In this document: piece after piece, positions 1-57,880 of the stretch
Layout: each line of letters opens with the position of its first letter
Position numbering within the stretch: the first letter of the stretch is position 1
Origin: a virus
Strand: one strand, 5' to 3'
Virus record (IMG/VR): IMGVR_UViG_3300017917_002963
Span: 1-57,880 of that record
Length of the DNA stretch: 57,880 nucleotides
Notes under the pieces: model-generated
Databases searched by the model: none
Told to the model about the DNA's origin: nothing
Seen by the model: the letters and a program-made list of their open reading frames with translations, nothing else
Translations under genes and position numbers: made by a program

Positions 1-681
1 CCGGGCTATGTGGGCTTTGAAGATGGCAACGTGGGCGGCGGCAAACTGATCTCAGACATCAGCAAGCATCCGTTCAGCATTGTGCTGTTTGACGAGATTG
101 AAAAGGCACACCCGGACGTGACCAACATCCTGCTGCAGATGCTGGACGAAGGCGTGTTGACCGGCGCCAATGGCAAGAAGGTCAACTGCAAGAACACCAT
201 CATCATCATGACGTCTAACCTGGGCGCCCGAGACAGTGAAGTCAATGCCATTGGCTTTGGCTCGCAACAAAAGACCGGCGAAGACGATCGTGCACTGAAA
301 GAGTTCTTCAAGCCTGAACTGCGCAATCGCATTGATCAAGTGTGCAAGTTCCAGCGCCTGGATCAGTTGGCCATCAAGAAAGTTGTGGTCAAGTTTGTGG
401 ATCAGCTCAAGGCCAGCCTGGCAGCCAAGAGCATTCGACTCACACTGTCAGAAGACGTTGTGGACCACCTGGCAGACCGGGGCTACGATCCCAAGATGGG
501 CGCTCGTCCCCTGAGCCGCAAGATCGACGAACTGATTCGTGTGCCACTCAGCAAGCGCATCTTGTTTGATCGACTCAGCGACTGCGACATCCAGGTCAAC
601 ATGGTCAATGGTCAGGTGCAGTTTGACGTTGCCGCACATGTGGCAGCTGGCGTGGATGCCAACGGGATCATTCAGGTATGA
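1..681 (+). CDS. Clp-type AAA+ unfoldase, C-terminal part (5' end outside window)
   Basis: The reading frame is open from the first base, so the gene starts upstream. The visible part begins with PGYVGFEDG, the pore-loop region of the second ATPase domain of ClpA/ClpB/ClpC proteins. A Walker B segment (VLFDEIEKAHPDV), a sensor 1 segment (IIIMTSNLG), an arginine-finger region (FKPELRNRID) and a sensor 2 motif (GARPLSRKID) follow. These hexameric ATPases unfold proteins, often for ClpP. The C-terminus is the small D2 domain. The ClpA, ClpB or ClpC type cannot be decided without the N-terminus. The stop overlaps the next start by 4 bases (ATGA), indicating translational coupling. Confidence 0.9.
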   Translation, partial: PGYVGFEDGNVGGGKLISDISKHPFSIVLFDEIEKAHPDVTNILLQMLDEGVLTGANGKKVNCKNTIIIMTSNLGARDSEVNAIGFGSQQKTGEDDRALKEFFKPELRNRIDQVCKFQRLDQLAIKKVVVKFVDQLKASLAAKSIRLTLSEDVVDHLADRGYDPKMGARPLSRKIDELIRVPLSKRILFDRLSDCDIQVNMVNGQVQFDVAAHVAAGVDANGIIQV

Positions 682-1385
682 CCCCCTTGGTGTTTCAACA
701 GGAACAGCGGCAATCGCTGTTCCTGAATCGATATCAGTATGCCCTGAGCTTGGGCAGTAGCATAGCCAGCTTGTTGAGCTACAGCAGCCTTGACCAAGCG
801 CTCGCCCACCTGGAACATCATCTGATCTATATACCACGTGGGGGCTTCAATCGCTTGCCGCCGCCAGTGTCGGCCATGCCCCCGGAGCAAAAGCAACAGC
901 GGAGAGATCATCTCACCGTCATGCACACTGCCATACACCGGCCGGGTGCGGTGTTTTCCACTCGCAACGAATACCACAACTTGAGCATATTCTCAACTGA
1001 TGTTGCTTATCTAGAGAGTGTGGCCGCAGCGGTCACAGCAGAACCACTCAACGCACTGGATCCGCATTACCGCTTGCAAGCCCGAGAAGCGGTGGTCAGC
1101 CTGCCCTCGGGTGTGGTGCTGTTGAAAGATCCCGGTCCCTGGCGATTCAGGACACGTTTCAGCGAACGCAGGCTGAGTCAGGAGCAAATTGCTGCCGTGG
1201 GAGACTTTTTGCGTGTGAGACCCGACACATTTAGAGTCAGCCCAGGTCTGCAACGAAATCTTGGATCAAAGTATGCCAGGTGGCTGTCTGGCACTGTGGA
1301 CCATGTGTATGAAGAAGACATATTCTTGCTGAATCTTGTGGTGCCCAACATTATTCGCAGCACAATGCCCATACAAGCTAAATAG
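678..1385 (+). CDS. conserved phage-type protein of unknown function (235 aa)
   Basis: The start overlaps the Clp ATPase stop by 4 bases. The product is soluble-looking, with no signal peptide or membrane segment. It has an Arg/Gln-rich first half and ends with a hydrophobic stretch (IFLLNLVVPNIIRS). I do not recognise a fold. Its place among tightly coupled genes is the main support that it is real. Confidence 0.7.
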   Translation: MTPLVFQQEQRQSLFLNRYQYALSLGSSIASLLSYSSLDQALAHLEHHLIYIPRGGFNRLPPPVSAMPPEQKQQRRDHLTVMHTAIHRPGAVFSTRNEYHNLSIFSTDVAYLESVAAAVTAEPLNALDPHYRLQAREAVVSLPSGVVLLKDPGPWRFRTRFSERRLSQEQIAAVGDFLRVRPDTFRVSPGLQRNLGSKYARWLSGTVDHVYEEDIFLLNLVVPNIIRSTMPIQAK

Positions 1386-1391
1386 TAAACT

Positions 1392-1559
1392 ATGGCAAAA
1401 ATCCACGAAGAAATCCTAACCGTAAAACTCAGCTGCCTGGTGCGTGATTCAGGCGACGAACCTGTACTCAGCACCGCAGAGCTGGCAGACGCCCTGGTTA
1501 CTGTTGCTGAAGAATTGGCCGGCAAAGGCGTGATTGTGGAAGTTGAACGACTGCAATGA
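1392..1559 (+). CDS. small hypothetical protein (55 aa)
   Basis: ATG at 1392 follows a TAAATA box at about 1379-1384. The 55-residue product starts MAKIHEEILTV and ends VIVEVERLQ; it is acidic and looks like a small alpha/beta protein. Its stop overlaps the next start (ATGA), which supports it as a genuine coupled gene. Function is not recognised. Confidence 0.65.
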   Translation: MAKIHEEILTVKLSCLVRDSGDEPVLSTAELADALVTVAEELAGKGVIVEVERLQ

Positions 1560-1927
1560 TCACCACACAAACTCTGCTGAGCAACGTTGTATACGGCACC
1601 CCGTCGGGCAACTATGACGGCTCCAGCTCGGACTGGGTGACTGATGCTGTTCAGGCAGCTGATTACTATCATGGACGTGGCAACCTGCAGACTGTGTTGT
1701 TTTCAGTAACAGACTTTGAAGGCGATATCACAGTAGAAGCCACTCTAGACAGCACACCCAACAGCGTGGATACCAAGTGGTTCAACACCTATGTGTTTGG
1801 CGATGGCAGCACTGTGCCCTTGACTGACTACCATGCCACCAACATTGCCGGCAACTTTGTGTGGATCCGCTTGCGCATCAGCGGATTTGCCGGCGGCTCT
1901 ATCAACAGCGTGACCATCTCCTACTGA
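1556..1927 (+). CDS. hypothetical beta-rich protein (123 aa)
   Basis: Coupled to the preceding small gene by a 4-base overlap. The composition (many Ser, Thr, Gly, Asp, aromatic residues; a VWIRLRISGFAGGS segment) suggests a beta-sandwich, as in many phage structural or decoration proteins. That assignment is inferred from composition only. The 3' end overlaps the convergent HNH gene by 26 bases. Confidence 0.6.
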   Translation: MITTQTLLSNVVYGTPSGNYDGSSSDWVTDAVQAADYYHGRGNLQTVLFSVTDFEGDITVEATLDSTPNSVDTKWFNTYVFGDGSTVPLTDYHATNIAGNFVWIRLRISGFAGGSINSVTISY

Positions 1928-2591
1928 TTGTCTTGCAGTTATCGCCGTGCCATCTTGAAAACACACCAGGGTTGCACAGCAGACGGCAGTACACACAAGA
2001 TATTCTTTTTGAGTGAGCAAATGCGTATTTTCCTTTCTGCTCTGCGGTCCTGTTTAGTTGTTGCTGTCTGAGCTGTTCTCTTCGCACTAGTGTCATCTGC
2101 TCGGTAGTTTTTTGACTCAATATTTTTTTCAGTTCATTGCTGATTGGACCTCGCTTGTGTCCGGTATTGCCAGATGTTTTGCCTCGACGAGCGATAGCCG
2201 CCTGGTGCCTTTCTCTAACCTCAGGGTCATTCATTGGATTATCAGCAGTCATGCGAGTTGCGTGATTTATCGAAAATTGTTGACGTAAATATTGGTACGT
2301 CCTGCTGCACACCCTGTGTCTCGTTTGCTGATTGTTTTCTTGATTGGCCATATTCCATGCAGCATAGATCATCTTTTCTCTTGACTCGCCGTCTGTCATT
2401 TTTGTCAGCAACAAATGACAGACAAAGTGTTCTTTTGCGGTTAGATGCACTAAATTTTCTTTGAGGTCTGACCCGCCTAAACTTCGTGGGATAATATGAT
2501 GTCGTTCTTTGTATCCTGTTAGAGATCTTGTTTTTGCTCGTCGAACGATGTTGTTATACCATGTGGTATATTTGTTGTCAATAAATATCAT
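1902..2591 (-). CDS. HNH homing endonuclease
   Basis: This is the only convincing minus-strand gene in the window. Residues about 30-60 hold an HNH core: ERHHIIPRSLGG, then NLVHLTAKEHFVCHLLL. The C-terminus has a possible zinc-binding Cys/His group (CVYCRLLC and a later HGDNC). The middle (PEVRERHQAAIARRG and similar) resembles NUMOD3-type DNA-binding repeats. It is free-standing and convergent with the gene before it. The DNA is visibly AT-richer than its neighbours, as expected for a mobile insertion. The last ~25 codons overlap the end of the opposing gene. Confidence 0.85.
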   Translation of the reverse strand: MIFIDNKYTTWYNNIVRRAKTRSLTGYKERHHIIPRSLGGSDLKENLVHLTAKEHFVCHLLLTKMTDGESREKMIYAAWNMANQENNQQTRHRVCSRTYQYLRQQFSINHATRMTADNPMNDPEVRERHQAAIARRGKTSGNTGHKRGPISNELKKILSQKTTEQMTLVRREQLRQQQLNRTAEQKGKYAFAHSKRISCVYCRLLCNPGVFSRWHGDNCKTISRRWSRC

Positions 2592-2670
2592 TGCTGGTGC
2601 TCCGTTGAAGCATTAGAGTAGTTGGATATGTCCAGTATCGCGAACTACACCTTTATTTATAAATACACGT

Positions 2671-3795
2671 ATGGGCAGAACAATAGTTATAATGGCTGGC
2701 GGATTTCATCCTTGGCACGGCGGACATACCGCCTTGTATCAGGCTGCCCGGCAAACATTCCCCGATGCCGAAGTTTTTGTGGCTGCCACTGACGATACCA
2801 GCACAAGACCTTTCCCGTTTGCTGTGAAAGAAAAGCTGGCCCAGTTGGCCGGAGTTGAGCCTGGGCATTTTGTTCGTGTCAAAAGCCCATTCCGTGCACA
2901 GGAAATCACCAGCCAGTTTGATCCCGAACAAGACCAGCTGATCTTTGTTCGCTCAGAAAAAGACGCAGGCAGCCAGCCGCAACCTGGAGGCGTCAAACTG
3001 GCTGGATCGCCCAGTTACCTTCAGCCCTATTCCCCAGACCAAGAACTCAAACCGTTTGGACAGCATGCCTACATGGCCTACTTGCCCACTGTGGAGTTTG
3101 GACCTGGACTGACTTCGGCCACACAGATTCGCACTGCCTGGCCCACCCTGAATGACAAGCGTAAAACAGCCTTGGTCATGAGCCTGTATCCGCGCACTCA
3201 AGGCAATGCTCGCTTGGCAGCCACTGTGGTTCAGCTGTTGGATGCCGCCATCATGGACACCGTTGCAGAAAATCAAGGCTGGGCAGCAACTCTAGAAACC
3301 GGAGACGGGCCAGTGGAAGCATGGGGTTATGTGTATGATCGTCGTGACCAACGTGTGGCATGGCGCAAGACATTCCCTACACTGGCCGACGCGCAGCGCT
3401 GGGCACGTTCCAAGAATGCCACCATGCTGGGGCACACACCTGCCAAGCCTGTTGCTGAACGAGCCGAAAACTCCAAGGAATACACTAGAGATCCTGAACT
3501 GTACCGTCTACGAAACTTTGCCAAACAACATTACAGCCAGTACACTGATGATGCAGACATGGCCATCATGAAGTGGCTGCAACGAGGACTGTATCACAGC
3601 GAAGAAAACGACATCAAGCATGAGAAAAGGTTGGCTGCATTGGCTCGTGAAATACAGAACATCAAAAATCAACTGCGCCAACAACAACCTGACTTCCTGG
3701 ATGAAAAATGGAGTCGCAAGTACAAGCGCAGCATTGATTGCAGCAATCCCAAGGGATTCAGTCAACGAGCACACTGCGCCGGCCGCAAAAAATGA
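2671..3795 (+). CDS. cytidylyltransferase-fold protein with basic C-terminal motif (374 aa)
   Basis: ATG at 2671 follows a TAAATA box (about 2660). Residues 8-20 read MAGGFHPWHGGHT, the HxGH signature of the nucleotidyltransferase superfamily (NMN, phosphopantetheine and CTP adenylyl/cytidylyltransferases). The substrate is unknown. The middle contains VAENQG and VAERAENS, possible protease-processing sites. The C-terminus (DEKWSRKYKRSID, then HCAGRKK) is a compact basic Cys-containing segment of a kind often found at the end of phage proteins in this class. The stop overlaps the next ATG. It opens the block of putative virion-packaged proteins but lacks their N-terminal signature itself. Confidence 0.75.
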   Translation: MGRTIVIMAGGFHPWHGGHTALYQAARQTFPDAEVFVAATDDTSTRPFPFAVKEKLAQLAGVEPGHFVRVKSPFRAQEITSQFDPEQDQLIFVRSEKDAGSQPQPGGVKLAGSPSYLQPYSPDQELKPFGQHAYMAYLPTVEFGPGLTSATQIRTAWPTLNDKRKTALVMSLYPRTQGNARLAATVVQLLDAAIMDTVAENQGWAATLETGDGPVEAWGYVYDRRDQRVAWRKTFPTLADAQRWARSKNATMLGHTPAKPVAERAENSKEYTRDPELYRLRNFAKQHYSQYTDDADMAIMKWLQRGLYHSEENDIKHEKRLAALAREIQNIKNQLRQQQPDFLDEKWSRKYKRSIDCSNPKGFSQRAHCAGRKK

Positions 3796-4370
3796 AAATC
3801 AGCGAAGTCAAGCAGTTGCACGAGAGTTCGGGCTACAGCCTTGAAGGCAGCTTCACGCCAGATCTGGTGTTCAGCAAGTATTGGCTCATGCAAGAACTTG
3901 CCAGGGTACAGCCAGTCATTTCTACCATGTATGTGTTGGGTTCTTGGTATGGAAATCTATCGCTGTATATCACAAGATACGGTATTCCACAAGTACAACG
4001 CATGATCAACGTTGATACCAACCCCGAATTTCAGCAAACCGGACAACAACTGCTGGATCTCATGGGCGGCGGGCCTGTTGATTTCATGAACAAGGACGCC
4101 AACCGGCTGGATTATCGGAAACTGGATCGCAATGCAGTGGTGGTCAACACCAGCGTTACCGACATCACAGGCCGCAAGTGGTTTGACAACATCCCCAGCG
4201 GCACACGGGTGGTACTGCAGGCCCGAGACCATGATCCCAACAGCGACTATGAATCTGTTGAGGATGTGATCAACAGGTTTCCCATGACACAGGTGTTGTA
4301 CTCTGGTGAATTACCGCTCAGGGACCCCGAAACTCAGTATCGTCGTTTCATGGTGATCGGCGTCAAATAA
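3792..4370 (+). CDS. possible SAM-dependent methyltransferase with targeting-like N-terminus (192 aa)
   Basis: I chose ATG 3792 because it overlaps the upstream stop (ATGA). The N-terminus, MKISEVKQLHESSG, resembles the capsid-targeting peptides discussed in the findings. Residues about 35-80 (TMYVLGSWYGNLSLY ... MINVDTN) suggest a class I methyltransferase, with a glycine-containing motif I and an acidic residue after the second strand; VVNTSVTDI could be motif IV. The glycine loop is non-standard, so the enzyme assignment is tentative. Confidence 0.5.
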   Translation: MKISEVKQLHESSGYSLEGSFTPDLVFSKYWLMQELARVQPVISTMYVLGSWYGNLSLYITRYGIPQVQRMINVDTNPEFQQTGQQLLDLMGGGPVDFMNKDANRLDYRKLDRNAVVVNTSVTDITGRKWFDNIPSGTRVVLQARDHDPNSDYESVEDVINRFPMTQVLYSGELPLRDPETQYRRFMVIGVK

Positions 4371-4432
4371 CATAGGAAAAATTTTTCCTGGTGTGTATAA
4401 TCCGTAAATAGATTACCTTTACGGAGAACTCA
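4371..4432 (+). promoter_or_regulatory. intergenic promoter region with palindrome and late-type box
   Basis: The gap holds a 16-base palindrome (AGGAAAAATTTTTCCT, about 4373-4388), a TATAAT hexamer (4396-4401) and a TAAATA box (4405-4410) ahead of the glycosyltransferase gene. The palindrome could act as a weak terminator or a protein site. No good -35 hexamer is present, consistent with a T4-type late promoter. Confidence 0.45.
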
Positions 4433-5251
4433 ATGGCTGACCAGCAACAAATTCAAATCCAAGTGGACGTGGACTATCTGCGTACCACCCGTGTTCACAT
4501 CTGCATGCCCTGCTACGGCGGGCAACTGACCGAACAAACATTCATGAGCTTTGTGAAATGGGCCAACACTTGCCGGCAACTGGGCATTGATTGGACTGTG
4601 GAAACAATGACCAACGAGAGCTTGATCAGTCGCGCACGAAACACACTCACTGCCAAGTTTTTGGCCAACCCTGACAGCACACACTTGATGTTTATCGACG
4701 CCGATATTGGCTGGGAACCGTGGCATCTGCTGGTACTGCTGAACGCACAAAAAGATGTCATTGGCGGGCTTTATCCCATGAAGAGCCTACCAGTCAAGTG
4801 GTGTGTGAACGGCATCCCGGGCATGGTCGAGGAACCTGGATCCAATCTAATTGAAGTTAGCAAAACCGGAACTGGCTTCTTGCTGATCAAGCGTGATGTG
4901 TTTGAAAAGCTCAACAGCCATCCTGCTACCAAGCCGTTTGCTAATGACATTGGGCTTGATCCCAGCTTGAATGTGCACATGAAGACCTACTTTGACACCG
5001 CGGTGCGCGAAGGTCGCTACTACAGCGAAGACTGGACATTCTGTGAAAACTGGCGTGATCTTGGCGGCCAAGTGTGGGTAGACAAGCGTGTGCTGTTGCG
5101 TCACGTGGGCACCTATGTGTTTGACTACAACAATCACCAGCAACTGTATCGGGACCTCAAGAACATGTTTGAGCCTGCTGTTGCACCTGCCGAGGTCGAA
5201 GTCAATGCCGAAGTGATTGCCTCAAGCGAACCTCCACCAACAAACACATAA
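4433..5251 (+). CDS. glycosyltransferase, GT-A fold (272 aa)
   Basis: Residues about 25-35 (VHICMPCYGGQ) form the first strand of a GT-A nucleotide-sugar-binding fold. FIDADIGW at about 89-96 carries the DxD-type metal-binding motif. Later, YYSEDWTFCENWRDLGG matches the ExDxCxR/WxxxG region of family 2-like enzymes. Such proteins transfer sugars to glycans, proteins or modified DNA; the acceptor is unknown. The C-terminus is a Pro/Glu/Ala-rich tail. It is led by its own promoter region and followed by a TAAATA box. Confidence 0.8.
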   Translation: MADQQQIQIQVDVDYLRTTRVHICMPCYGGQLTEQTFMSFVKWANTCRQLGIDWTVETMTNESLISRARNTLTAKFLANPDSTHLMFIDADIGWEPWHLLVLLNAQKDVIGGLYPMKSLPVKWCVNGIPGMVEEPGSNLIEVSKTGTGFLLIKRDVFEKLNSHPATKPFANDIGLDPSLNVHMKTYFDTAVREGRYYSEDWTFCENWRDLGGQVWVDKRVLLRHVGTYVFDYNNHQQLYRDLKNMFEPAVAPAEVEVNAEVIASSEPPPTNT

Positions 5252-5268
5252 GCGGTAAATACTCGGTC

Positions 5269-8200
5269 ATGAATATTACCGAGTTAGACACCTACAACCT
5301 TGCAGATGCAGTCAAATTTCACAATCGACTGAATCCCCGACTCTGGGGTAGCGACGAACACTTGCTACCCGAAGTACAAGCCAAACTCTTGGAGATAGCC
5401 GCTGATTTCCAAGAGTTTCTCGGCGTTAGTGATCTTGAAGTAGAAGACATTACCATATCGGGCAGCAATGCTGCCTATTCCTATACTCCGCACAGCGACA
5501 TTGACTTGCATCTAGTGGTGCGTCAACCCAAGCAGAACGACGAAGTTTATCAAGAGCTGTTCAACGCCAAGAAATACCAGTACAACGACATGCACGACAT
5601 TCGCATTCACGGTGCCGATGTTGAATTGTATGTGCAACCTGCAGATGAGTCGCCGGTGAGCCTGGGTGAGTACAGCATCAAGAATCAAAAATGGATTCAG
5701 GTTCCGCGACGCAAGCGGGCCAACATTGATCAAAACATCGTGAGGCACAAGTACGAAGACCTCAAGGCTCGTATCGAAAATGCCATTGGCGACGACGACA
5801 GCAAAAAGTTGCAGGCCCTGGCTGCCAAAATCAAAGCCATGCGCCGTGCTGGATTAGACCAACATGGCGAGTTTGGTCCTGAAAACCTAGCTTACAAAAT
5901 TCTACGCACACAAGGCTACATCACCAAGCTGTATGATGCCATGGCTGCGGCTCGAGATCGAGAACTCAGTCTCACCGAGCGCAAGAAAAAAAGCAAGAAA
6001 AAAGCCCGAGTCAAGTATGGGTTTGGTGGCTGGTTCTATCCCGGTTACAATTTTGATTCAGGTGCAGCAGGCGACTCAGGCGATGGCGGCGGAGGCGAAA
6101 GCATCAACGAATCCACCACTGACGAAGCCAAATCCAAGATCATGGACTTCATCAAGTTTGCAGCTGACATGTTGGATATCAAACGCCTGCCCAAGGTGCA
6201 TTTGCATACTGATGCAGACTGGGGCACACAAGAGCACAGTTTTGGCAAGTTTGTTCCAGAAACTCACGAGCTGCATGTCAACATGGCCAACCGTCATGTC
6301 ATGGACATCATGCGCACCACGGCACATGAGCTGTGCCATGCACGACAACATGAGCTGACTCCACTACACCTCCATCCCACCGCGGGCGAGACTGGGTCCG
6401 AGTTTGAAAACGAAGCACATGCTGTGGCAGGTATCGTCATGCGCCGGTGGGCACAGGCTCACCCCGAAATGTTTGACGACCAGCCCATTACCGAAGCATC
6501 TGGCTACATTCCCACTCAACGAGAAAAGAACGATCCCAGGTTCAGCATGGCCCTGACTCAGGATGTGCGACCAGGTGCCACAGGCCGCGAAGCCAACAAG
6601 CTGGCTCTCAAAACTGGAGCTCAAGGTGAACCCACTCTGTTGATTCGCAACCTACGCAATGCCCTGCGTGAGTTCAAGGAATCCAGTAGTGACGTTGACC
6701 TGTTTGAAGTTCGTATGAATCCGCGAGCTTTGCAACGTGCTGTGGCCGACAGTGGTGCCCGGGCTGGCCTTGAGTTTGAAATGATTGTGCCTGTTGAGGT
6801 ACCCGAAGATGACGACTATGACATTGATTACGGATCTGAGCCGGACTGGGAACAAGATCAATCGGCCAGCGACATAGACGATGTGATCAGTTTCTTTGAC
6901 GAGAACGATGCCAACACAGTCCGGCAGTTGCGTGACCTGAGATCCGAACTGCAGGATGAGTTCGATGAGTGGCAGCAAGATGAGGTCCTGGGTGACTGGC
7001 AGTCAGACCAGCGTGAGTTCATTAGTGACTACCTTGTGAACAACCCCGACGAGTATGATGAAGAGGAGGCTCGCCAGCAAGCTGTGAGTGAGATCACCGA
7101 TGCCAACCCTGACCTGGATACTGACAGCAACGAGTATGCCCAGTTGGTGGATCAACGCATGAGAGAACTGTTTGACGAGTTTGTGCAGATGGTGATTGAT
7201 CAGCGCCAGAGCTGGGCCAGCAGTTTACACGACCGTATATACGACGAGTTTAGAAGTCAAACTGCTGACGACTATAGTGAGAGCGAGTGGCTGAGTAGAA
7301 ATTACCCCCGCATGAGCGACATTCAAACCAACTTCGACATAGCGTGGCCATATGTGATAGAACCCGAGCCCCAGACCAGCCGACTGGAGGCAATCAAACA
7401 AGTGGCCCGGGATTTCATGCGAGCCATGGGGCACAAAAAAGTTGCTGTGGGCGAGGACTATCATGGCCCTTACTACAAATACACCGGCGGAGATTGGATC
7501 CAGCTGGGCCACAGCAAGCCCACTGACTGCTACACTATTGAACCCGATGGCAGTCTCGAAGCCGACGACCCCGGAGAGACCGGACTGGAGTTTGTGAGTC
7601 CGCCCATGCCTGTTGAACAGATGGCCAATGACATTCGCCGGGTGCAGGAGTGGGCCGGCATGTATGGCTGCTCCACCAATAGCAGCACAGGTTTGCACAT
7701 GAACGTGAGTGTACCCGACGGTACCCAGGACCTGGACTATGTCAAACTGGCCCTGTTGCTGGGCGATCAGCATGTTCTCAAACAGTATCAGCGCGAGGCC
7801 AACACCTACGCCAAGAGCGCAGTGGCCAAGGTTGCCAAGATCGTGTCTGACAAACCCGAGTTGGCCAGCCAGGCCATGGACAAGCTTCGTCAGGGCATGA
7901 GCACCTTGGCCAGTAGAGTTTTGCATGGCAACTCTGCTGACAAATACACCAGCATACACCCCAAGTCAGGCTACATAGAGTTTCGCGGGCCCGGGGGAGA
8001 CTACCTGAGTCGTGACGCTGACGAGTTGATCAACACCATGAATCGCATGGTAGTGGCGCTGCAAGCTGCAACCGATCCCGAAGCATACAAGAAAGAGTAT
8101 GCCACCAAGCTGTACAAGCTGTTGAACCCCCGAGGGTTGACTGACCCCTACGGCGACATGCTGCGTGAGTTTGCCGACTATGTGACTGGCGTTGGCGGTG

Positions 8201-9336
8201 CAAGTAACACCACAGTAAAGCAGTTTAGAACCAGTGCTGCACGATATCTCCAGGCACAGAACATCGCTCGCCGTGCAGATCCCAGCAAGCGTTATGTGTG
8301 GGAAGTGGACATGGATCCCAACAATGCAAATTCAGCAGCCATGCGAGTTGTGGCCAGCACTCCGGAACAGGCTCTGGAAAAGGCAGCAATCGAATGGAGA
8401 GTGTCACTGCCAGGACTGAGATCAACTGCTCGGGTCACACTGGTTGCACCATTCGTCGATGTCAAGCCCAGCGAAGATGGCAAGTGGGGTATTTGGAATC
8501 CCCAGATCGAACGATTCATTGTGTTGCCAGATGAATCGGGACGCAGATCAGCTGGCTTGAGAAGATACCGCAGTCGGGAAGAGGCAGAGAAGTGGTTGGC
8601 CAATTATCGTGCCACTAACATTGGCGTTCGTGCCGACCTTGAAATACGTGAGATCCCCGACGACTATCAGCCCAACCAGCCTGCTGCTGCACCGTCGGCT
8701 GCGGCTCAACCAGCACAGCCTGCTGCTGCACCGTCGGCTGCGGCTCAACCAGCACAGCCTGCTGCCGCACCGTCGGCTGCGGCTCAACCAGCAGCAGATC
8801 AAGAGTCCAGGCCTCGCGCATGGTTTGTGAGCATCATTGGTGATCCCAGGACCGAGGTCCAAATCGAGGCCAGCAGCGCCGACGAGGCCGTTGCACATGC
8901 TCAACGATACACTTCTTCGATGTTTCCTAGGGGGGCCGAAATACGTGCATCCATTGAACCCCTGAACCAACTGAGGGCAACAGGGCCAGGCCCGTGGGAG
9001 TTGTATAATGTTGACACAGGTGAACGAGTTGAGGTGTTGACCAACACCGCGAGAAGTTCTGAGCGGCGAGCTAACTATTTCATAAACAACTGGTATGCCG
9101 GTAGAATTGGTCGGTATGCCATACGAACTCGACAGTCGGCTGCACAATCACCAGCCAGCGCCGCTGGCGAGTTCACAGGCGAGTGGCGAGTAGTAGACAG
9201 CAACACCGGCCAAGAACTCTACAGATTTAGTGGCGTTGGCAACAGCCAGGCAGATGCCAACAGAGTTGCTGGACAATGGGTTCGAAACAACAGCATTGCG
9301 GTACCCATCGAAGTGTATCCGGTGATGTCGGAGTAA
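5269..9336 (+). CDS. giant multidomain protein: nucleotidyltransferase, Zn-metalloprotease and amidoligase domains (1355 aa)
   Basis: N-terminus MNITELDTYN is targeting-like. Residues about 62-84 (ITISGSNAAYSYT, SDIDLHLVV) are a DNA-polymerase-beta-type nucleotidyltransferase motif: GS followed by DxD. Residues about 345-360 (TTAHELCHARQHE) are a zinc metalloprotease HExxH. From about residue 495 (GLEFEMIVP) through an EPDGSLE segment and TGLHMNVSVPDG runs an amidoligase domain of the glutamine-synthetase-like superfamily, homologous to the 14073-16082 protein. Then come small repeated beta domains joined by three copies of a Pro/Ala linker. INESTTDE and PITEASG could be internal protease sites. 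I infer an injected multi-effector protein. A TAAATA box (5254-5259) precedes it. Confidence 0.8.
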   Translation: MNITELDTYNLADAVKFHNRLNPRLWGSDEHLLPEVQAKLLEIAADFQEFLGVSDLEVEDITISGSNAAYSYTPHSDIDLHLVVRQPKQNDEVYQELFNAKKYQYNDMHDIRIHGADVELYVQPADESPVSLGEYSIKNQKWIQVPRRKRANIDQNIVRHKYEDLKARIENAIGDDDSKKLQALAAKIKAMRRAGLDQHGEFGPENLAYKILRTQGYITKLYDAMAAARDRELSLTERKKKSKKKARVKYGFGGWFYPGYNFDSGAAGDSGDGGGGESINESTTDEAKSKIMDFIKFAADMLDIKRLPKVHLHTDADWGTQEHSFGKFVPETHELHVNMANRHVMDIMRTTAHELCHARQHELTPLHLHPTAGETGSEFENEAHAVAGIVMRRWAQAHPEMFDDQPITEASGYIPTQREKNDPRFSMALTQDVRPGATGREANKLALKTGAQGEPTLLIRNLRNALREFKESSSDVDLFEVRMNPRALQRAVADSGARAGLEFEMIVPVEVPEDDDYDIDYGSEPDWEQDQSASDIDDVISFFDENDANTVRQLRDLRSELQDEFDEWQQDEVLGDWQSDQREFISDYLVNNPDEYDEEEARQQAVSEITDANPDLDTDSNEYAQLVDQRMRELFDEFVQMVIDQRQSWASSLHDRIYDEFRSQTADDYSESEWLSRNYPRMSDIQTNFDIAWPYVIEPEPQTSRLEAIKQVARDFMRAMGHKKVAVGEDYHGPYYKYTGGDWIQLGHSKPTDCYTIEPDGSLEADDPGETGLEFVSPPMPVEQMANDIRRVQEWAGMYGCSTNSSTGLHMNVSVPDGTQDLDYVKLALLLGDQHVLKQYQREANTYAKSAVAKVAKIVSDKPELASQAMDKLRQGMSTLASRVLHGNSADKYTSIHPKSGYIEFRGPGGDYLSRDADELINTMNRMVVALQAATDPEAYKKEYATKLYKLLNPRGLTDPYGDMLREFADYVTGVGGASNTTVKQFRTSAARYLQAQNIARRADPSKRYVWEVDMDPNNANSAAMRVVASTPEQALEKAAIEWRVSLPGLRSTARVTLVAPFVDVKPSEDGKWGIWNPQIERFIVLPDESGRRSAGLRRYRSREEAEKWLANYRATNIGVRADLEIREIPDDYQPNQPAAAPSAAAQPAQPAAAPSAAAQPAQPAAAPSAAAQPAADQESRPRAWFVSIIGDPRTEVQIEASSADEAVAHAQRYTSSMFPRGAEIRASIEPLNQLRATGPGPWELYNVDTGERVEVLTNTARSSERRANYFINNWYAGRIGRYAIRTRQSAAQSPASAAGEFTGEWRVVDSNTGQELYRFSGVGNSQADANRVAGQWVRNNSIAVPIEVYPVMSE
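8677..8793 (+). repeat. three 39-bp tandem repeats encoding a Pro/Ala linker
   Basis: Three near-identical 39-base units (8677-8715, 8716-8754, 8755-8793) encode repeats of QPAAAPSAAAQPA within the giant protein. They differ by a single base in the third copy, so they expanded recently. They form a flexible linker between C-terminal domains. Confidence 0.9.
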
Positions 9337-9343
9337 ATAACCC

Positions 9344-9820
9344 ATGCTGCTACAAGAACTTTTTGACCCTGCCGTTGCGTTTGATATCGATTGGGACTGG
9401 TCAGATCTCCAAAGTGGCGATGTGTATGCCAGTGCTTATGATCGCCAGGGCCGCAACATCGACTTCAGTTTCATCAGCACCAACCCCGGCGCTTGGGATA
9501 TTGAATTTGTGCGCGGCGGCAGCCATGCCATCACAGGTCGAGGCGATGCCGAGCGAGTGTTTGCCACTGTGCTGCAGGCTGTGCAACAGTTTGTTCAGCG
9601 GGTGCGGCCACAAGTGGTGTTGTTTTCGGGCAAAGAAACCAGCCGTGCTCGACTGTATCGTGCCTTGGTAAATAGATATGCCAACCAGTGGGGATATCAG
9701 TTGTATCCCTTGACCATGGAACGCGCCAAAGAGGTGTTTGGCGACGACCCGTTGAACCATCGTCGTGTGCATGACAGTGAGAGCGGTCATCTGTTGGTGC
9801 TGAAAAGAAAGTACGCATGA
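9344..9820 (+). CDS. putative injected protein with domain shared by the 11593 protein (158 aa)
   Basis: Begins MLLQELFDPA, closely resembling the T4 Alt leader (MELITELFDE as I recall it). The body (ERVFATVLQAVQQFV ... PQVVLFSGKETSRARLYRALVNRY) is clearly paralogous to residues 40-110 of the 11593-12987 protein (FRVFATVAAIIRDWV ... PSVLTFSADK). No catalytic motif is recognised. A TAAATA box (9335-9340) precedes it and its stop overlaps the next ATG. Confidence 0.75.
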   Translation: MLLQELFDPAVAFDIDWDWSDLQSGDVYASAYDRQGRNIDFSFISTNPGAWDIEFVRGGSHAITGRGDAERVFATVLQAVQQFVQRVRPQVVLFSGKETSRARLYRALVNRYANQWGYQLYPLTMERAKEVFGDDPLNHRRVHDSESGHLLVLKRKYA

Positions 9821-10038
9821 GAGCCGCAGAATTTACAACTGGCATCCCGTTTGATTTGAAGGAATCAGTTGCGCCGGGGTTTGACGTTTTCAAGGCGTCG
9901 GTCCGCGCCAAAACCCCCACGGGCACAGTCTCAACCGAAGTTGCTATTTTTGCAAAGAGTGCACAAATGGCCAAACAACTGTTGCAAGCTCAATTCGGCA
10001 GCGATGCAGTAATTTCAACTGTGACCAAGATATCATGA
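9817..10038 (+). CDS. small putative injected protein (73 aa)
   Basis: Starts MRAAEFTTG, the leader type shared by its neighbours. It is followed by a small alpha/beta domain (FDVFKASVRAKTPTGTV, then MAKQLLQAQFG). It overlaps both neighbours by 4 bases, so it sits in a translationally coupled run. Function unknown. Confidence 0.7.
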   Translation: MRAAEFTTGIPFDLKESVAPGFDVFKASVRAKTPTGTVSTEVAIFAKSAQMAKQLLQAQFGSDAVISTVTKIS

Positions 10039-10931
10039 GAGCCACTGAGTTTGTCACTGAAGCAGCCACAGACATTGTGTATCACTACACCAGCACACAC
10101 AATGCCGCACGTATCATGAAAGACGGCGTGTTCAAGCTGGCAGCAACCGGCGGCGATGATTACGAAGCACGGTATGCACCACCAGGGTATCCATTCTTCC
10201 TCAGCACCACCCGCAGCAAAGTTGGAGACTATCATCGCTATTTGGGTTCCAGCGGGGTTATGTTTGTGTTAGACGGCCGCTGGCTATCGGCGCGTTATCT
10301 TGTGAAACCCATAGACTTCTGGGATCGCAGTTGGCAGCATACCCCTGATCGCACTAGAGAAGCCGAGGACCGTGTGTTCAGTCGAGAACCAGACATGCCC
10401 ATTGACGGCGTCACTGCCGTGCATGTACTACTGACAGAACCCGGTCAACCACGCGGGCCGCTGTCGCGTCAGATTCTAATTGCTGCGAAAACCCGAGGTA
10501 TTCCTGCGTACTTGTACAACAACGAAGCGGCATTCCGCACACAAAATATATCAAAGTCTGTGCCGATTGCTCAAGCTGGAGAGTTACTAAAAGGGCAAGA
10601 AGTCACGCCCAGTTTTCGTCGTCCCACTCGTGGACTCGCCGCACGTCGTGGCGGCGAAGCTTGGGGCAAGAGCAGCATATATGACTGGATTGAATTGATC
10701 AAAAAGCAACCTGGTCAAGCACTGAGCAAGTCAGCAGACAAATTGCGTTACAATATTGCCTACTACGGTGATCACTCAGACATGCTCAGAAGTGACCTGT
10801 TCAATGCCAGAAAGCCCAGCAGTGGCGGCGAATATGATCTAGCCAATAGACTGCAAGCATACATGCAGAAAAATAAGTTGACTGTCAATACACTAACGGA
10901 CCGTCTCAAAGAAAAGTGGAAACGATCATGA
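10035..10931 (+). CDS. ADP-ribosyltransferase-like protein with targeting leader (298 aa)
   Basis: Leader MRATEFVTEA is followed at residue about 15 by IVYHYTSTHNAARIMKDGVFKL. This is the Y-H-x-T ... I-L/M-x-D-G pattern of the ADP-ribosyltransferase / RNA 2'-phosphotransferase fold. FFLSTTRSKVG about 35 residues later fits the next core strand (STS-like). T4 packages Alt, an ADP-ribosyltransferase that modifies host RNA polymerase on injection, so this combination is functionally suggestive. The catalytic Glu is not certain from sequence alone. Coupled to both neighbours. Confidence 0.65.
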   Translation: MRATEFVTEAATDIVYHYTSTHNAARIMKDGVFKLAATGGDDYEARYAPPGYPFFLSTTRSKVGDYHRYLGSSGVMFVLDGRWLSARYLVKPIDFWDRSWQHTPDRTREAEDRVFSREPDMPIDGVTAVHVLLTEPGQPRGPLSRQILIAAKTRGIPAYLYNNEAAFRTQNISKSVPIAQAGELLKGQEVTPSFRRPTRGLAARRGGEAWGKSSIYDWIELIKKQPGQALSKSADKLRYNIAYYGDHSDMLRSDLFNARKPSSGGEYDLANRLQAYMQKNKLTVNTLTDRLKEKWKRS

Positions 10932-11593
10932 GAGCTACTGATTTTGTAATCGAAGCAGATTTTGATCCAGGAATCCGAGACGAACTCAAACGACAAGGAT
11001 ACCGATTCCTCGGTAGTGGAGTAGATCAACAGGCCTACTTGGCGCCTGACGGCACTGTGATGAAGATTTTTGGCACCAGCCTGCGCCGTCAAGGCAGCAC
11101 GAAACTCACTCGTGCTCAAAAGGCATTCAAGCTGTTTGCTGATTATTGCCGTGCCAATTCAGGCAACCCATTCCTGCCCGAGTTCAGTGATTGGAACATG
11201 TTTCACTATGATGACCGTCCGTACCTGCAGATCAAATCTGAACGCCTGTTTGAGTTCCCTGGTAACCTCAAAGTCTGGGCACGCATTCTCGAGGATATCG
11301 CCGTATACGCACGTCGGGGCAATACCAATGCAAGAAAACAAGATTGGCTGCAGCAGAAGTTGATTAACCCCGACACTTGGATTGATATACATCGGGTCGA
11401 CAGTGTGTCTTCCTTGTTGGTGCACCTGGGCGAAAATGGGTTCAATCAGTTGTGGGACACCATTTATCAACTGGCGCAACTGGCCGAGCAGAACGGAATA
11501 ATGCTGGACCTGCATGACGGCAACTTCATGCTGGGCAGTGATGGCCACATTGTGATCAGTGATCCGTTTTTCACTGGATATGGAAGCAGGTGA
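10928..11593 (+). CDS. protein-kinase-like protein with targeting leader (221 aa)
   Basis: I chose ATG 10928, overlapping the upstream stop, over 10916, because it exposes the shared leader MRATDFVIEAD. FLGSGVDQQAYLA resembles a glycine-rich loop and VMKIFG holds a candidate ATP-binding Lys. Near the C-terminus, MLDLHDGNFMLG, then IVISDPF match the catalytic loop (HxDxxxxN-like) and the DFG-equivalent of eukaryotic-like and aminoglycoside-phosphotransferase-like kinases. At 221 residues it is a minimal kinase. It could phosphorylate host proteins early in infection; that role is inferred. Confidence 0.7.
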   Translation: MRATDFVIEADFDPGIRDELKRQGYRFLGSGVDQQAYLAPDGTVMKIFGTSLRRQGSTKLTRAQKAFKLFADYCRANSGNPFLPEFSDWNMFHYDDRPYLQIKSERLFEFPGNLKVWARILEDIAVYARRGNTNARKQDWLQQKLINPDTWIDIHRVDSVSSLLVHLGENGFNQLWDTIYQLAQLAEQNGIMLDLHDGNFMLGSDGHIVISDPFFTGYGSR

Positions 11594-12987
11594 TGAGAGC
11601 TACTGAGTTTGTTGCAGAAAGCCTTGATCGTGCCTATGAATGGGAACCACGCCTGGACGGTGGCATGTTTCGTGCGGCCGATGGCGAAATTGTTCGGGTT
11701 CAGTTTGATGTCATGGGTGTGGCTCGTCACGATGTGTGGGCAGTGAGCTTCAACCGCGGTGTCAACTATGACCTTACCGGCACAGGCGATGAATTCAGAG
11801 TGTTTGCCACTGTGGCAGCAATCATTCGTGACTGGGTTCGGCGCAATCGGCCCAGTGTGTTGACGTTTTCGGCTGACAAAAGTGATGGCAATCGAGTGCG
11901 GTTGTATCAACGCCTGATCAATCGATTGATTCAGAACTCAGGTTACGTGGATGTGAGTCGCAATGCAGATGTCATCACCGACAGCGGTGCCAGGTTTGCC
12001 ACCCAGACCATTCTATACAAACTAAACACCCCCGACCATTCGGTGTTTGCCCTGGCCAGACAGGACCTGGTGGCAGATCCGGAACCAGTGCAGGAATCCT
12101 GGGGACCAGAACGGTATCCCATTCCCTTGCCCATTGGTGACTATCTCAGTCACGAACAGCATGAGTTTGCGCCACCTGGTGATTATCGGGACGTGAGCAT
12201 TTTGCATCGTGAAGTGGGTCAAATGATCAACCAAGGTGTGCAACCCCACACAGTGCCAGTAGACCCCCGACAACTGTTGGCCACACAAGATTGGCTCAGC
12301 AACGAGGGTGGTGGCGAGCCCTTGTTCCCTGAATATGCAGATCGTCCAGTTGTGTATGAAAAGCAAGGCAAAGCGTATATACTTGATGGACATCATAGAA
12401 CAACCCGTGCACAGCGGTTGAACCGCCCTATCTCGGTATACTTGTTCACAGATGAAACTGATGATGAATACGATGATGAGGAATCCGTAAACGAAGATGC
12501 ATATGATGTGTTGCACTCACACCAGTGTGGCCCTTTCGATGGCGGTTGTGTCATGGTAGCACAAGCCTTGCAGCAGATTCACGGTGGTGACATTGTGGTG
12601 CTGGTAGATTCAAATGACCAAGCGCAGCATGCCGCTGTGGCAGTTGACGGTCAGCTGATGGACTACAGTGGCGCGGCACCGATCAGGCAGTTTGTTGATC
12701 GGTTCCAGCGCAATGAGCGTGTGAAGATCTCAGGTGTGCGGCCCATTCGGCCACAAGATCTACCTGAGGCGCCACGTGACCGCAACACTGTGACACAACT
12801 GGTGCAGGTGTTGGGCGAGAACTTTGCCGACGGTCGCAAGCCCGGACGCCGGGGTCTGGCCAAGCGCATGGGTGTGGATTGCAAACAGAGTGTGAGCAAA
12901 TTGAGAAGCATTGCCAAGAAATCATCAGGCGAGCGGCAGCGAATGGCCAATTGGTGTGCCAACATGAAGTCAGGAAAACGCAAATGA
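11593..12987 (+). CDS. multidomain putative injected protein with ParB-like domain (464 aa)
   Basis: ATG 11593 overlaps the kinase stop (TGATG). Leader MRATEFVAESL. Residues about 15-135 are paralogous to the 9344 protein. VQESWGPERYP and VNEDAYD may be processing sites. The centre (VPVDPRQLLATQ ... KAYILDGHHRTTRAQRLN) matches a ParB/sulfiredoxin-like domain with the GHHR motif, which binds nucleotides and acts as a nuclease or CTPase in relatives. A segment with HQCGPFDGGC then HAAVAVDG could be a papain-like fold, uncertain. The C-terminus (KRMGVDCKQSV ... NWCANMKSGKRK) is a short basic Cys motif. Confidence 0.7.
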   Translation: MRATEFVAESLDRAYEWEPRLDGGMFRAADGEIVRVQFDVMGVARHDVWAVSFNRGVNYDLTGTGDEFRVFATVAAIIRDWVRRNRPSVLTFSADKSDGNRVRLYQRLINRLIQNSGYVDVSRNADVITDSGARFATQTILYKLNTPDHSVFALARQDLVADPEPVQESWGPERYPIPLPIGDYLSHEQHEFAPPGDYRDVSILHREVGQMINQGVQPHTVPVDPRQLLATQDWLSNEGGGEPLFPEYADRPVVYEKQGKAYILDGHHRTTRAQRLNRPISVYLFTDETDDEYDDEESVNEDAYDVLHSHQCGPFDGGCVMVAQALQQIHGGDIVVLVDSNDQAQHAAVAVDGQLMDYSGAAPIRQFVDRFQRNERVKISGVRPIRPQDLPEAPRDRNTVTQLVQVLGENFADGRKPGRRGLAKRMGVDCKQSVSKLRSIAKKSSGERQRMANWCANMKSGKRK

Positions 12988-13391
12988 GAGACCTAATCAA
13001 CCTACTGGAAGCCGTGGAAAAGGGCTGCCCGCCTGCCACACAAAGCATTGACCTCAACCTAAAAAATCGTCAAAAAGCCATCGACGAGTATCATTATGGT
13101 CCACTCAACCCCAACGAACCCAATGATGAATACTGGCAGGTGTTGGCTGACAAATGGAACACTGGCGTCGAAGAAGCAAAGTCTACTAGATGCGGAAATT
13201 GTGCAGCATTTGATATTACAAAGAAAACACTTGAATGCATCGACAAGGGAATTGGTACACAAGACGACTTTGATATAATAGAAGCTGGAAAATTGGGATT
13301 TTGCAGATTTTTAAAATTTAAATGCAATGCATTACGAACCTGTTCGGCTTGGGTAGAGGGCGGACCCATAACTGATAAAAAAGCTGACTGA
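12984..13391 (+). CDS. Cys-rich putative injected protein (135 aa)
   Basis: ATG 12984 overlaps the upstream stop. Leader-like start MRDLINLLEAVEKG. The second half has four or more conserved-looking cysteines (CGNCAAFD, LECIDKG, LGFCRFLKFKC, RTCSAWV) and is probably metal-binding. I recall similar C-rich domains in marine phage virion proteins but cannot name a family. The gene becomes AT-rich toward its 3' end, next to the homing endonuclease insertion. Confidence 0.7.
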   Translation: MRDLINLLEAVEKGCPPATQSIDLNLKNRQKAIDEYHYGPLNPNEPNDEYWQVLADKWNTGVEEAKSTRCGNCAAFDITKKTLECIDKGIGTQDDFDIIEAGKLGFCRFLKFKCNALRTCSAWVEGGPITDKKAD

Positions 13392-13425
13392 ACCCATGCA
13401 TCGCATGTGCGGCATAAATAACTGC

Positions 13426-14091
13426 ATGTTAATATATCGAGCAGTTAACACTATCAACGGAAAATCCTACGTAGGTAAAACTGAAAAAACACTCAACGAG
13501 AGAAAATTTAGTCATCTCAACGAAGCCAAAAGAGATAAAGGCTTTGCCTTTCATGCAGCCATTAGAAAATACGGTGAAGAAAGTTTTGCATGGGAAGTAA
13601 TTGACGATACTATCTCAGACGTAATGCTGTTAAATCAAAAAGAAGAATATTACATTGCACTTTACGAGTCCTTTGGTCCAAAAGGATATAATATGACCAA
13701 GGGTGGTGAAGGACAAAACGGGTGGGTCCCATCTGCAGAAACAAGAACTGTCTGGAGTCAACAACGTAAGGGAAAAACTCCGTGGAACAAAGGTAATACA
13801 TTTTCAAAATATAAGCCTATGCTGGAAGAAGAAAAATCACAAAGAAAAGAAGTTGCTAATCAAAAACGAAGTGAGGCGTTGAAAGGCCGAAAAACTTGGA
13901 ATTCAGGATTAAAAAATGCATACGCTTTAACCAAGTACAAAGTCACATACAAAGATGGAGTTGAAAAAATCGGAACTAGGCTAGAGTTAAGATTGCCTAG
14001 GCAGACTATTAGTACCATGTTTCGAGATAAGTGCGGTAGTCGTAAATACAATATTATGAAAATAGAAAGAATATGCGAGCACAAGATCTAA
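13426..14091 (+). CDS. GIY-YIG homing endonuclease
   Basis: MLIYRAVNTINGKSYVGKTEK is a GIY-YIG core (IYRAVN ... YVGKT). A catalytic-type Arg/His stretch (LNERKFSHL) and Glu follow, then NUMOD-like repeats (TPWNKGN, SEALKGR). I prefer ATG 13426, just after the late-type TAAATA box (13415-13420), over an upstream ATG at 13396. The gene is clearly AT-richer than its neighbours and overlaps the next gene by 19 bases. This is typical of a free-standing mobile endonuclease inserted between coupled genes. Confidence 0.85.
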   Translation: MLIYRAVNTINGKSYVGKTEKTLNERKFSHLNEAKRDKGFAFHAAIRKYGEESFAWEVIDDTISDVMLLNQKEEYYIALYESFGPKGYNMTKGGEGQNGWVPSAETRTVWSQQRKGKTPWNKGNTFSKYKPMLEEEKSQRKEVANQKRSEALKGRKTWNSGLKNAYALTKYKVTYKDGVEKIGTRLELRLPRQTISTMFRDKCGSRKYNIMKIERICEHKI

Positions 14092-16082
14092 CACCCGTCA
14101 ACGAAGTCAGCATGACTCCCCGTGATTTTGCACAGGCCCTGGACCAAGCCGGCAGCGCGGGTGTGTTGATTGGGTTTGAGTTTGAAGCCTATGTCAAAGC
14201 TGCAAATCTCGGTGGCGGCCCAGGCGGCGATACTTTGTCTCGTATTGGCCAAGCCAGCAAATCAGAGCAGCAAAGCATAACCGAATATGCTGTTGACAAC
14301 CTGTCTGTGAACAGCAGCAACATAGATGACATTGACCGGGCGCTGCAATACAACCCACGATACCCCAAAATCAAGTATGCTGACGCCTGGCGGGTGACCC
14401 AGCGTGACCTGATTGACCGTGTCAAGCGAATGTATGAGCAGTTGCACAGCGATCATCAAAAACATCTAAAAAAACAGATCATGCAACAGCTGGCGCGGAC
14501 TGACACTGGCAAGCAAACCGAGGCGAGATTCGCGGCAGCTGTGGCCAATGATCTAGGACACTGGGGCTTGAGCAATCTAATCAAAAAATTCGACACTAGA
14601 GATACAGACAGCCGCACAATACAGTTTTTGAACAACGTATGCTACTATGTGTTGTCTAACCAAGTGCGCCAAAACAACACCATAACTGACTGGCCGCTTG
14701 CATTCAGCATTTTCCCAGAGCTGGAGCAACATGTAGCTGATTATTTTGACGAAGCTGATGACTACTATGTCAGTTACCGTGTCACTGCCCAGGCGCTGAA
14801 GCCCATACTGAGTCAAGCTGTGGGGCGCCCAGTGCATGTGTTTGACACGTATCATGCCCGCAAGAAAAACGCCACTGACTGGTATATCGAGCCCGATGGC
14901 AGTGTCGATGAACCAGAGCCAGGCGAACAAGGTTTGGAAATTGTGACTCCGCCATTGGATGTGCCTGCGGCCATGCAAGCCCTGCAGACATTCTACAGCC
15001 TAGCTGAAAAATACCAGTTTAGAACCACCGGTGCCAAGGGCGCCACTGGACTGCACATCAACATGAGCATCCCCGACAAGGTAGATCCCATGAAGCTGGC
15101 ACTGTTCCTAGGCGACCAACATGTGCTCCAAAGTTTTGGACGTGAAAACAACGATTATGCAAGAAGCGTGCTGGCCCAACTGCGAGACTGGGACTACGCT
15201 GATGACGCCAGCTGGAGGCCTGTGGTAAAGGCAACACGCGAAAAACAAAAAGGCGGCCGAGCCTTGGTCAGCCAAGAGTTTCGCATGAAAGCCCTAAAAG
15301 ACATTGCAGCAGATGTCATGGATTACCACACTGTGAGTATCAGTGGCGAAAACAAAAAGTATTTCAGTTTCCGTCATGCAGGCGGTGACTATCTAGCTGA
15401 CATGGGCAAGGTCATCAACACAGTGGGTCGCTTTGCTCGAGCCCTGTTGATTGCCAGTGACCCCAACGCTTATCGTCGGGAGTATATGACCAAGCTGAGT
15501 CAGTTGGTCGGACCAACTGCATTTGCTCCTCAACTGCCAGACAACGACCAAGCGGCCACCAAACAACTGCTATTACAGTTGGTTCAATCAGTGCGCAGCC
15601 AGGGATGGCCACTCAAACACTATTGGGTGGTAGGCCAGGGACCAGGTCCCGAGGCTGTGGCTCGAGAGTTACGTCAGTGGCAAACACATACAAAGTGGAA
15701 ACAATTGAACGCTCAGCAAATGACCCAGATTCTACAGTCCGCTGCAGCATCCAACCCCAGAGCAGGCGAATTTCTAGACAATATACGCCAAGACCCCACT
15801 AACTACAGCGCCTATTTTGTAGGCACTGCCACGCAACTGGCGGACCTGTCGCGCATCAAACCTGACACACTCAGATACGAGCTGAGGAGATTGTTGGATG
15901 ACTTCAAGCCATCCAACGACGTTACAAGGGCATCCACACGCGGGCGCACCCACTGGATAGGATCTACTAGACAGATGGTGCCAGCATCTGATCCCAGGGT
16001 AACAGCCCTACTGAGTCAACTGTTGACATTGTTCAAACAGTATACAGCATGGTCAGCCAAACAGCAGCGGGGCAGAAGATGA
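14073..16082 (+). CDS. amidoligase-family enzyme with targeting-like N-terminus (669 aa)
   Basis: Starts MRAQDLTPVNEVSM, a leader variant. VLIGFEFEAYV (about residue 30) opens the amidoligase domain. DWYIEPDGSVDEPEPGEQGLEIVTPP and TGLHINMSIPDK, then a FRHAGGDYL segment complete the glutamine-synthetase-like metal/ATP core. The same set occurs in the 5269-9336 protein. Family members form amide bonds with an amino-acid amine. The next gene is gamma-glutamylcyclotransferase-like, so the pair may make and remove a gamma-glutamyl-type link (inference). No other domain recognised; a basic C-terminus ends the protein. Confidence 0.75.
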   Translation: MRAQDLTPVNEVSMTPRDFAQALDQAGSAGVLIGFEFEAYVKAANLGGGPGGDTLSRIGQASKSEQQSITEYAVDNLSVNSSNIDDIDRALQYNPRYPKIKYADAWRVTQRDLIDRVKRMYEQLHSDHQKHLKKQIMQQLARTDTGKQTEARFAAAVANDLGHWGLSNLIKKFDTRDTDSRTIQFLNNVCYYVLSNQVRQNNTITDWPLAFSIFPELEQHVADYFDEADDYYVSYRVTAQALKPILSQAVGRPVHVFDTYHARKKNATDWYIEPDGSVDEPEPGEQGLEIVTPPLDVPAAMQALQTFYSLAEKYQFRTTGAKGATGLHINMSIPDKVDPMKLALFLGDQHVLQSFGRENNDYARSVLAQLRDWDYADDASWRPVVKATREKQKGGRALVSQEFRMKALKDIAADVMDYHTVSISGENKKYFSFRHAGGDYLADMGKVINTVGRFARALLIASDPNAYRREYMTKLSQLVGPTAFAPQLPDNDQAATKQLLLQLVQSVRSQGWPLKHYWVVGQGPGPEAVARELRQWQTHTKWKQLNAQQMTQILQSAAASNPRAGEFLDNIRQDPTNYSAYFVGTATQLADLSRIKPDTLRYELRRLLDDFKPSNDVTRASTRGRTHWIGSTRQMVPASDPRVTALLSQLLTLFKQYTAWSAKQQRGRR

Positions 16083-16525
16083 ACCTTGTGGATCTACTGG
16101 AGGGCGGCGCTGTTCCACGCTACTACTTTGCCTATGGCATGCTGACCGACCCTGAGGTCATGGGCGACACGCCCCTGGTGGGCGCTGCGGTGCTGCGCAA
16201 CTGGCAATTTGAATTCCTGCAGTATGCCAATGTGATTCCACAAGCAGGCGGCGAGGTTTGGGGCAGTCTCTGGCAGGTCGACGACAAAATCATGAACGAA
16301 CTGGATCAAGTGGAAGGCTATCCCAATTTCTATGATAGGAAAACAGTTCCAGTCAGCTGCAACGGCAAGAGATATGTTGCAGAAGTATACACCATGACTC
16401 CTGAAAGTCGTGAGTGGTTGGAGGGCACACACCCCAGTCGGAAATATGTGCAACGGTTGGTCAATGGTTATCGTCACGCTGGATTACCAATGACTCAAAT
16501 TCACACAGCGTTGGAAGTTTTGTAA
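16079..16525 (+). CDS. gamma-glutamylcyclotransferase / AIG2-like protein (148 aa)
   Basis: ATG 16079 overlaps the amidoligase stop. MNLVDLLEGG looks like a targeting leader with a processing-type LLEG. RYYFAYGMLTDPEVM is the YGxL substrate-binding loop of the GGCT/AIG2 fold. GEVWGSLWQVDD, then LDQVEGYPNFYDRKTV supply the expected catalytic Glu region (xxEGxPxxY). These enzymes cleave gamma-glutamyl amides with release of 5-oxoproline. Size fits the family. Confidence 0.8.
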   Translation: MNLVDLLEGGAVPRYYFAYGMLTDPEVMGDTPLVGAAVLRNWQFEFLQYANVIPQAGGEVWGSLWQVDDKIMNELDQVEGYPNFYDRKTVPVSCNGKRYVAEVYTMTPESREWLEGTHPSRKYVQRLVNGYRHAGLPMTQIHTALEVL

Positions 16526-17011
16526 TTTCTTTTTGATCTAACACAGCACAAGGTTGGCGGGCCGATGGTAATACCGCTGATGAACCCGTGGTGATGTCGC
16601 ACGGTAGTCAATTCCTGCCGCTGTGGCAGGGCTTTTGTTCTCTACCCAGACGCTGTCTGGATGCCTTGAAACGGTCCCCCACAGGGGTTTACGTTAGAAC
16701 AATCGTAACAGGTTGAGTGCAGCGCAAGCTGACTTATTGTCTGATACTGTCATAGATCCAATTGACACCGAGGGATCTTTAAAAGTCGTAGCAGGTGGGG
16801 TAAGGTACAGAGCCCAGAACAGTAGACAACCAAATACCTGATGTCACAAGTGTGGCTGAGCAACTCAGCGAATGTCTTGACGCCCAGAATCTGGGTGTCG
16901 TATGGCGTCACAATCTAGCGAAATATCTCTCCTTAACGATTCAAATCAAAGCGAGCTGACAAGCGAAGCTTTGGATTGCGTATGCAATCCCGGTATGGTA
17001 AATAAGTTATC
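16526..17011 (+). ncRNA. 486-base non-coding, highly structured interval (candidate ncRNA)
   Basis: No credible gene occurs here although the flanking genes are packed tightly. Several strong hairpins are visible: TGCC-GCTGT-GGCA near 16618, CCCC-CACA-GGGG near 16676, GCTGAG-CAA-CTCAGC near 16855, ACGCCCAG-AAT-CTGGGTGT near 16880, and GGATTGC-GTAT-GCAATCC near 16973. Composition is not AT-rich. A TAAATA box (16998-17003) near the 3' end serves the next gene. I could not match it to a known RNA class. Confidence 0.5.
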
Positions 17012-17335
17012 ATGTTGCTAAACGAACTCTTTGAACCAAGGTCTAGACCTTGTGCTGTGTGTGATCAAACACCTTGTGTTTGTGATACACCAGTGCACGA
17101 AGACCTTCGCAAGTGGTTTAAGGAAAAATGGGTTCGTTTTGGCCCCGATGGAAAAATTCGTGGATCTTGTGCGCGTGGTAGTGAGCGCGAAGGCAAGCCC
17201 AAATGTTTGCCACAAAAGAAAGCTCATGCCCTGGGCAAGCAAGCCCGTGCTGCGGCTGCAAGACGCAAACGCAGACAAGACCCCAATGCCGATCGCAAAG
17301 GAGCAGCCATCAACGTGGCTACCAAGAAAAAATGA
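17012..17335 (+). CDS. basic putative injected protein with Alt-like leader (107 aa)
   Basis: Leader MLLNELFEPRS, close to the T4 Alt leader as I recall it. Two CxxC-like groups (CAVCDQTPCVC) follow, then EDLRKWFKEKWVRFGPDG and a CARG ... KPKCLP region that may bind zinc, and a very Lys/Arg-rich tail. A small, basic, internal-head-like protein is the best description. Late-type box 8 bases upstream; the stop overlaps the next ATG. Confidence 0.75.
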   Translation: MLLNELFEPRSRPCAVCDQTPCVCDTPVHEDLRKWFKEKWVRFGPDGKIRGSCARGSEREGKPKCLPQKKAHALGKQARAAAARRKRRQDPNADRKGAAINVATKKK

Positions 17336-20300
17336 TTGTAACTGACCTTTTTGAATCCCGTCAAACCTGCCCCGAATGTGGCGGCCCAGCATTCAACGAT
17401 TTGTTGTTGGCTGAAAAACAAGATGCCTGCTACCACAAGGTTCGCAGCCGCTACCAGGTGTGGCCCAGTGCATATGCTTCGGGCGCGCTGGTTCAGTGCC
17501 GTAAAAAAGGTGCTGCCAACTGGGGCAACAAGAGCAAGACTGAAAGTGTGGCCGAAGGTACAGACACTGAAAAAGACGTGTTGTCATTTGGCAAACATGA
17601 CTTCCGGCGTTGGAAGTCATACGCCGAACAAGAAGGCTATGAAATTCGCGAAGCTGGTACCTTGCCTGGATCATATGCTGCATACAGCAATGGCAAACAA
17701 GTGGGTTACTTCATGAACGAGTTTGACTTGCCCAATGAGCATGAACGCGGTGTTGTGGGCCGGTTGTTGGTCTCCCCGGCCCCGGAAGAAGATATAGCAG
17801 AAGGTACTGAACCGGGCATGTGGGTAGTGAAATATTGGGACCGACAGCCAGGCAACGACCCAGCCCAGCGAGAGTTCACATCAAAACCTGCAGCCGACAA
17901 ATTTGCGCAGACTCTGCCCCGACATTACACAGTTGCTGTTCGACCTCAATCAAAAGACACTCGCCCAGACATGGGCGAAAGTGTGGCAGAAGGCTCGGTG
18001 TGGTCCAGTGTAGATCAGAAAATGAAACATCATTCAGAATTCCCGCATACACATTCTGCCGCTATCGACATTCGTAGCAGCATGAGCGGTGAGGTCATCG
18101 TGCCCAAAGGTGCTAGATTAAGTGCGTTAGGTAATGATAACTATTTGAATTTAGATACAGGTGGTCAACCATTCAAACTTGATCCTGCAGGCGTAGTAAA
18201 GCAAGGTGTGACGGAAGGCTTGTTTGATAGATTCAAGAAAAAGCCAAAGGTTCAAGTAGTTGATCCAGGTCAATTCCCCGAGATAGGTTCTGACATTGTA
18301 CAGTGGATGGCAGATGTAGTTGAATATTGGAAGGCAACCAAGCCAGAAAAACTCTGGTTCCTATTCTGCCCATCCTCGGGAGATTACTTGCCTATGCGTG
18401 TTACTGTGGGCACCTCTAGCAAAACCATGAACCAGCACATGGATGCATATCGTAGACTGCGCGATGCCAACCCTGCGGCCAAGGCCAAGGCTAGAGAGCA
18501 ATATCTAGACTACAGCAAGTATTCATCAGGACCCGACGAAGATTACAGCAACAAAATGGACGAAGGCTGGAAAGAAAAAGTTGCAGCGGGTGCGTTAGGC
18601 GCAGCCGCTTTGGGTGGTATTGGCGCAGGCATTGCCCACAGCCCAATGGCACGTGTAGATGGAAAACAAATACATATGGCAGTGCCAGGAAAAATTCCAG
18701 ACAATGCCGAACTTGTCACGGATGACGACGGCAAAAAGATTTATATTTGGAGATCCTATCCCATAAAAAATTCTCCCGGTAACACCAACGGTCACTTAGT
18801 TTATCGTCCAGCAGAGGATGTTAAGGAAGGTGTGACGGAAGGCTACCACCCAGCTGATGATTGGGAAGAAGTTGACACAATCAAAAGCACTCAAGGGCGT
18901 GAGTTGGGATGGGTGTTGCGACACCACAATGGTACCTATGCCTACTACGACGAACGCACGGGCGATGTAGAGGCCGGCTTTGCCACTGCACAACAGGCTC
19001 GTCAAGCATTTGTTGACATGTTTAACAGCAGAAAGAAGTCTGTGGCGGAAGGCTCAACCGATCTAACTGACATATGGCAACAAGGCCGAGAAGCAGCATA
19101 TAAGGGCAAGGGCCCAACTGCATGCCCATACAAGATGTTTTCGAGAGAATACAATGCTTGGCAACAAGGTTGGCAAGACCAAAAAGCTAGTAGTAGTCAC
19201 CGCCTGGCGGAAGCCGACAAACATAGTATGCTTGGTAAAATTCAACGCGGCCATGAACTAAAGAAAAAAGTAGATTCAACTTTTAAAGATATCAGTAAGG
19301 CACAACAAGCGGGTGATCATCCATCAGCAAGTAAAGCATTTAGAAAGCATGAGCGTTATGCTAACTTAGAGCGTCCTGGCACTTGGACTAAAGTTGATGA
19401 GCAAGGGGTAGCAGAAGGCTATATTCTAAAGAAAACTAATGTTTCCAAATATATGGAGCCAGGTGATCCTGATGAATATACACAGGATGTCAACGTCAAA
19501 GATACTGATTACGAAATCATCAACAACAAAACAGGTCAGGTGGTAGGCACAGCAAGTTGGACTACAAATGATTTCTTTGGTCCTGGAGCGTTGAAGATCA
19601 CTATGAAGAATGGTGCTACCCGCTGGTTAGATATTTGGGAGCGTGAAAAAGGCAACCCACAAAGTGCTTTCAATCGCTTTGTGAAAGATCCAAAAACATC
19701 CAAAAAATATAAAGAGCAAGGTGTGTCTGAAGGCACCGAAAGTTCTATTGAAAAGAAAATACGAGCAAAACAGGATGCGCTGTCGTTGGCAAGAGAACAG
19801 CGTCGTGCCAGGGGGCAACGTCAACAAGGGCAGCGAGAAATCAAACTGCAAGCCGAAATTGACCGACTCAACACCGAGCTGACACAACTGAAAAAGCAAC
19901 ACATGTCAGAAGGTTGGAGCGATCAAGACCCCGAACAGCGGGCCATGGACGCCACACGCTGGGCACGTCAACGTCGTGGTCGCCAACCGCGAGGCAGCGA
20001 AGCCATTGATGATCGACTGCGCGCCGAAAACGAATACCGGCTGAACCAACAGCCCCACTGGGTACAGATCAAGTCCACTGGTGAGTATGTGGCTGGTCCG
20101 TTTCCGGGCATGACCGCAGCCAACCGCGAGGGCTGGGCCTATGTGAACGCCAACCCCGGCACAGATGCTGGTGACCTACAGCTGACCCCAGTGGCGCCGC
20201 CCACACTAGAAGGCTGGAAAGGCGAGCTGGTTGGTGGTACCGTGGGATCGTTGGCTGGGGGTATTGCTGGTGGCTCGGCAGGCGCCAGCGTGGGCCCAAC

Positions 20301-20793
20301 AGTGGGAGGCACCATTGGTGGCATGGTAGGCGGATTGCCAGGAGCTCTAGCTGGAATGGCTGCCGGCGCAGCAGCAGGTCCAGCTGTGGGCGCGGCCCTG
20401 GGCGGTACAGCTGCCGGCATGGTGGGATCAAGAGTGGGCGACAAATTGGGAGGTCCAGCCACCACCGAGGACGAACAGGAAGTTAACGAAATTGCACCGG
20501 CATTGATTGCTGTGGGTCGCTTGGCAGCACCTTACATTGGCAAAAAAATACTTGACAAGTTGTCTGGTCCCGACCAAGAGTTGTTGGAACCCGATGACGA
20601 GCAAACCGAAGTGCAAGAAGTGTCACGCCGGGCAGCACCCGAGCCCACATATGATCAAGACTTTCAAGACAAAGTGGCTCGCCTCAAACAACTGGCCGGT
20701 GCTGGTCCGCTCAAGACTGTGTGGGACCCCTCACGCAGAGTGTACAGAAACATTCCAGTTGCGCAACAACCTGCAGGAAGCAAAAACAAATGA
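17332..20793 (+). CDS. putative injected polyprotein with eleven xxEG processing-type motifs (1153 aa)
   Basis: I chose ATG 17332 (ATGA overlap), giving leader MIVTDLFESR. A CPECGG zinc-ribbon start and ACYHKVRSRYQVWPSAYASG domain follow. The protein is then broken into 60-120-residue pieces by motifs such as SVAEG, DIAEG, GVTEG, MDEGW, GVSEG, MSEGW and TLEGW, with the Glu at residues 75, 157, 220, 295, 411, 503, 573, 695, 800, 860 and 960. Pieces hold different small domains. Residues about 965-1045 form a long glycine zipper, typical of membrane-inserting segments. The repeated xE|G pattern resembles prohead-protease sites, suggesting maturation into about a dozen injected peptides. Confidence 0.75.
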   Translation: MIVTDLFESRQTCPECGGPAFNDLLLAEKQDACYHKVRSRYQVWPSAYASGALVQCRKKGAANWGNKSKTESVAEGTDTEKDVLSFGKHDFRRWKSYAEQEGYEIREAGTLPGSYAAYSNGKQVGYFMNEFDLPNEHERGVVGRLLVSPAPEEDIAEGTEPGMWVVKYWDRQPGNDPAQREFTSKPAADKFAQTLPRHYTVAVRPQSKDTRPDMGESVAEGSVWSSVDQKMKHHSEFPHTHSAAIDIRSSMSGEVIVPKGARLSALGNDNYLNLDTGGQPFKLDPAGVVKQGVTEGLFDRFKKKPKVQVVDPGQFPEIGSDIVQWMADVVEYWKATKPEKLWFLFCPSSGDYLPMRVTVGTSSKTMNQHMDAYRRLRDANPAAKAKAREQYLDYSKYSSGPDEDYSNKMDEGWKEKVAAGALGAAALGGIGAGIAHSPMARVDGKQIHMAVPGKIPDNAELVTDDDGKKIYIWRSYPIKNSPGNTNGHLVYRPAEDVKEGVTEGYHPADDWEEVDTIKSTQGRELGWVLRHHNGTYAYYDERTGDVEAGFATAQQARQAFVDMFNSRKKSVAEGSTDLTDIWQQGREAAYKGKGPTACPYKMFSREYNAWQQGWQDQKASSSHRLAEADKHSMLGKIQRGHELKKKVDSTFKDISKAQQAGDHPSASKAFRKHERYANLERPGTWTKVDEQGVAEGYILKKTNVSKYMEPGDPDEYTQDVNVKDTDYEIINNKTGQVVGTASWTTNDFFGPGALKITMKNGATRWLDIWEREKGNPQSAFNRFVKDPKTSKKYKEQGVSEGTESSIEKKIRAKQDALSLAREQRRARGQRQQGQREIKLQAEIDRLNTELTQLKKQHMSEGWSDQDPEQRAMDATRWARQRRGRQPRGSEAIDDRLRAENEYRLNQQPHWVQIKSTGEYVAGPFPGMTAANREGWAYVNANPGTDAGDLQLTPVAPPTLEGWKGELVGGTVGSLAGGIAGGSAGASVGPTVGGTIGGMVGGLPGALAGMAAGAAAGPAVGAALGGTAAGMVGSRVGDKLGGPATTEDEQEVNEIAPALIAVGRLAAPYIGKKILDKLSGPDQELLEPDDEQTEVQEVSRRAAPEPTYDQDFQDKVARLKQLAGAGPLKTVWDPSRRVYRNIPVAQQPAGSKNK

Positions 20794-21053
20794 GAGCTTG
20801 TGAATTTGTAGAAGACCATTTTGGTGTGTTGCCCAAGCGGGCACAGCGCCCCGGTGCTAGGCCGCCCCGGGGACACCAGCCGGTTGAACGCTACAAAAAA
20901 ATCAACGAGCTGGAATTCTTGGGTGATCCCTGCACTCGTGATTGTTCAGGTCACCGTGCCGGCTACGAGTGGTATCAACACAATCAACGCAATCCTGCGT
21001 CGCACAGCAACAGTTTCAATCGTGGTGCAGCATTGGCTCAAGCTGGTAGATAA
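20790..21053 (+). CDS. small Cys/His-rich putative injected protein (87 aa)
   Basis: ATG 20790 overlaps the polyprotein stop. Leader MRACEFVED is followed by a basic linker and a compact DPCTRDCSGHRAGYEW ... SHSNSFNRGA domain that could bind metal. The pattern looks like a small virion-associated domain; function unknown. Confidence 0.65.
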   Translation: MRACEFVEDHFGVLPKRAQRPGARPPRGHQPVERYKKINELEFLGDPCTRDCSGHRAGYEWYQHNQRNPASHSNSFNRGAALAQAGR

Positions 21054-21055
21054 GC

Positions 21056-21271
21056 ATGCGAATACAAGAAATTCTTGAATCAGCATCAGCAGGAGCAACT
21101 GCCAGTGGCGGCGTTGCTACAGTGTCACAGTCCTTGGGCATGCAAACAAGATCTGGTGGTTCTTTGCTAAATGGTAAATATACAACAGATCCTACGCCTA
21201 ACACGCCAAAGGAATTGAAAAGGTACAAACAACATGCTCGTGGACGATTTAAAAACTCTCCTGGCAACTGA
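21056..21271 (+). CDS. small basic putative injected protein (71 aa)
   Basis: Leader MRIQEILESASAG matches the shared signature. The remainder is Ser/Thr/Gly-rich, then basic (KELKRYKQHARGRFKN). A TAAATA box occurs inside it (21175-21180), possibly serving the overlapping downstream gene. Function unknown. Confidence 0.6.
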   Translation: MRIQEILESASAGATASGGVATVSQSLGMQTRSGGSLLNGKYTTDPTPNTPKELKRYKQHARGRFKNSPGN

Positions 21272-21677
21272 ATACGCTTTTGTGATCAAAGCGCAGTTGT
21301 TTCATTGGAACGTAGAAGGGCCTGACTTTGCTCAGCTGCACGAATTCTTTGGTGATATCTACCAAGAAGTGTATGACAACGCCATCGATCGCACAGCCGA
21401 ATACATTCGTATTCTCGACGACTACACTCCGGGCAGTTTTGAACGATTCATGGAACTCAGCGCCATCGCTGGTCAAACAAAAATTCCCCGAGCAAGACTC
21501 ATGATTCAAGAACTGTTGGCCGACAACCAGCGCTTGATTGATCTACTCAACGACGCCTTCCAGGCCGCCGAGCGAGAAAACCAGCAAGGCATCATGGACT
21601 TTTTGGCCGGACGCATCGATGCACATGGCAAACATGGCTGGATGTTGAAGAGTTTCTTGAAAGATCAACGAGCATGA
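21234..21677 (+). CDS. Dps / ferritin-like protein (147 aa)
   Basis: Overlaps the previous gene by 38 bases. KAQLFHWNVEGPDFAQLHEFFGDIY and NAIDRTAEYIRILDDYTPG match helices A and B of Dps-type ferritins: H-W-N-V-x-G, then D/E residues of the ferroxidase site. A four-helix bundle of normal family length follows. Dps proteins oxidise and store iron and protect DNA. It lacks the targeting leader of its neighbours. Confidence 0.8.
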   Translation: MLVDDLKTLLATEYAFVIKAQLFHWNVEGPDFAQLHEFFGDIYQEVYDNAIDRTAEYIRILDDYTPGSFERFMELSAIAGQTKIPRARLMIQELLADNQRLIDLLNDAFQAAERENQQGIMDFLAGRIDAHGKHGWMLKSFLKDQRA

Positions 21678-22357
21678 GTTCCGACATTCGATCAATACTG
21701 CAAAGATTAGCCATGGTCGAGGGCGCTACCTCGCCTGTCACAGTCAAGCATGGGCTAACTGACCAGCAGCAATCAGTACCACAGCTGCCAGCACTGTTCA
21801 AACCCAAACGTATTTCAGTACTCGACAACCCTCAGGACCCAAAACACCCTGCAGCAGGCTATGCAGTTGGTGCAGCAGAATCAACCAATCAATTGCAGCG
21901 AGCCATGAACACTGTGGAAGAGGACATGTTGAGCAAGGTCAAACGTGACTTTACCAATTACCTTGACCGCCTGGAACGCAAAGTAAAAGACAATCGCGGC
22001 CTCAGTCTTCCTGACTCTGCACATGCACAAAAACACCAAATGCAAGAGTTAGATCAATTGCCACAAAACGATTCCAATCAAGATGCTGTCACATCCGATG
22101 ATGCACACCCGGCGGCAACAAATCCAACGCCGTCGGGCGCAACTGGCGCACCGGTAAAAACAGTTGCCATGGAAGATGGCAGACTATTTGAAATACACGG
22201 CGACGAAGTGCAAGGATTTGAAGTGCGGTTTGGACCGCGCAAGTTGTCAACACGATTCCCCAAGCTGGATCATGCACAAACGGCAATCGAGCTGTTCAAA
22301 GCTCAACGACGCAACCGAGAACAAGATTCCGGCCAAGACTACATAGAAGAGCGTTAA
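21674..22357 (+). CDS. putative internal-head protein (227 aa)
   Basis: Overlaps the Dps-like stop. The N-terminus contains ILQRLAMVEGATSP, a leader ending in a xVEG site like those in the polyprotein. A coiled-coil-prone segment (SKVKRDFTNYLDRLERKV) and a low-complexity Asp/Ala/Pro region follow, then a C-terminal alpha/beta domain (LFEIHGDEVQGFEVRFG). Function unknown. Confidence 0.65.
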   Translation: MSSDIRSILQRLAMVEGATSPVTVKHGLTDQQQSVPQLPALFKPKRISVLDNPQDPKHPAAGYAVGAAESTNQLQRAMNTVEEDMLSKVKRDFTNYLDRLERKVKDNRGLSLPDSAHAQKHQMQELDQLPQNDSNQDAVTSDDAHPAATNPTPSGATGAPVKTVAMEDGRLFEIHGDEVQGFEVRFGPRKLSTRFPKLDHAQTAIELFKAQRRNREQDSGQDYIEER

Positions 22358-22359
22358 TC

Positions 22360-23601
22360 ATGAACATGAATGAACTAAACCACACCCCAAATCCGCAGTT
22401 GGACGAAATCAGCTTGGACCAAATTGGCCGTGGCATTGGGCGAGGTCTAGGAGCTGTGGGCAAAACTGTCGGAGCCATTGCAGGTGTCCCGCAAGGACTT
22501 GCTCAAGCAGCCAAACGTGGCTACCGCGGTACCGTGGGCACCATTGGCGGCGCAGCAGCACCAACTCAAGCACCAACAGCAACTGGCATGATTAACCCAG
22601 CCACCGGGCGTGCATATGTGCCCAGTGACTTTGATGAACCCGAAGAACCGATGTCTGCATTGCAGGCAGCACCGCAAGCAACCGGCGGAGCACGAACAGT
22701 ACAACAAATTCGGCAAGACATTCAAAATCTTGATGCAGCATATCGTCAGCGCATGCGTCAGCTTCAAAGCGAACTGTCTGGTGCAGGGTCTGAACCAGCT
22801 GCCGACGACTTTACCCAAGCACAGCGCGATTACATGGCTGCAATTGGCAGTGATGAACCTGCAGCCGCACCAGCAAGAGCAGCGGCACCAGCAAGAGCAG
22901 CAGCATCTGTACCACAAGAATTCATGACCACGCTGCAGGCATTGCCTGTGGCAAACTTGGCCACAATCAAGCGATTGCTACAGGCGCAAGCCAGGGTAGC
23001 CACTACTGAAGCTGCAAAAAAATCAGCAATGCGGCTGCCGGGGACAGCGTATAACCCTAACTCAGCCAAGGCCAAATCACGCAAGGCATCTAAATTGCCT
23101 AAAATCGCCAAACAAGCTGGAAAATTTGCAGCCGGTATTCCTGGAGCAGTGGCCACTGGATCTGGAATGGCCGTAGGTGCTGTGGGCGGCATGAAACAAG
23201 CGTATGCCAAAGGCAAGCAAACTGGACAGAAATATGTTGGCGGCGGAGCTATGAGCATGGATGATATGCAAATGGCTATCTCTTCGTTCACACCCGAACA
23301 AGCCAAACAAGCACTGGCATTCATCAAACAAATCGAAACCATGCGGGCAACCCCGGCAGCTCAAAAGGCCCCTGCAAAACCTGCAGCAAAACCCGCAGCC
23401 AAGCCTGCAGCAAAACCTGCGGCCAAGCCGGCATCATATGCGCCCACTGGTAAAGCCACCGCCATGCCACTCAACCCACTTCAGATACCCGCACGGGCTG
23501 CGATCCCAGCTAAACCAGCTGCACCAGTAGCAGTTGCTGAGTCACTGACCTGGTCTAAGAATTGGGATCCAAGTGCATCGTTGATCAAAAAGTTAAAGTG
23601 A
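22360..23601 (+). CDS. Ala/Lys/Pro-rich putative internal-head protein (413 aa)
   Basis: Starts MNMNELNHTPNP, a leader-like sequence, with LDEISLDQIGRG just after. It has Gly/Ala helical segments near residues 27-45 and 260-290 (GIPGAVATGSGMAVGAVGG), which could be amphipathic or membrane-interacting. A central predicted coiled coil (QQIRQDIQNLDAAYRQRMRQ) follows, and repeated (K/A)PAAKPAA units near residues 335-365. Low complexity and basic character fit a core, scaffold or internal protein. Confidence 0.65.
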   Translation: MNMNELNHTPNPQLDEISLDQIGRGIGRGLGAVGKTVGAIAGVPQGLAQAAKRGYRGTVGTIGGAAAPTQAPTATGMINPATGRAYVPSDFDEPEEPMSALQAAPQATGGARTVQQIRQDIQNLDAAYRQRMRQLQSELSGAGSEPAADDFTQAQRDYMAAIGSDEPAAAPARAAAPARAAASVPQEFMTTLQALPVANLATIKRLLQAQARVATTEAAKKSAMRLPGTAYNPNSAKAKSRKASKLPKIAKQAGKFAAGIPGAVATGSGMAVGAVGGMKQAYAKGKQTGQKYVGGGAMSMDDMQMAISSFTPEQAKQALAFIKQIETMRATPAAQKAPAKPAAKPAAKPAAKPAAKPASYAPTGKATAMPLNPLQIPARAAIPAKPAAPVAVAESLTWSKNWDPSASLIKKLK

Positions 23602-23724
23602 CCTCGCCTTAGGACCGTGGTTGTTATGACCATGTAGGCGGTCGGCCCGCTCCCGAGCCGTGGACCACCCAGATTCGCTACCTGGGCTCCAGAATCGGGA
23701 GCACCTCTTGATAAATACCCCAAC
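23602..23724 (+). ncRNA. short structured intergenic sequence (candidate small RNA)
   Basis: Between two genes lies a GC-rich interval with nested pairing: GCTCCCGA (near 23650) with TCGGGAGC (near 23695), enclosing a CCCAG ... CTGGG hairpin. A TGGTTGTTATGACCA hairpin lies upstream. A TAAATA box (23713-23718) leads the next gene. It may be a small RNA, a terminator-like structure or an mRNA leader. Confidence 0.4.
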
Positions 23725-24534
23725 ATGAGAAGCCATGAATTTGTCACCGAGACCGCTGCGGAGTCTCAGATCCTAAACTTGATTGCTGACCGTGCAGCAC
23801 ATTACCTGTTGACCAATAAGACCACACGAGACTCAATTGGTAAAATCCTGATGGCTCCAATTGATGGATACACTGAGTTTCAAGAAACTGTGCTGCTACG
23901 CAATCTTGGTATCAGCCCCACAGACAGCCCTGAAATCAACTGGTTGCTGGACAACGTTGAATTGGCCTTGATCAATCGGTCACACTCCAGCCAGCCCCGC
24001 ACCCTGGGCAGCTACGAACACATAACCCATTCTATTGTGGTATATATGCCAGCGGTCAAACGTTCTTTGGAATGGCGCAACGTTTCGATACAGAAGTTGG
24101 TGTCCAGCATATTGGTGCATGAGCTACAGCATGCCCTGGATTATCTAAAAAGCAGTGGTCGCGCATTCAAACCAAATCCATCAAGCGATCTACCCCCAGA
24201 CGTGGCATATCAACGCTATCTTCGTTTGCCAGAAGAGGTCAATGCTAGATTTGCCCAAGCATTGTTGGACATAGCAGGATACATCACTCGCATGGACAAT
24301 AGAAGTCAATTGGAGCGAGCAGTCCGCGTGGCGTTCCACAATAATCAGTTGACTCCGGATCTGTTTGATGACGACATTCGCCAATACCGTCGTTTACTGA
24401 GCAGAACCTACAAGTTCTTTGATGACTACATTGGGGCGCCCTACACATTCCAGCCCAAGCCACTGGCAGCCCGTGCATGGTCTTGGATCACTCGACTGCC
24501 CACTGATACCATAGCTCGCCAAAAGATCAACTGA
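23725..24534 (+). CDS. putative injected zinc metalloprotease (269 aa)
   Basis: Leader MRSHEFVTETAAES. At residues about 133-141 LVHELQHALDY is a clear HExxH zinc motif, and a downstream EEVNARFAQ supplies a plausible third Glu ligand. The rest is helical and Arg-rich. With the 5269 protein, this makes two metalloproteases among the putative packaged proteins. Target unknown. Confidence 0.75.
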   Translation: MRSHEFVTETAAESQILNLIADRAAHYLLTNKTTRDSIGKILMAPIDGYTEFQETVLLRNLGISPTDSPEINWLLDNVELALINRSHSSQPRTLGSYEHITHSIVVYMPAVKRSLEWRNVSIQKLVSSILVHELQHALDYLKSSGRAFKPNPSSDLPPDVAYQRYLRLPEEVNARFAQALLDIAGYITRMDNRSQLERAVRVAFHNNQLTPDLFDDDIRQYRRLLSRTYKFFDDYIGAPYTFQPKPLAARAWSWITRLPTDTIARQKIN

Positions 24535-24548
24535 CTGCGCCACAACAG

Positions 24549-24578
24549 TTGACCTTGTGGCACACAGTTCGCTATACT
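24549..24578 (+). promoter_or_regulatory. sigma70-like promoter
   Basis: TTGACC (24549-24554), 18-base spacer, TATACT (24573-24578), about 25 bases before the DsbA-like gene. Confidence 0.75.
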
Positions 24579-24601
24579 GTGTGCTCACATAGGAGTTCTA
24601 C

Positions 24602-24862
24602 ATGAGCGATAAAACTTTCAACGGCGATCAAAAAATCAAACTTACGACTATCATCAACGAGGGCATGCAAGTCATGAACGAGATTGAGACCTTGACTGGC
24701 GGACTCAACGACACCATCAAGGCAGTGGCCGAAGAGTTGGAGATCAAACCAGCTGTGCTGAAAAAAGCCATCAAGCTGGCACACAAGGCCGAGTTCGGCA
24801 AAGCCAAACAGGATCATGAATTGCTGGAAACAATTCTTGAGACCGTGGGCAAGACACTGTAA
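24602..24862 (+). CDS. dsbA: DsbA-like double-stranded DNA-binding protein (86 aa)
   Basis: Small helical acidic/basic protein with EGMQVMNEIETLTGGLNDTIKAVAEELEIKPAVLKKAI. From memory this resembles T4 DsbA (about 89 aa), which binds DNA at late promoters and influences late transcription. It has its own sigma70-like promoter and a good Shine-Dalgarno (AGGAG at about 24592). A TAAATA box (24862-24867) follows its stop. The identification is from memory. Confidence 0.6.
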   Translation: MSDKTFNGDQKIKLTTIINEGMQVMNEIETLTGGLNDTIKAVAEELEIKPAVLKKAIKLAHKAEFGKAKQDHELLETILETVGKTL

Positions 24863-24937
24863 ATACCCAGTGCATCAGCATCGAGTCGCTCGCGTTACGA
24901 GCATGAATCACGGCCGCTGGCCATAACCAGGAGAACC

Positions 24938-27607
24938 ATGTCATACGTTGACGCATTATTTGACCGCAAACAAGACCGCATCCACGTGGTGGAACGCAGG
25001 GATGGGCAGAGGGTATACCAAGAGTTCCCAGCCAACTTTGTGTTCTACTACGATGATCCTCGGGGCAAGTTCCGTAGCATATACGGAAACCCTGTTTCCA
25101 GATTCAGCTGCAAAACAACCAAAGAGTTCCGCCAAGAAGTGCGAATGCATTCGGGCAAACAGTTGTACGAGAGCGACATCAACCCAGTGTTCCGCTGCCT
25201 GGAAGACAACTTCAAAGGCGCAGATGCACCCCGACTGCACACAGCATTTTTCGACATTGAGGTGGACTTCCACCAAGAGCGAGGCTACAGCCCAGTTGAC
25301 GACCCATTCAATGCCATCACTTCGATCTCGGTCTACTTGGACTGGTTGGATCAGCTGATTACTCTGGCTGTGCCACCGCGGCACATGAGCATGGAAACCG
25401 CCCTGGTCCTGGTCGAGGACTTTCCCAACACCTACCTGTTCAGCGAAGAGTCTGACATGCTCAAGGTGTTCTTGGACGTGATCCAAGACGCCGACGTCCT
25501 AAGCGGCTGGAACTCAGAGGGTTACGATATTCCCTATACCGTAAACCGTGTGACTCGAGTGCTCAGCAAGGACGACACACGCAAGTTCTGTCTGTGGGGG
25601 CAGTATCCCAAGCCACGCATGTTCGAGCGCTTTGGCGCCGAGAGCCAAACATACGACCTTGTGGGTCGTGTGCACATGGACTACATGCAGCTCTACCGGA
25701 AATACACCTACGAAGAACGCCACAGCTACAGCTTGGATGCCATCTTGGAGTATGAAGGCTTGGAAGGCAAAACCAAGTACGAAGGTACCTTGGATCAGCT
25801 GTACAACCAGAACTTCAAAAAGTTCATTGAATACAACCGCCAAGACGTTAACGGCCTGGCGCTGATGGACAAGAAACTCAAGTTCCTGGATCTGGCCAAC
25901 ACACTGGCGCACGAAAACACTGTGCTGTTGCAGACCACAATGGGCGCGGTGGCAGTGACCGAACAGGCCATCATCAACGAAGCGCATGAACGTGGCATGG
26001 TGGTGCCCAATCGCAAGGAGTATGCATCCAGCGAAGAAACTCAGGCAGCAGGCGCCTACGTGGCCTATCCCAAGAAAGGCATGCACGAGTGGGTGGGATC
26101 GATTGACATCAACAGCTTGTATCCTTCCACCATTCGGGCCTTGAACATGGGTCCTGAAACCATTGTGGGACAGTTGAGGCTCACTGCCACCGACCAGTTG
26201 ATCAAGCAACGCATGGCAGAGGGATCCAGCTTTGCTGCAGCCTGGGAAGGCTTGTTTGGCACACTGGAATACACTGCCATGATGAACCAAGATCGTGGCA
26301 CCGAAATCACCATTGACTGGGAAGACGGATCCGAAACCACACACTCGGCTGCCGAAGTGTGGTACATGATGTTTGACAGCAACCAGCCCTGGACCATCAG
26401 CGCCAACGGCACCATATTCACATACGAGCGAGAGGGTGTGATTCCCGGACTGCTCAAGCGGTGGTATGCTGAACGTAAACAGATGCAGGCCAAGGTCAAG
26501 GCTGCAATCGAAGCAGGCGACAAGGTCGCAGAGGAATACTGGGACAAGCGACAGCTGGTCAAGAAGATTAACCTCAACAGCTTGTATGGTGCCATTCTCA
26601 ACCCCGGTTGCAGATTTTTCGACAAGCGCATTGGACAATCAACCACACTGACAGGGCGCAGCATTGCTCGACACATGGATGCTTATGTGAACGAATGCAT
26701 CACTGGGGTGTATGACCACGTGGGCGACAGCATCATTTACGGTGACACTGACAGTTGTTATTTCTCAGCCTGGCCTGCGCTGAAGTCAGAAGTGGCTGCT
26801 GGACGCATGGAGTGGACTCCGGAAACCTGTATTGCACTGTATGATTCCATTGCTGAACAAGTGAACCAGAGTTTCCCTGGATTCATGGAGCAGGCATTCC
26901 ATGTGCCACGTGACATGGGATCGGTCATCCGCGGTGGTCGTGAAGTTGTGGGCAGCAAAGGCTTGTTCATTACCAAGAAGCGCTATGCGCTCATGATCAT
27001 CGACAAGGAAGGCAAGAGAAAAGATGTCAACGGCAAACCAGGCTCGGTCAAGGCCATGGGCTTGGACCTCAAGAGGTCAGACACTCCCAAGGTGATTCAG
27101 GAGTTCTTGAGTGAGATCTTGAACAGTGTGCTGACCGGCGCTGACCGCGACAGTGTTGTGGAACGCATTCGCGAGTTCAAGTATGCATTTGCCGAGCGTC
27201 CGGCCTGGGAAAAAGGTTCGCCCAAGCGTGTGAACAACTTGACCATGTATGGCGCCAAAGAAGCCAAACAGGGCAAAGCCAACATGCCTGGTCATGTGCG
27301 AGCAGCGCTGAACTGGAACACCATGCGGCAGATGAATTCGGACAACTACAGCATGAGGATCATCGACGGCATGAAGACCATTGTGTGCAAGCTCAAACCC
27401 AACCCCCTGGGCTGGACTTCGATTGGTTATCCCACTGACGAGCAGCGCTTGCCCGCATGGTTCACTGAGCTGCCGTTTGATGATCGCGAGATGGAAGCCA
27501 CTGTGGTGGATCAAAAGATCGACAACTTGTTGGGTGTGCTGAACTGGGACCTGGCTGGTGCTACCAATACCGAGACCACGTTCAACACATTGTTTTCGTT
27601 CGAATAA
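24938..27607 (+). CDS. 43: family B DNA polymerase (T4 gp43-like, 889 aa)
   Basis: Replicative polymerase. Exo I is FFDIEVDF (D106, E108), Exo II GWNSEGYDIPYTVNR, and Exo III YNRQDVNGL. Polymerase motif A is DINSLYPS (D390), motif B KKINLNSLYGA, and motif C YGDTDSCYF (D603, D605). Length and residue spacing are close to T4 gp43 (898 aa). The C-terminus ends TLFSFE, plausibly a clamp-binding tail like that of gp43 (inference). A strong Shine-Dalgarno (CAGGAGAA) precedes ATG 24938. No intein or intron interrupts the motifs. Confidence 0.97.
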   Translation: MSYVDALFDRKQDRIHVVERRDGQRVYQEFPANFVFYYDDPRGKFRSIYGNPVSRFSCKTTKEFRQEVRMHSGKQLYESDINPVFRCLEDNFKGADAPRLHTAFFDIEVDFHQERGYSPVDDPFNAITSISVYLDWLDQLITLAVPPRHMSMETALVLVEDFPNTYLFSEESDMLKVFLDVIQDADVLSGWNSEGYDIPYTVNRVTRVLSKDDTRKFCLWGQYPKPRMFERFGAESQTYDLVGRVHMDYMQLYRKYTYEERHSYSLDAILEYEGLEGKTKYEGTLDQLYNQNFKKFIEYNRQDVNGLALMDKKLKFLDLANTLAHENTVLLQTTMGAVAVTEQAIINEAHERGMVVPNRKEYASSEETQAAGAYVAYPKKGMHEWVGSIDINSLYPSTIRALNMGPETIVGQLRLTATDQLIKQRMAEGSSFAAAWEGLFGTLEYTAMMNQDRGTEITIDWEDGSETTHSAAEVWYMMFDSNQPWTISANGTIFTYEREGVIPGLLKRWYAERKQMQAKVKAAIEAGDKVAEEYWDKRQLVKKINLNSLYGAILNPGCRFFDKRIGQSTTLTGRSIARHMDAYVNECITGVYDHVGDSIIYGDTDSCYFSAWPALKSEVAAGRMEWTPETCIALYDSIAEQVNQSFPGFMEQAFHVPRDMGSVIRGGREVVGSKGLFITKKRYALMIIDKEGKRKDVNGKPGSVKAMGLDLKRSDTPKVIQEFLSEILNSVLTGADRDSVVERIREFKYAFAERPAWEKGSPKRVNNLTMYGAKEAKQGKANMPGHVRAALNWNTMRQMNSDNYSMRIIDGMKTIVCKLKPNPLGWTSIGYPTDEQRLPAWFTELPFDDREMEATVVDQKIDNLLGVLNWDLAGATNTETTFNTLFSFE

Positions 27608-27687
27608 CCAACAAACCATGGCAAAAATGTGCCATTCTAGTTGTGCGATCTAAATATTTCGTGCACAATACAACACAGGAGTTTTAT
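27608..27687 (+). promoter_or_regulatory. late-type promoter region ahead of the clamp gene
   Basis: CTAAATATT (about 27650) resembles the T4 late -10 box, and ACAGGAG (about 27674-27680) is the Shine-Dalgarno for the clamp. A hairpin-prone GGCA ... TGCC sits at 27619-27635. No -35 hexamer was seen. Confidence 0.5.
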
Positions 27688-28410
27688 ATGAGAGATTATC
27701 TTTTGGATATGGTTGAACACACGTTTGACCTTGGCTGCATTGACTTGATCAAGATTGTTGGCGACACTGCCAGCACACAGATTGTGGGGGTTGCCCCAGA
27801 TACCAGTGTGATCATACTTGGCAACTTTGCGAACCCAGTACCCGAGCTGGTGGGCACAATTGGTATGCCCAACTTGAGCAAGCTCAAGACACTGTTGAAC
27901 CTTCAGGAATACCGCGAGGATGCCAAGTTTGATATTGGTCGCAAGGCCGACGGTACCCCCGAAACTTTGAACATAGAAAACAAGGCCGGGGACTTCCGCA
28001 ACAGCTACCGATTCATGAGCGAAGCAATTGTGAATCAACAGCTCAAAACACCCAAGTTCGCTGGTGCCACCTGGGATATCACCTTTGAACCCTCCAACGC
28101 ATCAATCCAGCGGCTCAAGTGGCAAATGAGCGCCAACGCAGAAGAACCCAACTTCAACGTGAGAGTCGAGAATGGCGACCTCAAAATCTCGTTTGGTGAT
28201 CCTGGCACACACTCGGGTTCGTTTGTGTTCCAGCCTGCAGTGGGCGGACAACTCAAGCGTACATGGGCCTGGCCTGCCAAACAGTTTGCATCCATCATGG
28301 ATCTAGTTGGCGACAAAACCGTCAAAATGAGTGACGCTGGCGCTATGTTGATCACAGTGGATACCGGCGTAGCAGTGTACAACTACTACCTACCAGCTCA
28401 AACCAAGTAA
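27688..28410 (+). CDS. 45: DNA polymerase sliding clamp (T4 gp45-like, 240 aa)
   Basis: ATG 27688 was chosen for the Shine-Dalgarno 8 bases upstream. Sequence pattern and length (T4 gp45 is 228 aa) fit the phage clamp: an N-terminal hydrophobic region, STQIVGVAPDTSVIILGNF, GMPNLSKLKTLLNL and a C-terminal AMLITVDTGVAVYNYYLPA. It would trimerise around DNA, tether gp43, and in T4 also activate late transcription. It sits directly behind the polymerase. The identification rests on pattern and context. Confidence 0.85.
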   Translation: MRDYLLDMVEHTFDLGCIDLIKIVGDTASTQIVGVAPDTSVIILGNFANPVPELVGTIGMPNLSKLKTLLNLQEYREDAKFDIGRKADGTPETLNIENKAGDFRNSYRFMSEAIVNQQLKTPKFAGATWDITFEPSNASIQRLKWQMSANAEEPNFNVRVENGDLKISFGDPGTHSGSFVFQPAVGGQLKRTWAWPAKQFASIMDLVGDKTVKMSDAGAMLITVDTGVAVYNYYLPAQTK

Positions 28411-28458
28411 TATGCTAATATCGCAAGTAAACATAAATAAATGTATCAGGAGATTGAT

Positions 28459-29145
28459 ATGTTTTATGTTTATGCTTACTTGCGATCGACGGACTTGACC
28501 CCGTACTACATCGGCAAAGGCCAAGGGAAGAGAGCGTTTGGTAAAGAACATTCAGTGGTTGTCCCGCGAGATAAATCTAGGATTGTATTTTTAGAGACTA
28601 ACTTAACTGAGCTTGGCGCTTTTGCGCTTGAACGCAGATATATTCGTTGGTATGGACGAAAAGATACAGGCACTGGAATACTCCGTAACAAAACCGACGG
28701 CGGTGATGGTGCAACTGGGATAATTCCCTGGAATCGCAATAAGAAGACAGGGTCGTTTATAACAGCCACAGGTAGAAAAAAGTTGAGCGATGCTAACAAA
28801 GGTATTCCTAAGAATCACGGTGAAAAAATTTCTGCTGCCCTTAAAGGTAAACCTAAGACTGAGGAGCATAAGAAAAAACTTAGTGAAGCTGGTAAAGGGA
28901 ATACCCCTTGGAACAAAGGAAAAACTGGAGTCCAGGAGTCGTCAAGAAAAGGTGTTAAAGTAAGTGACGAAGTACGCGCTAAAATGAGTGCTTCTCATAA
29001 AGGCAAGGCAAACACCGAAGAACAAAAAGCAAAAATCAGTGCGAAGCTCAAAAGCAGAGTAATTTCCGAGGAAACTAGACGGAAAATGTCCGAAGCAAGG
29101 AAAAAAATATGGGCAGAGAAAAATGCAAGACCACTTAACAAATAA
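28459..29145 (+). CDS. GIY-YIG homing endonuclease with NUMOD3 repeats
   Basis: I prefer ATG 28459 (Shine-Dalgarno CAGGAG at about 28447) over 28441. MFYVYAYLRS ... PYYIGKGQGKRA is a GIY-YIG core, and LGAFALERRYIRWYG carries the catalytic Glu region. The C-terminal half is a series of NUMOD3-like DNA-binding repeats (KLSDANKG, KISAALKG, KLSEAGKG, KMSASHKG, KISAKLKS, KMSEARKK). It is AT-rich against its surroundings and overlaps the start of the DpdA-like gene by 23 bases, as if inserted between clamp and DpdA. Confidence 0.88.
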   Translation: MFYVYAYLRSTDLTPYYIGKGQGKRAFGKEHSVVVPRDKSRIVFLETNLTELGAFALERRYIRWYGRKDTGTGILRNKTDGGDGATGIIPWNRNKKTGSFITATGRKKLSDANKGIPKNHGEKISAALKGKPKTEEHKKKLSEAGKGNTPWNKGKTGVQESSRKGVKVSDEVRAKMSASHKGKANTEEQKAKISAKLKSRVISEETRRKMSEARKKIWAEKNARPLNK

Positions 29146-30709
29146 TCAACTCGATAGCAATGGACTCAGCAAATGGGCCGTGTTCCTACCTGCCATCAGT
29201 GGCTTCTATGCCACTTTTGTTGGCAAACAGCGTGACACAGCCAATGGCCCTTATGTGGACCCGGCACGGTTCCCAGCTGGTCTCACAGACATGGAGCAGA
29301 TGAACTGGCTCAACAGCACCAAGGGCCTGTTTCCCTACAAGTGGAGCCTGTATTCGGGCGGACATGCAAACCTTGACTTGAACAAACAGGACTGGAGCGA
29401 GGACATGGTTCGCAATCGTGAACCTGGCACGTTCATTCTGGGCGACTCAGGAGGATTCCAGATTGCCAAAGGCCTGTGGGAAGGTGACTGGAAGGCCAAC
29501 TCGGGCTGTGTCAAGGCTCAAAAGAAACGAGAAGCAGTGTTGGCTTGGTTGGACAACATAGCGGACTATGGCATGATCTTGGATATCCCCACATGGGTAA
29601 TCCGAGACAAAAAGGCCTCCGACGCATGTGGTATTCGCACACTGGATCAAGCGTTTGAAGCCACCAAGTTCAACAACGAGTACTTCATTGCCAATCGTCG
29701 AGGACGAGACAACGGCGGCGCACGTTTCTTGAACGTGTTGCAAGGCGACAATCACACTTCGGCCGAAGTGTGGTATCAAGAGATGAAAAAGTATTGCGAT
29801 CCTGTGCAATACCCAGGTCGTCATTTTGACGGCTGGGCCATGGGAGGACAGAACATGTGTGACGTGCACCTGGTGCTCAAGCGCCTGGTGGCATTGCGCT
29901 ACGACGACCTGCTGCAACAAGGTGTGCATGATTGGATGCACTTCTTGGGAACCAGCAAGCTAGAGTGGGCAGTCCTCTTGACTGTCATCCAACGTGCCGT
30001 AAGGAAATATGTCAACCCGTCGTTTACCATCTCTTTTGATTGCGCCAGCCCATTCCTCGCAACAGCCAACGGGCAAGTGTACTACGAAAACACCTTCCCG
30101 CCCAACGGCAAATGGTCGTATCGCATGGCTCCTTCAGCCGACGACAAAAAGTATGCAACCGACACGCGAGCCTGGAGCACCGGTGTTGTAGCCGATGGCA
30201 TCTATCCAGTGTGGCAAGATTCTCCCATCAGCAGCATGCTGACCATGAAGGACATTTGCATCTATCGACCGGGTGATCTCAACAAAAACGGCAAAGAAGG
30301 CAAAACCTCGTGGGACAGTTTCAGCTATGCATTGCTCATGGGGCACAATGTTTGGATGCACTTGACCGCTGTGCAAGAAGCCAACCGTCGGTTTGATGCT
30401 GGTGAGCATCCCAGCATGATGCGGCGTGATGGTGGTGACTATGCCTACTTTGAGGACATTGTGGAACAGATCTTTGCAGCCCCTGATCGAGCCACTGCCG
30501 AAGCCATAATTGAACAATACAGTGGTTATTGGATGCAGATTGTGGGCACTCGCGGGTTCAAAGGCAAGAAAACGGTCAATGCTCGAACCATGTTCAACGC
30601 ATTGTTTACTTTTGATGAACCTGCTGTTGACAACACAGTTGACGATAGTGTAGAATTAGACACATCAACACTGGATCAAATGGAACAGGATATCCACAAT
30701 GAATCGTGA
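29123..30709 (+). CDS. dpdA: DpdA-like DNA deazaguanine transglycosylase (TGT fold, 528 aa)
   Basis: TILGDSGGFQ-type motif (FILGDSGGFQ, Asp 108) matches the SDSGGFQ signature of tRNA-guanine transglycosylases. A second Asp in SFDCASPF (about 306) matches the nucleophile region. At 528 residues it is longer than bacterial Tgt (about 375), and context (folE, queD, queE, transporter) fits the phage DpdA branch, which swaps DNA guanine for a 7-deazaguanine. The start overlaps the endonuclease gene, so the original N-terminus may have been changed by that insertion. Substrate (DNA versus tRNA) is inferred. Confidence 0.8.
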   Translation: MQDHLTNNQLDSNGLSKWAVFLPAISGFYATFVGKQRDTANGPYVDPARFPAGLTDMEQMNWLNSTKGLFPYKWSLYSGGHANLDLNKQDWSEDMVRNREPGTFILGDSGGFQIAKGLWEGDWKANSGCVKAQKKREAVLAWLDNIADYGMILDIPTWVIRDKKASDACGIRTLDQAFEATKFNNEYFIANRRGRDNGGARFLNVLQGDNHTSAEVWYQEMKKYCDPVQYPGRHFDGWAMGGQNMCDVHLVLKRLVALRYDDLLQQGVHDWMHFLGTSKLEWAVLLTVIQRAVRKYVNPSFTISFDCASPFLATANGQVYYENTFPPNGKWSYRMAPSADDKKYATDTRAWSTGVVADGIYPVWQDSPISSMLTMKDICIYRPGDLNKNGKEGKTSWDSFSYALLMGHNVWMHLTAVQEANRRFDAGEHPSMMRRDGGDYAYFEDIVEQIFAAPDRATAEAIIEQYSGYWMQIVGTRGFKGKKTVNARTMFNALFTFDEPAVDNTVDDSVELDTSTLDQMEQDIHNES

Positions 30710-31205
30710 AGGACATGACAAAGTCGACTTCTTTTATGGCAAGGAAGTGGAACGGACTCCAGCATATGGGCGCCCCACTCTGTTTGTGGTTGGCCTGCAG
30801 CCCGTGGACTTGATTGCCAGCAAGCTGCACGGTGCGGGTCAGCACATCTTTTTTGGTGCCAATCACAGCTTTGCACCAGCCGCTGATGACCACTTGGCCT
30901 GGCAACGCTGGGAACACATGATCTCTCACTTTCTGCGCTTGGGCTACCTGTGCAGCCTGGACATTCCTGTCCAGTGTGTGGAAACCTTCAACGATTCGGG
31001 CCTGTGCGAGTTCCGCAACTTCATCCCGCAGATCCGCGTGAGCATTCCCTATGTTCAGCTGTGGAACTACAACACCATGATCAAGATTGACGACTGTGAC
31101 TTTGATGCAACCAACCCTGGGGTGTGGACACACAGCTTGCACAGCCTCATGAGCCGCGACACTTTCACCAGCTGGGATCAATACAGCAAGGACCAACCTC
31201 TATGA
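30699..31205 (+). CDS. conserved-looking protein downstream of dpdA, unknown (168 aa)
   Basis: Overlaps dpdA by 11 bases, so probably functionally linked. Soluble alpha/beta protein with hydrophobic strands (TLFVVGLQPVDLIA) and an aromatic His-rich stretch (IFFGANHSFAP, HLAWQRWEHMISHF). No catalytic signature recognised. A part in DNA deazaguanine modification is a guess from position only. Confidence 0.6.
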   Translation: MNREGHDKVDFFYGKEVERTPAYGRPTLFVVGLQPVDLIASKLHGAGQHIFFGANHSFAPAADDHLAWQRWEHMISHFLRLGYLCSLDIPVQCVETFNDSGLCEFRNFIPQIRVSIPYVQLWNYNTMIKIDDCDFDATNPGVWTHSLHSLMSRDTFTSWDQYSKDQPL

Positions 31206-31486
31206 GAGAACTAGTAAAAATTGTATTACACCCAAAATTAGAAAACGAGCACCGCGAAGAAGTTGCGAGTTGGATGTCGTTGAATGCTGACCCAGAAACA
31301 TGGAGGATCAACTCTAACTATGACAGTCACGGAACTTTTAACGTTACGATACTTGGTAAAGAAAATGAAGGACTTGTTAGCATGTTTATGCTAAAATACG
31401 GCGATACAAAAGTCATTGATCACGTGTATCGCGAGTATTACGAAATTGCTCCAGAAGCTTTGGCATTATTTGACTTTGGAAATTAA
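31202..31486 (+). CDS. hypothetical protein (94 aa)
   Basis: ATG 31202 overlaps the upstream stop. Small acidic protein (MRELVKIVLHPKLE ... ALALFDFGN) encoded in AT-richer DNA than its neighbours. No recognised domain. Confidence 0.6.
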   Translation: MRELVKIVLHPKLENEHREEVASWMSLNADPETWRINSNYDSHGTFNVTILGKENEGLVSMFMLKYGDTKVIDHVYREYYEIAPEALALFDFGN

Positions 31487-31488
31487 AA

Positions 31489-31932
31489 ATGAATCAAGAA
31501 CAACGGGCCACAGTAGACCGCCGCAAACAGGCAGCTGAAAGAAAAATCTGGGTCACCTTCCGCAAAGAAGGAATCCACTGCTATCCAGCCGCGGCCACAG
31601 ATCCGGCCCTGGCCACTGGCGATGAATACGATGTGAGTTTTTTGGGCACACCACACCGACACATTTTCCACTTCCGTGTTTGGGCGGATGTGGAGCATTC
31701 GGACCGAGATATCGAGTTCATTCAATTCAAACGTTGGCTCGAAAACCTTTACAACGGCGGAACACTTCAGCTAAACTACAAGAGCTGCGAAATGATGGCA
31801 GATGATCTCTACGATCAGATTGCCGCACGGTATCCAGGACGTGCTGTCTGGATTGAGGTCGCCGAAGACGGTGAAAATGGCGCCTTCATCAAATACGAAA
31901 CTCACCAACCCTACCAATCCATCGAAATCTAA
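31489..31932 (+). CDS. conserved phage-type protein of unknown function (147 aa)
   Basis: Contains IWVTFRKEGIHCYPAA, HRHIFHFRVWADVEH, DIEFIQFKRWLENLY and LNYKSCEMMADDLYDQI. The strand/helix pattern recalls T-fold proteins of the pterin/deazaguanine group (QueD/QueF), and it lies between dpdA and folE, but I see no intact QueF or QueD active-site motif. The enzyme role is therefore open. Confidence 0.65.
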   Translation: MNQEQRATVDRRKQAAERKIWVTFRKEGIHCYPAAATDPALATGDEYDVSFLGTPHRHIFHFRVWADVEHSDRDIEFIQFKRWLENLYNGGTLQLNYKSCEMMADDLYDQIAARYPGRAVWIEVAEDGENGAFIKYETHQPYQSIEI

Positions 31933-31946
31933 AATAGGAAACTGTC

Positions 31947-32168
31947 ATGGCAAAAGTCGCAATCAAACCCAATCCCCGCATGAACGATCTGTTCCGTGAC
32001 CTGGAGCAGTTCTTGGAGTTCTGCCAGGACTACGGGTATCGCTACAACGAAGCCGATCTCTACAACTTCAAGAGCTATGCCTGGCAACAATACAGCAAGT
32101 ATTCAGCAGGCAAGAACGCCAAGAACATGTGGGATGAAGACACCCGCCGTTTTGCTGGCATGCGTTGA
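31947..32168 (+). CDS. hypothetical protein (73 aa)
   Basis: Small, aromatic-rich helical protein (FLEFCQDYGYRYNEADLYN) with a Shine-Dalgarno (ATAGGAAA) upstream. No recognised function. Confidence 0.55.
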   Translation: MAKVAIKPNPRMNDLFRDLEQFLEFCQDYGYRYNEADLYNFKSYAWQQYSKYSAGKNAKNMWDEDTRRFAGMR

Positions 32169-32179
32169 AAGGCAGCAAC

Positions 32180-32560
32180 ATGACCCACAACCTTGACGAT
32201 GCAGAGTTTGAGACTCTGGTTCGGTTGCTGGATCAGGCCATGGCCAGTCAGGATGCCAGGGTGCAAGATGCCCTGCGAAGCCTGCTGGTCATAACCTCGT
32301 TGACAGCCCCAGACCAATCCGGTCTCACTCAACCTGGTCCCTTGTCAGAAATGCGCGCCCGAGTTCAAAGTTTGACACAGTCAGTAACCGCCCTTGAACG
32401 GCGGATGCATGACCTAGAGCGTGGCGAGTGGGAGAGTCGCCGTCTCAAGTCTCGGGACGACTATTGGCTCAGCCAACGCATGAGCGAGTACCGGGCCACC
32501 AGCTGGCCCCGAACCCTCCCCGGAGACTGGCTGAAACCCAACCCCAACAGTGACATATGA
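32180..32560 (+). CDS. hypothetical coiled-coil protein (126 aa)
   Basis: I chose ATG 32180 over an upstream TTG. The middle (MRARVQSLTQSVTALERRMHD) is a likely coiled coil; the C-terminus is Trp/Arg-rich. It overlaps the glycosyltransferase start by 4 bases. Confidence 0.55.
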   Translation: MTHNLDDAEFETLVRLLDQAMASQDARVQDALRSLLVITSLTAPDQSGLTQPGPLSEMRARVQSLTQSVTALERRMHDLERGEWESRRLKSRDDYWLSQRMSEYRATSWPRTLPGDWLKPNPNSDI

Positions 32561-33765
32561 GAAAACTTTACTACATGGGACTTGAGTCCTACGAAGCACG
32601 ATACACCTTGCAACTGACCGAGTGGAACCGTCGTGTGTTTGACCGCCGTGGCTTGGACGTGGTATACGTGCCGGGCAACACCATTGACAACTCTCAGGCC
32701 ATCTCAGTGGGCCAAGTCCTGGATGCACATGGTCGCAGCTACTTCAGCATGAGCCAGTTGATGAATCTGGTGCAGATGATGAAGAACGGCAAAGTCACTG
32801 CCGAGGACGTGGTGTTCTTTGAGGACATGTTCCAGCCTGGTATTGAGAGCTTGGCCTACATCCTGGACCAAGTGCCTGAATCTGCACGACCACGCATCTA
32901 TGTTCGTTGTTTGGCTCAAAGCATCGACCCCGATGACTTTGTGCATGTGTGGGGCATGAGCCGGTGGATGGGATTGTATGAGCAGATGGTGAACGAACTG
33001 GTGCTCAAGTCTGGCGGCGCTGTGTTGGCCACTAATGAAGAAATGGTTGCACACATGCGAATCGCAGGTTGGACTGCACCCATCTACAACATCTCGGGCC
33101 TGGCATTCGGCAAGTCAGAAGTTCAAGAGCGCGTGGAAAACCACATTCGCCCATTCCACGAACGCCAGCGTCGTGTGGTGTTTGCGGCGCGGTGGGATCA
33201 GGAAAAACAGCCTGACTTCTACATGGACCTGATCGAAGCATGGCACAGCCAGGACACAACCGGTGTGACCTTTGAACTGTTGCAAGGCGGGCCCTTGCGC
33301 AGCAATGACGCTCGCTACATCGATCGCGCCAGGGACATGGACAGTCGTGGACTGTTGACCATTCGCGAAAACCTCAAGAAGAATGAGTACTACAACCTTC
33401 TCAACAACAGCCGTGTGTTGTTCAACTGTGCGCTGCAAGACTGGGTGTCAAACACAGTGAGCGAAGCAGATGCCCTGGGCTGCAATGTGCTGTATCCAGC
33501 CTATCGCAGTTTCCCCGAGACCTTTGCCAACGACGCTGATCGCTTGTATGTGCCCTGGAGCATGACAGATGCCATGGCCAAGCTGCAACAGTTGTTGGAC
33601 GCGCCGCATGTGAACCAGGGACGGATCTCGGACTGGAACAATGGCACCATTGATCGTTGTGTTGACATCATGACTGGGCAAGGCGAGCAATGGCGGCGCA
33701 CTGACCGCGATTATCGCAATCACACCAGAGCTGCCAAGTATGAGTCCAACAGGGGGCACCAATGA
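32557..33765 (+). CDS. glycosyltransferase, GT-B type (402 aa)
   Basis: Two-lobed organisation. The C-terminal half has VVFAARWDQEKQPDFYMDLIEAW, the strand-helix after the linker in family 4-like enzymes. VLFNCALQDWVSNTVSEADALGCNVLYPAYRSFPE follows, matching the E-x7-E-like nucleotide-sugar site (sEAdAlG). The acceptor is unknown. It is coupled to a sugar-nucleotide epimerase, so the two may supply one surface or DNA glycan. No signal peptide or membrane segment. Confidence 0.8.
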   Translation: MRKLYYMGLESYEARYTLQLTEWNRRVFDRRGLDVVYVPGNTIDNSQAISVGQVLDAHGRSYFSMSQLMNLVQMMKNGKVTAEDVVFFEDMFQPGIESLAYILDQVPESARPRIYVRCLAQSIDPDDFVHVWGMSRWMGLYEQMVNELVLKSGGAVLATNEEMVAHMRIAGWTAPIYNISGLAFGKSEVQERVENHIRPFHERQRRVVFAARWDQEKQPDFYMDLIEAWHSQDTTGVTFELLQGGPLRSNDARYIDRARDMDSRGLLTIRENLKKNEYYNLLNNSRVLFNCALQDWVSNTVSEADALGCNVLYPAYRSFPETFANDADRLYVPWSMTDAMAKLQQLLDAPHVNQGRISDWNNGTIDRCVDIMTGQGEQWRRTDRDYRNHTRAAKYESNRGHQ

Positions 33766-34721
33766 GTCAGCATGTGATAGTGACCGGTGGCGGTGGCTAC
33801 ATCGGCGGGCAAGTGGCCTTGATGCTGGTGGATGCAGGCTATCGGGTCACTGTGATTGATCGTGCAGAATGCCCCGATCACCTGGTGGGTGTGGATCTGA
33901 CCTACGAGTGCTTGGATTTTGATTCCAGTTCAGCACATCGTGTGATCCTCATGGCAGCGCCAGATGCCATCATTCACTGCGCTGGCACCAGCTTGGTTGG
34001 TCCCAGCATGACCAATCCACAGGACTACTACCAGAACAACGTGGTCAAGACTCAACGCTTGATTGACTTTGTCAAACAGGCCCTGCCCGCCACAAGAATC
34101 ATCTTCAGTAGCAGTGCTGCGGTGTATGGTGAGCCGGTGATGACTCCGTGTCACGAAGTGGATCCTTGCGATCCCATCAGCCCCTATGGTCGCAGCAAGT
34201 TGGCCATTGAATGGATGCTGCGAGACTACCATGCAGCATATGGCCTAGACTATGTGGCATTCCGCTTCTTCAACGCCTGCGGTGCTGATTCGCAAGCACG
34301 TCACGGTCAAGCCCCTGGCGCTACTCACATCATTGCCCGTGTGCTGGAAAGTGTGAGAGACCAACGGCCGTTTACTCTGTACGGGGTAGACTATCCCACA
34401 GCTGATGGTACCTGTGTGCGTGACTATGTGCATGTGGAAGACATTGCTCGTGCGCACCTTGCAGCCCTGGATCGGTCAGTGCCCGCAGGTGTGTACAACC
34501 TAGGCTCGGCCCAAGGCACCAGCAACCGTCAGATCATCGCAGCGGTGACTCGGCTCACTAGCCGCACCGTGGATGTGCAATTAGGCGAGGCTCGCGCAGG
34601 TGATCCCCCGCTGTTGACTGCCAGCTCGGCACAGTTTGATCGTGTGTGTCCCAGCTGGAGGCAATACAATTTGGACCACATGATCCAGCATGCCTGGCAG
34701 TGGTACAATCAAAGTGCTTGA
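33762..34721 (+). CDS. galE: NAD-dependent UDP-glucose 4-epimerase-like enzyme (319 aa)
   Basis: Extended SDR: TGGGGYIGGQVALMLVDAGY is the Rossmann GxxGxxG. FSSSAAVYG and YGRSKLAIEWML carry the catalytic Ser and YxxxK. FRFFNACGAD and VRDYVHVEDIARAHL match the GalE substrate region. Length fits GalE (about 338). It interconverts UDP-hexoses at C4; exact substrate not provable. It overlaps the glycosyltransferase stop by 4 bases. Confidence 0.88.
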   Translation: MSQHVIVTGGGGYIGGQVALMLVDAGYRVTVIDRAECPDHLVGVDLTYECLDFDSSSAHRVILMAAPDAIIHCAGTSLVGPSMTNPQDYYQNNVVKTQRLIDFVKQALPATRIIFSSSAAVYGEPVMTPCHEVDPCDPISPYGRSKLAIEWMLRDYHAAYGLDYVAFRFFNACGADSQARHGQAPGATHIIARVLESVRDQRPFTLYGVDYPTADGTCVRDYVHVEDIARAHLAALDRSVPAGVYNLGSAQGTSNRQIIAAVTRLTSRTVDVQLGEARAGDPPLLTASSAQFDRVCPSWRQYNLDHMIQHAWQWYNQSA

Positions 34722-34745
34722 CATTGTCAAGAAATATGTTACATT
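34718..34745 (+). promoter_or_regulatory. sigma70-like promoter with late-type box
   Basis: TTGACA (34718-34723), 16-base spacer, TACATT (34740-34745), then a TAAATA box (34760-34765), ahead of folE. TTGACATTGTCAA is itself a near-palindrome that could be an operator. Confidence 0.65.
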
Positions 34746-34804
34746 AGCAGTGTACAATCTAAATACACTGCAGACATCCTCGTCTCAAACTCGGAGAAAG
34801 AAAA

Positions 34805-36037
34805 ATGACAGATACTAGTAAGCCCCTATCACAAGCCATTCGCGAACAAAGCAAACTAAGCCAGTTTCGACTATACAGCGGACTAAAATTAATCGAAACA
34901 GGCAGCAATCGAGGAACAACAGATTATGCCGGTTCTGCAGCAGAACTCGGTATAACTGAACAGCAACTCAGAAAGATAATTGAACGAGTTAAAGGCATGT
35001 ACGGGCGCGAACCGGAATCGACTATCACTGTTGTCGAATACGTCAAAAAACTCAAAGAATCAAACGTGTCGCCAGACGATGTTGGGATAGGAGACGGAAA
35101 ATACCAAGCTGGGAGAAAAAACCACGACCTGCCGTATTCGTTTGATAATTTTGAATTTATTACGCAGCATGATAATTTGCTGGAAAAAGAAGAGAGGCTA
35201 AAAGAATCCAGCCGCTGGACAGCAAAACCAGTCATGACTCCGTTTGGAAAAGTAGAAAGTTTGGTCAAAGCGGCTGAGCAATTTGATGTCAACGTGGCTA
35301 CTATTAAGCGATGGATTGATTCTGGCGACGAGAAATACGCCGACTGGTTTTACGAAGGCGAGTATCCAGAAAAAATTGCAAAAAGAATGCGGCAAGACGG
35401 CAAACGTTTCTGGGCGGGCGATAACATAAGCGAGTATGTTGAAAATTTAGACATGCTGATCGATGACCTTGCGCCGAGATTCGAATCGGTGCTGAAGGGG
35501 CTTGTGATTGATACCGACACCGACCCCAACAGTCATGGCACAGCTCGCAGACTAGCCAAAATGTATGTTAGAGAAACAATGAGTGGACGCTATGACCCAG
35601 CACCAGACGCAACAGCATTTCCCAATAACTCGGAGGACCGCTACGAAGGTATGTTGGTTGTTCGCAGCGAGCTTCGCAGCATGTGCAGTCATCATCACCA
35701 ACCTGTCAGTGGTGTTGCTTATATTGGCATTATTGCTGCTGAGAAGCTCATCGGCCTCTCCAAGTACACCCGTATCGCACAGTGGTGCGCCCGACGTGGT
35801 ACTCTCCAGGAGGAGTTGGCTAATGACATTGCTCGGGAAATCATGAAGGCCACTGGTGCGAAGGATGTAGGTGTTTACATACAGGCCACGCACGGGTGCT
35901 GTGAAAACCGCGGCATCATGGCACACTCCAGTCTCACACAGACCACTGTGCTGAAAGGTGCATTCAAAAGCGATCCCGGTGTCAAGAAAGAGTTCTTTGA
36001 CAACATCAAACTTCAACAAGACTTTGCTCCGAGGTAA
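34805..36037 (+). CDS. folE: GTP cyclohydrolase I with fused homing-endonuclease-like N-terminal region (410 aa)
   Basis: The last ~210 residues are GTP cyclohydrolase I: SHGTARRLAKMYVRETM, the zinc motif SMCSHHHQPVSG, LIGLSKYTRI and HGCCENRG. It makes 7,8-dihydroneopterin triphosphate, the first step to 7-deazaguanine (and folate). The first ~200 residues are not FolE. AKPVMTPFGKVESLVKAAEQFDVNVATIKRWIDSG is a helix-turn-helix repeat typical of the DNA-binding part of HNH/GIY-YIG homing endonucleases. Its DNA is AT-richer than the FolE part, indicating an acquired segment fused in frame. Confidence 0.9.
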   Translation: MTDTSKPLSQAIREQSKLSQFRLYSGLKLIETGSNRGTTDYAGSAAELGITEQQLRKIIERVKGMYGREPESTITVVEYVKKLKESNVSPDDVGIGDGKYQAGRKNHDLPYSFDNFEFITQHDNLLEKEERLKESSRWTAKPVMTPFGKVESLVKAAEQFDVNVATIKRWIDSGDEKYADWFYEGEYPEKIAKRMRQDGKRFWAGDNISEYVENLDMLIDDLAPRFESVLKGLVIDTDTDPNSHGTARRLAKMYVRETMSGRYDPAPDATAFPNNSEDRYEGMLVVRSELRSMCSHHHQPVSGVAYIGIIAAEKLIGLSKYTRIAQWCARRGTLQEELANDIAREIMKATGAKDVGVYIQATHGCCENRGIMAHSSLTQTTVLKGAFKSDPGVKKEFFDNIKLQQDFAPR

Positions 36038-36039
36038 TC

Positions 36040-36276
36040 ATGGCCACACGTAAAAAGAAAGATCCTGGTACAGTATCGGGATTCCCGAAAAGTTATCCAT
36101 ACGCGGTGGTTGGCACCCACCTCACAGTGACCGAATATGAAGATGGTCGCACCCAGTTGACCTGGGACGATGCTGCACTGTTGCGCGAAGTGCAAGAGGC
36201 CATCCGCACCTGGGAACTGAGTCAAGAAGTCAAGCCAGTCAAGACTCCGCGCAGTCGCAAAAAATCTACCACTTGA
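36040..36276 (+). CDS. small basic hypothetical protein (78 aa)
   Basis: Lys-rich at both ends (MATRKKKDPG; KTPRSRKKSTT), with a short beta-rich core. Lies 2 bases after folE. Unknown role; DNA- or RNA-binding is possible from charge only. Confidence 0.6.
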   Translation: MATRKKKDPGTVSGFPKSYPYAVVGTHLTVTEYEDGRTQLTWDDAALLREVQEAIRTWELSQEVKPVKTPRSRKKSTT

Positions 36277-36281
36277 TCACC

Positions 36282-36674
36282 ATGGCAGCCACACTTGAAC
36301 AAGCAAAAGAATTGGGCATAGTGCCCTGGGACACCATCGAGTCAGAACAAGAAACTGTTGTGGTGTTTCGAGACAATTTTCCAGTCACTCGAGGTCACCT
36401 GTTGTTTGTACCTCGCGAAAACACTGCCGAAGGTATCATGGATTGTTTTATGCTGGCATACAAGTACGGGCAACGCGAAGTCATAGTGGGCAACGCAGAT
36501 GGCTTCAACGTGGGCATGAACAATCTGGCCGCTGCAGGCCAGACTGTGATGTATCCGCATGTGCACATGATTCCACGCCGCAATGGTGATTGTGCTGACC
36601 CTGTGGGCGGAGTTCGAGCGGTGATCCCAGGTCAATCCAACTACAGAAAATCCGGTTACAGGGTCCCGGCATAA
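36282..36674 (+). CDS. HIT-family nucleotide hydrolase/transferase (130 aa)
   Basis: VFRDNFPVTRGHLLFVPR and the histidine triad YPHVHMIPRRNGD (HxHxxP form) identify the HIT fold, about normal length. These enzymes hydrolyse or transfer nucleotides via a His-nucleotide intermediate. ATG 36282 chosen over an upstream TTG. Confidence 0.85.
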   Translation: MAATLEQAKELGIVPWDTIESEQETVVVFRDNFPVTRGHLLFVPRENTAEGIMDCFMLAYKYGQREVIVGNADGFNVGMNNLAAAGQTVMYPHVHMIPRRNGDCADPVGGVRAVIPGQSNYRKSGYRVPA

Positions 36675-36707
36675 GTAATCTCACAGCGGTCTTCGGCATC
36701 ATCCCGC

Positions 36708-36736
36708 TCGACAAACTCTGCTGCCTATGCTATTAT
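36708..36736 (+). promoter_or_regulatory. sigma70-like promoter
   Basis: TCGACA (36708-36713), 17-base spacer, TATTAT (36731-36736), followed by ATAGGAG Shine-Dalgarno for the next gene. Confidence 0.65.
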
Positions 36737-36752
36737 CAACATAGGAGATTAC

Positions 36753-37037
36753 ATGAGCATTCAAGAAGATCCAATAATAAAAGAAATCTTGCGTCGTTAC
36801 GATATTATTGACAGCCAGCCTGTTGAAGAATTACGCAGACGCATGTTGACCAGCCGTGTGTATTTTACTGCGCATCTGGCATTGATTGGCTATCCGTTAA
36901 GCAATCGTCCAGAGTGGTTGGATCAAGATTGCTTAACACCCGTAATGGACGAGTACACCTTTCACAGCGGCTGGTATGACCCGTTAATTTATGGATTACA
37001 CAGTCAGCTAGTTGAAAAAATTGATCAGAAAGATTAA
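36753..37037 (+). CDS. hypothetical protein ahead of queD (94 aa)
   Basis: Has its own promoter and Shine-Dalgarno. Helical N-terminus (IIKEILRRYDIID), then aromatic residues. No recognised domain. One base separates it from queD, so it is probably co-translated. Confidence 0.6.
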   Translation: MSIQEDPIIKEILRRYDIIDSQPVEELRRRMLTSRVYFTAHLALIGYPLSNRPEWLDQDCLTPVMDEYTFHSGWYDPLIYGLHSQLVEKIDQKD

Positions 37038-37038
37038 T

Positions 37039-37542
37039 ATGACAAATCAAACCATACAATACCGATACACCTCAACCAAAGAGTACGTGGACGCTTTTCC
37101 CTGCGCATACCGTCAGTGGCGCGCAGACAGTCACTGTAACCTGATTCACGGTTACAGCTTTAGCATGAAGTTCTACTTCGGTACCAATGACCTTGATGTT
37201 CGCAACTGGGCAGCGGACTACGGTGGACTCAAAGAACTCAAGAAACAGTTGGAGAGTCAGTTCGATCACACCCTGATTGTGGCACAGGATGACCCAGAAA
37301 TGGCGACATTCCGGTTGTTGCAAGAAAAGAAAATGGCCAAGATTGTGGTGTTACCGCGCTTGGGCTGTGAAGGCCTAGCTGACATGCTGTACAAGTATGT
37401 GAACGGTGTGTACATTCCCGAAATGTGGGGCCCAGGCGAAGCCGAACGTCTATGGTGCTACCGAGTGGAAGTTCGTGAAACACAGGCCAACATGGCATTT
37501 CGCGAAGGACATCGTGAGTGGAACGAGAATCTGCTGGACTGA
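37039..37542 (+). CDS. queD: QueD-like 6-carboxytetrahydropterin synthase, phage form (167 aa)
   Basis: ATG 37039 follows the upstream stop directly. FPCAYRQWRADSHCNLIHGYSF aligns with the AAHRL ... C ... HGHSF zinc-site region of QueD/PTPS. LDVRNWAADYGGLKELK matches the D(F)xxLK segment, and FDHTLIV the DHxxL strand. Two of three usual zinc His positions read Tyr (AY, HGY). QueD converts dihydroneopterin triphosphate to 6-carboxytetrahydropterin, step two of the 7-deazaguanine route. The C-terminal tail is partly duplicated downstream. Confidence 0.85.
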   Translation: MTNQTIQYRYTSTKEYVDAFPCAYRQWRADSHCNLIHGYSFSMKFYFGTNDLDVRNWAADYGGLKELKKQLESQFDHTLIVAQDDPEMATFRLLQEKKMAKIVVLPRLGCEGLADMLYKYVNGVYIPEMWGPGEAERLWCYRVEVRETQANMAFREGHREWNENLLD

Positions 37543-37718
37543 AATATGTGCCCGGCTCAAATGGTGAGCCGAAGCATTTTACCCCAAGCGAGGAAGAACA
37601 AGCCTGGCGCGTTCTTGAAGGTAAATGTCCTCATAATCAGGGATGGCGTTACGAGGGGCACGGGCACAACGACGAAGCCTGGAGTTGCGAAATTTGCAAT
37701 GAATACAAATGGTGGTAA
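37518..37718 (+). CDS. small Cys/His protein (about 56-66 aa)
   Basis: GTG 37518 overlaps the end of queD; GTG 37548 is an alternative start. CPHNQGWRYEGHGHNDEAWSCEIC has a CPHN ... CxxC arrangement likely to bind zinc. The protein-like composition makes this frame more credible than the longer overlapping one. Confidence 0.55.
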   Translation: MERESAGLKYVPGSNGEPKHFTPSEEEQAWRVLEGKCPHNQGWRYEGHGHNDEAWSCEICNEYKWW

Positions 37719-37833
37719 GTTGGATGCGAACAACAATGAAGCAGTCCTAAATGCTTTATTTGGGACTGCAATTGTGTTAACATACCTTATCACCACAGGG
37801 CATCGCAAGTGGAACGAGAATTTGTTTGAATAA
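37699..37833 (+). CDS. possible 44-aa membrane microprotein ending in a copy of the QueD tail
   Basis: An ATG at 37699 opens a short frame with a hydrophobic stretch (ALFGTAIVLTYLITTG). It ends GHRKWNENLFE, nearly the QueD C-terminus (GHREWNENLLD). The DNA at 37798-37833 repeats 37508-37542. It may be a decayed duplication rather than a gene. Confidence 0.3.
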   Translation: MNTNGGKLDANNNEAVLNALFGTAIVLTYLITTGHRKWNENLFE

Positions 37834-37842
37834 GGAAACATC

Positions 37843-38451
37843 ATGTTAGATCGTATTTTTGGAACGTTGGATCGTGGCCTGGTTGCAAAACTGGTTGCGT
37901 TCCAGATTTTTGTCATTGCCATCAGCAATTGGATTGTGAGCTACAGTTTCAACATCTTTGGAACTGCACTCAGCTATGCGGCATTCACATTCCCCTTGGT
38001 GGTTGTGGCCACTGACCTCACTGTGCGAATGGTGGGCAAGGAAATGGGTCGTGTGGTGGTCACACTGTCATTCATCCCAGCCATCCTGATCAGCATGGCC
38101 ATTGTGGCCATGAGTGGAGCACCCTCCAACGTTGCCATCAGCATTGGTCTTGCTTCGGGCTGTGCCTACGCTGTGAGTACCATCCTAGACGTGTATGTGT
38201 TCAGTTACTTCCGCGAGAAGTATACGCAATGGTGGATCGCACCCACATTTGCCAGCGTGTTTACCATGATCATTGACACCTATACCTTCTACTATGTGGC
38301 CTTTGCCAATGTGCCCGGCAGCCCGTTTGAGCACAACTGGTTCAGCGCAGCGGCTGCCCACAGTGTGACCAAGATCGCAGTGAGCCTGTTGGTGATCCTG
38401 CCTGCATACGGTGTACTGCTCAACTACCTGCAAAAGCGGCTGGTCAAGTAA
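37843..38451 (+). CDS. yhhQ: queuosine precursor transporter, YhhQ/DUF165 family (202 aa)
   Basis: An integral membrane protein with about six hydrophobic segments. ANWIVSYSFNIFG, FTFPLVVVATDLTVRMVGKE and WWIAPTFASVFTMIIDTYTFYYVAF fit the YhhQ pattern (conserved D in the TDL and IDT helices). Host YhhQ imports preQ0/preQ1. Beside folE, queD, queE and dpdA, it probably salvages deazaguanine for DNA modification. Shine-Dalgarno AAGGAAA is present. Confidence 0.85.
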   Translation: MLDRIFGTLDRGLVAKLVAFQIFVIAISNWIVSYSFNIFGTALSYAAFTFPLVVVATDLTVRMVGKEMGRVVVTLSFIPAILISMAIVAMSGAPSNVAISIGLASGCAYAVSTILDVYVFSYFREKYTQWWIAPTFASVFTMIIDTYTFYYVAFANVPGSPFEHNWFSAAAAHSVTKIAVSLLVILPAYGVLLNYLQKRLVK

Positions 38452-38452
38452 C

Positions 38453-39271
38453 ATGGACAAACAGTATCAAATTGCAGTTCTGCTGCCCACTCGTGGCAGA
38501 ACTGAAGCGCTGAGTCGCAGTGTCAGCAGTTTGCTTGATACTGCGGCTGACCCCAGCCGTGTGCAGATACTCATGGGTTTTGACCAAGACGATGCAGTGG
38601 GGTTGGAGCATTTGCGACAGGTGCTGTTGCCACAATTGCAGCAACGTGGAGCCAATTTCAAGGCTGTGCAATTCAATCGCCTGGGGTACATCAACATCCA
38701 CAAGTATTACAACGAGCTGGCACGACATGCAGATGCCGACTGGATGTTTGTATGGAACGACGATGCATTCATGGTCACACCAAACTGGGACCAAGTGATT
38801 GATTCATATGCCGGCCAACTCAAAGTGCTCAAGGTACACACTCACAACGAGCATCCTTACAGCATTTTTCCAATTGTGCCTGCAGTCTGGTATCAAACTC
38901 TTGGATACCTAACTGGACATCAAATGATCGATGCATGGATCAGCCAAATGGCATACATGCTAGACATCATGGAAATAGTCAACATTGACGTAACTCATGA
39001 TCGGCATGATCTCACTGGCAACAACGCCGACAGCACGTTCAAGGAACGTGTGAGTTTAGAGGGCAATCCCGCCAATCCAGCGGACTTTCACCACAAGGAC
39101 ATGAATCTTCGTAGGCTGGCCGACTGTGAGAAAATGGCTCAGTTGATGAAATCTCAGGGCATGAGTACTCAGTGGTGGGAATCAATAAAACAGGGAAAAC
39201 AAGACCCTTGGCAAAAACTCAAAGCCAATGATGTAAACCAGCAGATGTTTCAATTCACACTCAACTCATGA
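38453..39271 (+). CDS. GT-A-type glycosyltransferase (272 aa)
   Basis: ATG 38453 directly follows the transporter stop. IAVLLPTRGRTEALSRSVSSLL is the first strand/helix of family 2-like enzymes. ADADWMFVWNDDAFMVTP carries the DxD-equivalent. The C-terminal half (HDRHDLTGNNADSTF, DFHHKDMNLRRLADCEKMA) is unusual. Acceptor unknown. Coupled to the cupin gene by a 4-base overlap. Confidence 0.75.
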   Translation: MDKQYQIAVLLPTRGRTEALSRSVSSLLDTAADPSRVQILMGFDQDDAVGLEHLRQVLLPQLQQRGANFKAVQFNRLGYINIHKYYNELARHADADWMFVWNDDAFMVTPNWDQVIDSYAGQLKVLKVHTHNEHPYSIFPIVPAVWYQTLGYLTGHQMIDAWISQMAYMLDIMEIVNIDVTHDRHDLTGNNADSTFKERVSLEGNPANPADFHHKDMNLRRLADCEKMAQLMKSQGMSTQWWESIKQGKQDPWQKLKANDVNQQMFQFTLNS

Positions 39272-39672
39272 TCTATCAAATTCACAGCGCAGTAAATCAA
39301 CAGTTGGTGGCAGCGGTCATCACCCCAGACGGTTCGCAGAATCGAGTCAATGCTGGCGATGACAGCAAAATACTACAGGTGAGCCTGTTGAATCTATCGG
39401 CTGGTCGCATGGTGTCGCCACATAGGCACCTGCCAGTCAATCGAGTCACTGTGGGCACAGTTGAAACCTGGGTGGTCATCAGCGGCACGGTACGAGCCAC
39501 AGTGTTTGATATTGACAAAACTCAACTGGCAACACTTGAACTGGCAGCTGGCCAATGCATGACTTTGTATCAGGGCGGTCACAGTTTTGAAACCATTTCA
39601 GATGCTGTGGTCTACGAAATCAAAAATGGCCCTTACTTTGGCCCAACAGCAGACCTGGAGAAGTTTGAGTGA
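39268..39672 (+). CDS. cupin-fold protein, WbuC/sugar-isomerase-like (134 aa)
   Basis: RMVSPHRHLPVNRV gives the first cupin motif (HxH), and MTLYQGGHSFETIS the second. Small cupins of this sort act on nucleotide sugars or stabilise glycan enzymes, in line with neighbouring glycosyltransferase, SDR and Gmd genes. Overlaps neighbours by 4 bases. Confidence 0.75.
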   Translation: MIYQIHSAVNQQLVAAVITPDGSQNRVNAGDDSKILQVSLLNLSAGRMVSPHRHLPVNRVTVGTVETWVVISGTVRATVFDIDKTQLATLELAAGQCMTLYQGGHSFETISDAVVYEIKNGPYFGPTADLEKFE

Positions 39673-40241
39673 AGGTCATGGTTTTTGGATCCAGCGGTGG
39701 CATAGGATCAGCAGTGTGCCACTTGCTGATGCAACAGGGCCACGAGGTACTGGCAATTGATCGTTCGGTTGTGGATTGCAGCCACAACCATTTTGAACAA
39801 CGTATTTCTTGCCTGCTGGAACAACATCAACCCAACGGAGTTATCAATTGCATGGGTGTGTTGGGCACAAACCAAGATCAGTATCGCACGGTGTTTGATG
39901 TGAATTTTGGCAGCGCTTGGGCCATTGTGCAGCACTATCTAGATCGCAAGAGTCAACCAGTTAACATTGTGTTGGTGGGGTCGATTGTGCACAATCAGCC
40001 AAGAAAAAACTCCATGCTGTATGCCGCCAGCAAAACAGCATTGCACAATCTTTGGCAAAGCACAGAGGATGTATTTTCGGGCACACCAGTCAACATAGCC
40101 ATAGTACATCCGCCGCGTGTGAACACCCGAATGCTCAACGGTCGCACAGGTCCAAGTTTGGAACCGCAGGAAGTGGCCTTGGCTATAGTGAATTTGACAA
40201 CTGACATGAAACATCGTACACTACTCGAAATAGGAATCTAA
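39669..40241 (+). CDS. short-chain dehydrogenase/reductase (190 aa)
   Basis: VFGSSGGIGSAVCHLL is the nucleotide-binding TGxxxGIG loop. GVINCMGVLG matches the NNAG strand. VLVGSIVHNQPRKNSMLYAASKTAL holds the catalytic Ser and YxxxK. The start is GTG 39669 or ATG 39678. It probably belongs to the glycan cluster. Confidence 0.85.
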   Translation: MKVMVFGSSGGIGSAVCHLLMQQGHEVLAIDRSVVDCSHNHFEQRISCLLEQHQPNGVINCMGVLGTNQDQYRTVFDVNFGSAWAIVQHYLDRKSQPVNIVLVGSIVHNQPRKNSMLYAASKTALHNLWQSTEDVFSGTPVNIAIVHPPRVNTRMLNGRTGPSLEPQEVALAIVNLTTDMKHRTLLEIGI

Positions 40242-40243
40242 CA

Positions 40244-41224
40244 ATGAAAACAGCTTTTATCACAGGCATTGCTGGGCAAGACGGCAGCTATTTGGCCGAA
40301 CACCTGCTGGAACAGGGGTATCGAGTCACTGGCATTGTTCGTCGCAACAGCACAGTGGAGCACCAGAAAGACCGTATTGGTGATCTTCCAGTGGAAGTGG
40401 AGTACGGAGATTTGACTGACCAGAGCAGCCTGGAACGCGCACTGAGAATCTATCAACCAGACGAAATCTACAACCTCGCAGCACAGAGCCATGTGCGTAT
40501 TTCAAGCGACATTCCTCAGTTTACCACTCAAGTCAATGCATTGGGCGTGGTAAACATGTTAGAAGCTTACCGAACCGTGGTGCCACAGGCTCGATTTTAT
40601 CAAGCCAGCTCAAGTGAAATGTTTGGTAGCAGCGTGGATCCTGACAACTATCAGCGTGAAACCACTCCCATGCGTCCAGTGAGCCCATACGGTTGCACCA
40701 AGGTGTTTGCCTATAACATGGTGCATCACTACCGCAATGCCTACCGATTGCATGCCAGCAACGGTATCTTGTTCAATCACGAAAGCCCACGACGTGGATC
40801 AAACTTTGTGACCAACAAGGTGGTCAAGGGTGCTGTGCAGATTTCTCTGGGGCTGGCCAAGACCCTGGAATTGGGCAACATGGACAGCTATCGTGACTGG
40901 GGACACAGTTATGACTACGTGCGAGCCATGCACTTGATTCTACAACAAGATCAACCCAATGACTTTGTTGTGGCCACTGGCATTACTCGTTCGGTTCGCG
41001 ACATGTGTGAATATGTGTTTGGGCGCCTGGGCTTGAACTATCAGGACCATGTGGTTCAGAATCCCAAATACCTGCGGCCCGAAGAGCTGCCGTATCTGCG
41101 CGGCGACAACAGCAAGATCACCACACAGCTGGGTTGGAAGCCCACGTACACGTTTGAAGCACTCATGGACGAAATGATTGCTCACTGGCAACAAGTTTAC
41201 AAACACAAGGAAGCAAATGAGTAA
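40244..41224 (+). CDS. gmd: GDP-mannose 4,6-dehydratase (326 aa)
   Basis: ITGIAGQDGSYLAEHLLEQGY is the hallmark Gmd Rossmann segment. QASSSEMFGS and VSPYGCTKVFAYNMV give the catalytic Thr/Ser-Glu and YxxxK. NGILFNHESPRRGSNFVT is also typical. It converts GDP-mannose to GDP-4-keto-6-deoxymannose, precursor of fucose and rhamnose-type sugars. Slightly short against bacterial Gmd (about 370). It overlaps queE by 8 bases. Confidence 0.93.
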   Translation: MKTAFITGIAGQDGSYLAEHLLEQGYRVTGIVRRNSTVEHQKDRIGDLPVEVEYGDLTDQSSLERALRIYQPDEIYNLAAQSHVRISSDIPQFTTQVNALGVVNMLEAYRTVVPQARFYQASSSEMFGSSVDPDNYQRETTPMRPVSPYGCTKVFAYNMVHHYRNAYRLHASNGILFNHESPRRGSNFVTNKVVKGAVQISLGLAKTLELGNMDSYRDWGHSYDYVRAMHLILQQDQPNDFVVATGITRSVRDMCEYVFGRLGLNYQDHVVQNPKYLRPEELPYLRGDNSKITTQLGWKPTYTFEALMDEMIAHWQQVYKHKEANE

Positions 41225-42074
41225 GATCAAAATAGCAGAACTGTTCTACAGCATTCAAGGCGAAGGCCGATACATGGGTGTGCCCAGCGTGTTTTTGCGC
41301 ACGTTTGGTTGCAACTTCAAATGTGCAGGCTTTGGTATGCCACGCGGCGAGAGCAGTGCAGAGGCAGAACAAGTGGCTGCAGAGCATGCACTGCGCCCTA
41401 TTGCTCGTTATGAAGACTTGCCCTTGGTCTCTACTGGATGTGACAGCTATGCCAGCTGGCACCCGGCGTTCAAGGATCTCAGTCCCATGCTCACCAGTGA
41501 TGCCATTGCAGAACGCATTGCAGAGATACTACCACACGGTGAGTGGCGCGACGAGCACCTGGTGATCACCGGCGGCGAGCCCTTGCTGGGCTGGCAACGT
41601 GCCTATCCAGACCTGCTGAATCATCCCAAGATGCAGGGTCTCAAGGAAATCACTTTTGAGACCAACGGCACACAACGGCTCACACCAGAGTTTGTTGATT
41701 ACTTGCGGGCATGGCGCACTGCCGCTCCGTTTGAACGAGAAATCACCTTCAGTGTCAGCGCCAAGCTGCCCTGCTCGGGCGAAGCCTGGGAGGACGCCAT
41801 CTGCCCCGAAGTGGTATGTGAGTATGAACAGGTGGGCACTGCATACTTGAAGTTCGTGATTGCTACCGAGCAAGACTTTGCGGATGCGGAATGCGCCATT
41901 GCTGCATATCGTGCAGCAGATTTCAGCGGCCATGTTTATCTCATGCCTGTGGGCGGGGTGGAAAGTGTGTATGCACTCAACAACCGCAAGGTGGCCGACT
42001 TGGCCATGCGACACGGCCTGCGCTACAGTGATCGACTGCAGGTACCGCTGTTCAAGAACGAGTGGGGCACATGA
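41217..42074 (+). CDS. queE: QueE-like 7-carboxy-7-deazaguanine synthase with displaced third cysteine (285 aa)
   Basis: ATG 41217 was chosen for the overlap with gmd. LFYSIQGEGRYMGVPSVFLRTFGCNFKC is the QueE radical-SAM start. The usual CxxxCxxC cluster motif is split: CNFKC, then AGFGMPRG and a 38-residue insert before TGCDSYASW supplies the next Cys. VITGGEPLLGW and ITFETNGTQ are standard. It makes 7-carboxy-7-deazaguanine (CDG) from carboxytetrahydropterin, completing FolE-QueD-QueE. QueC (CDG to preQ0) is not visible here. Confidence 0.88.
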   Translation: MSKIKIAELFYSIQGEGRYMGVPSVFLRTFGCNFKCAGFGMPRGESSAEAEQVAAEHALRPIARYEDLPLVSTGCDSYASWHPAFKDLSPMLTSDAIAERIAEILPHGEWRDEHLVITGGEPLLGWQRAYPDLLNHPKMQGLKEITFETNGTQRLTPEFVDYLRAWRTAAPFEREITFSVSAKLPCSGEAWEDAICPEVVCEYEQVGTAYLKFVIATEQDFADAECAIAAYRAADFSGHVYLMPVGGVESVYALNNRKVADLAMRHGLRYSDRLQVPLFKNEWGT

Positions 42075-42190
42075 TAACACGAATTGAGTTAGGCCCAGAC
42101 GACCGCATGCTGCGAATCGGATTTGGCAAGAACCAAGGCAACTGGTTCTTTAGAATCGATTTGTGGACAGTGGGATTTAGGATCACATGA
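42071..42190 (+). CDS. 39-aa hypothetical protein
   Basis: ATG overlaps the queE stop, and the stop overlaps the next gene start, supporting a genuine tiny gene. The protein (MITRIELGPDDRM ... GNWFFRIDLWTVGFRIT) is aromatic and beta-like; function unknown. Confidence 0.5.
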   Translation: MITRIELGPDDRMLRIGFGKNQGNWFFRIDLWTVGFRIT

Positions 42191-42429
42191 TGTTGGACCA
42201 CAAGGTCGAACAGTCGCCCCCTTGGGAGAACTGGGGCATGCTGCGAGCAAACAACTGGCAACTCAAACGTTGCTGGTGGCCGCGACAGTGCAACTTGACA
42301 GGGCAGAAATTGTGGGGGCGGCTGGCATATCGCGGCGAACATTGGATCACTGGGCCAGGCGAGCCTGTAGTAGATTACTACTGGGTCGAAAAGTCAGAGT
42401 TCCTGTTGTGGAGAATAAAGCATGGATGA
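42187..42429 (+). CDS. small Trp-rich protein, paralogue A (80 aa)
   Basis: NNWQLKRCWWPRQCNLTGQKLWGRLAY ... EKSEFLLWRIK aligns with the next gene product. Eight or more Trp residues and basic character. A tandemly duplicated family; unknown function. Confidence 0.6.
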   Translation: MMLDHKVEQSPPWENWGMLRANNWQLKRCWWPRQCNLTGQKLWGRLAYRGEHWITGPGEPVVDYYWVEKSEFLLWRIKHG

Positions 42430-42667
42430 TCCGATAGCCCACGAGACCTTTGAAAATTTTTGGTTCCGGCGCAGCGAATGGCAACTTCGGTTTGCTTGGT
42501 TTCCACATCGATGTGAAAAGTCACGTAAGATCATTTGGCTTGCCCGCGCCTATTGTGGGACCTTGAGATTAAAACCTGATGGGCCCACCAGTGTGTTTCG
42601 AGGAGTAACCGAGAAGTTCTGGCTAACACCACAAGAATTTGTTTTTTGGAGTTTGAAAAATGTTTGA
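42422..42667 (+). CDS. small Trp-rich protein, paralogue B (81 aa)
   Basis: SEWQLRFAWFPHRCEKSRKIIWLARAY ... TPQEFVFWSLK repeats the pattern of the preceding gene with modest identity, so the duplication is old. It overlaps both neighbours by 8 bases. Confidence 0.6.
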   Translation: MDDPIAHETFENFWFRRSEWQLRFAWFPHRCEKSRKIIWLARAYCGTLRLKPDGPTSVFRGVTEKFWLTPQEFVFWSLKNV

Positions 42668-43112
42668 ATGGATCAAGCGCTTGGCAGGATTAGAACCTGC
42701 AACCAGCGAGCCCGAGCCCGAGCCACAACCGGCGCGGCCACCACGAAAGCCCGCAGCACGTAAGCCAGCACAGCCCGAGCCTGCGGCAGCGCCACCAGCC
42801 AAGACCGAAAAGGAATTGGCTACCGAACGCGGTGAACCTTGGGTAGCGGTACTGGGCATGGATGTAGATCCTGATAATCTGCATCAGGGCGCTTTTGAAT
42901 TGGACTGGAACGAGATATTCATTGCTCGCTTGGTCAAGGCCGGTTACATGATGAAGCCCACCGACACTGACGCAGAGATCGTGGATCGCTGGTTCCAAAA
43001 CGTGTGTAGACACGTGGTCATGGAAACCTGGGAACAAGAGCAAGCAATTCGACAGTCGGGTATCTATGTTCGCACCAGAGACATCGGCGATGGAAAGTCC
43101 GAAGTTTCATGA
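42660..43112 (+). CDS. hypothetical protein with Pro/Ala/Glu-rich linker (150 aa)
   Basis: A short amphipathic start (MFEWIKRLAGLEP) is joined by a low-complexity EPEPQPARPPRKPAARKP linker to a C-terminal domain containing VAVLGMDVDPDN and LDWNEIFIARLVKAGY. No family recognised. Confidence 0.6.
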   Translation: MFEWIKRLAGLEPATSEPEPEPQPARPPRKPAARKPAQPEPAAAPPAKTEKELATERGEPWVAVLGMDVDPDNLHQGAFELDWNEIFIARLVKAGYMMKPTDTDAEIVDRWFQNVCRHVVMETWEQEQAIRQSGIYVRTRDIGDGKSEVS

Positions 43113-43296
43113 AGCCCGGGTCACTTGCTCGTTTTTTCAAGCTGTTGAGACACTGAACGCCCAAGTGAGTCCCTGTATGTATTGGTTACACAACCGTGTG
43201 GGTGGCTCGGATTGGTACGTGACACAACGGGATGGCTTGAACTATATTGGGCTTGAACGCCCCGAGCAGCTGACCTTTTTGTTATTGAAGATGTAA
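43090..43296 (+). CDS. hypothetical protein (68 aa)
   Basis: I chose ATG 43090. Contains a CSFFQAVETLNAQVSPC stretch and ends LTFLLLKM. It overlaps the previous gene by 23 bases. Unknown. Confidence 0.45.
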   Translation: MESPKFHEARVTCSFFQAVETLNAQVSPCMYWLHNRVGGSDWYVTQRDGLNYIGLERPEQLTFLLLKM

Positions 43297-43298
43297 TC

Positions 43299-43559
43299 AT
43301 GCTACCACTTGAACCCGAACCCACGCTCAAGGTATATCTGTTGCTGAAACAAACAGGCCTGTCATTTGCACCTTGTGGTTACAGTTCCAACAGCTTGCCC
43401 AGCTCGATTGGGTTCTACACCACTCGCAACGAAGCTGAAATTGCTCGCACACATGAACTTTTAATGTCTGTGGACCGAAGCGACCATGCCCAGTACCACA
43501 TTTATGAATTGGATATTCCCAATGTCGCCTACCGAATCCCCAATCCCCAAAACCCCTGA
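43299..43559 (+). CDS. hypothetical protein (86 aa)
   Basis: Beta-rich (KVYLLLKQTGLSFAP ... YHIYELDIPNVAYRI). It has a GFYTTRNEAEIARTHELL segment resembling small domains that annotate sequence-length arguments in phage early proteins, not assignable. Confidence 0.5.
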   Translation: MLPLEPEPTLKVYLLLKQTGLSFAPCGYSSNSLPSSIGFYTTRNEAEIARTHELLMSVDRSDHAQYHIYELDIPNVAYRIPNPQNP

Positions 43560-43788
43560 ACAAGCTCGGGCCTGGCTCAAGAGCCTGGGACTGTTTCGTT
43601 TCGCCGCACTTGAAGAACCCCAGCGCACTCACATGTTGACCTTGTTTGCCATGATGAAGTCCGACAGCAGCAGCAACAACCAGCGGTCATTCACCGAAGT
43701 GTACACCCATGCTGGCAAAACATACCATGTGACCACCTTTGAAGATGGTGAAATTGTTGTAGAAGAGGAATTGACAGATGATCTTTAA
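43522..43788 (+). CDS. hypothetical protein (88 aa)
   Basis: ATG 43522 gives MSPTESPIPKTPEQARAW. It overlaps the previous gene by 38 bases in another frame. The C-terminus (YHVTTFEDGEIVVEEELTDDL) is acidic. Unknown. Confidence 0.5.
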   Translation: MSPTESPIPKTPEQARAWLKSLGLFRFAALEEPQRTHMLTLFAMMKSDSSSNNQRSFTEVYTHAGKTYHVTTFEDGEIVVEEELTDDL

Positions 43789-44257
43789 TCACGTGAAAGA
43801 GCTCAAGGCTCAAGGCAAAAGAATTGGAATCACGTTCAGCACCTTTGATCTTTTTCATGCGGGCCATGTGGCCATGCTGAGTGAAGCCAAAAATCACTGC
43901 GACTATCTCATTGCAGGGCTGCAGACCGATCCCACTATTGATCGGCCCACGACCAAAAATCGTCCGGTGCAGAGCATCGTGGAACGGCAGATTCAGTTGT
44001 CGGCCTGTCGCTATGTGGACGAAGTGGTGATCTACCAAACCGAGCAGGACTTGGTGGACCTGTTGCTGATCTTGCCCTTGGATGTGCGTATTCTGGGCGT
44101 GGAGTATGAGCATGCAGATTTCACTGGCCGCGCCGAATGTGCCAGCCGTGGAATCCAGCTGGTGTTCAACAGCCGAGATCACAGCTTCAGCAGCAGTAGC
44201 CTGAGAAAACGGGTAGCAGCCAGCGAAACCATGAAGGCTTTGAGCCAAACTAATTGA
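43778..44257 (+). CDS. cytidylyltransferase-like protein (159 aa)
   Basis: ITFSTFDLFHAGHVAMLSEAKNHCDYLIAGLQTDP is the HxGH nucleotidyltransferase motif of glycerol-3-phosphate/ADP-heptose-type cytidylyl- and adenylyltransferases (TagD/RfaE-C). SFSSSSLRKRV matches the ISTT/S-S-x-R-K region. It likely activates a small sugar/polyol phosphate for the glycan cluster. Normal length for the single-domain family. Confidence 0.85.
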   Translation: MIFNHVKELKAQGKRIGITFSTFDLFHAGHVAMLSEAKNHCDYLIAGLQTDPTIDRPTTKNRPVQSIVERQIQLSACRYVDEVVIYQTEQDLVDLLLILPLDVRILGVEYEHADFTGRAECASRGIQLVFNSRDHSFSSSSLRKRVAASETMKALSQTN

Positions 44258-44282
44258 TCAAAATGGCAACCTGTGTTACACT
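44254..44282 (+). promoter_or_regulatory. sigma70-like promoter
   Basis: TTGATC (44254-44259), 17-base spacer, TACACT (44277-44282), upstream of the exonuclease gene. Confidence 0.7.
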
Positions 44283-44310
44283 GCATGCGTATCATTGACT
44301 GCTGACCCAC

Positions 44311-45369
44311 ATGAAATATCTACTGATTGACACTGCCAACATGTTTTTTCGTGCCCGACATCAGGCACACCGTGCAGCAGACACCTGGACCAAATTGGGA
44401 TTTGCTCTGCACTTGACTTTCATGAGCGCCAACAAGGTGGCACGTGACCTGGGCGCGGACCATGTGGTGTTTGCCCTGGAAGGCCGCAGCTGGCGCAAAG
44501 ATATCTACAAGCCCTACAAGGCCAACCGCGCCGAAAGCCGTGGGCGCATGACCGAAGACGAGGCCGACGAGGACAAGATGTTCTGGGAGACTTACGATGC
44601 GTTCACCACATTCCTGCGCGACAAGACCAATTGCAGCGTGATTCGCTGTGCCACTGCCGAAGCTGACGATGTGATTGCGCGTTGGATTGCCTTGCATCCC
44701 GGGGACGAGCATGTGATTGTGAGCTCGGACTCGGACTTTGTGCAGTTGGTGGCACCCAACGTCAAGCTCTACAACGGCATCAATGAGCACTTGTTTGCTG
44801 TGGATGGTGTGACCGATAACAAGGGCCGACGCCTGGCATTTGCTGTGGAAAGCAACAGCAAGATCAAGGTGGGCAAGCCCGATGCTGGTTTTGTGACACC
44901 CCCGGACTACCAGAAGTGGGTGTTGTTTATCAAATGCATGCGCGGCGATCCCGGCGACAACGTGTTCTCGGCCTATCCTGGTGTGCGAATCAAAGGCACC
45001 AAGAACCAAATTGGCTTGACCGAAGCCTTTGCAGATCGTGCTCACCGCGGCTACGCATGGAACAATCTCATGTTGCAGCGCTGGACTGATCATGACAAAC
45101 AAGAACACAAGGTGTTGGACGACTACGAGCGCAACCGTCGGTTGATCGACCTCACAGCGCAGCCCGATGATATCAAGGCAGCGGTGGATGCTGCCATCCG
45201 CGAACAAGTGAGTCACAAGGACGTGGGCATGGTGGGCGCACAGTTCCTCAAGTTCTGCGGCCGTTACGAATTGACCAAGCTGAGCGACCATGCCGAAAGC
45301 GTGGGACGCTGGCTCAACACAACCTATCGAGGAGTTCTCAATGACACTAGTGGCCAAGCCGGTAATTGA
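44311..45369 (+). CDS. 5'-3' exonuclease / flap endonuclease (T4 RNase H-like, 352 aa)
   Basis: MKYLLIDTANMFFRARH gives the first metal Asp. VVFALEGRSWRKDIYKPYKANRAE matches the helical-arch D-x-R-x2-Y-K-x-YK motif. IRCATAEADDVIARWI and VIVSSDSDFVQLV are the A-EADD and SSDxDxxQL clusters, and CMRGDPGDNVFSAYPGVRIKG the GDxSDNxxG (H3TH) element. This enzyme removes RNA primers and flaps during replication. It has its own promoter. Confidence 0.9.
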   Translation: MKYLLIDTANMFFRARHQAHRAADTWTKLGFALHLTFMSANKVARDLGADHVVFALEGRSWRKDIYKPYKANRAESRGRMTEDEADEDKMFWETYDAFTTFLRDKTNCSVIRCATAEADDVIARWIALHPGDEHVIVSSDSDFVQLVAPNVKLYNGINEHLFAVDGVTDNKGRRLAFAVESNSKIKVGKPDAGFVTPPDYQKWVLFIKCMRGDPGDNVFSAYPGVRIKGTKNQIGLTEAFADRAHRGYAWNNLMLQRWTDHDKQEHKVLDDYERNRRLIDLTAQPDDIKAAVDAAIREQVSHKDVGMVGAQFLKFCGRYELTKLSDHAESVGRWLNTTYRGVLNDTSGQAGN

Positions 45370-45790
45370 CAAGCAATACTGGATCCTGAGAGACAACCAA
45401 CAAAAAGTTGGAAATGTGCAGGCAGTGAAGGATGGGTTCGCACTCACAGTCAGAGACACTGTGATCAAGTACAAGACTATTCGAATGCTGCGACAACAGG
45501 CTGATATCGAATTCGTCACACCGCAGCCCACTGCCAAGCCCGACACTCAGCAGGTACACGGATACCATGCTGGTTGCAGAGTACACAATCCAATTTGGAA
45601 TGTGCAAATGCGCCTGCCGCTGTTTACCAAACAAGCCAAAAGCAAGAGTTGGTATGCAGCCGGCTGGTATCGTGTGCGTCAACACACCACATGGAAAACA
45701 GTACACAATCCCAAACTCATAACCTTGCAACGTTATGCGTACCAAGGTCCATTTCACTCACAAAAGGAAGCCCATGAAGCTAAAACTTAA
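45341..45790 (+). CDS. hypothetical protein (149 aa)
   Basis: ATG 45341 has a good Shine-Dalgarno (GAGG) inside the preceding gene. Basic beta-rich protein (YWILRDNQQKVGNVQAVKDGFALTV; SWYAAGWYRVRQHTTWKTVH). Unknown, but the composition resembles phage proteins encoded beside dUTPase/exonuclease genes. Confidence 0.6.
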   Translation: MTLVAKPVIDKQYWILRDNQQKVGNVQAVKDGFALTVRDTVIKYKTIRMLRQQADIEFVTPQPTAKPDTQQVHGYHAGCRVHNPIWNVQMRLPLFTKQAKSKSWYAAGWYRVRQHTTWKTVHNPKLITLQRYAYQGPFHSQKEAHEAKT

Positions 45791-46256
45791 AGTCCTCAAC
45801 CCCGACGTGTTGACACCCATGCCCAGCTATGCCACGCCCGGCAGTGCATGTTTTGACATTGCCACAGTGTCAGAAACCACCACTATCCCGCCTGGCGGCG
45901 CGGCCACATTTGCCACTGGCATCGCAGTGGAAGTGGAGCCTGGCTGGGCACTGGTGGTGCACAGTCGCTCGGGGCACGGTTTCAAGCATGACACCCGCCT
46001 GGCCAACAGTGCCGGCATCATCGACAGCGACTATCGCGGCGAGATCTTTGTGCGCCTGCGCAACGACGGTGACCAACCGCTGACCATCAAACAGCTTGAC
46101 CGCATTGCCCAGGGCATGATAGTTGCATGCCCCCAAGTGACATTTGAAGTGGTGTCGGAACTGGGCACTACTCAACGCGGCTCTGGTGGCCTGGGCAGCA
46201 CCGGAACTGGCATGCTGGTGGCCGAAAATGGCTACGCACCGCCTGATCATCTGTAA
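45774..46256 (+). CDS. dut: dUTPase (160 aa)
   Basis: All five motifs of trimeric dUTPase are visible: PGSACFDIAT (I), VVHSRSGHGFKH (II), NSAGIIDSDYRGEIFVRL (III), QLDRIAQGMIV (IV) and RGSGGLGSTGTG (V). It hydrolyses dUTP to dUMP and PPi, preventing uracil incorporation and feeding dTMP synthesis. ATG 45774 is 8 bases after a GGAAG site. Length is normal. Confidence 0.97.
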   Translation: MKLKLKVLNPDVLTPMPSYATPGSACFDIATVSETTTIPPGGAATFATGIAVEVEPGWALVVHSRSGHGFKHDTRLANSAGIIDSDYRGEIFVRLRNDGDQPLTIKQLDRIAQGMIVACPQVTFEVVSELGTTQRGSGGLGSTGTGMLVAENGYAPPDHL

Positions 46257-46277
46257 ATACTTGTCAAGGAGACACAC

Positions 46278-46952
46278 ATGTACTCGAACTCAACTTATCT
46301 TTCGGCTAGTGAAATCAACACCGCCATGGCCGGCGTCTACAAACACATGGCGCTGGCTGTGTTGACCAGCATGGTTGTGAGCTGGGCAGTGAGCACTTCG
46401 CCTGCACTCATGGCCCTGTTGTTTGGGACTGCCCTGAAATGGGTGGTGATCTTTGCGCCCTTGGTGGCTGTGTTTGCCATGGGCATGAGCCTGCATCGAG
46501 TTGGCGCCGGCACAGCGGTGGCCATGCTGCATGGCTTTGCTGCACTCATGGGCTTGAGCATGTCCACCATATTTGCGGTGTACACATCACTCAGCATCTT
46601 CACAGCATTCATGAGCGCGGCCGTGCTGTTTGGGGTCATGAGCATTTACGGATACTTCACCAAGAAGGATCTGTCAAGCCTGGGCCAATATCTGTTTGTG
46701 GGCTTGATTGCCATCATCATTGCCAGCGTGATCAACATCTTTGTGGGCAGCAGCATTGCACAAATGGTGATCAGCGCCATTGCAGTGATTGTGTTCCTGG
46801 GTCTCACTGCCTATGACACACAAAACATTCGCGATCAGCTGACGTCAGGTGCAGGCGGCAACGTGGAGATTGCAGGTGCCTTGAGCTTGTATCTCAACTT
46901 CATCAACCTGTTCATGAGCCTGTTGCAACTGTTTGGCAATCGCGAGGACTGA
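46278..46952 (+). CDS. Bax-inhibitor-1/YccA-family membrane protein (224 aa)
   Basis: Seven hydrophobic segments separated by short loops. The C-terminal ALSLYLNFINLFMSLLQLFGNR and GLTAYDTQNIRDQL, with the Asp of the YDTQ motif, are signatures of BI-1/YccA proteins. In bacteria YccA modulates the FtsH membrane protease; related proteins conduct calcium. Phage copies may shield membrane proteins or delay lysis (inference). A TAAATA box (46252-46257) and Shine-Dalgarno AAGGAG precede it. Confidence 0.9.
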   Translation: MYSNSTYLSASEINTAMAGVYKHMALAVLTSMVVSWAVSTSPALMALLFGTALKWVVIFAPLVAVFAMGMSLHRVGAGTAVAMLHGFAALMGLSMSTIFAVYTSLSIFTAFMSAAVLFGVMSIYGYFTKKDLSSLGQYLFVGLIAIIIASVINIFVGSSIAQMVISAIAVIVFLGLTAYDTQNIRDQLTSGAGGNVEIAGALSLYLNFINLFMSLLQLFGNRED

Positions 46953-46956
46953 TGCC

Positions 46957-47142
46957 ATGACGCTGATCTACGATGACTACAATGACTGCTGGGTATGGGT
47001 TGACGTAGATCAGCAGGACCTGGAACTCAGCCCGCACTTTGATTACGAAGAAGATGCCATTCAATGGTACGGGCGAATCAGCAAACACGTCTTTAGCGAA
47101 TTTGGTATCACCAATGAAAACCCGAAAACAAATAATAGCTGA
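46957..47142 (+). CDS. small acidic hypothetical protein (61 aa)
   Basis: Starts MTLIYDDYNDCWVWVDV. Highly acidic and aromatic. Follows BI-1 by 4 bases; overlaps the next gene by 29. Unknown. Confidence 0.5.
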   Translation: MTLIYDDYNDCWVWVDVDQQDLELSPHFDYEEDAIQWYGRISKHVFSEFGITNENPKTNNS

Positions 47143-47350
47143 CATGTGCATGGCCATGCGTCATGACTTTGGATTGGAAAAAACCGGGCCCATGGCTGAT
47201 CTGGGCATTGGCTCGGGACTGACCGCACAGGAACGTCAAGCCCTGTGGAATCAAATGGCGCAGGTGTTTGACCATGTGATTGCACCCAACATGGAATTCC
47301 GTGCACACGAGTTCACTGCACCCACAGCAGGGGAGTGGACCGAACCATGA
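47114..47350 (+). CDS. hypothetical protein (78 aa)
   Basis: ATG 47114 (MKTRKQIIADMCMAMRHDFG). Helical. Coupled to the next gene by a 4-base overlap. Unknown. Confidence 0.55.
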   Translation: MKTRKQIIADMCMAMRHDFGLEKTGPMADLGIGSGLTAQERQALWNQMAQVFDHVIAPNMEFRAHEFTAPTAGEWTEP

Positions 47351-47559
47351 GCTTGCACATCAACAGATTCATTGACTCCATCAAGGCTCACGAGTCACGT
47401 GGTCAGCGTGACTTTGTGATGAGCATGCGCGATGCCCGTGACCTGCATGCCGACATCACCAAACTGTTGTTGGCCATGCAGAACATGCAACAGCAGGTGG
47501 CACAGAGCGATCAAGTGGTCAAAGTTGAAGTTTCTGGCGGCAGTTTTAAAAGCACGTAG
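47347..47559 (+). CDS. hypothetical helical protein (70 aa)
   Basis: MSLHINRFIDSIKAHESRGQ ... DITKLLLAMQNMQQQV suggests a helical or coiled-coil protein. A late-type TAAATA box (47570-47575) follows it. Unknown function. Confidence 0.55.
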   Translation: MSLHINRFIDSIKAHESRGQRDFVMSMRDARDLHADITKLLLAMQNMQQQVAQSDQVVKVEVSGGSFKST

Positions 47560-47590
47560 TTAATGGCATAAATACTGCTGGAGAAAACAA

Positions 47591-47890
47591 GTGAGCCGAC
47601 CAAAACCAACTGTGCTGATTGAACACACTGACCGACAAACCTACCGAACCGAACAAGTATTGGCAGCTGATGGGGTTTGGGCAGTGTTCTACGACAACAA
47701 ACCCATCAACCTCAAGACCAGCAATCTGCTGACTCAATACCCTGGACCCAAGTACAAGAAAGTATCGTTTTCGAACAAGGGCCATGCAATCAATCTGGCC
47801 AAGAAACTCAACGCACAATTCAAGACCACCAAGTTCACGGTGGTGTTGCTGACACAGGGGCAACAGGTGTACCCCGATGACACGAAATGA
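47591..47890 (+). CDS. hypothetical protein (99 aa)
   Basis: GTG start with Shine-Dalgarno GGAG (47580-47583). A DRQTYRTEQVLAADGVWAVFYDNKPINL ... GPKYKKVSFSNKGHAINLAKKL pattern indicates a compact alpha/beta domain. Unknown. Confidence 0.55.
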   Translation: MSRPKPTVLIEHTDRQTYRTEQVLAADGVWAVFYDNKPINLKTSNLLTQYPGPKYKKVSFSNKGHAINLAKKLNAQFKTTKFTVVLLTQGQQVYPDDTK

Positions 47891-48239
47891 GTTCACAACT
47901 CAAGCGTGGCACCAGTTGCCCCCAACAGTTCAAGCCAAGCTGCCGCTGGATGCGGCTGGCAAATTGTGGTGGACCAGCCCCACTGAAACCTGCTGGCGTC
48001 TGAGTGAACTGGGTTTTCGCATGCTCACACTCAGCCCCACACCCTTGCCCCACTGGGACTTCAAACTGGAACGCCTGCCCATGCCGTGGCAACTGCTGAC
48101 CCTGAGTCGTCACTGTCAGTATCCATACGCCATCACCGGGCGACGGCTCAGCTTGTTTGACAGCGGCGATGCCATGATGGCTGCATTGTATCAAGATGCC
48201 GGGCAATGGATGCAACAGTTACACCGGCACGGCGGTTGA
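47877..48239 (+). CDS. hypothetical protein (120 aa)
   Basis: Overlaps the preceding gene by 14 bases. Trp/Pro/Leu-rich. No recognised motif. The sigma70-like promoter for the next gene overlaps its stop codon. Confidence 0.5.
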   Translation: MTRNEFTTQAWHQLPPTVQAKLPLDAAGKLWWTSPTETCWRLSELGFRMLTLSPTPLPHWDFKLERLPMPWQLLTLSRHCQYPYAITGRRLSLFDSGDAMMAALYQDAGQWMQQLHRHGG

Positions 48240-48264
48240 CTCAAAATCCCCCTTTTGCTATACT
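48236..48264 (+). promoter_or_regulatory. sigma70-like promoter
   Basis: TTGACT (48236-48241), 17-base spacer, TATACT (48259-48264); a GGAG Shine-Dalgarno follows for ATG 48291. Confidence 0.8.
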
Positions 48265-48290
48265 AACAGTGTAGAAAAAAGGAGTTGACC

Positions 48291-48494
48291 ATGCCCCAGA
48301 TCACCCGACCCATTGCCCACCGTGTGGACATCATCGAAAGCGAGCGCGGATGGGGTCAAAAGCTCGACGAAACCCTTTACTTCGACAACGAACCCGAAGC
48401 TCGGGAATACGTGCGCAAATACAACAGCCAGAACACTGCCAAAGAGACGCCCGACTGGTACATGTATGCAGAATATGTGGGTTCTGTCCGCTAA
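48291..48494 (+). CDS. small hypothetical protein (67 aa)
   Basis: MPQITRPIAHRVDIIES ... YVRKYNSQNTAKETPDWYMYAEYVG. It has its own strong promoter and Shine-Dalgarno, so it is likely an early-expressed small protein. Similar short WYMYA-type endings occur in phage early proteins, not assignable. Confidence 0.65.
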   Translation: MPQITRPIAHRVDIIESERGWGQKLDETLYFDNEPEAREYVRKYNSQNTAKETPDWYMYAEYVGSVR

Positions 48495-48522
48495 AATAGT
48501 ACTCTAGTATTACATTTTTCGG

Positions 48523-48551
48523 TTGCCCGAAATGGCCAGTCGTGTTATAAT
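48523..48551 (+). promoter_or_regulatory. sigma70-like promoter
   Basis: TTGCCC (48523-48528), 17-base spacer, TATAAT (48546-48551). The transcript would start almost at the ATG at 48558/48561, so translation may be leaderless or start internally. Confidence 0.65.
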
Positions 48552-48557
48552 TAGAAC

Positions 48558-48896
48558 ATGATGAAGCAACAAGCAACCCGCAAAAAACGCTCGGACCGTA
48601 CGCATGTGATCTACATGCTGACCAGTGGTGCAGACTTCTACATTGGTGTCACTGCCAAGACCGAAAGCACCATCCGCAAGAGCGTGATGACCCGTTGCAT
48701 GAAGCACCTGTATCGCAGCCGCAGCGAAGACAAGAGCTGGGCCCTGTACGAAGCCATGCGTGAACGTGGCACTGAATCGTTCACTGTGGCTGTGCTGGCA
48801 GTGGTGCGTGGCAAGACCGCTGCACATCAACTGGAACGCGAAATGATCCGTCAACATCGTCCCAATCTCAACACCGACCTGCGCGGTGTGGCATAA
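48558..48896 (+). CDS. small GIY-YIG-domain protein (112 aa)
   Basis: HVIYMLTSGADFYIGVTAK is a GIY-YIG core, TRCMKHLYRSRS the Arg/His helix, and HQLEREMIRQHRPNLN the catalytic Glu region. Unlike the two longer homing enzymes it has no DNA-binding repeats and its base composition matches neighbours. It is more likely a resident phage nuclease than a recent mobile insertion. Its promoter lies immediately upstream. Confidence 0.8.
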   Translation: MMKQQATRKKRSDRTHVIYMLTSGADFYIGVTAKTESTIRKSVMTRCMKHLYRSRSEDKSWALYEAMRERGTESFTVAVLAVVRGKTAAHQLEREMIRQHRPNLNTDLRGVA

Positions 48897-48906
48897 GGAG
48901 CACAAC

Positions 48907-49224
48907 ATGAGTTTCATCCCCAACACTGGCGATTACTTCTATTGCAGCATTCGTCCTGTGGTCAGGGACCAAGTGATCAGCAACCCTGTCATGGGCGTTG
49001 CGGAAGTGGTCAAGGTGCGTCACACTGATGGCAGTTTTCAGGACAAGATTTTTCAGTGCGTGGCCCGTGACGACACCATGATGGTGGTCCGAGTGGTAGT
49101 GGGCGGGCACAATTGGGAGCGTGAACAAACAGATAACTTCCGCATCAGCCGCTTTGAGTTCGAGCCCGTGGGTCCCGAAGTGCGCCGCTATTATCGATTG
49201 GATCACGCTCAGGAGCAAGCATGA
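48907..49224 (+). CDS. hypothetical protein (105 aa)
   Basis: ATG 48907 follows a strong AAGGAG. Beta-rich (MGVAEVVKVRHTDGSFQDKIFQCVARDDTMMVVRVVV), possibly an SH3- or KOW-like small barrel. Coupled to the next gene. Confidence 0.6.
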   Translation: MSFIPNTGDYFYCSIRPVVRDQVISNPVMGVAEVVKVRHTDGSFQDKIFQCVARDDTMMVVRVVVGGHNWEREQTDNFRISRFEFEPVGPEVRRYYRLDHAQEQA

Positions 49225-49394
49225 AACAGGTTGTGTACAAAGGTCTGGTGTTGGCCAAAGGCAGCACTGCCCTGGAACTGTGGGAACTGTGGCAGCGCGA
49301 GACCAAGGATCGCAATGCTGCACAGCGAAAGCTGGACCAGCACATGAAGGAAGTTGAGCAACGTCACCGTGACTTGTTGGAACGCTACAAATGA
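49221..49394 (+). CDS. 57-aa helical hypothetical protein
   Basis: MKQVVYKGLVLAKGSTALELWELW ... HMKEVEQRHRDLLERY. Coupled at both ends by 4-base overlaps, so almost certainly real. Likely a helical hairpin; unknown. Confidence 0.6.
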   Translation: MKQVVYKGLVLAKGSTALELWELWQRETKDRNAAQRKLDQHMKEVEQRHRDLLERYK

Positions 49395-49591
49395 CCTACA
49401 TACTGATGATTTTTACCATTGTTGCCGCTTCTGATGGCGCGCTGGAGCCACGTTCTGATTGGCGACCAATTGGCGAGTTCCACACTGTTCAGGAAGTCAA
49501 TCGTAAGATCAGTGGGCTCGAACTGTGTGAAGCTGCCGCACGCCGACTTCAATTGAAAACCAATTCCTATCAGTGTGTGCGATCCAGATAA
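49391..49591 (+). CDS. small protein with N-terminal signal or membrane anchor (66 aa)
   Basis: MTYILMIFTIVAASDGA is a plausible signal peptide or short anchor, followed by a soluble domain with two Cys (ELCEAAARRL ... YQCVRS) that could form a disulfide if exported. Unknown. Confidence 0.55.
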   Translation: MTYILMIFTIVAASDGALEPRSDWRPIGEFHTVQEVNRKISGLELCEAAARRLQLKTNSYQCVRSR

Positions 49592-49623
49592 GCTGACAGG
49601 CAAGACTTGGAACTGTTGAAATC

Positions 49624-49956
49624 ATGAAATACCTGTACATTGGTTGGTGTCGAGAAGGCACACATGACAAGGTTTGGGGCATTATTCAAATTGGATTTGA
49701 TAAAGATACTGCTGAATGGAGTGACCCAAACTACTATAAACATCAAAACAAATATGTCACCTTCTGGGGCCGGCGTGGTGCTAAACTGCAAACTAAATTG
49801 TGGGAGAGCAATAGCAACTACGATGCTGAACACATGTTTAAAAAGAAACAGGACAAGGGTTATAAAAGAATTCGTAAGAGTGAATTAGATACAGTATACC
49901 CTGAATTTCAGTCTGACTTGGAAAAAACAGCGTTTTGGGCTGCATTAAAAGCATGA
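49624..49956 (+). CDS. WGR-domain protein (110 aa)
   Basis: KYVTFWGRRGAKLQTKL ... AEHMFKKKQDKGYKRI matches the WGR domain (WGR, then a basic helix and K-GY). This is a nucleic-acid-binding module known from PARPs and bacterial MolR-type proteins. Here it makes up nearly the whole protein. DNA is AT-richer than neighbours, so it may be a recent acquisition. Confidence 0.75.
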   Translation: MKYLYIGWCREGTHDKVWGIIQIGFDKDTAEWSDPNYYKHQNKYVTFWGRRGAKLQTKLWESNSNYDAEHMFKKKQDKGYKRIRKSELDTVYPEFQSDLEKTAFWAALKA

Positions 49957-50252
49957 GCAAACACGGTCCTGTTTACTATGTGACTGGGTTCACATTCAAC
50001 AACATCTATGGTGGCCAGACCGAGGACTACAGCCGTTCCATCCAGCAGATCAAGCGCTTGGCCCCTGGAGCGAATACTTGGGCGAACCGCTGGAAGCTGG
50101 GCAAGTGGAATTTAGCTGACCACCGTGGTAGTCTTGGTTATTTTGACACTCTGCGAGAAGCCAAGGCCCATGCACAAGCAATGTGGCCCGGTTGTGGATT
50201 CAAATCTTCTACACAGTTCAGGCGCGAATACGACCGGGAGGATAACTCATGA
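49953..50252 (+). CDS. hypothetical protein (99 aa)
   Basis: ATG 49953 overlaps the WGR stop. YYVTGFTFNNIYGG and GSLGYFDTLREAKAHAQAMWPG give an alpha/beta domain. Unknown. Coupled to the next gene. Confidence 0.55.
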   Translation: MSKHGPVYYVTGFTFNNIYGGQTEDYSRSIQQIKRLAPGANTWANRWKLGKWNLADHRGSLGYFDTLREAKAHAQAMWPGCGFKSSTQFRREYDREDNS

Positions 50253-50488
50253 GCCGATCCAAAACCAAACAACTACAGCGCCGCTGCGCCGGCAAGCGCT
50301 CGTTTGACACGCTTGACCAAGCCAAGGCAGCGGCTGCGGGCCTGGCCTGGCGTCTTGAGAAACAGGGCAACCCCAAGGCCACATTCCTGCGCGCCTACGG
50401 GTGCCACTGCGGGCGGTTCCATTTTGGTAACAGCAAGGTCATCGACTGGGCAAAAGTTACCAAACCGTTTACATCCTTGATCAAGTGA
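50249..50488 (+). CDS. small basic Cys-containing protein (79 aa)
   Basis: MSRSKTKQLQRRCAGKRSFDTLDQAKAAAAG ... AYGCHCGRFHFG: the layout (basic helix, then CxCxxxH) resembles a single-zinc nucleic-acid-binding protein. Unknown specific role. Confidence 0.6.
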   Translation: MSRSKTKQLQRRCAGKRSFDTLDQAKAAAAGLAWRLEKQGNPKATFLRAYGCHCGRFHFGNSKVIDWAKVTKPFTSLIK

Positions 50489-50515
50489 CTGACACCAACC
50501 TTATGGAGACATGAT

Positions 50516-50752
50516 ATGAAACTCATTGCAAGCATGATCGCTGTTTTGGCCCTTGTGGGCTGCACCAAACCTGCCGAAAAATCCTCCGCAGTGGGCCGCG
50601 AGTTTGTTGTGGAAACACTGTTCACTCACGAGGGATGCACAGTGTATCGATTCATTGATGGTGGCAACCATCGCTACTTCACCAACTGCAATGGTTCTAC
50701 AGAATGGCGTGAAACTCATGGCAAGACTACTCGCAGGGTCGGCATTGACTAA
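50516..50752 (+). CDS. small lipoprotein (78 aa)
   Basis: MKLIASMIAVLALVGCTKP is a classical signal peptide with lipobox (LVGC, lipidated Cys 16). The mature part has EGCTVYRFIDGGNHRYFTNC, a pattern I recall as the DUF4884 family. It would sit in the inner or outer membrane; superinfection exclusion or spanin-like roles are only possibilities. Confidence 0.8.
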   Translation: MKLIASMIAVLALVGCTKPAEKSSAVGREFVVETLFTHEGCTVYRFIDGGNHRYFTNCNGSTEWRETHGKTTRRVGID

Positions 50753-50773
50753 AAATCCATTCTCTGTTACAAT
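50745..50773 (+). promoter_or_regulatory. sigma70-like promoter overlapping the lipoprotein stop
   Basis: TTGACT (50745-50750), 17-base spacer, TACAAT (50768-50773). Drives the 50804 gene. Confidence 0.8.
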
Positions 50774-50803
50774 CATTTTTAGTAATCAACTCAAGGAATC
50801 ACT

Positions 50804-51748
50804 ATGGGATGCTGGAACAAAACGTGCGGTCTGAGCAATCTTCAAATCACAGCAGGCACCCCGGTGTATGTGTTTGTGTTGGAGCGAAACAAAACCTATG
50901 ATGGGTGTTATGCCACAGGACTGTATCGTCCCTCGTTGTTTCCGTTTGTGAGTGAATACAACGACTACGGCGGCGGCGAAAACAGTTCAGGCGCTGCACT
51001 GGATTTGCTCATGGGCAGCATCAAGAACAAACTTGTGGAAATGCCCGAGGGCGAGAACAAATATCACGATATCCCAGTCACCCGCGACGGGTTTGACCCT
51101 GACAAGTTCTTTGACGCTGTGCATGAAGGACGCCTGAGCATTCAAGGGCGGTTCAGCCTCGAACCCACCGAACTGTCATTCACCATGATGCGCAAGGATA
51201 TTGTGGATGACTTGCTGAAAACTCGTGAACTGGTGCGTTATGTGGGTGACGGCAAAGGCAACTATGACCCGCATGATCTTGGCAGCCTGGACTACCATCG
51301 CCACTGCTTCACCGACATTGTGGACAGCTTGAAACCCATGTTGACACACATGATGACTGACTACCGGGCGTTGCCCAAGGAAGAAGGTTTCTTCCTGGTG
51401 GACCGCTTGCATGATTATCGTGATCAATATCTGGCTGCTGACTGGATGGTTGGGTATAACGAGCATCTTTACAGTCGCTTGGTTGACGCACGCCAAATCC
51501 TGCGCAAAATGCTGGAAGTTGGCACTGCTGACGCTGTGGATCGTGTGATCCCGGTGTTGACTGATTTCCTGCGAGGTCGGTTCATTGACGATTTTATGCA
51601 CTCGGCTCGCAAGACCTGGGTGCCTGGTGGACACGAAGGTTCGCAAAGCTCCAGCGATGCTGCATTGGTGGCCTTGTTCGGAGCCACATTGCGGGCAATC
51701 AATCGTGAACGCAAGGAAGACGGCCACAAGCCACTCAAAATCAAATGA
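50804..51748 (+). CDS. conserved phage protein with Cys-rich start (314 aa)
   Basis: MGCWNKTCGLSNLQITAGTPVYVFVLE is a distinctive start I recall from other phage hypothetical proteins. The middle and end are helical. It has its own promoter, hence probably early or middle expressed. Function unknown. Confidence 0.7.
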   Translation: MGCWNKTCGLSNLQITAGTPVYVFVLERNKTYDGCYATGLYRPSLFPFVSEYNDYGGGENSSGAALDLLMGSIKNKLVEMPEGENKYHDIPVTRDGFDPDKFFDAVHEGRLSIQGRFSLEPTELSFTMMRKDIVDDLLKTRELVRYVGDGKGNYDPHDLGSLDYHRHCFTDIVDSLKPMLTHMMTDYRALPKEEGFFLVDRLHDYRDQYLAADWMVGYNEHLYSRLVDARQILRKMLEVGTADAVDRVIPVLTDFLRGRFIDDFMHSARKTWVPGGHEGSQSSSDAALVALFGATLRAINRERKEDGHKPLKIK

Positions 51749-52008
51749 CACTACGTTATTACAAAATTCGCAAAAAGTCGGACCCCACTCAGTTTCGCAA
51801 AGCTGATGGCACTTGGAATCAGTCGGGCAAGGTGTATGACACCATTGGCAAACTGCGCTCGGTGTTGACTTACACACTCAACAACCCCTACTCCAGCAAC
51901 CGACTTGATGACTGGGAAATTGTGGAGTTTGAAGTGGTGCAACGCGAGGTGCATCAAGTGAACGACATGATTCGGCCCGAACAATTGGTCAAACTTCTCA
52001 AACGATAA
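51745..52008 (+). CDS. hypothetical protein (87 aa)
   Basis: MTLRYYKIRKKSDPTQF ... WEIVEFEVVQREVHQV. Overlaps the upstream stop; beta-rich. Unknown. Confidence 0.55.
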   Translation: MTLRYYKIRKKSDPTQFRKADGTWNQSGKVYDTIGKLRSVLTYTLNNPYSSNRLDDWEIVEFEVVQREVHQVNDMIRPEQLVKLLKR

Positions 52009-52012
52009 CAAT

Positions 52013-52255
52013 ATGGAATATCCAGAAGAATATTGGCCCATGCATCTGCCCTGCGGTGGCGTGGCTCGGTTTGACTTCGACAGTGGCATCAGTTATCGTT
52101 GTCAAGACTGCGGTGCAGTGGTTGGCAGCGTCGGGCAGCCCCGAAAGTGCCGAGAAGAGGCTGACAAATGGGCGGCCTACGAGAAAGAAGGAATGTGGCG
52201 TTGGGACTACCGTGTTGGTCAACCGCAAGCCATCCAGGAGCCTGCAAAATCATGA
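52013..52255 (+). CDS. small zinc-ribbon-like protein (80 aa)
   Basis: HLPCGGVARFDFDSGISYRCQDCGAV has one Cys plus a CxxC knuckle, giving a probable zinc-binding site. Coupled to the next gene by a 4-base overlap. Confidence 0.6.
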   Translation: MEYPEEYWPMHLPCGGVARFDFDSGISYRCQDCGAVVGSVGQPRKCREEADKWAAYEKEGMWRWDYRVGQPQAIQEPAKS

Positions 52256-52530
52256 AGTTTCGAGCCAGCAACCCAGACCGCTGGCAGCTGGTCAGTGACA
52301 ATGCTGTGTGGATGTTTCCAGCACAAATCCAGCTCAGCACAGTGGAACTGGGCCTAGGCGGCATAGCCGGCGATAGGTTTGAGTCTTGTTTGTTTTGGGC
52401 CGACGGCGAAAGTGACGTGGTAGCCCGTTATGCCACTCGCGAGCAGGCTTATCAAGGGCATCGAGACTTGGAAGACCAGCATGGTCTCACGCGGCGGATC
52501 AATCCCTGGAACCACTACCTTTGGGATTGA
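52252..52530 (+). CDS. hypothetical protein (92 aa)
   Basis: ATG 52252. WQLVSDNAVWMFPAQIQLSTVELGLGG ... HRDLEDQHGLTRRINPWNHYLWD. Last protein gene before the tRNA region; unknown. Confidence 0.55.
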   Translation: MKFRASNPDRWQLVSDNAVWMFPAQIQLSTVELGLGGIAGDRFESCLFWADGESDVVARYATREQAYQGHRDLEDQHGLTRRINPWNHYLWD

Positions 52531-52551
52531 ACGGCACCTGCCCAAAACCAC

Positions 52552-52580
52552 TCGACAATAAATAACAGTGTTGCTACACT
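52552..52580 (+). promoter_or_regulatory. sigma70-like promoter for the tRNA region
   Basis: TCGACA (52552-52557), 17-base spacer, TACACT (52575-52580), ending 8 bases before tRNA-Met. A TAAATA box (52560-52565) overlaps the spacer. Confidence 0.75.
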
Positions 52581-52588
52581 GTGAGCAT

Positions 52589-52664
52589 GCGCCGGTAGCT
52601 CAATGGTTAGAGCAGTGGACTCATAATCCATTGGTTGGGGGTTCAAGTCCCTCCGGGCGCACCA
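52589..52664 (+). tRNA. tRNA-Met (CAT)
   Basis: Standard 76-base cloverleaf with encoded CCA. The acceptor is GCGCCGG/CGGGCGC with one G-G mismatch. D arm GCTC/GAGC. Anticodon arm GTGGA-CTCATAA-TCCAT. T loop TTCAAGT. CAT could also be an elongator Ile decoder if modified to lysidine. Confidence 0.93.
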
Positions 52665-52669
52665 AATTT

Positions 52670-52744
52670 CTGGGGTTCGTATAATGGATAATACAGGGGT
52701 CTTCTAAGCCCTTAATAGAGGTTCGATTCCTCTACCCCGGGCCA
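52670..52744 (+). tRNA. tRNA-Arg (TCT)
   Basis: 75 bases. Acceptor CTGGGGT/ACCCCGG, discriminator G, CCA encoded. D arm GTAT/ATAC, anticodon loop CTTCTAA, T loop TTCGATT. It sits 5 bases after tRNA-Met and would read AGA, a codon usually rare in GC-leaning hosts. Confidence 0.92.
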
Positions 52745-52764
52745 ACTTTTTCAAAAGGTGTTTC

Positions 52765-53043
52765 ATGAGCGACAAGTCCAAACCCATCAAAGTGATTTTT
52801 TCCCCCGGCTGTTTTGACCACTTGGACTTGGCGAGCCAGGACGAAGTGGATCAGCTGACTCAAGAGCTGACAGAAATGTTTGCCAACATGACTCCGGAAC
52901 AACTTGAGGGCATGAGTGTGCAACTGAGCGAGGAAGAATTCCAAGCCATCATGGCGGACCTGGCAGAGGAAGATGCGGCCGATGCCCTGGCTGCACAAGA
53001 GCTCAACCTCATGCACTTCCCTGCACCCACCACTCTGCAGTGA
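52765..53043 (+). CDS. acidic hypothetical protein (92 aa)
   Basis: Starts 20 bases after tRNA-Arg with Shine-Dalgarno AAAGG. Very Glu/Asp-rich helical protein (DEVDQLTQELTEMFANMTPEQLEG). Possibly a DNA mimic or adaptor by charge alone; not assignable. Confidence 0.6.
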   Translation: MSDKSKPIKVIFSPGCFDHLDLASQDEVDQLTQELTEMFANMTPEQLEGMSVQLSEEEFQAIMADLAEEDAADALAAQELNLMHFPAPTTLQ

Positions 53044-53088
53044 CAGTGTGCATGCCCGAAATAACGGTACTGGTCAATAAATACCAGC

Positions 53089-53169
53089 ATGTTGAGACTG
53101 CTGGCAATATTCATTTTCGTGGTTTGGCTGCTACGGCAGTGGAACGAAAAATCCGATGACGACAAGTGA
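53089..53169 (+). CDS. candidate 26-aa membrane microprotein
   Basis: ATG 53089 follows a TAAATACC box at 53077. The peptide is one hydrophobic helix (LLAIFIFVVWLL) plus a charged tail (NEKSDDDK). No clear Shine-Dalgarno, so low confidence, but charge and hydrophobicity match small phage membrane proteins. Confidence 0.35.
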   Translation: MLRLLAIFIFVVWLLRQWNEKSDDDK

Positions 53170-53184
53170 TGTTGCCCAAAACAT

Positions 53185-53213
53185 TTGACAAGTGTTATAC
53201 TATCAAAAATAAT
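53185..53213 (+). promoter_or_regulatory. sigma70-like promoter
   Basis: TTGACA (53185-53190), 17-base spacer, AATAAT (53208-53213), just upstream of the 53225 gene. Confidence 0.6.
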
Positions 53214-53224
53214 AGAGTTAACCA

Positions 53225-53461
53225 ATGAGCGGATTCAACACATACAATGAATGCGTAGAGTGGTCAAAAGAATATATCGGTAGCCAAGAACTATGGATAT
53301 TTGAGGATCATGATGGTGAGTTCCACGCTATTTCGCTGGTCAACGGTCAAGCAACATTCAATCACTACGCACATACAAACAAGTGGATTCCGCGAGGTAG
53401 GGTGTTTACTGAAACCAAAGTGGTCACAATGTGGACCGGAGTGCAGCCTGACCCATTATAA
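53225..53461 (+). CDS. hypothetical protein (78 aa)
   Basis: MSGFNTYNECVEWSKEYIG ... LWIFEDHDGEFHAISLVNGQATF. Beta-rich small protein with its own promoter, immediately before the tmRNA gene. Unknown. Confidence 0.6.
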   Translation: MSGFNTYNECVEWSKEYIGSQELWIFEDHDGEFHAISLVNGQATFNHYAHTNKWIPRGRVFTETKVVTMWTGVQPDPL

Positions 53462-53569
53462 AGCATGCTAGCGAAGGACTAACCTTTTAAACTAGGGGGA
53501 CGACCAATCCCGAGATACATTTCAACGAAAGTTGACGCTGGTACGGCTAGTATGTTTTATAATGGATCA

Positions 53570-53645
53570 TAAGTAAGAGTTATTGCTGTATGAAGTGAGC
53601 AGAAACGGATTCAAGACGCGGGTTCGACTCCCGCCTGGTCCACCA
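53570..53645 (+). ncRNA. tmRNA acceptor piece
   Basis: Contains the 3' tRNA-like half: GACGCGGGTTCGACTCCCGC matches the near-invariant tmRNA T-arm region, followed by acceptor CTGGTCC (53635-53641), A, CCA. The 5' boundary is estimated from the TATAAT at 53558. Confidence 0.8.
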
Positions 53646-53725
53646 CAAGTAATCTAGAATGTGCTGTAGAAGCATAGAAGACCACTAAGCGGGCAACAGG
53701 ACTTGGGTTTTAGATTACTTTTGAT
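53646..53725 (+). ncRNA. tmRNA intervening segment with paired ends
   Basis: AAGTAATCTA (53647-53656) is perfectly complementary to TAGATTACTT (53711-53720). The spacer would thus fold into a 10-bp stem stacked on the acceptor stem, presenting both piece ends for processing. The loop is 54 bases. Confidence 0.8.
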
Positions 53726-53890
53726 GGGCCAGACCTGGCTTCGATTGGGTCAAGAGTATGCAAATGGACAGCACGGTAGGCGATGACCGTAAATCAAGCA
53801 AAATAGTAACTGCAACCGCAGCTAACGACGAAGTCTTCGCTCTCGCAGCGTGATTTCCGAGGCAACTATGCCTTGTCACCCAAAATAGTA
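53726..53890 (+). ncRNA. tmRNA coding piece
   Basis: Begins GGGCCAGACCTGGCTTCGAT and carries the tag reading frame. A hairpin (GAGGC ... GCCTT) downstream of the tag stop probably ends the piece. The 3' end is uncertain. Confidence 0.8.
53809..53853 (+). CDS. tmRNA proteolysis tag (TATAANDEVFALAA)
   Basis: In frame after TAGTA (53804-53808), the position equivalent to UAGUC in E. coli, codons give TATAANDEVFALAA then TGA. The ANDE ... ALAA form matches beta/gammaproteobacterial tags recognised by ClpXP/ClpAP. The exact resume codon (ACT or GCA) is not certain. Confidence 0.85.
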   Translation, partial: TATAANDEVFALAA

Positions 53891-53917
53891 AAAAGGCTAC
53901 TTCGGTAGCCTTTTTTC
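53891..53917 (+). terminator. rho-independent terminator of tmRNA
   Basis: AAGGCTAC-TTCG-GTAGCCTT stem with a TTCG tetraloop followed by a T tract. Confidence 0.92.
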
Positions 53918-53952
53918 TTGGTTTTTTGTGATCTGTCATATATAATAACACT

Positions 53953-54048
53953 ATGAAACGCACCAACACATCACTCAACATATTGTGGTCCTTAGACAAT
54001 CTGGCCACCTATGAGCGTGACTATGGTGGGAGGTCTTTGTTGAGTTGA
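53953..54048 (+). CDS. possible 31-aa leader peptide
   Basis: ATG 53953 lies just after TATAATAACAC. The frame (MKRTNTSLNILWSL ... GGRSLLS) ends inside the left arm of an inverted repeat that can compete with the terminator at 54082. No clear Shine-Dalgarno. It could be a leader peptide in an attenuator, or a leaderless microprotein. Confidence 0.35.
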   Translation: MKRTNTSLNILWSLDNLATYERDYGGRSLLS

Positions 54049-54083
54049 CACTGTGACAGTGTAGTGATAACCCAACAAAGACC
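54032..54083 (+). promoter_or_regulatory. inverted repeat overlapping a terminator (attenuator-like)
   Basis: GGTCTTTGTTG (54032-54042) pairs perfectly with CAACAAAGACC (54073-54083). The last three bases are shared with the terminator stem beginning at 54082, so the two hairpins may be mutually influencing. Confidence 0.5.
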
Positions 54084-54110
54084 CTCCAAACTGGAGGGTT
54101 TTGTTTTTTG
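54082..54110 (+). terminator. rho-independent terminator
   Basis: CCCTCC-AAACT-GGAGGG stem followed by TTTTGTTTTTT. Confidence 0.88.
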
Positions 54111-54113
54111 TAG

Positions 54114-54142
54114 TTGACTGAAAATCCCAGTGGTGCTACAAT
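54114..54142 (+). promoter_or_regulatory. sigma70-like promoter
   Basis: TTGACT (54114-54119), 17-base spacer, TACAAT (54137-54142), right after the terminator. It restarts transcription into the tRNA array. Confidence 0.8.
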
Positions 54143-54217
54143 AGAGACAACTAGGAAGAACTGTGTTGCAAGTTTTTCCCAACAGCAGGCAGTGTTGCAA
54201 AACAACAACACCTGCAG

Positions 54218-54246
54218 TTGACACAAAAAGCTGTATGTCTTACAAT
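54218..54246 (+). promoter_or_regulatory. sigma70-like promoter
   Basis: TTGACA (54218-54223), 17-base spacer, TACAAT (54241-54246). Nearly the same layout as the promoter at 54501. Confidence 0.8.
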
Positions 54247-54305
54247 AGATGTATGGTAAGGAGAACGGTGCATCGACACTGTGATCCCAAGTTCGTTAAC
54301 AATCA

Positions 54306-54493
54306 GCAGTGCAGTTTAGGCTGATGACGGCAATCGTCAGAAGGTCTGTATCTTGTCCCTTGGCGCACCGCTTTGCCGAGCGCACCGCTTAGGAGTCGCC
54401 CATAGTGTAGCGGAATGCATACCGTCCTAACAGGACGGGGGCTGGGTTCGAGTCCCAATGGTGTTTAACAAGCGTCAGCCTAAACTGCACTGC
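54306..54493 (+). repeat. 19-bp perfect inverted repeat enclosing a tRNA-like element
   Basis: GCAGTGCAGTTTAGGCTGA (54306-54324) and its exact reverse complement (54475-54493) bracket 150 bases. Those contain a TGACG-GCAAT-CGTCA hairpin, a tandem GCGCACCGCTT motif and the tRNA-like element at 54396-54470. The stem would isolate this RNA domain. Confidence 0.85.
54396..54470 (+). tRNA. tRNA-like element with AAC anticodon and poorly paired acceptor
   Basis: A clear anticodon arm (CCGTC-CTAACAG-GACGG, anticodon AAC, nominally Val) and T arm (TGGG-TTCGAGT-CCCA) are present. The D arm is weak (TGT/GCA), and the flanking acceptor strands do not pair beyond four bases. No CCA. Either a decayed tRNA or a tRNA-like domain within the bracketing stem. 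Confidence 0.45.
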
Positions 54494-54500
54494 AGAACAG

Positions 54501-54529
54501 TTGACACAAAATCGCAGGCGTGCTACAAT
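54501..54529 (+). promoter_or_regulatory. sigma70-like promoter
   Basis: TTGACA (54501-54506), 17-base spacer, TACAAT (54524-54529), just after the 19-bp inverted repeat. Confidence 0.8.
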
Positions 54530-54584
54530 GCATGCATGCGTTGAGAAATCAACATTGTTCATTAAAAATTTGCACACATGGCAT

Positions 54585-54644
54585 TCCTGGAACTTGACTT
54601 AGATGTCAGTTCAGCGGACTTGTTCCGCAGAGCGGTTCCAGGAG
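54585..54644 (+). ncRNA. structured RNA segment
   Basis: TCCTGGAAC pairs with GTTCCAGGA at the ends of this segment and encloses a GCGGA-CTTGT-TCCGC hairpin. No tRNA features. Part of the array transcript. Confidence 0.45.
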
Positions 54645-54734
54645 GCCATATTCAAACGCACTAGATTTCTTTTGGTCGCATGACGGCGCTGTCCGGACTT
54701 GTGCTAGATTCCTTTTAGTGTGTTTGAATATGGC
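54645..54734 (+). repeat. spacer hairpin 1 (18-bp stem, 54-nt loop)
   Basis: GCCATATTCAAACGCACT (54645-54662) pairs with AGTGTGTTTGAATATGGC (54717-54734) with one G-U. The loop contains two copies of CTAGATTYCTTTT. Same design as the other array spacers. Confidence 0.85.
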
Positions 54735-54780
54735 ATGTGTCTGATCCACACTTGTCATAGTCGGGAGTAATTAACCCGAC

Positions 54781-54910
54781 GACCCGTGGTAGTTTAATGG
54801 TAAAACGCAGCGAGGCGTTGGTTCGAACCCAACCTTGGGGTACGCCCTGAGTAGCTCAGTCGGTAGAGCGCAGCGCGATGAGGGTTTCGAAGTCCCTCCC
54901 ACAATGGGTC
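54781..54910 (+). ncRNA. paired tRNA-like units without anticodon arms, acceptor strands swapped
   Basis: Unit 1 has strand GACCCGT, D arm GTTT-AATGGTA-AAAC, then only GCAGCGAGGC, T arm GTTGG-TTCGAAC-CCAAC and strand CTTGGGG. Unit 2 has strand CCCTGAG, TA, D arm GCTC-AGTCGGTA-GAGC, then GCAGCGCG, T arm around GAGGG/CCCTC and strand ATGGGTC. Acceptors do not pair within units. GACCCGT pairs with ATGGGTC (7/7, one G-U), and CTTGGGG with CCCTGAG (7/7, two G-U) across a TACG tetraloop. The result is a six-armed tRNA-like RNA with no anticodon. Confidence 0.75.
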
Positions 54911-55003
54911 ATTAGCGAGATTTTTACAGAGGCTGGTAACCTAGGAACCCGTATCAGGCGGGGCTTGCAGAATGACCATCTGCATGTAAATGTCTCACTA
55001 ATG
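54910..55003 (+). repeat. spacer hairpin 2
   Basis: CATTAGCGAGA (54910-54920) pairs with TCTCACTAATG (54993-55003) with one mismatch. Pairing continues TTTTACA with TGTAAA(T). The loop is about 56 bases. It starts on the last base of the swapped tRNA-like element. Confidence 0.75.
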
Positions 55004-55018
55004 CCTCATATCAAGGCG

Positions 55019-55100
55019 CTATATGCAAACGCACTCTATCCTGGATCGTATGGTCTGGGAGACAACAGGGCTCATGCTCTGGTAGTGTGTTTCCATATAG
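55019..55100 (+). repeat. spacer hairpin 3
   Basis: CTATATGCAAACGCACT (55019-55035) pairs with AGTGTGTTTCCATATAG (55084-55100), 16 of 17 positions. The AAACGCACT/AGTGTGTTT core is shared with hairpin 1. It ends one base before tRNA-Glu. Confidence 0.85.
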
Positions 55101-55101
55101 T

Positions 55102-55176
55102 GGAGCTATCGTCTATCGGTTAGGACATCAGGTTTTCATCCTGAGAAGCGGGGTTCGATTCCCCGTAGCTCTTCCA
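55102..55176 (+). tRNA. tRNA-Glu (TTC), copy 1
   Basis: Acceptor GGAGCTA/TAGCTCT (terminal G-U), discriminator T, CCA encoded. The D region CGTCTATCGGTTAGGAC is typical for Glu. Anticodon arm TCAGG-TTTTCAT-CCTGA. T loop TTCGATT. Confidence 0.88.
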
Positions 55177-55181
55177 AGTTT

Positions 55182-55254
55182 TTGAAGTGTAAGGCATATG
55201 GGTAAGTGACTTGGCTCACGCTGATATCGACCGCCCGTTAGCAGTGCATTTCAA
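55182..55254 (+). repeat. spacer hairpin 4
   Basis: TTGAAGTGTA (55182-55191) pairs with TGCATTTCAA (55245-55254) over ten positions with G-U pairs. It starts 5 bases after the Glu CCA and ends 3 bases before tRNA-Asp. The loop is 53 bases. Confidence 0.75.
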
Positions 55255-55257
55255 TCT

Positions 55258-55332
55258 GGTGCGTTCATATAATGGTCATTATCCTGGATTGTCTATCCAG
55301 AGACGGGAGTTCGATTCTCCCACGCATCGCCA
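55258..55332 (+). tRNA. tRNA-Asp (GTC), copy 1
   Basis: Acceptor GGTGCGT/ACGCATC with one G-U, G73, CCA. Anticodon arm CTGGA-TTGTCTA-TCCAG. T arm GGGAG-TTCGATT-CTCCC. Confidence 0.9.
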
Positions 55333-55341
55333 AGTTTTCAT

Positions 55342-55416
55342 ACTCAGTTCGTCTATCGGTTAGGACAGTGGACTTTCAATCCGCAAAGACGGGTTCGACT
55401 CCCGTACTGAGTGCCA
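55342..55416 (+). tRNA. tRNA-Glu (TTC), copy 2
   Basis: Acceptor ACTCAGT/ACTGAGT fully paired, G73, CCA. Anticodon arm GTGGA-CTTTCAA-TCCGC. T loop TTCGACT. It shares the Glu-type D arm with copy 1 but has a different acceptor. Confidence 0.88.
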
Positions 55417-55425
55417 GGTTATCAT

Positions 55426-55515
55426 GGATGTGCTGAGCATTGGCGAGCTCAAGTGGCTGTAACCCACCCGCATACAAATAAGACTGTGTTGGTTCAACTC
55501 CAACCGCATCCACCA
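55426..55515 (+). tRNA. tRNA-Tyr (GTA), copy 1, long variable arm
   Basis: 90 bases, class II. Acceptor GGATGTG/CGCATCC, A73, CCA. The D arm is GAGC-ATTGGCGA-GCTC (strands reversed relative to the usual GCTC ... GAGC). Anticodon arm GTGG-CTGTAAC-CCAC. A long variable region is followed by T arm GTTGG-TTCAACT-CCAAC. Confidence 0.75.
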
Positions 55516-55589
55516 AGTTTTCCGGAGAGTCGCGCGAATGCGTATTCTTAAACGACCCGGTATCAGGGCGTCCTGTAGTTGATATTCAT

Positions 55590-55678
55590 GGAGCTTGTTC
55601 CCTACGGCGGACTGTAAATCCGTTACCTGAATTGTAGGGTGGTCAAGGTAAGTGGTTCGATTCCATCAGGCTCCACCA
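55590..55678 (+). tRNA. tRNA-Tyr-like (GTA), copy 2, with abnormal D region
   Basis: Acceptor GGAGCTT/AGGCTCC fully paired (G-U allowed), A73, CCA. Anticodon arm GGA-CTGTAAA-TCC. There is no closed D arm: its 5' strand CCCTAC matches GTAGGG in the loop of the long variable arm (stem TTACC/GGTAA), implying a pseudoknot. The variable loop also holds GTGGTCAA, which looks like a displaced D loop. Confidence 0.65.
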
Positions 55679-55684
55679 AGATGT

Positions 55685-55760
55685 AGGCTTTAGAGTGATT
55701 GGAAATCCTATCTCCCTCACATGGAGATGTTGCACGGTTTGAGTCCGTGATAGCCCACCA
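55685..55760 (+). tRNA. tRNA-like, CAC anticodon (Val), weak acceptor
   Basis: Anticodon arm TCTCC-CTCACAT-GGAGA and T arm CACGG-TTTGAGT-CCGTG are good, and CCA is encoded. The acceptor AGGCTTT/ATAGCCC pairs at only five of seven positions, and TAGG/CCTA offers an alternative long D-like arm. May be functional with mismatches or decayed. Confidence 0.55.
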
Positions 55761-55764
55761 AACG

Positions 55765-55828
55765 AAACACACCAGTGAGGGTCGGTCCCTTTCTATAGAG
55801 ATTCCCAAGGAATGCAGCTGGTGTGTTT
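55765..55828 (+). repeat. spacer hairpin 5
   Basis: AAACACACCAG (55765-55775) pairs perfectly with CTGGTGTGTTT (55818-55828). The loop is 42 bases. It starts 4 bases after the preceding CCA. Confidence 0.85.
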
Positions 55829-55919
55829 TGTAACCAAGGCGAATGTCATTGACCTCTCGGATGTCAGTGACCAACGGTTGTAAGTGACGATGGGTGGTAT
55901 CGGAACTTTCACGAATCAT

Positions 55920-56000
55920 GTGCGTGTGGTCTAAATGTTAGGGCACAAGGCAAGAGGGTAAAACCTCCGGATGCGGGTTCGAATCCCGTCACGCACGCCG
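55920..56000 (+). tRNA. Leu-like tRNA element with irregular anticodon arm
   Basis: Acceptor GTGCGTG/CACGCAC perfectly paired and T arm GCGGG-TTCGAAT-CCCGT normal, with G73 then CCG. The interior has GAGG-GTAAAA-CCTC, a six-base loop, so no standard anticodon can be read. Flank sequences resemble tRNA-Leu (TGTGGT; CCGGxTGCGGG). Confidence 0.5.
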
Positions 56001-56243
56001 AGCAACTAAGGCAATACCCACTACTAGAGTAGATGGAAACCGACCCACTGTAACCGGTGGGCTTCACAAGTGCATAGGTCCACTCGGTAAGGCTGGCAGC
56101 ACTAGTGACGATGCGAGAGTAAGTCGGTCCAGTAGGGCAAGGAAAAGTATTGCTGGCGGAAAAAGCTGTCACCAGACAGAAGTTTGGGCACATCCTCGGA
56201 GGGGGTGGTTGGTCTAGACGCCGTGTGATCTGGTAAGAATTTT
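56001..56243 (+). ncRNA. 243-base structured RNA of unknown class
   Basis: Between two tRNAs lies a GC-balanced segment with strong hairpins, for example CCCAC-TGTAACC-G(G)TGGG near 56050 and CTGTC-ACCA-GACAG near 56172. It has GGAAA/GGTAA-type loops (GGAAAAG, CTCGGTAAG). No coding frame and no anticodon arm. The ACAGAAG after the second hairpin is reminiscent of RNase P RNA, but other core elements are missing. Confidence 0.45.
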
Positions 56244-56319
56244 GGACCCGTAGCTCAATCGGGAGAGCGCATGCCTGTCACGCATGAGGTAGCGAGATCG
56301 AAACTCGTCGGGTCCGCCA
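56244..56319 (+). tRNA. tRNA-Asp (GTC), copy 2, A54 T loop
   Basis: Acceptor GGACCCG/CGGGTCC, D arm GCTC/GAGC, anticodon arm CATGC-CTGTCAC-GCATG, G73, CCA. The T loop is ATCGAAA rather than the usual TTCRANN. Confidence 0.88.
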
Positions 56320-56325
56320 AAACAT

Positions 56326-56400
56326 GTTGCATTAGACTTCTGGTGAGGTCATCACCCTTTCAAGGTGACTAGACGGGATCGTAACCCGTATGCAACTCCA
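56326..56400 (+). tRNA. tRNA-Glu (TTC), copy 3, A54 T loop
   Basis: Acceptor GTTGCAT/ATGCAAC fully paired, D arm GACT/GGTC, anticodon arm TCACC-CTTTCAA-GGTGA, T loop ATCGTAA, discriminator T, CCA. Confidence 0.82.
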
Positions 56401-56408
56401 ATTTCCAT

Positions 56409-56487
56409 TCCGAGAAACCCGAGCAAGGTGCATGGGCTTGACTGTTAATCAATGGTTAGGTGGGTTCGATTCCCACACTCGGAGCCA
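56409..56487 (+). tRNA. tRNA-Asn (GTT)
   Basis: Acceptor TCCGAGA/ACTCGGA (six of seven), G73, CCA. D stem CCC/GGG with a long D loop. Anticodon loop CTGTTAA. T arm GTGGG-TTCGATT-CCCAC. The D arm is atypical for Asn. Confidence 0.8.
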
Positions 56488-56509
56488 ATTGTTGTTACGA
56501 AAATTTCAG

Positions 56510-56538
56510 TTGACACTTGCTGCGAAAAGTTGTATCAT
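56510..56538 (+). promoter_or_regulatory. sigma70-like promoter
   Basis: TTGACA (56510-56515), 17-base spacer, TATCAT (56533-56538), leading two small genes within the array. Confidence 0.75.
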
Positions 56539-56565
56539 ACAATTTTAACGCAGAAAGGTGGTGTC

Positions 56566-56766
56566 ATGCAGAACACAGTGATCATTGATCCGAGAGGTGC
56601 TCACGCTCCAACTCGCGACCAAGTGCTTCGCAAACTCATGCATACGCCACCGGATCAGTTGCAGAGTTTTATTGACATGCACAAAGATGGCTGGCTGGGC
56701 AGCGAAGGAGCCCTAGCAAGAGCCTGCGCCGCTGCCATCTATGCACTTGAACAACACTGCAAATAA
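56566..56766 (+). CDS. small hypothetical protein (66 aa)
   Basis: ATG 56566 has Shine-Dalgarno AAAGGTGG upstream. MQNTVIIDPRGAHAPTRDQVLRKL ... ALARACAAAIYALEQ. Helical; unknown. One of only a few protein genes inside the tRNA region. Confidence 0.65.
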   Translation: MQNTVIIDPRGAHAPTRDQVLRKLMHTPPDQLQSFIDMHKDGWLGSEGALARACAAAIYALEQHCK

Positions 56767-56789
56767 TTTTTCAACTGAAAGGCATTGAA

Positions 56790-56951
56790 ATGAGCAACAG
56801 CAATCAGCAACGTGAACAACTCGAACGAGAAATTCGTCGAAACGAACGTGAACTTCGAGACCCATACAATGAATCCAAGTGGGTCGAACAGGACTCCCTC
56901 AGGGAAGCCCGTGAAAAACTTCACGAGCTTGACCGCAACCAGCGGCGCTGA
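56790..56951 (+). CDS. 53-aa charged coiled-coil protein
   Basis: ATG 56790, Shine-Dalgarno AAAGG at about 56778. MSNSNQQREQLEREIRRNEREL ... SLREAREKLHELDRNQRR: an almost pure charged helix with heptad spacing. Unknown. Confidence 0.6.
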   Translation: MSNSNQQREQLEREIRRNERELRDPYNESKWVEQDSLREAREKLHELDRNQRR

Positions 56952-57091
56952 TTCCCTAGACGCGGAGCCAAATATATAGCAGAACACAATCGAAACTACC
57001 CCCGTAAAACTGGTCATCCTAGGAAATGCCAGAGTTGTTGCGTAGTAGGGCTCATTGTGTCAGAGGCGAGAACTCCTGCTATACTTTACAT

Positions 57092-57171
57092 GGCCGACGG
57101 GACTGCATGGAGTGGTCGCTTGCCTGTCACGCAAGAGAGTCAGAGGGGATCGTTACCCCTGTCGGTCGCCA
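57092..57171 (+). tRNA. tRNA-Asp (GTC), copy 3, A54 T loop
   Basis: Acceptor GGCCGAC/GTCGGTC (one G-U), D arm GACT/GGTC, anticodon arm CTTGC-CTGTCAC-GCAAG, T arm AGGGG-ATCGTTA-CCCCT, G73, CCA. A TATACT (about 57079-57084) lies just upstream. Its CCA is the start of the following spacer stem. Confidence 0.85.
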
Positions 57172-57258
57172 TATAAAAACACGCCGATTGAGGTGATGTG
57201 CCCCGACGCTAGGTTTCGGGTATGACTATGGACCCTCCCATAGTGTGTTTTTATATGG
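57169..57258 (+). repeat. spacer hairpin 6, sequestering the tRNA CCA end
   Basis: CCATATAAAAACAC (57169-57182), beginning with the CCA of tRNA-Asp copy 3, is a perfect complement of GTGTTTTTATATGG (57245-57258). The loop is 62 bases. Confidence 0.88.
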
Positions 57259-57529
57259 TCATTGGTTGAATTAGGGTTCAACACAAAATCCAGAGCGGTG
57301 CGTCCAGCATCGTTAAGTAGGGAAAGTCGGATACAAACTGCGAAGTGACTGTGAGTGTATGTTGATTAGGCGCTATCGAATATCGTCGATATTCGATAGC
57401 GCAGCGCTATCGAATATCGGGCTACTCCCGACGCTATCGACATTTGTAGCTTGCACGAGCAAAAAGAGATTGGAAGGGAATTGATCACCCTGAAGGTCCC
57501 GAGCAGTCAAGTTCAAACGCCGACAACTG
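57259..57529 (+). other. 271-base non-coding interval with palindromic repeats
   Basis: Contains GGGTTCAACACAAAATCC (T-arm-like) near 57284 and the palindrome cluster described separately. No gene or complete tRNA seen. Confidence 0.5.
57370..57419 (+). repeat. three alternating copies of a 16-bp sequence forming perfect palindromes
   Basis: GCGCTATCGAATATCG (57370-57385), its reverse complement (57387-57402) and again the direct copy (57404-57419), separated by single bases. A fourth partial copy (CGCTATCGA) lies at about 57432-57440. As RNA it forms a near-loopless 16-bp hairpin; as DNA it could bind a dimeric protein. Confidence 0.9.
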
Positions 57530-57634
57530 GACACCATATAAAAATGCACTGCGCCAGGTGCCACAACACCAGGACGTATTTGTGGATATGCCGGGCTCGA
57601 CGAGCGCGGGCAGTGTTTTTCTATATGGGGTGTC
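57530..57634 (+). repeat. spacer hairpin 7, overlapping the next tRNA acceptor strand
   Basis: GACACCATATAAAAATGCACTG (57530-57551) pairs with 57611-57634 (CAGTGTTTTTC ... GGGGTGTC) with a few mismatches. The right arm includes the first seven bases of the tRNA-like element that follows, so the two folds compete. Confidence 0.8.
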
Positions 57635-57704
57635 TCTGTGTAAATGGCTAACAGCGGGTAGAAACTCTATCCGGTCAGCAGTTCGACTCTGCTACACTCC
57701 ACCA
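57627..57704 (+). tRNA. tRNA-like element with tight anticodon arm
   Basis: Acceptor GGGGTGT/ACACTCC pairs (one G-U), D arm CTGT/ACAG, T arm AGCAG-TTCGACT-CTGCT, A73, CCA. The anticodon arm can form GGGTAGA-AAC-TCTATCC, a seven-bp stem with a three-base loop. Read as a normal arm the loop would be GAAACTC with no U33. Confidence 0.55.
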
Positions 57705-57711
57705 AGTTTGA

Positions 57712-57802
57712 AATGTGTTGAAGATCAGGATCGGGAAGTCCGTGGCATTTGGCAAATTAAGTCCACGTGCCTAGTTTAAGTGCCTCAAAACAGCAACACA
57801 TT
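57712..57802 (+). repeat. spacer hairpin 8
   Basis: AATGTGTTG (57712-57720) pairs with CAACACATT (57794-57802). The loop is 73 bases. It starts 7 bases after a CCA and ends about 10 bases before the last tRNA. Confidence 0.75.
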
Positions 57803-57811
57803 CAATTTCAA

Positions 57812-57880
57812 TGCCCCTTTGGACAAATTGGCAAAGTCGCTTCTCTCAAAAGGAAGAGTTCTCTCGGTTCGACTCCGAGA
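57812..57880 (+). tRNA. tRNA, partial at window end, probable Leu (CAA)
   Basis: 5' part TGCCCCT, D region GGAC ... AGTC, anticodon arm CTTCT-CTCAAAA-GGAAG (anticodon CAA), T arm CTCGG-TTCGACT-CCGAG. The acceptor 3' strand lies beyond the window. The variable region is short for Leu, so identity is tentative. Confidence 0.6.

Follow-up and report, generated by a model that had tools for sequence, protein, structure and literature searches.

The window analysed in the present work is the record of an uncultured giant phage, a 57.9-kb fragment, and it carries on its plus strand a reading frame (17332–20793), open throughout, for a polyprotein of 1153 amino acids (aa). An alternative in-frame start is present at 17203; at 17332 the ATG and the stop codon of the preceding gene overlap (ATGA), and a start there yields a targeting-like N-terminus. 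The preceding gene (17012–17335, plus strand) encodes 107 aa with the likewise targeting-like N-terminus MLLNELFE↓P (the arrow marks the bond after Glu) and a LRKWFKEKWVRFGPDGKIRG(S/P)CARG domain, which is also found as a cassette within the polyproteins of related loci (viz. L007, L014, L054, and L070); it has tblastn matches in two phage records. The core of the T4 late promoter is TATAAATA, and a late-promoter-like TAAATA (16999–17004, plus strand) lies 13 nt upstream of the gene starting at 17012 and is likely to serve both that gene and the polyprotein. The window contains 21 copies of TAAATA on the plus strand and 1 on the minus strand, and this strand bias is discriminating, whereas their location before ORF starts (13 of 21 vs. 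a null of 46%) is not so by itself.

The preliminary description of this gene had reported eleven regularly spaced xxEG sites and proposed cleavage after Glu by a prohead protease. All 11 of the Glu codons are located where it had placed them (E75, E157, E220, E295, E411, E503, E573, E695, E800, E860, and E960 in protein numbering), at distances of 60–122 residues. The sites, referred to below as joints, include on the plus strand a first copy at SVAE75 (17542–17558), whose DNA departs from the consensus word GAGCAAGGTGTGGCGGAAGGC, a copy at EQGVAE695 (19402–19418), other copies at 17788, 17977, 18202, 18826, and 19717, and an SVAEG with its Glu at 19048. Bare EG pairs are mildly enriched in the polyprotein (14 vs. 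8.1 expected, a number reached by about 3% of shuffles); for the pattern [GS]V[AST]E the 7 matches are far above chance (shuffle mean 0.17, maximum 3 in 5000 shuffles), and [GSTDAC][VILM]xEG has at most one match in every other ORF of the window. Additional sites lacking Gly are E627 (RLAE↓ADKHS), where homology to four other phage contigs begins, E28 (LLAE↓KQDACYHK), and the N-terminal E8. The Glu sites of the preliminary description are thus real, and the Gly at P1′ is frequent yet optional.

The polyprotein begins with the putative capsid-targeting sequence MIVTDLFE↓S (17332–17355), comparable to MKTYQEFIAE↓A of T4 IPII/IPIII, and continues as a series of plus-strand cassettes. Cassette 1 (aa 29–75; 17416–17556), preceded by LLAE28 and ending in SVAE75↓G, is a DUF5872-like KQDACYHKVRSRYQVWPSAYASGALV domain which matches phrog_727 (E 2e-21), and its relatives are found in 365 phage records, mostly of cyanophages, and in at least 592 IMG/VR stretches confirmed by tblastn. 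Most of the GenBank phages with such a relative are cyanophages; the S-SM1 protein is annotated as hypothetical, and its cluster is not named in the main text of the S-SM1 virion proteome paper (PMC3037559). The next cassettes are cassette 2 (aa 76–157; 17557–17802; ending in DIAE157↓G), with a predicted helix-strand domain at 80–130 (pLDDT about 86–90), cassette 3 (aa 158–220; 17803–17991; ending in SVAE220↓G), cassette 4 (aa 221–295; 17992–18216), also present in L128, where a site flanks it on either side (238 bp, 85.7% DNA identity), and cassette 5 (aa 296–411; 18217–18564; ending in MDE411↓GW). Cassette 6 (aa 412–503; 18565–18840) consists of a glycine-rich hydrophobic segment and a small domain, and its homologue in L168 (49% identity over 413–495) lies between QGVAE sites; cassette 7 (aa 504–573; 18841–19050) is a confidently predicted beta-alpha domain (511–572, pLDDT about 89–97) located exactly between two sites.

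Cassette 8a (aa 574–627; 19051–19212) resembles ribosome modulation factor (RMF). Its match to Pfam PF04957 (8.8e-6, 26.1 bits) is under the cut-off of 27.9, and it also matches RMF chains in the PDB (2jrm, E 0.0044; 6h4n, E 0.021), with the RMF core residues QG..A..G..CPY..W..GW aligned; its length of 54 aa compares with 55 aa for the solved RMF chain 6h4n_v. Cassette 8b (aa 628–695; 19213–19416), a ADKHSMLGKIQRGHELKKKV... domain, starts directly after xxE both in the window and in relatives (viz. LAE↓A, GVAE↓A, MDE↓A, and LDE↓V), and at its joints, as judged from these sequences, the Glu is fixed and P1′ is free. The remaining cassettes are cassette 9 (aa 696–800; 19417–19731), cassette 10 (aa 801–860; 19732–19911), which is a single long predicted helix (805–859) between two sites, cassette 11 (aa 861–960; 19912–20211; ending in TLE960↓GW), and cassette 12 (aa 961–1153; 20212–20790), a glycine-zipper-like hydrophobic stretch followed by a C-terminal module also found in L043, L107, L114, and others. 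Disparate domains (RMF-like, DUF5872-like, glycine-zipper, and others) are thus combined in one chain; most of its cassettes match no Pfam family, and the cassettes of its relatives include GNAT, sigma-70 region 4, LysM, and NT5C domains.

The preliminary description had proposed that AEG motifs inside folded domains would speak against processing. In a model of the polyprotein of low confidence (mean pLDDT 50.6, few homologues), 0 of the 11 sites are inside a predicted secondary-structure element, and since 37% of the residues are in such elements and no site is, this comparison favours the earlier proposal. Fold searches with the whole model returned nothing reliable.

Several neighbouring genes on the plus strand have N-termini which, like that of the polyprotein, resemble the T4 capsid-targeting sequence and may act in targeting. 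These are a gene at 10035–10931 (MRATEFVTE↓A), without a match in a Pfam search, in which an ART-like opening (YHYTS..A..I...G) was recognized by eye; a kinase-like gene at 10928–11593 (MRATDFVIE↓A; phrog_15752 protein kinase, with a weak match to Kinase-PolyVal PF18762, E 0.0077); a gene with DUF6934-like and ParB-like parts at 11593–12987 (MRATEFVAE↓S); a gamma-glutamylcyclotransferase (GGACT) gene at 16079–16525 (MNLVDLLE↓GG; PF06094, 9e-17); and a weakly zincin-like gene at 23725–24534 (MRSHEFVTE↓T), preceded by TAAATA at 23712. A fragment of an ATP-dependent protease is located at 10–678. Because the automatic gene caller missed many starts in the window, its N-termini were judged from ORFs and the quantitative comparison is confined to the relatives, where targeting-like N-termini are found in 137 of 449 genes (55 when shuffled) and in 74 of 103 polyprotein 5′ ends (28.6 expected).

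A search of viral contigs with the whole polyprotein recovered no relative, as is accounted for by a mosaic protein without any single relative, and searches cassette by cassette succeeded. When cassette 1 was removed, tblastn against GenBank phages gave no match, so that most of the cassettes are unknown in cultured phages. The polyprotein belongs to a large family of 140 ORFs from 122 loci with 440 joint sites (10 expected), a count that is partly by construction because 120 loci in the analysis were picked with one GARCARGGNGTNGCNGARGG pattern. The joint consensus is (E/K)QGVAE↓x, and the residue after its Glu is G in 312 cases, A in 65, E in 46, and D in 43. Where proteins that differ elsewhere are homologous, the joints delimit the shared stretch: of 2772 alignments, 164 have both starts near a site (5–22 for decoys), and of 1917, 163 have both ends near one (5–16 for decoys). 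The correct unit for this boundary test is V[AST]E and not EG, which in the cassette 1 set gave only a modest signal (19 alignments vs. 4.7 expected). In an unbiased logo of homology boundaries, P3 is V, L, or I in about half, and many boundaries lie away from sites of this kind; joints that lack the DNA word (viz. SVAE, MDE, LAE, TLE, and LNE) still have [VILM]xE at cassette edges. These computations show a modular protein with its sites at cassette edges, and the pieces between the sites, which had earlier been described as unrelated small domains, are independent cassettes whose edges coincide with Glu sites in unrelated phages. The string QGVAEG occurs in no paper of the literature searched, the scope of which left out most subscription papers and all preprints.

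The joint is also conserved at the DNA level, as the 21-nt word RAGCAAGGTGTGGCGGAAGGC, of which 122 copies were found, all in frame and in the sense orientation. At loci not chosen by pattern, the Ala codon of the joint is GCG in 38 of 40 cases (95%, vs. 10% elsewhere) and GTG is used in 34 of 40 (27% elsewhere), and identity at third codon positions is 87.5% in the joint and 48% in the cassettes. Part of the constancy of the motif may consequently not reflect protein function. DNA alignments have both starts at sites in 122 cases and both ends in 137 (7 and 5 for decoys). Cassettes that are 94–100% identical in DNA occupy different contexts in different phages (viz. L112/L169, 199 bp, 100%; L195/L205, 507 bp, 99.8%; L192/L209, 213 bp, 98.6%; and cassette 9 of the window with L134, 335 bp, 94.3%, with different upstream neighbours), and our computations show that cassettes have recently been exchanged, the breakpoints falling at the joints. 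Chimeric assembly is considered unlikely, since contigs assembled from different samples contain the same exchanged cassettes. Among 257 Gb of bacterial genomes the word has 1 match, within a deaminase-like gene, which we judged to be due to chance. The joint thus also looks like a recombination seam, and we infer that the word takes an active part in exchange and is not just passively copied. Neither this appearance nor the DNA-level conservation is part of the preliminary description.

That description had called for the phage prohead protease to be located. Neither gp21 nor gp23 was found in the 57.9-kb window, and all ten relative records of at least 190 kb encode both a T4 gp21-type Peptidase_S77 and gp23. 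The head genes of the relatives are in the order 67/68-like, 21, 22, 23, as in T4, and LxE↓[ANS] adjoins the gp23 maturation site. The specificity of T4 gp21 is L/I-x-E and the T4 targeting sequence has about 10 residues (PMC9026906); P3 of the joint is mostly Val, vs. Leu/Ile in T4.

The above results are probably best explained if the polyprotein serves a T4-type jumbo phage as a magazine of small proteins. The chain would be carried into the prohead core by its short N-terminal targeting sequence, and there a gp21-type prohead serine protease would cut behind the Glu of (E/K)QGVAE↓x and of weaker [VILM]xE↓x joints, in parallel with the action of T4 gp21. About 12–14 peptides, including one RMF-like ribosome-binding protein, would be released, remain inside the head, and reach the host together with the DNA, and the joints would double as seams at which unrelated phages sharing the in-frame word exchange cassettes. 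The reading of the sites as prohead-protease targets is well supported by the sequence comparisons; cleavage, packaging, injection, and effector activity of the cassettes are what we infer from it. Weighing against the magazine explanation are the preference for Val at P3, the window record without gp21, the predominance of cyanophages among GenBank phages with a relative of cassette 1, the low confidence of the structural model, the homology boundaries away from such sites, and the conservation of the joint as DNA. For the specific proposal that one word has two jobs, a prohead-protease site as protein and a homology for swapping as DNA, we regard the case as evenly balanced.

A simple flexible linker would predict neither the fixed Glu, nor the hydrophobic P3, nor the GCG/GTG codon fixation, and we rejected it as a full explanation. 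The chain might instead be an intact polyvalent protein whose joints are domain hinges, with their sequence kept only as a fixed-frame recombination seam. The conservation of the joint as DNA beyond codon needs and the exchange of cassettes at it are consistent with this, and polyvalent proteins are large multidomain injected proteins, some of which are transferred unprocessed (Iyer et al., 2017; PMC5512222). However, joints lacking the DNA word retain [VILM]xE at cassette edges, Glu is kept while P1′ varies, the same xxE stands at the end of the T4-like targeting N-termini, and all large relatives have a T4-type head protease, and we thus consider this explanation unlikely. It is more doubtful still that another protease (a zincin encoded in the cluster, an ATP-dependent protease of the phage, or an enzyme of the host) cuts the chain, and does so after injection and not in the prohead. 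Candidates for such an enzyme are the gene at 23725 and the protease fragment noted above, and zincins have been proposed for polyvalent proteins (Iyer et al., 2017; PMC5512222), but the [VILM]xE form agrees with the specificity of T4 gp21, and in the relatives LxE is found where gp23 is matured. A scaffold or core role like that of T4 gp22, gp67, and gp68, in which the peptides mostly leave the head and the cassettes lack host functions, finds a precedent in the cutting of T4 gp67 and gp22 into several peptides (PMC9026906); however, 67/68-like and gp22 genes persist in the relatives as genes of their own, and the cassettes resemble enzymes and regulators (GNAT, sigma-70 region 4, RMF, NT5C, and LysM) and turn over quickly, as effectors do, which makes this role very improbable.

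A magazine of this kind would share with the T4 internal head proteins (IPI–III and Alt) the short N-terminus ending in xxE, Glu at P1, and a hydrophobic P3, and relatives of the window phage share with T4 the gp21-type protease and the head gene order. Unlike T4, which targets separate small genes, many cassettes are fused here, with internal sites, and the joint prefers Val at P3 with a QG extension before it; PHROG and Pfam matches of the polyprotein include no T4 internal-protein family (IPI–III or Alt). The account of polyvalent proteins (Iyer et al., 2017; PMC5512222) describes a similar combination of disparate small domains per chain, mosaic exchange between elements, domain classes in common with the present family (viz. 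GNAT, ParB-like, and kinase), and a delivery with DNA which is probable for both; embedded zincins, common but not universal, are proposed there as processors, and the sections consulted mention neither a regular inter-domain prohead-protease site nor a common DNA word. Domain searches of the window polyprotein gave no zincin match, the only weak one being in the separate gene at 23725. Inner-body and ejection proteins of phiKZ, 201phi2-1, and SPN3US are likewise cleaved after Glu at short motifs (S/A-X-E in phiKZ) by gp175-type proteases, have multiple sites per protein, and are ejected into the host, but these multiple sites mostly remove propeptides, and the available part of the source describes neither cassette exchange nor a DNA-conserved joint (PMC9026906). 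The polyproteins of eukaryotic RNA viruses offer an operational analogy, several products per chain by a viral protease; their protease and domains are unrelated, whereas the present cassettes are interchangeable.

If this reading is correct, hundreds of unknown small phage domains are predicted injected effectors with defined borders, the cassette borders can be read from sequence alone, and the family shows how, through the exchange of cassettes, the cargo that phages deliver evolves. What giant phages put into their heads beyond DNA, a long-standing question, would then be directly testable in existing virion proteomes, as peptide ends after the joint Glu. Should the word indeed perform both jobs, it would constitute an open plug-in platform for many T4-type jumbo phages, through which new injected peptides may be acquired and delivered without new genes, promoters, or targeting signals.

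The open reading frame at 17332-20793 (+ strand) of the window, which encodes a polyprotein of 1153 aa, and its eleven Glu codons are located where the preliminary description had placed them. The motif [GS]V[AST]E occurs 7 times in this polyprotein compared with 0.17 by chance, and among the window genes this motif class is clustered in the polyprotein gene alone. An AlphaFold2 model of the polyprotein is of low overall confidence (50.6), but none of the 11 sites lies inside a predicted element, in agreement with the earlier proposal that they separate small domains, and the confident predicted domains (aa 511-572, 697-795, and 805-859) each fall exactly between two sites. The 57.9-kb record is evidently a fragment of a virus genome, whose DNA polymerase is nearest to those of T4-type jumbo phages (e.g. 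Sinorhizobium phage Phosso and Agrobacterium phage Atu_ph07).

The first of the pieces between sites (cassette 1, KQDACYHKV...) is present in 365 phage records, cyanophages for the most part, and its gene lies between gp16 and gp17 in both phage records inspected (n = 2). Cassette 1 is also found in hundreds of IMG/VR stretches among the matches listed; in these relatives it occurs within other long proteins in which the joints between cassettes are alike and the cassettes different. The pooled relatives, sampled as genome fragments (140 ORFs from 122 loci), contain 440 sites where 10 are expected, a count that arises partly by construction, since part of the set was picked by a pattern representing one joint copy, which retrieved 120 loci; the boundary tests, and the codon test on loci not so picked, are independent of this choice. 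The joint consensus is E/K-Q-G-V-A-E, and the residue after its Glu is G in 312 cases, A in 65, E in 46, D in 43, and S in 22.

When joints were masked, 164 protein alignments between different polyproteins started close to a joint in both partners, and 163 stopped close to one, compared with 5-22 for decoys (random positions or random Glu). The window cassette at aa 628-695 is directly preceded by LAE, and in relatives by GVAE, MDE, or LDE. Near-identical DNA cassettes with different flanks and breaks at the joints (199 bp at 100% identity, 507 bp at 99.8%, and 213 bp at 98.6%) were identified in contigs from different samples. A cassette of 335 bp is common to the window and the related contig L134 (94.3% DNA identity), and one of 238 bp to the window and L128 (85.7%).

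The joint is also conserved as DNA. In loci not picked by the pattern, 38 of 40 copies have GCG as the Ala codon and 34 of 40 have GTG as the Val codon, compared with 10 and 27%, respectively, elsewhere in the same ORFs, and this bias persists in contigs of 34-38% G+C. All 122 copies of the joint DNA word (at most 2 mismatches) share frame and sense, and third positions are identical in 87.5% of cases in the joint vs. 48% in surrounding homologous cassettes; the window copies are more diverged, and so are many copies in the quarter of contigs with the highest G+C. Homogenization by recombination within one gene pool fits this conservation, for which selection for a DNA-binding site is a candidate alternative. 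From the breakpoints together with the codon conservation, we infer that the joints may act as recombination seams.

With respect to cleavage, the T4 prohead protease gp21 is described as cutting after L/I-x-E, and T4 internal proteins as entering the head via a 10-residue targeting sequence (PMC9026906). The N-terminus of T4 IPII/IPIII is MKTYQEFIAE↓A (the arrow marks the cut in T4 and the predicted cut elsewhere), that of the window polyprotein is MIVTDLFE↓S, and those of its neighbours are MRATEFVTE↓A, MRATDFVIE↓A, MRATEFVAE↓S, MRSHEFVTE↓T, and MNLVDLLE↓GG. Targeting-like N-termini are found at 74 of 103 polyprotein 5' ends in relatives (shuffles, 28.6) and in 137 of 449 neighbouring genes (shuffles, 55). 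The prohead protease to which processing had been ascribed is absent from the window record, itself a fragment, but a Peptidase_S77 (gp21-type) protease and gp23 are encoded in all 10 relative records of at least 190 kb. Where read, the head gene order in relatives is that of T4 (67/68-like, 21, 22, 23), and LxE↓[ANS] adjoins the T4 maturation site in six of their gp23 sequences.

TAAATA, the T4 late promoter core, has 21 copies on the coding (+) strand of the whole window and one on the other (-) strand, and may represent a reduced form of a T4-like late promoter core; several copies lie 10-30 nt 5' of gene starts. In relatives it is upstream of 31 polyproteins vs. 6 antisense. Clustered at 9344-24534 of the window are separate genes, among them kinase-like, GGACT, DUF6934, and weak zincin genes, whose products have targeting-like N-termini and are likely further head-packaged proteins. 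Just 3' of gp23 in the related contig L095, on the reverse strand, are three tandem kinase-like genes; the N-terminus of every product is targeting-like, MRI(T/N)E(I/L)(I/L)xE↓S.

Most cassettes matched no known family. Cassette 8a (54 residues, flanked by two predicted cuts) is RMF-like, and such a peptide could act early on host ribosomes; cassettes in relatives include sigma-70 region 4, GNAT, LysM, and NT5C-like domains. In three relatives (L099, L147, and L209), internal segments present as cassettes resemble signal peptides of the twin-arginine type or membrane helices rich in glycine.

Other window genes include a permuted (two-piece type) tmRNA at 53518-53944, which clears the thresholds of the Rfam models tmRNA_permuted and beta_tmRNA by a wide margin, encodes the tag peptide ATAANDEVFALAA, and hints at a betaproteobacterial host. 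It stands beside a tRNA cluster; ARAGORN identified eleven tRNA genes plus the tmRNA at 52589-57171, with Glu(ttc) and Asp(gtc) three times each, to which Rfam adds weaker tRNA candidates. Amidoligase-like domains (phrog_2443, PF12224) are present in genes 5269-9336 and 14073-16082, the former also having an N-terminal phrog_36119 domain and a segment (KKARVKYGFGGWFYPGYNFDSGA..GGGESINE) similar to one in the relative L054. The cytidylyltransferase-like gene (2671-3795) ends in a KWSRKYKRSIDCSNPKGFSQRAHCAGRKK module, preceded by LDE, with 75-87% identity in cyanophage proteins; a putative cytidylyltransferase, alike by name, is present in S-SM1 virions. GTP cyclohydrolase and QueE-like genes (34805-36037 and 41178-42074) suggest a deazaguanine (queuosine-type) pathway. 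Homing endonuclease-type genes (PHROG homing endonuclease matches; NUMOD3) are located at 13396-14091 and 28441-29145, the latter shortly 3' of the DNA polymerase gene.

The nearest concepts to the polyprotein are the T4 internal proteins and the polyvalent proteins, whose processing is ascribed to embedded zincins (PMC5512222). A term search of a jumbo-phage survey (PMC7824862) gave 0 occurrences of "prohead protease," "cleavage site," and "capsid-targeting," the passages seen mentioning a gp21-type peptidase for head maturation only, and the string QGVAEG was not found in the literature searched. The polyprotein is therefore regarded as a variant of the known T4 internal and polyvalent protein concepts. 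The double use of the joint, as protease site and as recombination seam, would possibly represent a new principle.

Follow-up and report, generated by a model that had tools for sequence, protein, structure and literature searches.

Organization of the permuted tmRNA gene

Does the stretch of viral DNA analyzed here (57,880 nucleotides, hereafter the window) carry a complete tmRNA gene whose halves stand in permuted order, and, if so, does that gene serve the phage or is it a remnant of a host? ARAGORN called a permuted tmRNA (tmRNA*) at positions 53553-53944 of the forward strand, with the tag ATAANDEVFALAA. In a scan with all Rfam families, the tmRNA_permuted family (RF04321) matched positions 53584-53853 with 118.1 bits (E 1.8e-22) over the full model (1-213), and the beta_tmRNA family (RF01850) matched positions 53518-53916 with 117.1 bits, also over the full model (1-331); the respective gathering cut-offs are 47 and 84 bits. 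Neither a match to the one-piece tmRNA (RF00023) at gathering score nor a riboswitch above its cut-off was found by the Rfam scan anywhere in the window. A strict pattern of the permuted architecture occurred once in the window and in none of 100 shuffles, and the gene order obtained from ARAGORN, Rfam, and the pattern parse was that of an acceptor half with CCA, a spacer, and a coding half (Table 1). The region called by ARAGORN is a complete circularly permuted tmRNA gene. A coincidental fragment was ruled out by the covariance-model scores.

The first-pass annotation, made from the letters alone, had proposed a phage-encoded two-piece tmRNA at this locus, with the Rfam tmRNA models as a check and a one-piece ssrA elsewhere as a finding that would speak against it; the scores above bear this proposal out. 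The paired acceptor strands, the complementary spacer ends, and the downstream terminator that it described were likewise recovered at the positions listed in Table 1. Its reading of the tag had included one extra leading T (TATAANDEVFALAA instead of ATAANDEVFALAA).

Table 1. Positions of the tmRNA gene elements and of other features of the window discussed in the text.
Feature	Position	Strand	Remarks
Acceptor piece: tRNA-like 3' half, inter-piece helix strands, T arm	53570-53645	+	5' end estimated
Acceptor 3' strand CTGGTCC	53635-53641	+	followed by A73 at 53642
Encoded CCA	53643-53645	+	end of acceptor piece
Spacer, 80 nt, expected to be removed	53646-53725	+	perfect 10-bp arms at 53647-53656 and 53711-53720
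Coding piece: D-loop analogue, inter-piece helix strands, tag frame, downstream structure	53726-53885	+	3' end estimated
Acceptor 5' strand GGGCCAG	53726-53732	+	start of coding piece
Tag reading frame GCA...GCG TGA, ATAANDEVFALAA and stop	53812-53853	+	ARAGORN coding part, gene positions 260-301
Intrinsic-terminator-like hairpin, 11 bp, U-rich tail	53890-53915	+	downstream of the tag frame
Weak candidate gene-proximal promoter, TTGACG 53532-53537 and TATAAT 53558-53563	53532-53563	+	sequence and beta_tmRNA model alignment
tRNA cluster housing the tmRNA gene, 11 tRNAs	52589-57171	+	ARAGORN
ClpA-like AAA+ unfoldase, C-terminal part	1-681	+	cut by contig end; IGF motif (NAIGFGSQ)
T4 gp43-type DNA polymerase	24938-27607	+	used for clade placement

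The acceptor stem carries a G3·U70 wobble, and A73 and the encoded CCA are present as well; G3·U70 and A73 are the elements recognized by alanyl-tRNA synthetase. The tag frame is composed of a resume codon, a hydrophobic end in -AA, and a stop codon, and inspection of the sequence showed UAACU directly 5' of the resume GCA. The GCA at 53812 is the likely resume codon because UAACU precedes it, and ARAGORN chose the same site. The single-strand fold had a z value of -3.3. Regarding expression, the boxes of the candidate promoter are 20 nt apart, which is long, and are absent from the list of the consensus scan; in the alignment, they coincide with the promoter region included in the beta_tmRNA model.

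Conservation of the RNA structure and the tag frame

Across related phages, both strands of the acceptor stem change, and the stem was fully paired in 40 of 40 cases in which the 3' strand had been found without a pairing filter; when the strands were swapped between phages, 7.7% were paired. The alignment of relatives also contained compensatory pairs in the inter-piece helix and the T arm, while a motif test of the outermost inter-piece helix, which is only partly clean, gave 28 own matches out of 42 versus 10% for swapped strands. The identity elements were retained in the 58 non-redundant relatives sharing the tag, a set parsed using a pairing filter: G3-U70 was present in 57, A73 in all 58, and CCA in 53. 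A small helix within the tag, proposed by RNAalifold, was judged spurious.

The tag frame was examined in 120 phage permuted tmRNAs sampled independently of their tags, although a few of these loci are shared with the tag scan described below. Third codon positions vary, and the N-terminal A-N and the C-terminal -AA are constant, from which we infer that the frame is translated; the tag ended in -LAA in 95 of the 120. The commonest core, counting ANDEVFALAA together with an ANA-extended form, accounted for 13 of the 120, so this tag is common among phage permuted tmRNAs without being the rule.

Other viral contigs showed further variants of the gene. Long tags of 28-31 residues with the conserved core ANADTFDFSAMSFTGNTV... 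occurred in L152, L170, L174, L196, L252, L257, and others, and this peptide looks selected because its variation consists largely of synonymous codons. Another group of long tags has a KFSAR/RFSAR core and ends in ALAV or FAV rather than LAA (L363, L159, and L205; e.g., ANVNKTVTVSGKNIKFSARSAKEALAV), ends that might alter the degradation rate of tagged proteins. Spacers usually measured 30-130 nt, with very long ones of approximately 455 nt in L021, L088, and L109 and of several hundred nt in L126 (Sinorhizobium jumbo phage Phosso); these long spacers are a possible insertion.

Distribution of the tag in viral and bacterial genomes

At least 119 viral contigs contain DNA that could encode ANDEVFALAA with a subsequent T. 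The collection of bacterial and archaeal genomes (one genome per species, contigs over 3 kb) yielded a single contig among 84,980 species genomes. Considering the viral contigs, the window, and this bacterial-collection contig together, 105 of the 121 cases were parsed as permuted tmRNAs; of the remaining 16, 14 are cut by a contig end. The match in the bacterial collection (DQKQ01000288.1, 6736 bases) belongs to a metagenome-assembled genome of Flavobacteriales. Besides its permuted tmRNA, which encodes the phage tag, this contig has Hsp20 and MazG-type genes that match phage families. Since these phage-type genes share the contig, it is probably a misbinned phage contig. The tag core thus appears, as judged from these scans, to be widespread in viral contigs and nearly absent from bacterial genomes. 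This seems to be a new observation, as a literature search found no papers naming these tag sequences.

When the gene was compared with GenBank phages by blast, the window itself matched tRNA-like stretches only, and searches starting from two of its relatives led to cultured phages; a comparison with plasmids gave no match. Permuted tmRNAs were identified in the cultured Stenotrophomonas phages Mendera, Bhz51, DLP_6, and QDWS359, the Xanthomonas phages X1 and Rb1, the Alcaligenes phage QDWS595, and BUCT-ZZ01, a phage of Synechococcus elongatus PCC 7942. The beta model was the best fit for the tmRNAs of DLP_6, BUCT-ZZ01, QDWS595, Mendera, and Bhz51. Stenotrophomonas, Xanthomonas, and S. elongatus are known as one-piece tmRNA organisms. 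As a control, RF04321 was run on 14 named genomes, of which one scored above the cut-off; we take this genome to be Caulobacter, a two-piece tmRNA organism, and not S. elongatus.

The form of a permuted phage tmRNA may therefore be at odds with that of hosts thought to use a one-piece tmRNA, which would be a second new observation. Because phages of such supposed one-piece hosts carry permuted genes, the form of the gene does not reveal the host. The suggestion of the first-pass annotation that the origin of the gene could do so is contradicted by the beta-type permuted tmRNAs in phages of Stenotrophomonas, S. elongatus, and Alcaligenes and by a tag that is essentially absent from bacterial genomes. 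Caution is advisable in general, as neither a tmRNA in a viral contig nor its permuted form identifies a host.

The carrier phage and its clade

The 57,880 bases make up an entire IMG/VR-type virus record, and comparison with its relatives marks this record as a fragment. Its DNA polymerase places it in a T4-related jumbo-phage clade, in agreement with the T4-like carrier named in the first-pass annotation, and the carrier is described as a large freshwater-type phage. Among the 80 top-ranking polymerase relatives, out of at least 599, those of viral contigs of up to 364 kb were 77-82% identical to the polymerase of the window; the identity to the polymerase of Phosso was 49.8%. Within the same 80, each of the six clade contigs that measure at least 138 kb carried a permuted tmRNA, and eight shorter clade fragments showed none, which is uninformative. 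The tags of the clade comprise ANDSQFALAA, ANDEKFLMAA (in two contigs), ANVNKTVTVSGKNIKFSARSAKEALAV, ANAANDEVFALAA, and ANDEVFALAA; the carrier of the ANVNKTVTVSGKNIKFSARSAKEALAV-type tag, L363, is the clade relative with a 347-kb contig (G016). No integrase was found among the proteins scanned.

Some additional genes of the window, all on the forward strand, deserve mention. A Bax inhibitor-1 family protein (PF01027, E 5.7e-54) is encoded at 46278-46952. Sugar-nucleotide epimerase and GDP-mannose 4,6-dehydratase genes are located at 33762-34721 and 40244-41224, suggesting phage-directed glycan modification. A GTP cyclohydrolase I domain protein is encoded at 34805-36037 and a Vut_1-family protein (PF02592, putative vitamin uptake transporter) at 37843-38451; genes of these types are seen in phages whose DNA contains guanine modified by the phage. 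Finally, the 1196-residue protein encoded at 17203-20793 has a weak, below-cut-off match to the ribosome modulation factor RMF (E 4e-05, residues 623-660).

SmpB and Clp proteins

A search of 16 records and of the six long clade contigs, covering the window contig as well as relatives, yielded no SmpB, whereas the ten control genomes were positive. The phage would therefore rely on the SmpB, alanyl-tRNA synthetase, EF-Tu, and processing enzymes of its host. Regarding the Clp-type ATPase gene that the first-pass annotation placed next to the tmRNA, its presence in the window was confirmed and the adjacency was rejected because of the distance, the ClpA-like C-terminal part lying approximately 53 kb away. 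This part includes an IGF motif, the loop by which ClpA and ClpX dock onto ClpP, and a functional link between the tmRNA and the ClpA-like gene of the window may be inferred.

ClpX, ClpP, and ClpA-like proteins are encoded by relatives of the clade, ClpX and ClpP having been seen in these relatives and not in the window fragment. The nearest long relative, a 349-kb contig, encodes a ClpX (above both equivalog cut-offs), a ClpP, and a ClpA-like protein. Its ClpX retains the zinc finger, GYVG, RKH, and IGF elements, which serve in ssrA-tag recognition and ClpP docking, and its ClpP belongs to the PRK00277 subfamily with the serine motif GQAASMGS. A second, divergent ClpP-like protein of this relative may be a head protease. 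Pairing of a tmRNA with ClpX, ClpP, and ClpA-like genes but without SmpB thus appears to be a third new feature, as far as the gene content of the clade indicates. The association of Clp proteins and tmRNA is not obligate: the jumbo phages Atu_ph07 and SCTP-2 have ClpP without a tmRNA match, and Mendera and DLP_6 have a tmRNA without ClpP.

Proposed function and alternative explanations

We consider it probable that the gene encodes a functional, phage-owned ribosome-rescue RNA that works during infection through host SmpB. The acceptor half, the spacer, and the coding half would be transcribed as a single precursor, from which host tRNA-processing enzymes would excise the spacer, leaving two pieces held together by the acceptor stem and the long inter-piece helix. 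The host alanyl-tRNA synthetase would charge the RNA via the G3-U70 wobble, and host SmpB would bring it to ribosomes that have stalled on broken mRNAs, a class of transcripts expected to abound in lytic takeover. The ribosome would then switch to the GCA at 53812, append ATAANDEVFALAA, and terminate at the TGA. The phage would benefit as the freed ribosomes became available to its mRNAs, while the C-terminal ALAA degron would mark the fragment for host Clp proteases and, probably, also for the ClpX, ClpP, and ClpA-like proteins of the phage clade.

Three other explanations were weighed against this role. The gene might be a recent capture of a host ssrA, a passenger or a relic of integration beside ssrA without a selected role in the phage, and it does score above the beta_tmRNA cut-off, beta-type permuted tmRNAs being normal in Betaproteobacteria (PMC9004378, PMC11915505) and host ssrA genes acting as integration sites (PMC9004378). 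Such a capture is highly improbable because of the tag scan, which detected the core in 119 or more viral contigs versus the one contig of the bacterial collection; moreover, the six long clade contigs all retain a permuted tmRNA while their tags have diverged, and the gene is complete with its terminator, with no integrase among the proteins scanned. Very unlikely, too, is a decoy function, in which the RNA would obstruct trans-translation in the host by binding SmpB or ribosomes, a role suggested for mycobacteriophage DS6A, whose tmRNA has no tag. In E. coli, the endogenous tmRNA is inhibited by a phage tmRNA that lacks a tag (PMC11915505, PMC4131195), and the failure to find SmpB on the phage fits this idea; however, a decoy needs neither the full tag frame under protein-level selection, with its prevalent -LAA end, nor the intact alanine identity and CCA.

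A redirection of proteolysis, in which the phage would recycle host or phage proteins by means of a degron and a ClpXP/ClpAP of its own and rescue would be a secondary effect, seems unlikely, although it draws on the Clp proteins of clade relatives, on the phage-specific tag core, and on the selective tagging of host proteins proposed by the authors of the Melnitz study (PMC9004378). Against it stand the lack of strict co-occurrence of ClpP and tmRNA, the variation of tags within the clade (ANDSQFALAA, ANDEKFLMAA, and ANVNKTVTVSGKNIKFSARSAKEALAV), and the absence of any sign that the tag is favored more by phage than by host unfoldases. A tag together with a protease makes an appealing combination; because ClpP and tmRNA each occur without the other, ribosome rescue is kept as the leading role. 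More tentatively, and with considerable doubt on our part, the permuted tmRNAs of the ANDEVFALAA type could be an old virus-owned lineage that has spread among phages of very different hosts regardless of the form of the host tmRNA, and which in the jumbo clade would form, with phage ClpX, ClpP, and ClpA, a nearly complete tag-and-degrade pathway borrowing only SmpB.

Comparison with known systems

The first-pass annotation implied that a permuted tmRNA would be novel in such a phage, an impression overtaken by the literature: 53 two-piece tmRNAs, 50 of them in marine or aquatic phages, were reported in phage genomes in 2022 (PMC9004378), and the tmRNA database holds 79 phage sequences (PMC11915505). 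Menderavirus and other cultured phages have permuted tmRNAs too. A 2020 paper describes huge phages encoding tmRNA and SmpB (Al-Shayeb et al. 2020, PMC7162821), and sets of Clp genes have been reported from jumbo phages (PMC6102473, PMC11242549), the phage of the latter also bearing a tmRNA. Permuted phage tmRNAs and tmRNA-bearing huge phages are therefore already published, and the gene of the window adds one more case, confirming that large phages are commonly equipped with a permuted tmRNA. The main texts of the openly accessible papers searched did not state the near virus-only tag, the mismatch of form with the host, or the joint reading of the tmRNA with phage ClpX, ClpP, and ClpA. The tag offers a clean handle for asking if phages, during infection, operate ribosome rescue and proteolysis of their own.

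The closest parallels are Methylophilales phage Melnitz, Pelagibacter phage Mosig, and others (PMC9004378), which, like the phage of the window, are myophages that combine T4-like genes with a circularly permuted ssrA, and in which the phage ssrA is at odds with the lineage of the known host. The Melnitz ssrA is related to those of Alphaproteobacteria and lies beside a glutamine riboswitch, whereas the gene of the window follows the beta model, has no riboswitch above cut-off, and resides in a jumbo-phage tRNA cluster. The permuted tmRNAs of Betaproteobacteria (RF01850) resemble it in gene order, tRNA-like domain, and downstream elements, but the ANDEVFALAA core is confined, among the 84,980 species genomes, to the one phage-like contig. 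The huge phages (PMC7162821) resemble the phage of the window in having a tmRNA within the takeover of translation; the accessible portion of that paper does not distinguish between permuted and one-piece forms, and it reports SmpB, which was not found in the clade of the window. Sinorhizobium jumbo phage AP-J-162 is listed with one tmRNA and six Clp genes (PMC11242549). Likewise, Phosso combines a permuted tmRNA with ClpA/ClpX/ClpP-type genes, as does the clade of the window; its tmRNA differs in fitting the alpha model, in a spacer several times longer, and in the tag ANDNVSTKVALAA.

Follow-up and report, generated by a model that had tools for sequence, protein, structure and literature searches.

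The tRNA is among the best-studied folds. The described RNA that comes closest to the element reported here is YrlA, a bacterial Y RNA (Rfam RF02553) with which it shares a T arm, a closed acceptor hairpin, a TA dinucleotide and a D arm in permuted order, and the lack of an anticodon. For the tRNA-like domain of YrlA a decoy role has been suggested, without demonstration (PMC7790460). A search of the open-licence literature returned no description of a two-headed, strand-swapped form of tRNA; YrlA and mitochondrial armless tRNAs were found instead. The element described below is very probably a real, undescribed RNA of that form, since related phages, one of them lab-grown, keep its shape while changing its letters.

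The element occupies positions 54760-54910 (full extent) on the plus strand of the window, the whole 57,880-nucleotide stretch of viral DNA that was analyzed. It lies in non-coding DNA within a tRNA cluster, which contains a permuted tmRNA as well. The order of parts is D arm 1, linker, T arm 1, 18-nt hairpin, D arm 2, linker, T arm 2 (Table 1), closed by two outer strands. The first-pass annotation had described two units with D and T arms and only a short stretch in place of an anticodon arm, and both units were indeed present, with linkers of 10 nt each. It had also proposed that acceptor strands pair across the units. For the inner strands this holds at every position. The outer strands pair as well, but not best in the proposed register GACCCGT/ATGGGTC; pairing of GACCCGTGG with CCAC-AAT-GGGTC is better and gives 9 bp with a 3-nt bulge. 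Drawn in this way the outer stem abuts the T stem and the TA preceding the D arm, as expected of an acceptor. The chance of obtaining both cross-unit pairings from random strands is p ~2.6e-6. The accompanying claim that acceptors fail to pair within a unit is not wholly right for unit 1 of the window, which still pairs at 5/7 positions; in the homologues such pairing is lost. The folding energy of the window alone is unremarkable (z -0.26); the structure is shown by covariation.

Table 1. Features of the element and of related loci. Positions refer to the window unless another record is named.
Feature	Position	Strand	Details
Promoter-like TTGACA-17-TACAAT	54501..54529	+	11/12 consensus matches, TG before second hexamer
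Upstream hairpin GTCGGG-AGTAATTAA-CCCGAC	54760..54780	+	directly abuts outer stem on 5' side
Outer acceptor-like stem, 5' strand GACCC-GTGG	54781..54789	+	pairs with 54899-54902 and 54906-54910
D arm 1 (GTTT AATGGTA AAAC), TA before it (tRNA 8-9)	54792..54806	+	4-bp stem
Linker 1 GCAGCGAGGC, where tRNA has anticodon arm	54807..54816	+	10 nt
T arm 1 (GTTGG TTCGAAC CCAAC)	54817..54833	+	5-bp stem; 3/5 pairs change on both sides
Inner acceptor hairpin CTTGGGG-TACG-CCCTGAG	54834..54851	+	7/7 pairs, 54834-54840 with 54845-54851
D arm 2 (GCTC AGTCGGTA GAGC), TA before it	54854..54869	+	4-bp stem
Linker 2 GCAGCGCGAT, where tRNA has anticodon arm	54870..54879	+	10 nt; starts like linker 1
T arm 2 (GAGGG TTTCGAAGT CCCTC)	54880..54898	+	5-bp stem; 4/5 pairs change on both sides
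Outer acceptor-like stem, 3' strand CCAC-AAT-GGGTC	54899..54910	+	invariant in window, L050, L355, L356
Permuted tRNA module, YrlA-like layout	54816..54869	+	Rfam RF02553 positions 30-81, 23.6 bits
CCATATTxAA hairpins	window 54646-54733, 55019-55100, 57169-57258; L356 2327-2395, 2514-2605, 5355-5438, 5618-5723		also in L050
Actinophage Y-RNA-like modules beside Ro-like genes	MK112548.1 128305-128438; MN484601.1 88117-88223; OR253908.1 32791-32952		

Standard annotation calls half of the element a poor tRNA, or nothing, which agrees with the earlier remark that it lies beyond such annotation. The Rfam tRNA model (RF00005) matched unit 1 with 35.5 bits, the anticodon arm being deleted. Neither the window, with its short linkers, nor any homologue has an anticodon arm. 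An acceptor within a single D-T unit and a CCA end, as in RF00005, were not found, and the window sequence encodes no CCA after 54910. A tmRNA search of 54760-54910 gave no match, and a tag-encoding mRNA-like domain was absent there.

The window's DNA polymerase is closest to its counterparts in the jumbo phages Phosso and Atu_ph07, so the genome of which the window is a part is probably far larger. The permuted tmRNA (53584-53853) has the tag ATAANDEVFALAA, and its match to a betaproteobacterial tmRNA model is a hint to the host. Long hairpins flank the element. A family of long hairpins closed by CCATATTxAA..TTxAATATGG occurs next to tRNAs, and one of these hairpins encloses a T-arm-like fold. 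The promoter-like site upstream may drive the element's transcript; the evidence is weak because the count of such sites is not far above that in shuffles. Another conserved structured RNA, in which a long stem encloses a tRNA-Val-like unit, was seen at 54287-54496 in the window and 1965-2160 in L356 (65 nt at 82% identity). Elsewhere the window encodes GTP cyclohydrolase I and a Vut_1 (queuosine-precursor-type) transporter (34805-36037, 37843-38451), which suggests 7-deazaguanine metabolism, and a Bax1-I family protein (46278-46952; PF01027, E 5.7e-54). The stretch 57370-57419 holds GCGCTATCGAATATCG as three alternating 16-nt inverted copies.

Homologues of the same layout, with 49-76% identity, were found in three IMG/VR contigs (L050, L355 and L356) and in the cultured Sinorhizobium phage Phosso. 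L050 was reached by a pattern scan, and its neighbourhood has the same upstream hairpin and 3' end; L355 and L356 were reached by searching with the conserved hairpin plus T loop. When the DNA of the window and L356 was compared, the element was the second-best match after one tRNA gene (75%, E 5e-24). A covariance model built from the window, L050, L355 and L356 found the Phosso copy (57.5 bits, E 5.5e-14; region 427337-427485) between a CDS and a tRNA-Lys gene, where nothing is annotated. The close homologues conserve the ends and the upstream hairpin. L050, L355, L356 and Phosso were checked for full anticodon arms, which the first-pass annotation had named as a sign of assembly error, and none has one.

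Three more distant doubles (L045, L037 and L091) were recognized by the order of their arms, which is thus the same in eight records. L037 and L091 were counted by arms and linkers and not by score, and model scores of 20-43 bits are no proof of the double form because Y RNAs and a Bacteroidota RNA reach them. A general scan for T-hairpin-D modules brought up Y RNAs of the YrlA kind in large number, along with some tandem tRNAs; therefore pairing of the hairpin and flanking D1 and T2 arms were required. BLAST of the window element against phage records gave no match, and none of 26 relatives reached by way of a neighbouring protein has the element at the DNA level. Inspected by eye, five regions from partial BLAST matches of L356 and the region from one L037 BLAST match looked like tandem tRNAs or tRNA-like units and not doubles. 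The L254-L263 matches likewise look like tandem tRNA-type units.

The four close sequences (window, L050, L355 and L356) were aligned with MAFFT only, that is with no structural knowledge. In the swapped structure 17/40 pairs change on both sides yet stay paired. Shuffles of the alignment gave 6.9 such pairs and 0/500 reached 17. The swapped structure left 93.8% of the cells paired vs 32-56% when it was slid along the alignment. A lack of compensatory change in the swapped stems, which the first-pass annotation had named as a refutation, was not seen: such change fills the inner acceptor hairpin, where 6/7 pairs change on both sides among the four phages. Unconstrained RNAalifold folding of the same alignment, in which D arm 1 was misaligned, gave the outer stem and the inner hairpin, together with both T arms and D arm 2, and 19 both-side-changed pairs. 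The D arm 1 stem shows compensatory changes among the homologues and the D arm 2 stem GCTC/GAGC becomes GGTT/AACC in L355. The loop of T arm 2 has 9 nt in the window, L355 and Phosso vs the usual 7. In the upstream hairpin the loop and GGG/CCC are identical in the close four and the outermost pair covaries (GC/AT/TA); Phosso has the variant loop ACGTAATTAA.

The outer stem is invariant in the close four except for one pair in L050, and two of its pairs are changed on both sides in Phosso. Because of this near invariance, evidence of covariation in the outer stem comes from Phosso and the distant relatives. The Phosso row was aligned by hand because MAFFT misaligned it. In the resulting alignment of four close sequences and one distant, hand-fitted sequence, all of shared ancestry, 26/41 pairs change on both sides and 195/198 cells pair. 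Shuffles reached at most 17 both-side-changed pairs, and unconstrained folding gave back the drawn structure. On this comparison of sequences we regard the helices and the swapped order of strands as almost certainly real. The paired architecture supported by this covariation also bears out the idea that the element mimics two joined tRNAs.

The linkers of the homologues are 9-12 nt long. In L045, L037 and L091 positions 2-6 of the two linkers are mutually complementary (5/5 each, in one register), and the chance of 5-bp complementarity in three of seven is ~1.4e-5. Judged by this complementarity, the 5-bp pairing is a shared anticodon-like stem. The L355 linkers are complementary at 4/5 positions in the same register. 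The window linkers form at most 3 bp in a different register, and no shared linker stem was found in L050 and L356, which rules it out as a universal feature. Within each of the L050 and L356 elements the two linkers have the same sequence, GCAAGAGAY, although they are unable to pair together.

The explanation that we consider best overall, and hold with moderate confidence, is that the element would be one noncoding RNA with two interlocked tRNA-like heads that serves as a Y-RNA-like scaffold or decoy. The outer head would consist of the acceptor-like stem, D arm 1 and T arm 2. Its anticodon loop would be replaced by a circularly permuted tRNA head made of T arm 1, the closed acceptor hairpin and D arm 2. 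To the Rfam tRNA model the outer strands of L091 are a single tRNA that carries an insert (42.5 bits). The linkers of some members would form a shared anticodon-like stem that joins the heads. Both D/T pairs may dock as tRNA elbows, giving a tRNA body that has two heads but no anticodon and no CCA. Since neither of these is present the element cannot decode. Its function is a more tentative matter: it may be a stable tRNA-mimicking scaffold or decoy, like Y RNAs, for proteins that recognize the tRNA elbow and acceptor stem, to which it would offer no anticodon loop. Candidate partners would be enzymes that modify or process tRNA, a defence protein that attacks tRNA, or a Ro-like protein, and the conserved 5' hairpin and the bulged outer stem are probable protein sites. 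As to origin, an anticodon-armless tRNA may plausibly have been duplicated, after which strands were swapped. With greater reserve, we put forward a new architecture in which two tRNA bodies might be interlocked by swapped acceptors, tail to tail at the shared anticodon-like stem, as a two-headed protein scaffold or decoy of phages. If true, such an RNA would be a naturally occurring domain swap of tRNA within one molecule. It may also show why phages with large tRNA clusters, facing tRNA-cleaving defences, carry tRNA-shaped RNAs that do not decode. Because one homologue resides in the cultured phage Phosso, its transcript, structure, partners and fitness effect are directly testable.

The element could instead act in cis, as a processing or folding element of a polycistronic tRNA-cluster transcript, with no role as a free RNA; its two elbows and outer stem would then bring RNase P or another tRNA-processing enzyme into place. 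RNase P reads the elbow and acceptor of tRNA. The copies in the window, L356, L045 and Phosso lie in non-coding DNA inside tRNA clusters, and the flanking long hairpins would fit as well. However, the tRNAs of the cluster have processing signals of their own, ARAGORN found no tRNA near the copies in the L037 and L050 stretches, and the closed acceptor of the permuted head offers RNase P no 5' end to make. We consider a purely cis-acting role unlikely.

A more specific proposal, which had been raised from the start, is an anti-defence decoy whose heads titrate a tRNA-cleaving nuclease or its sensor and are uncuttable at the anticodon. Defences that attack tRNA are widespread and the role suggested, without demonstration, for the YrlA domain is similar. 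On the other hand, anticodon nucleases mostly read the anticodon arm, the very part that is missing, and no defence-system context was seen here. This proposal appears rather improbable. The first-pass annotation had also suggested decoying of tRNA-processing or charging enzymes and resistance to anticodon nucleases; neither gained support from this analysis.

The two units might also be separate tRNA-like RNAs that lack an anticodon arm, lie in tandem and each form an acceptor independently. Stand-alone armless units are common in viral contigs (62/88 distinct ones have at least 6/7 acceptor pairs) and unit 1 scores as a tRNA. In the four-way alignment, however, only 41% of the cells of within-unit acceptors are paired and 0 pairs are compensatory, the energy is -13.2 vs -45.9 kcal/mol for the swapped structure, and the outer 5' strand would have stayed invariant while its partner changed freely. 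Covariation and energy thus refute tandem independent units for the window family, and we regard them as highly improbable. Decayed tRNA pseudogenes or an assembly error, brought to mind by the degenerate look of other units in the cluster, are effectively excluded by the arm order common to the eight records, the ends and hairpin kept in the close ones and the pervasive compensatory change, as the first-pass annotation anticipated in calling the pattern hard to get by decay.

The interlocked RNA that we favor can be set beside several known systems. With the canonical tRNA it shares the D arm, the T arm with TTCGA, the acceptor geometry and TA at positions 8-9; it differs in the absence of an anticodon arm and CCA, in the swapped acceptor strands and in having two bodies in one RNA. 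Like the tRNA-like domain of tmRNA it has no anticodon, but it lacks a tag reading frame and the phage has its separate permuted tmRNA. Stand-alone armless units of viral contigs, of which one narrow pattern retrieved 88 distinct examples (L028-L130), also consist of a D arm, a short linker (mostly 8 nt, e.g. cttgggtc) and a T arm. They pair their acceptor within the unit (48 with 7/7 and 14 with 6/7 pairs), whereas the element swaps strands. Tandem permuted tRNA modules in the order T-hairpin-D-linker-T were also seen in L264-L325, most of which are Bacteroidota genomes; examples are L319:5517-5674 and L275:5390-5489. A WYL regulator lies on one side of the modules and a Band_7 gene on the other, as checked on both flanks in L319 and L275. 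Rfam gave only partial tRNA matches for these modules. They form a chain in which no D arm 1 or closing outer stem was seen, in contrast to the interlocked pair of the element. Neither the stand-alone units nor the Bacteroidota modules were described in the open-licence literature searched.

The relation to YrlA depends on the part compared. The permuted module aligns to the YrlA model, but the whole-model score falls far short of the gathering score (69 bits). Outside the module, where YrlA has its Ro60-binding stem, positions 1-29 and 82-114 of the model are unmatched, and D arm 1, T arm 2 and the bulged outer stem stand in their place; a divergent Ro site in the outer stem is possible. A gene for a Ro-like protein (XYS97555.1, 115 bits) is present in Phosso, whose genome is the only complete one to hold the element, and lies 137 kb from it. 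No Ro60/TROVE gene was found in the seven other records, all fragments, and RtcB was not found in any record searched. Atu_ph07 has Ro but no convincing element. Phosso has no standard YrlA; the one match to the YrlA model there spans two ordinary tRNA genes. Permuted tRNA-like, Y-RNA-like modules lie beside Ro-like genes in three actinophages (Table 1). Together with the Ro-like protein of Phosso they support, but do not show, a Ro partner for the element. YrlA joins its module to a Ro-binding stem, whereas here a second tRNA-like head, which has D and T arms of its own, surrounds the module. The element would extend Y-RNA-like mimicry of tRNA.
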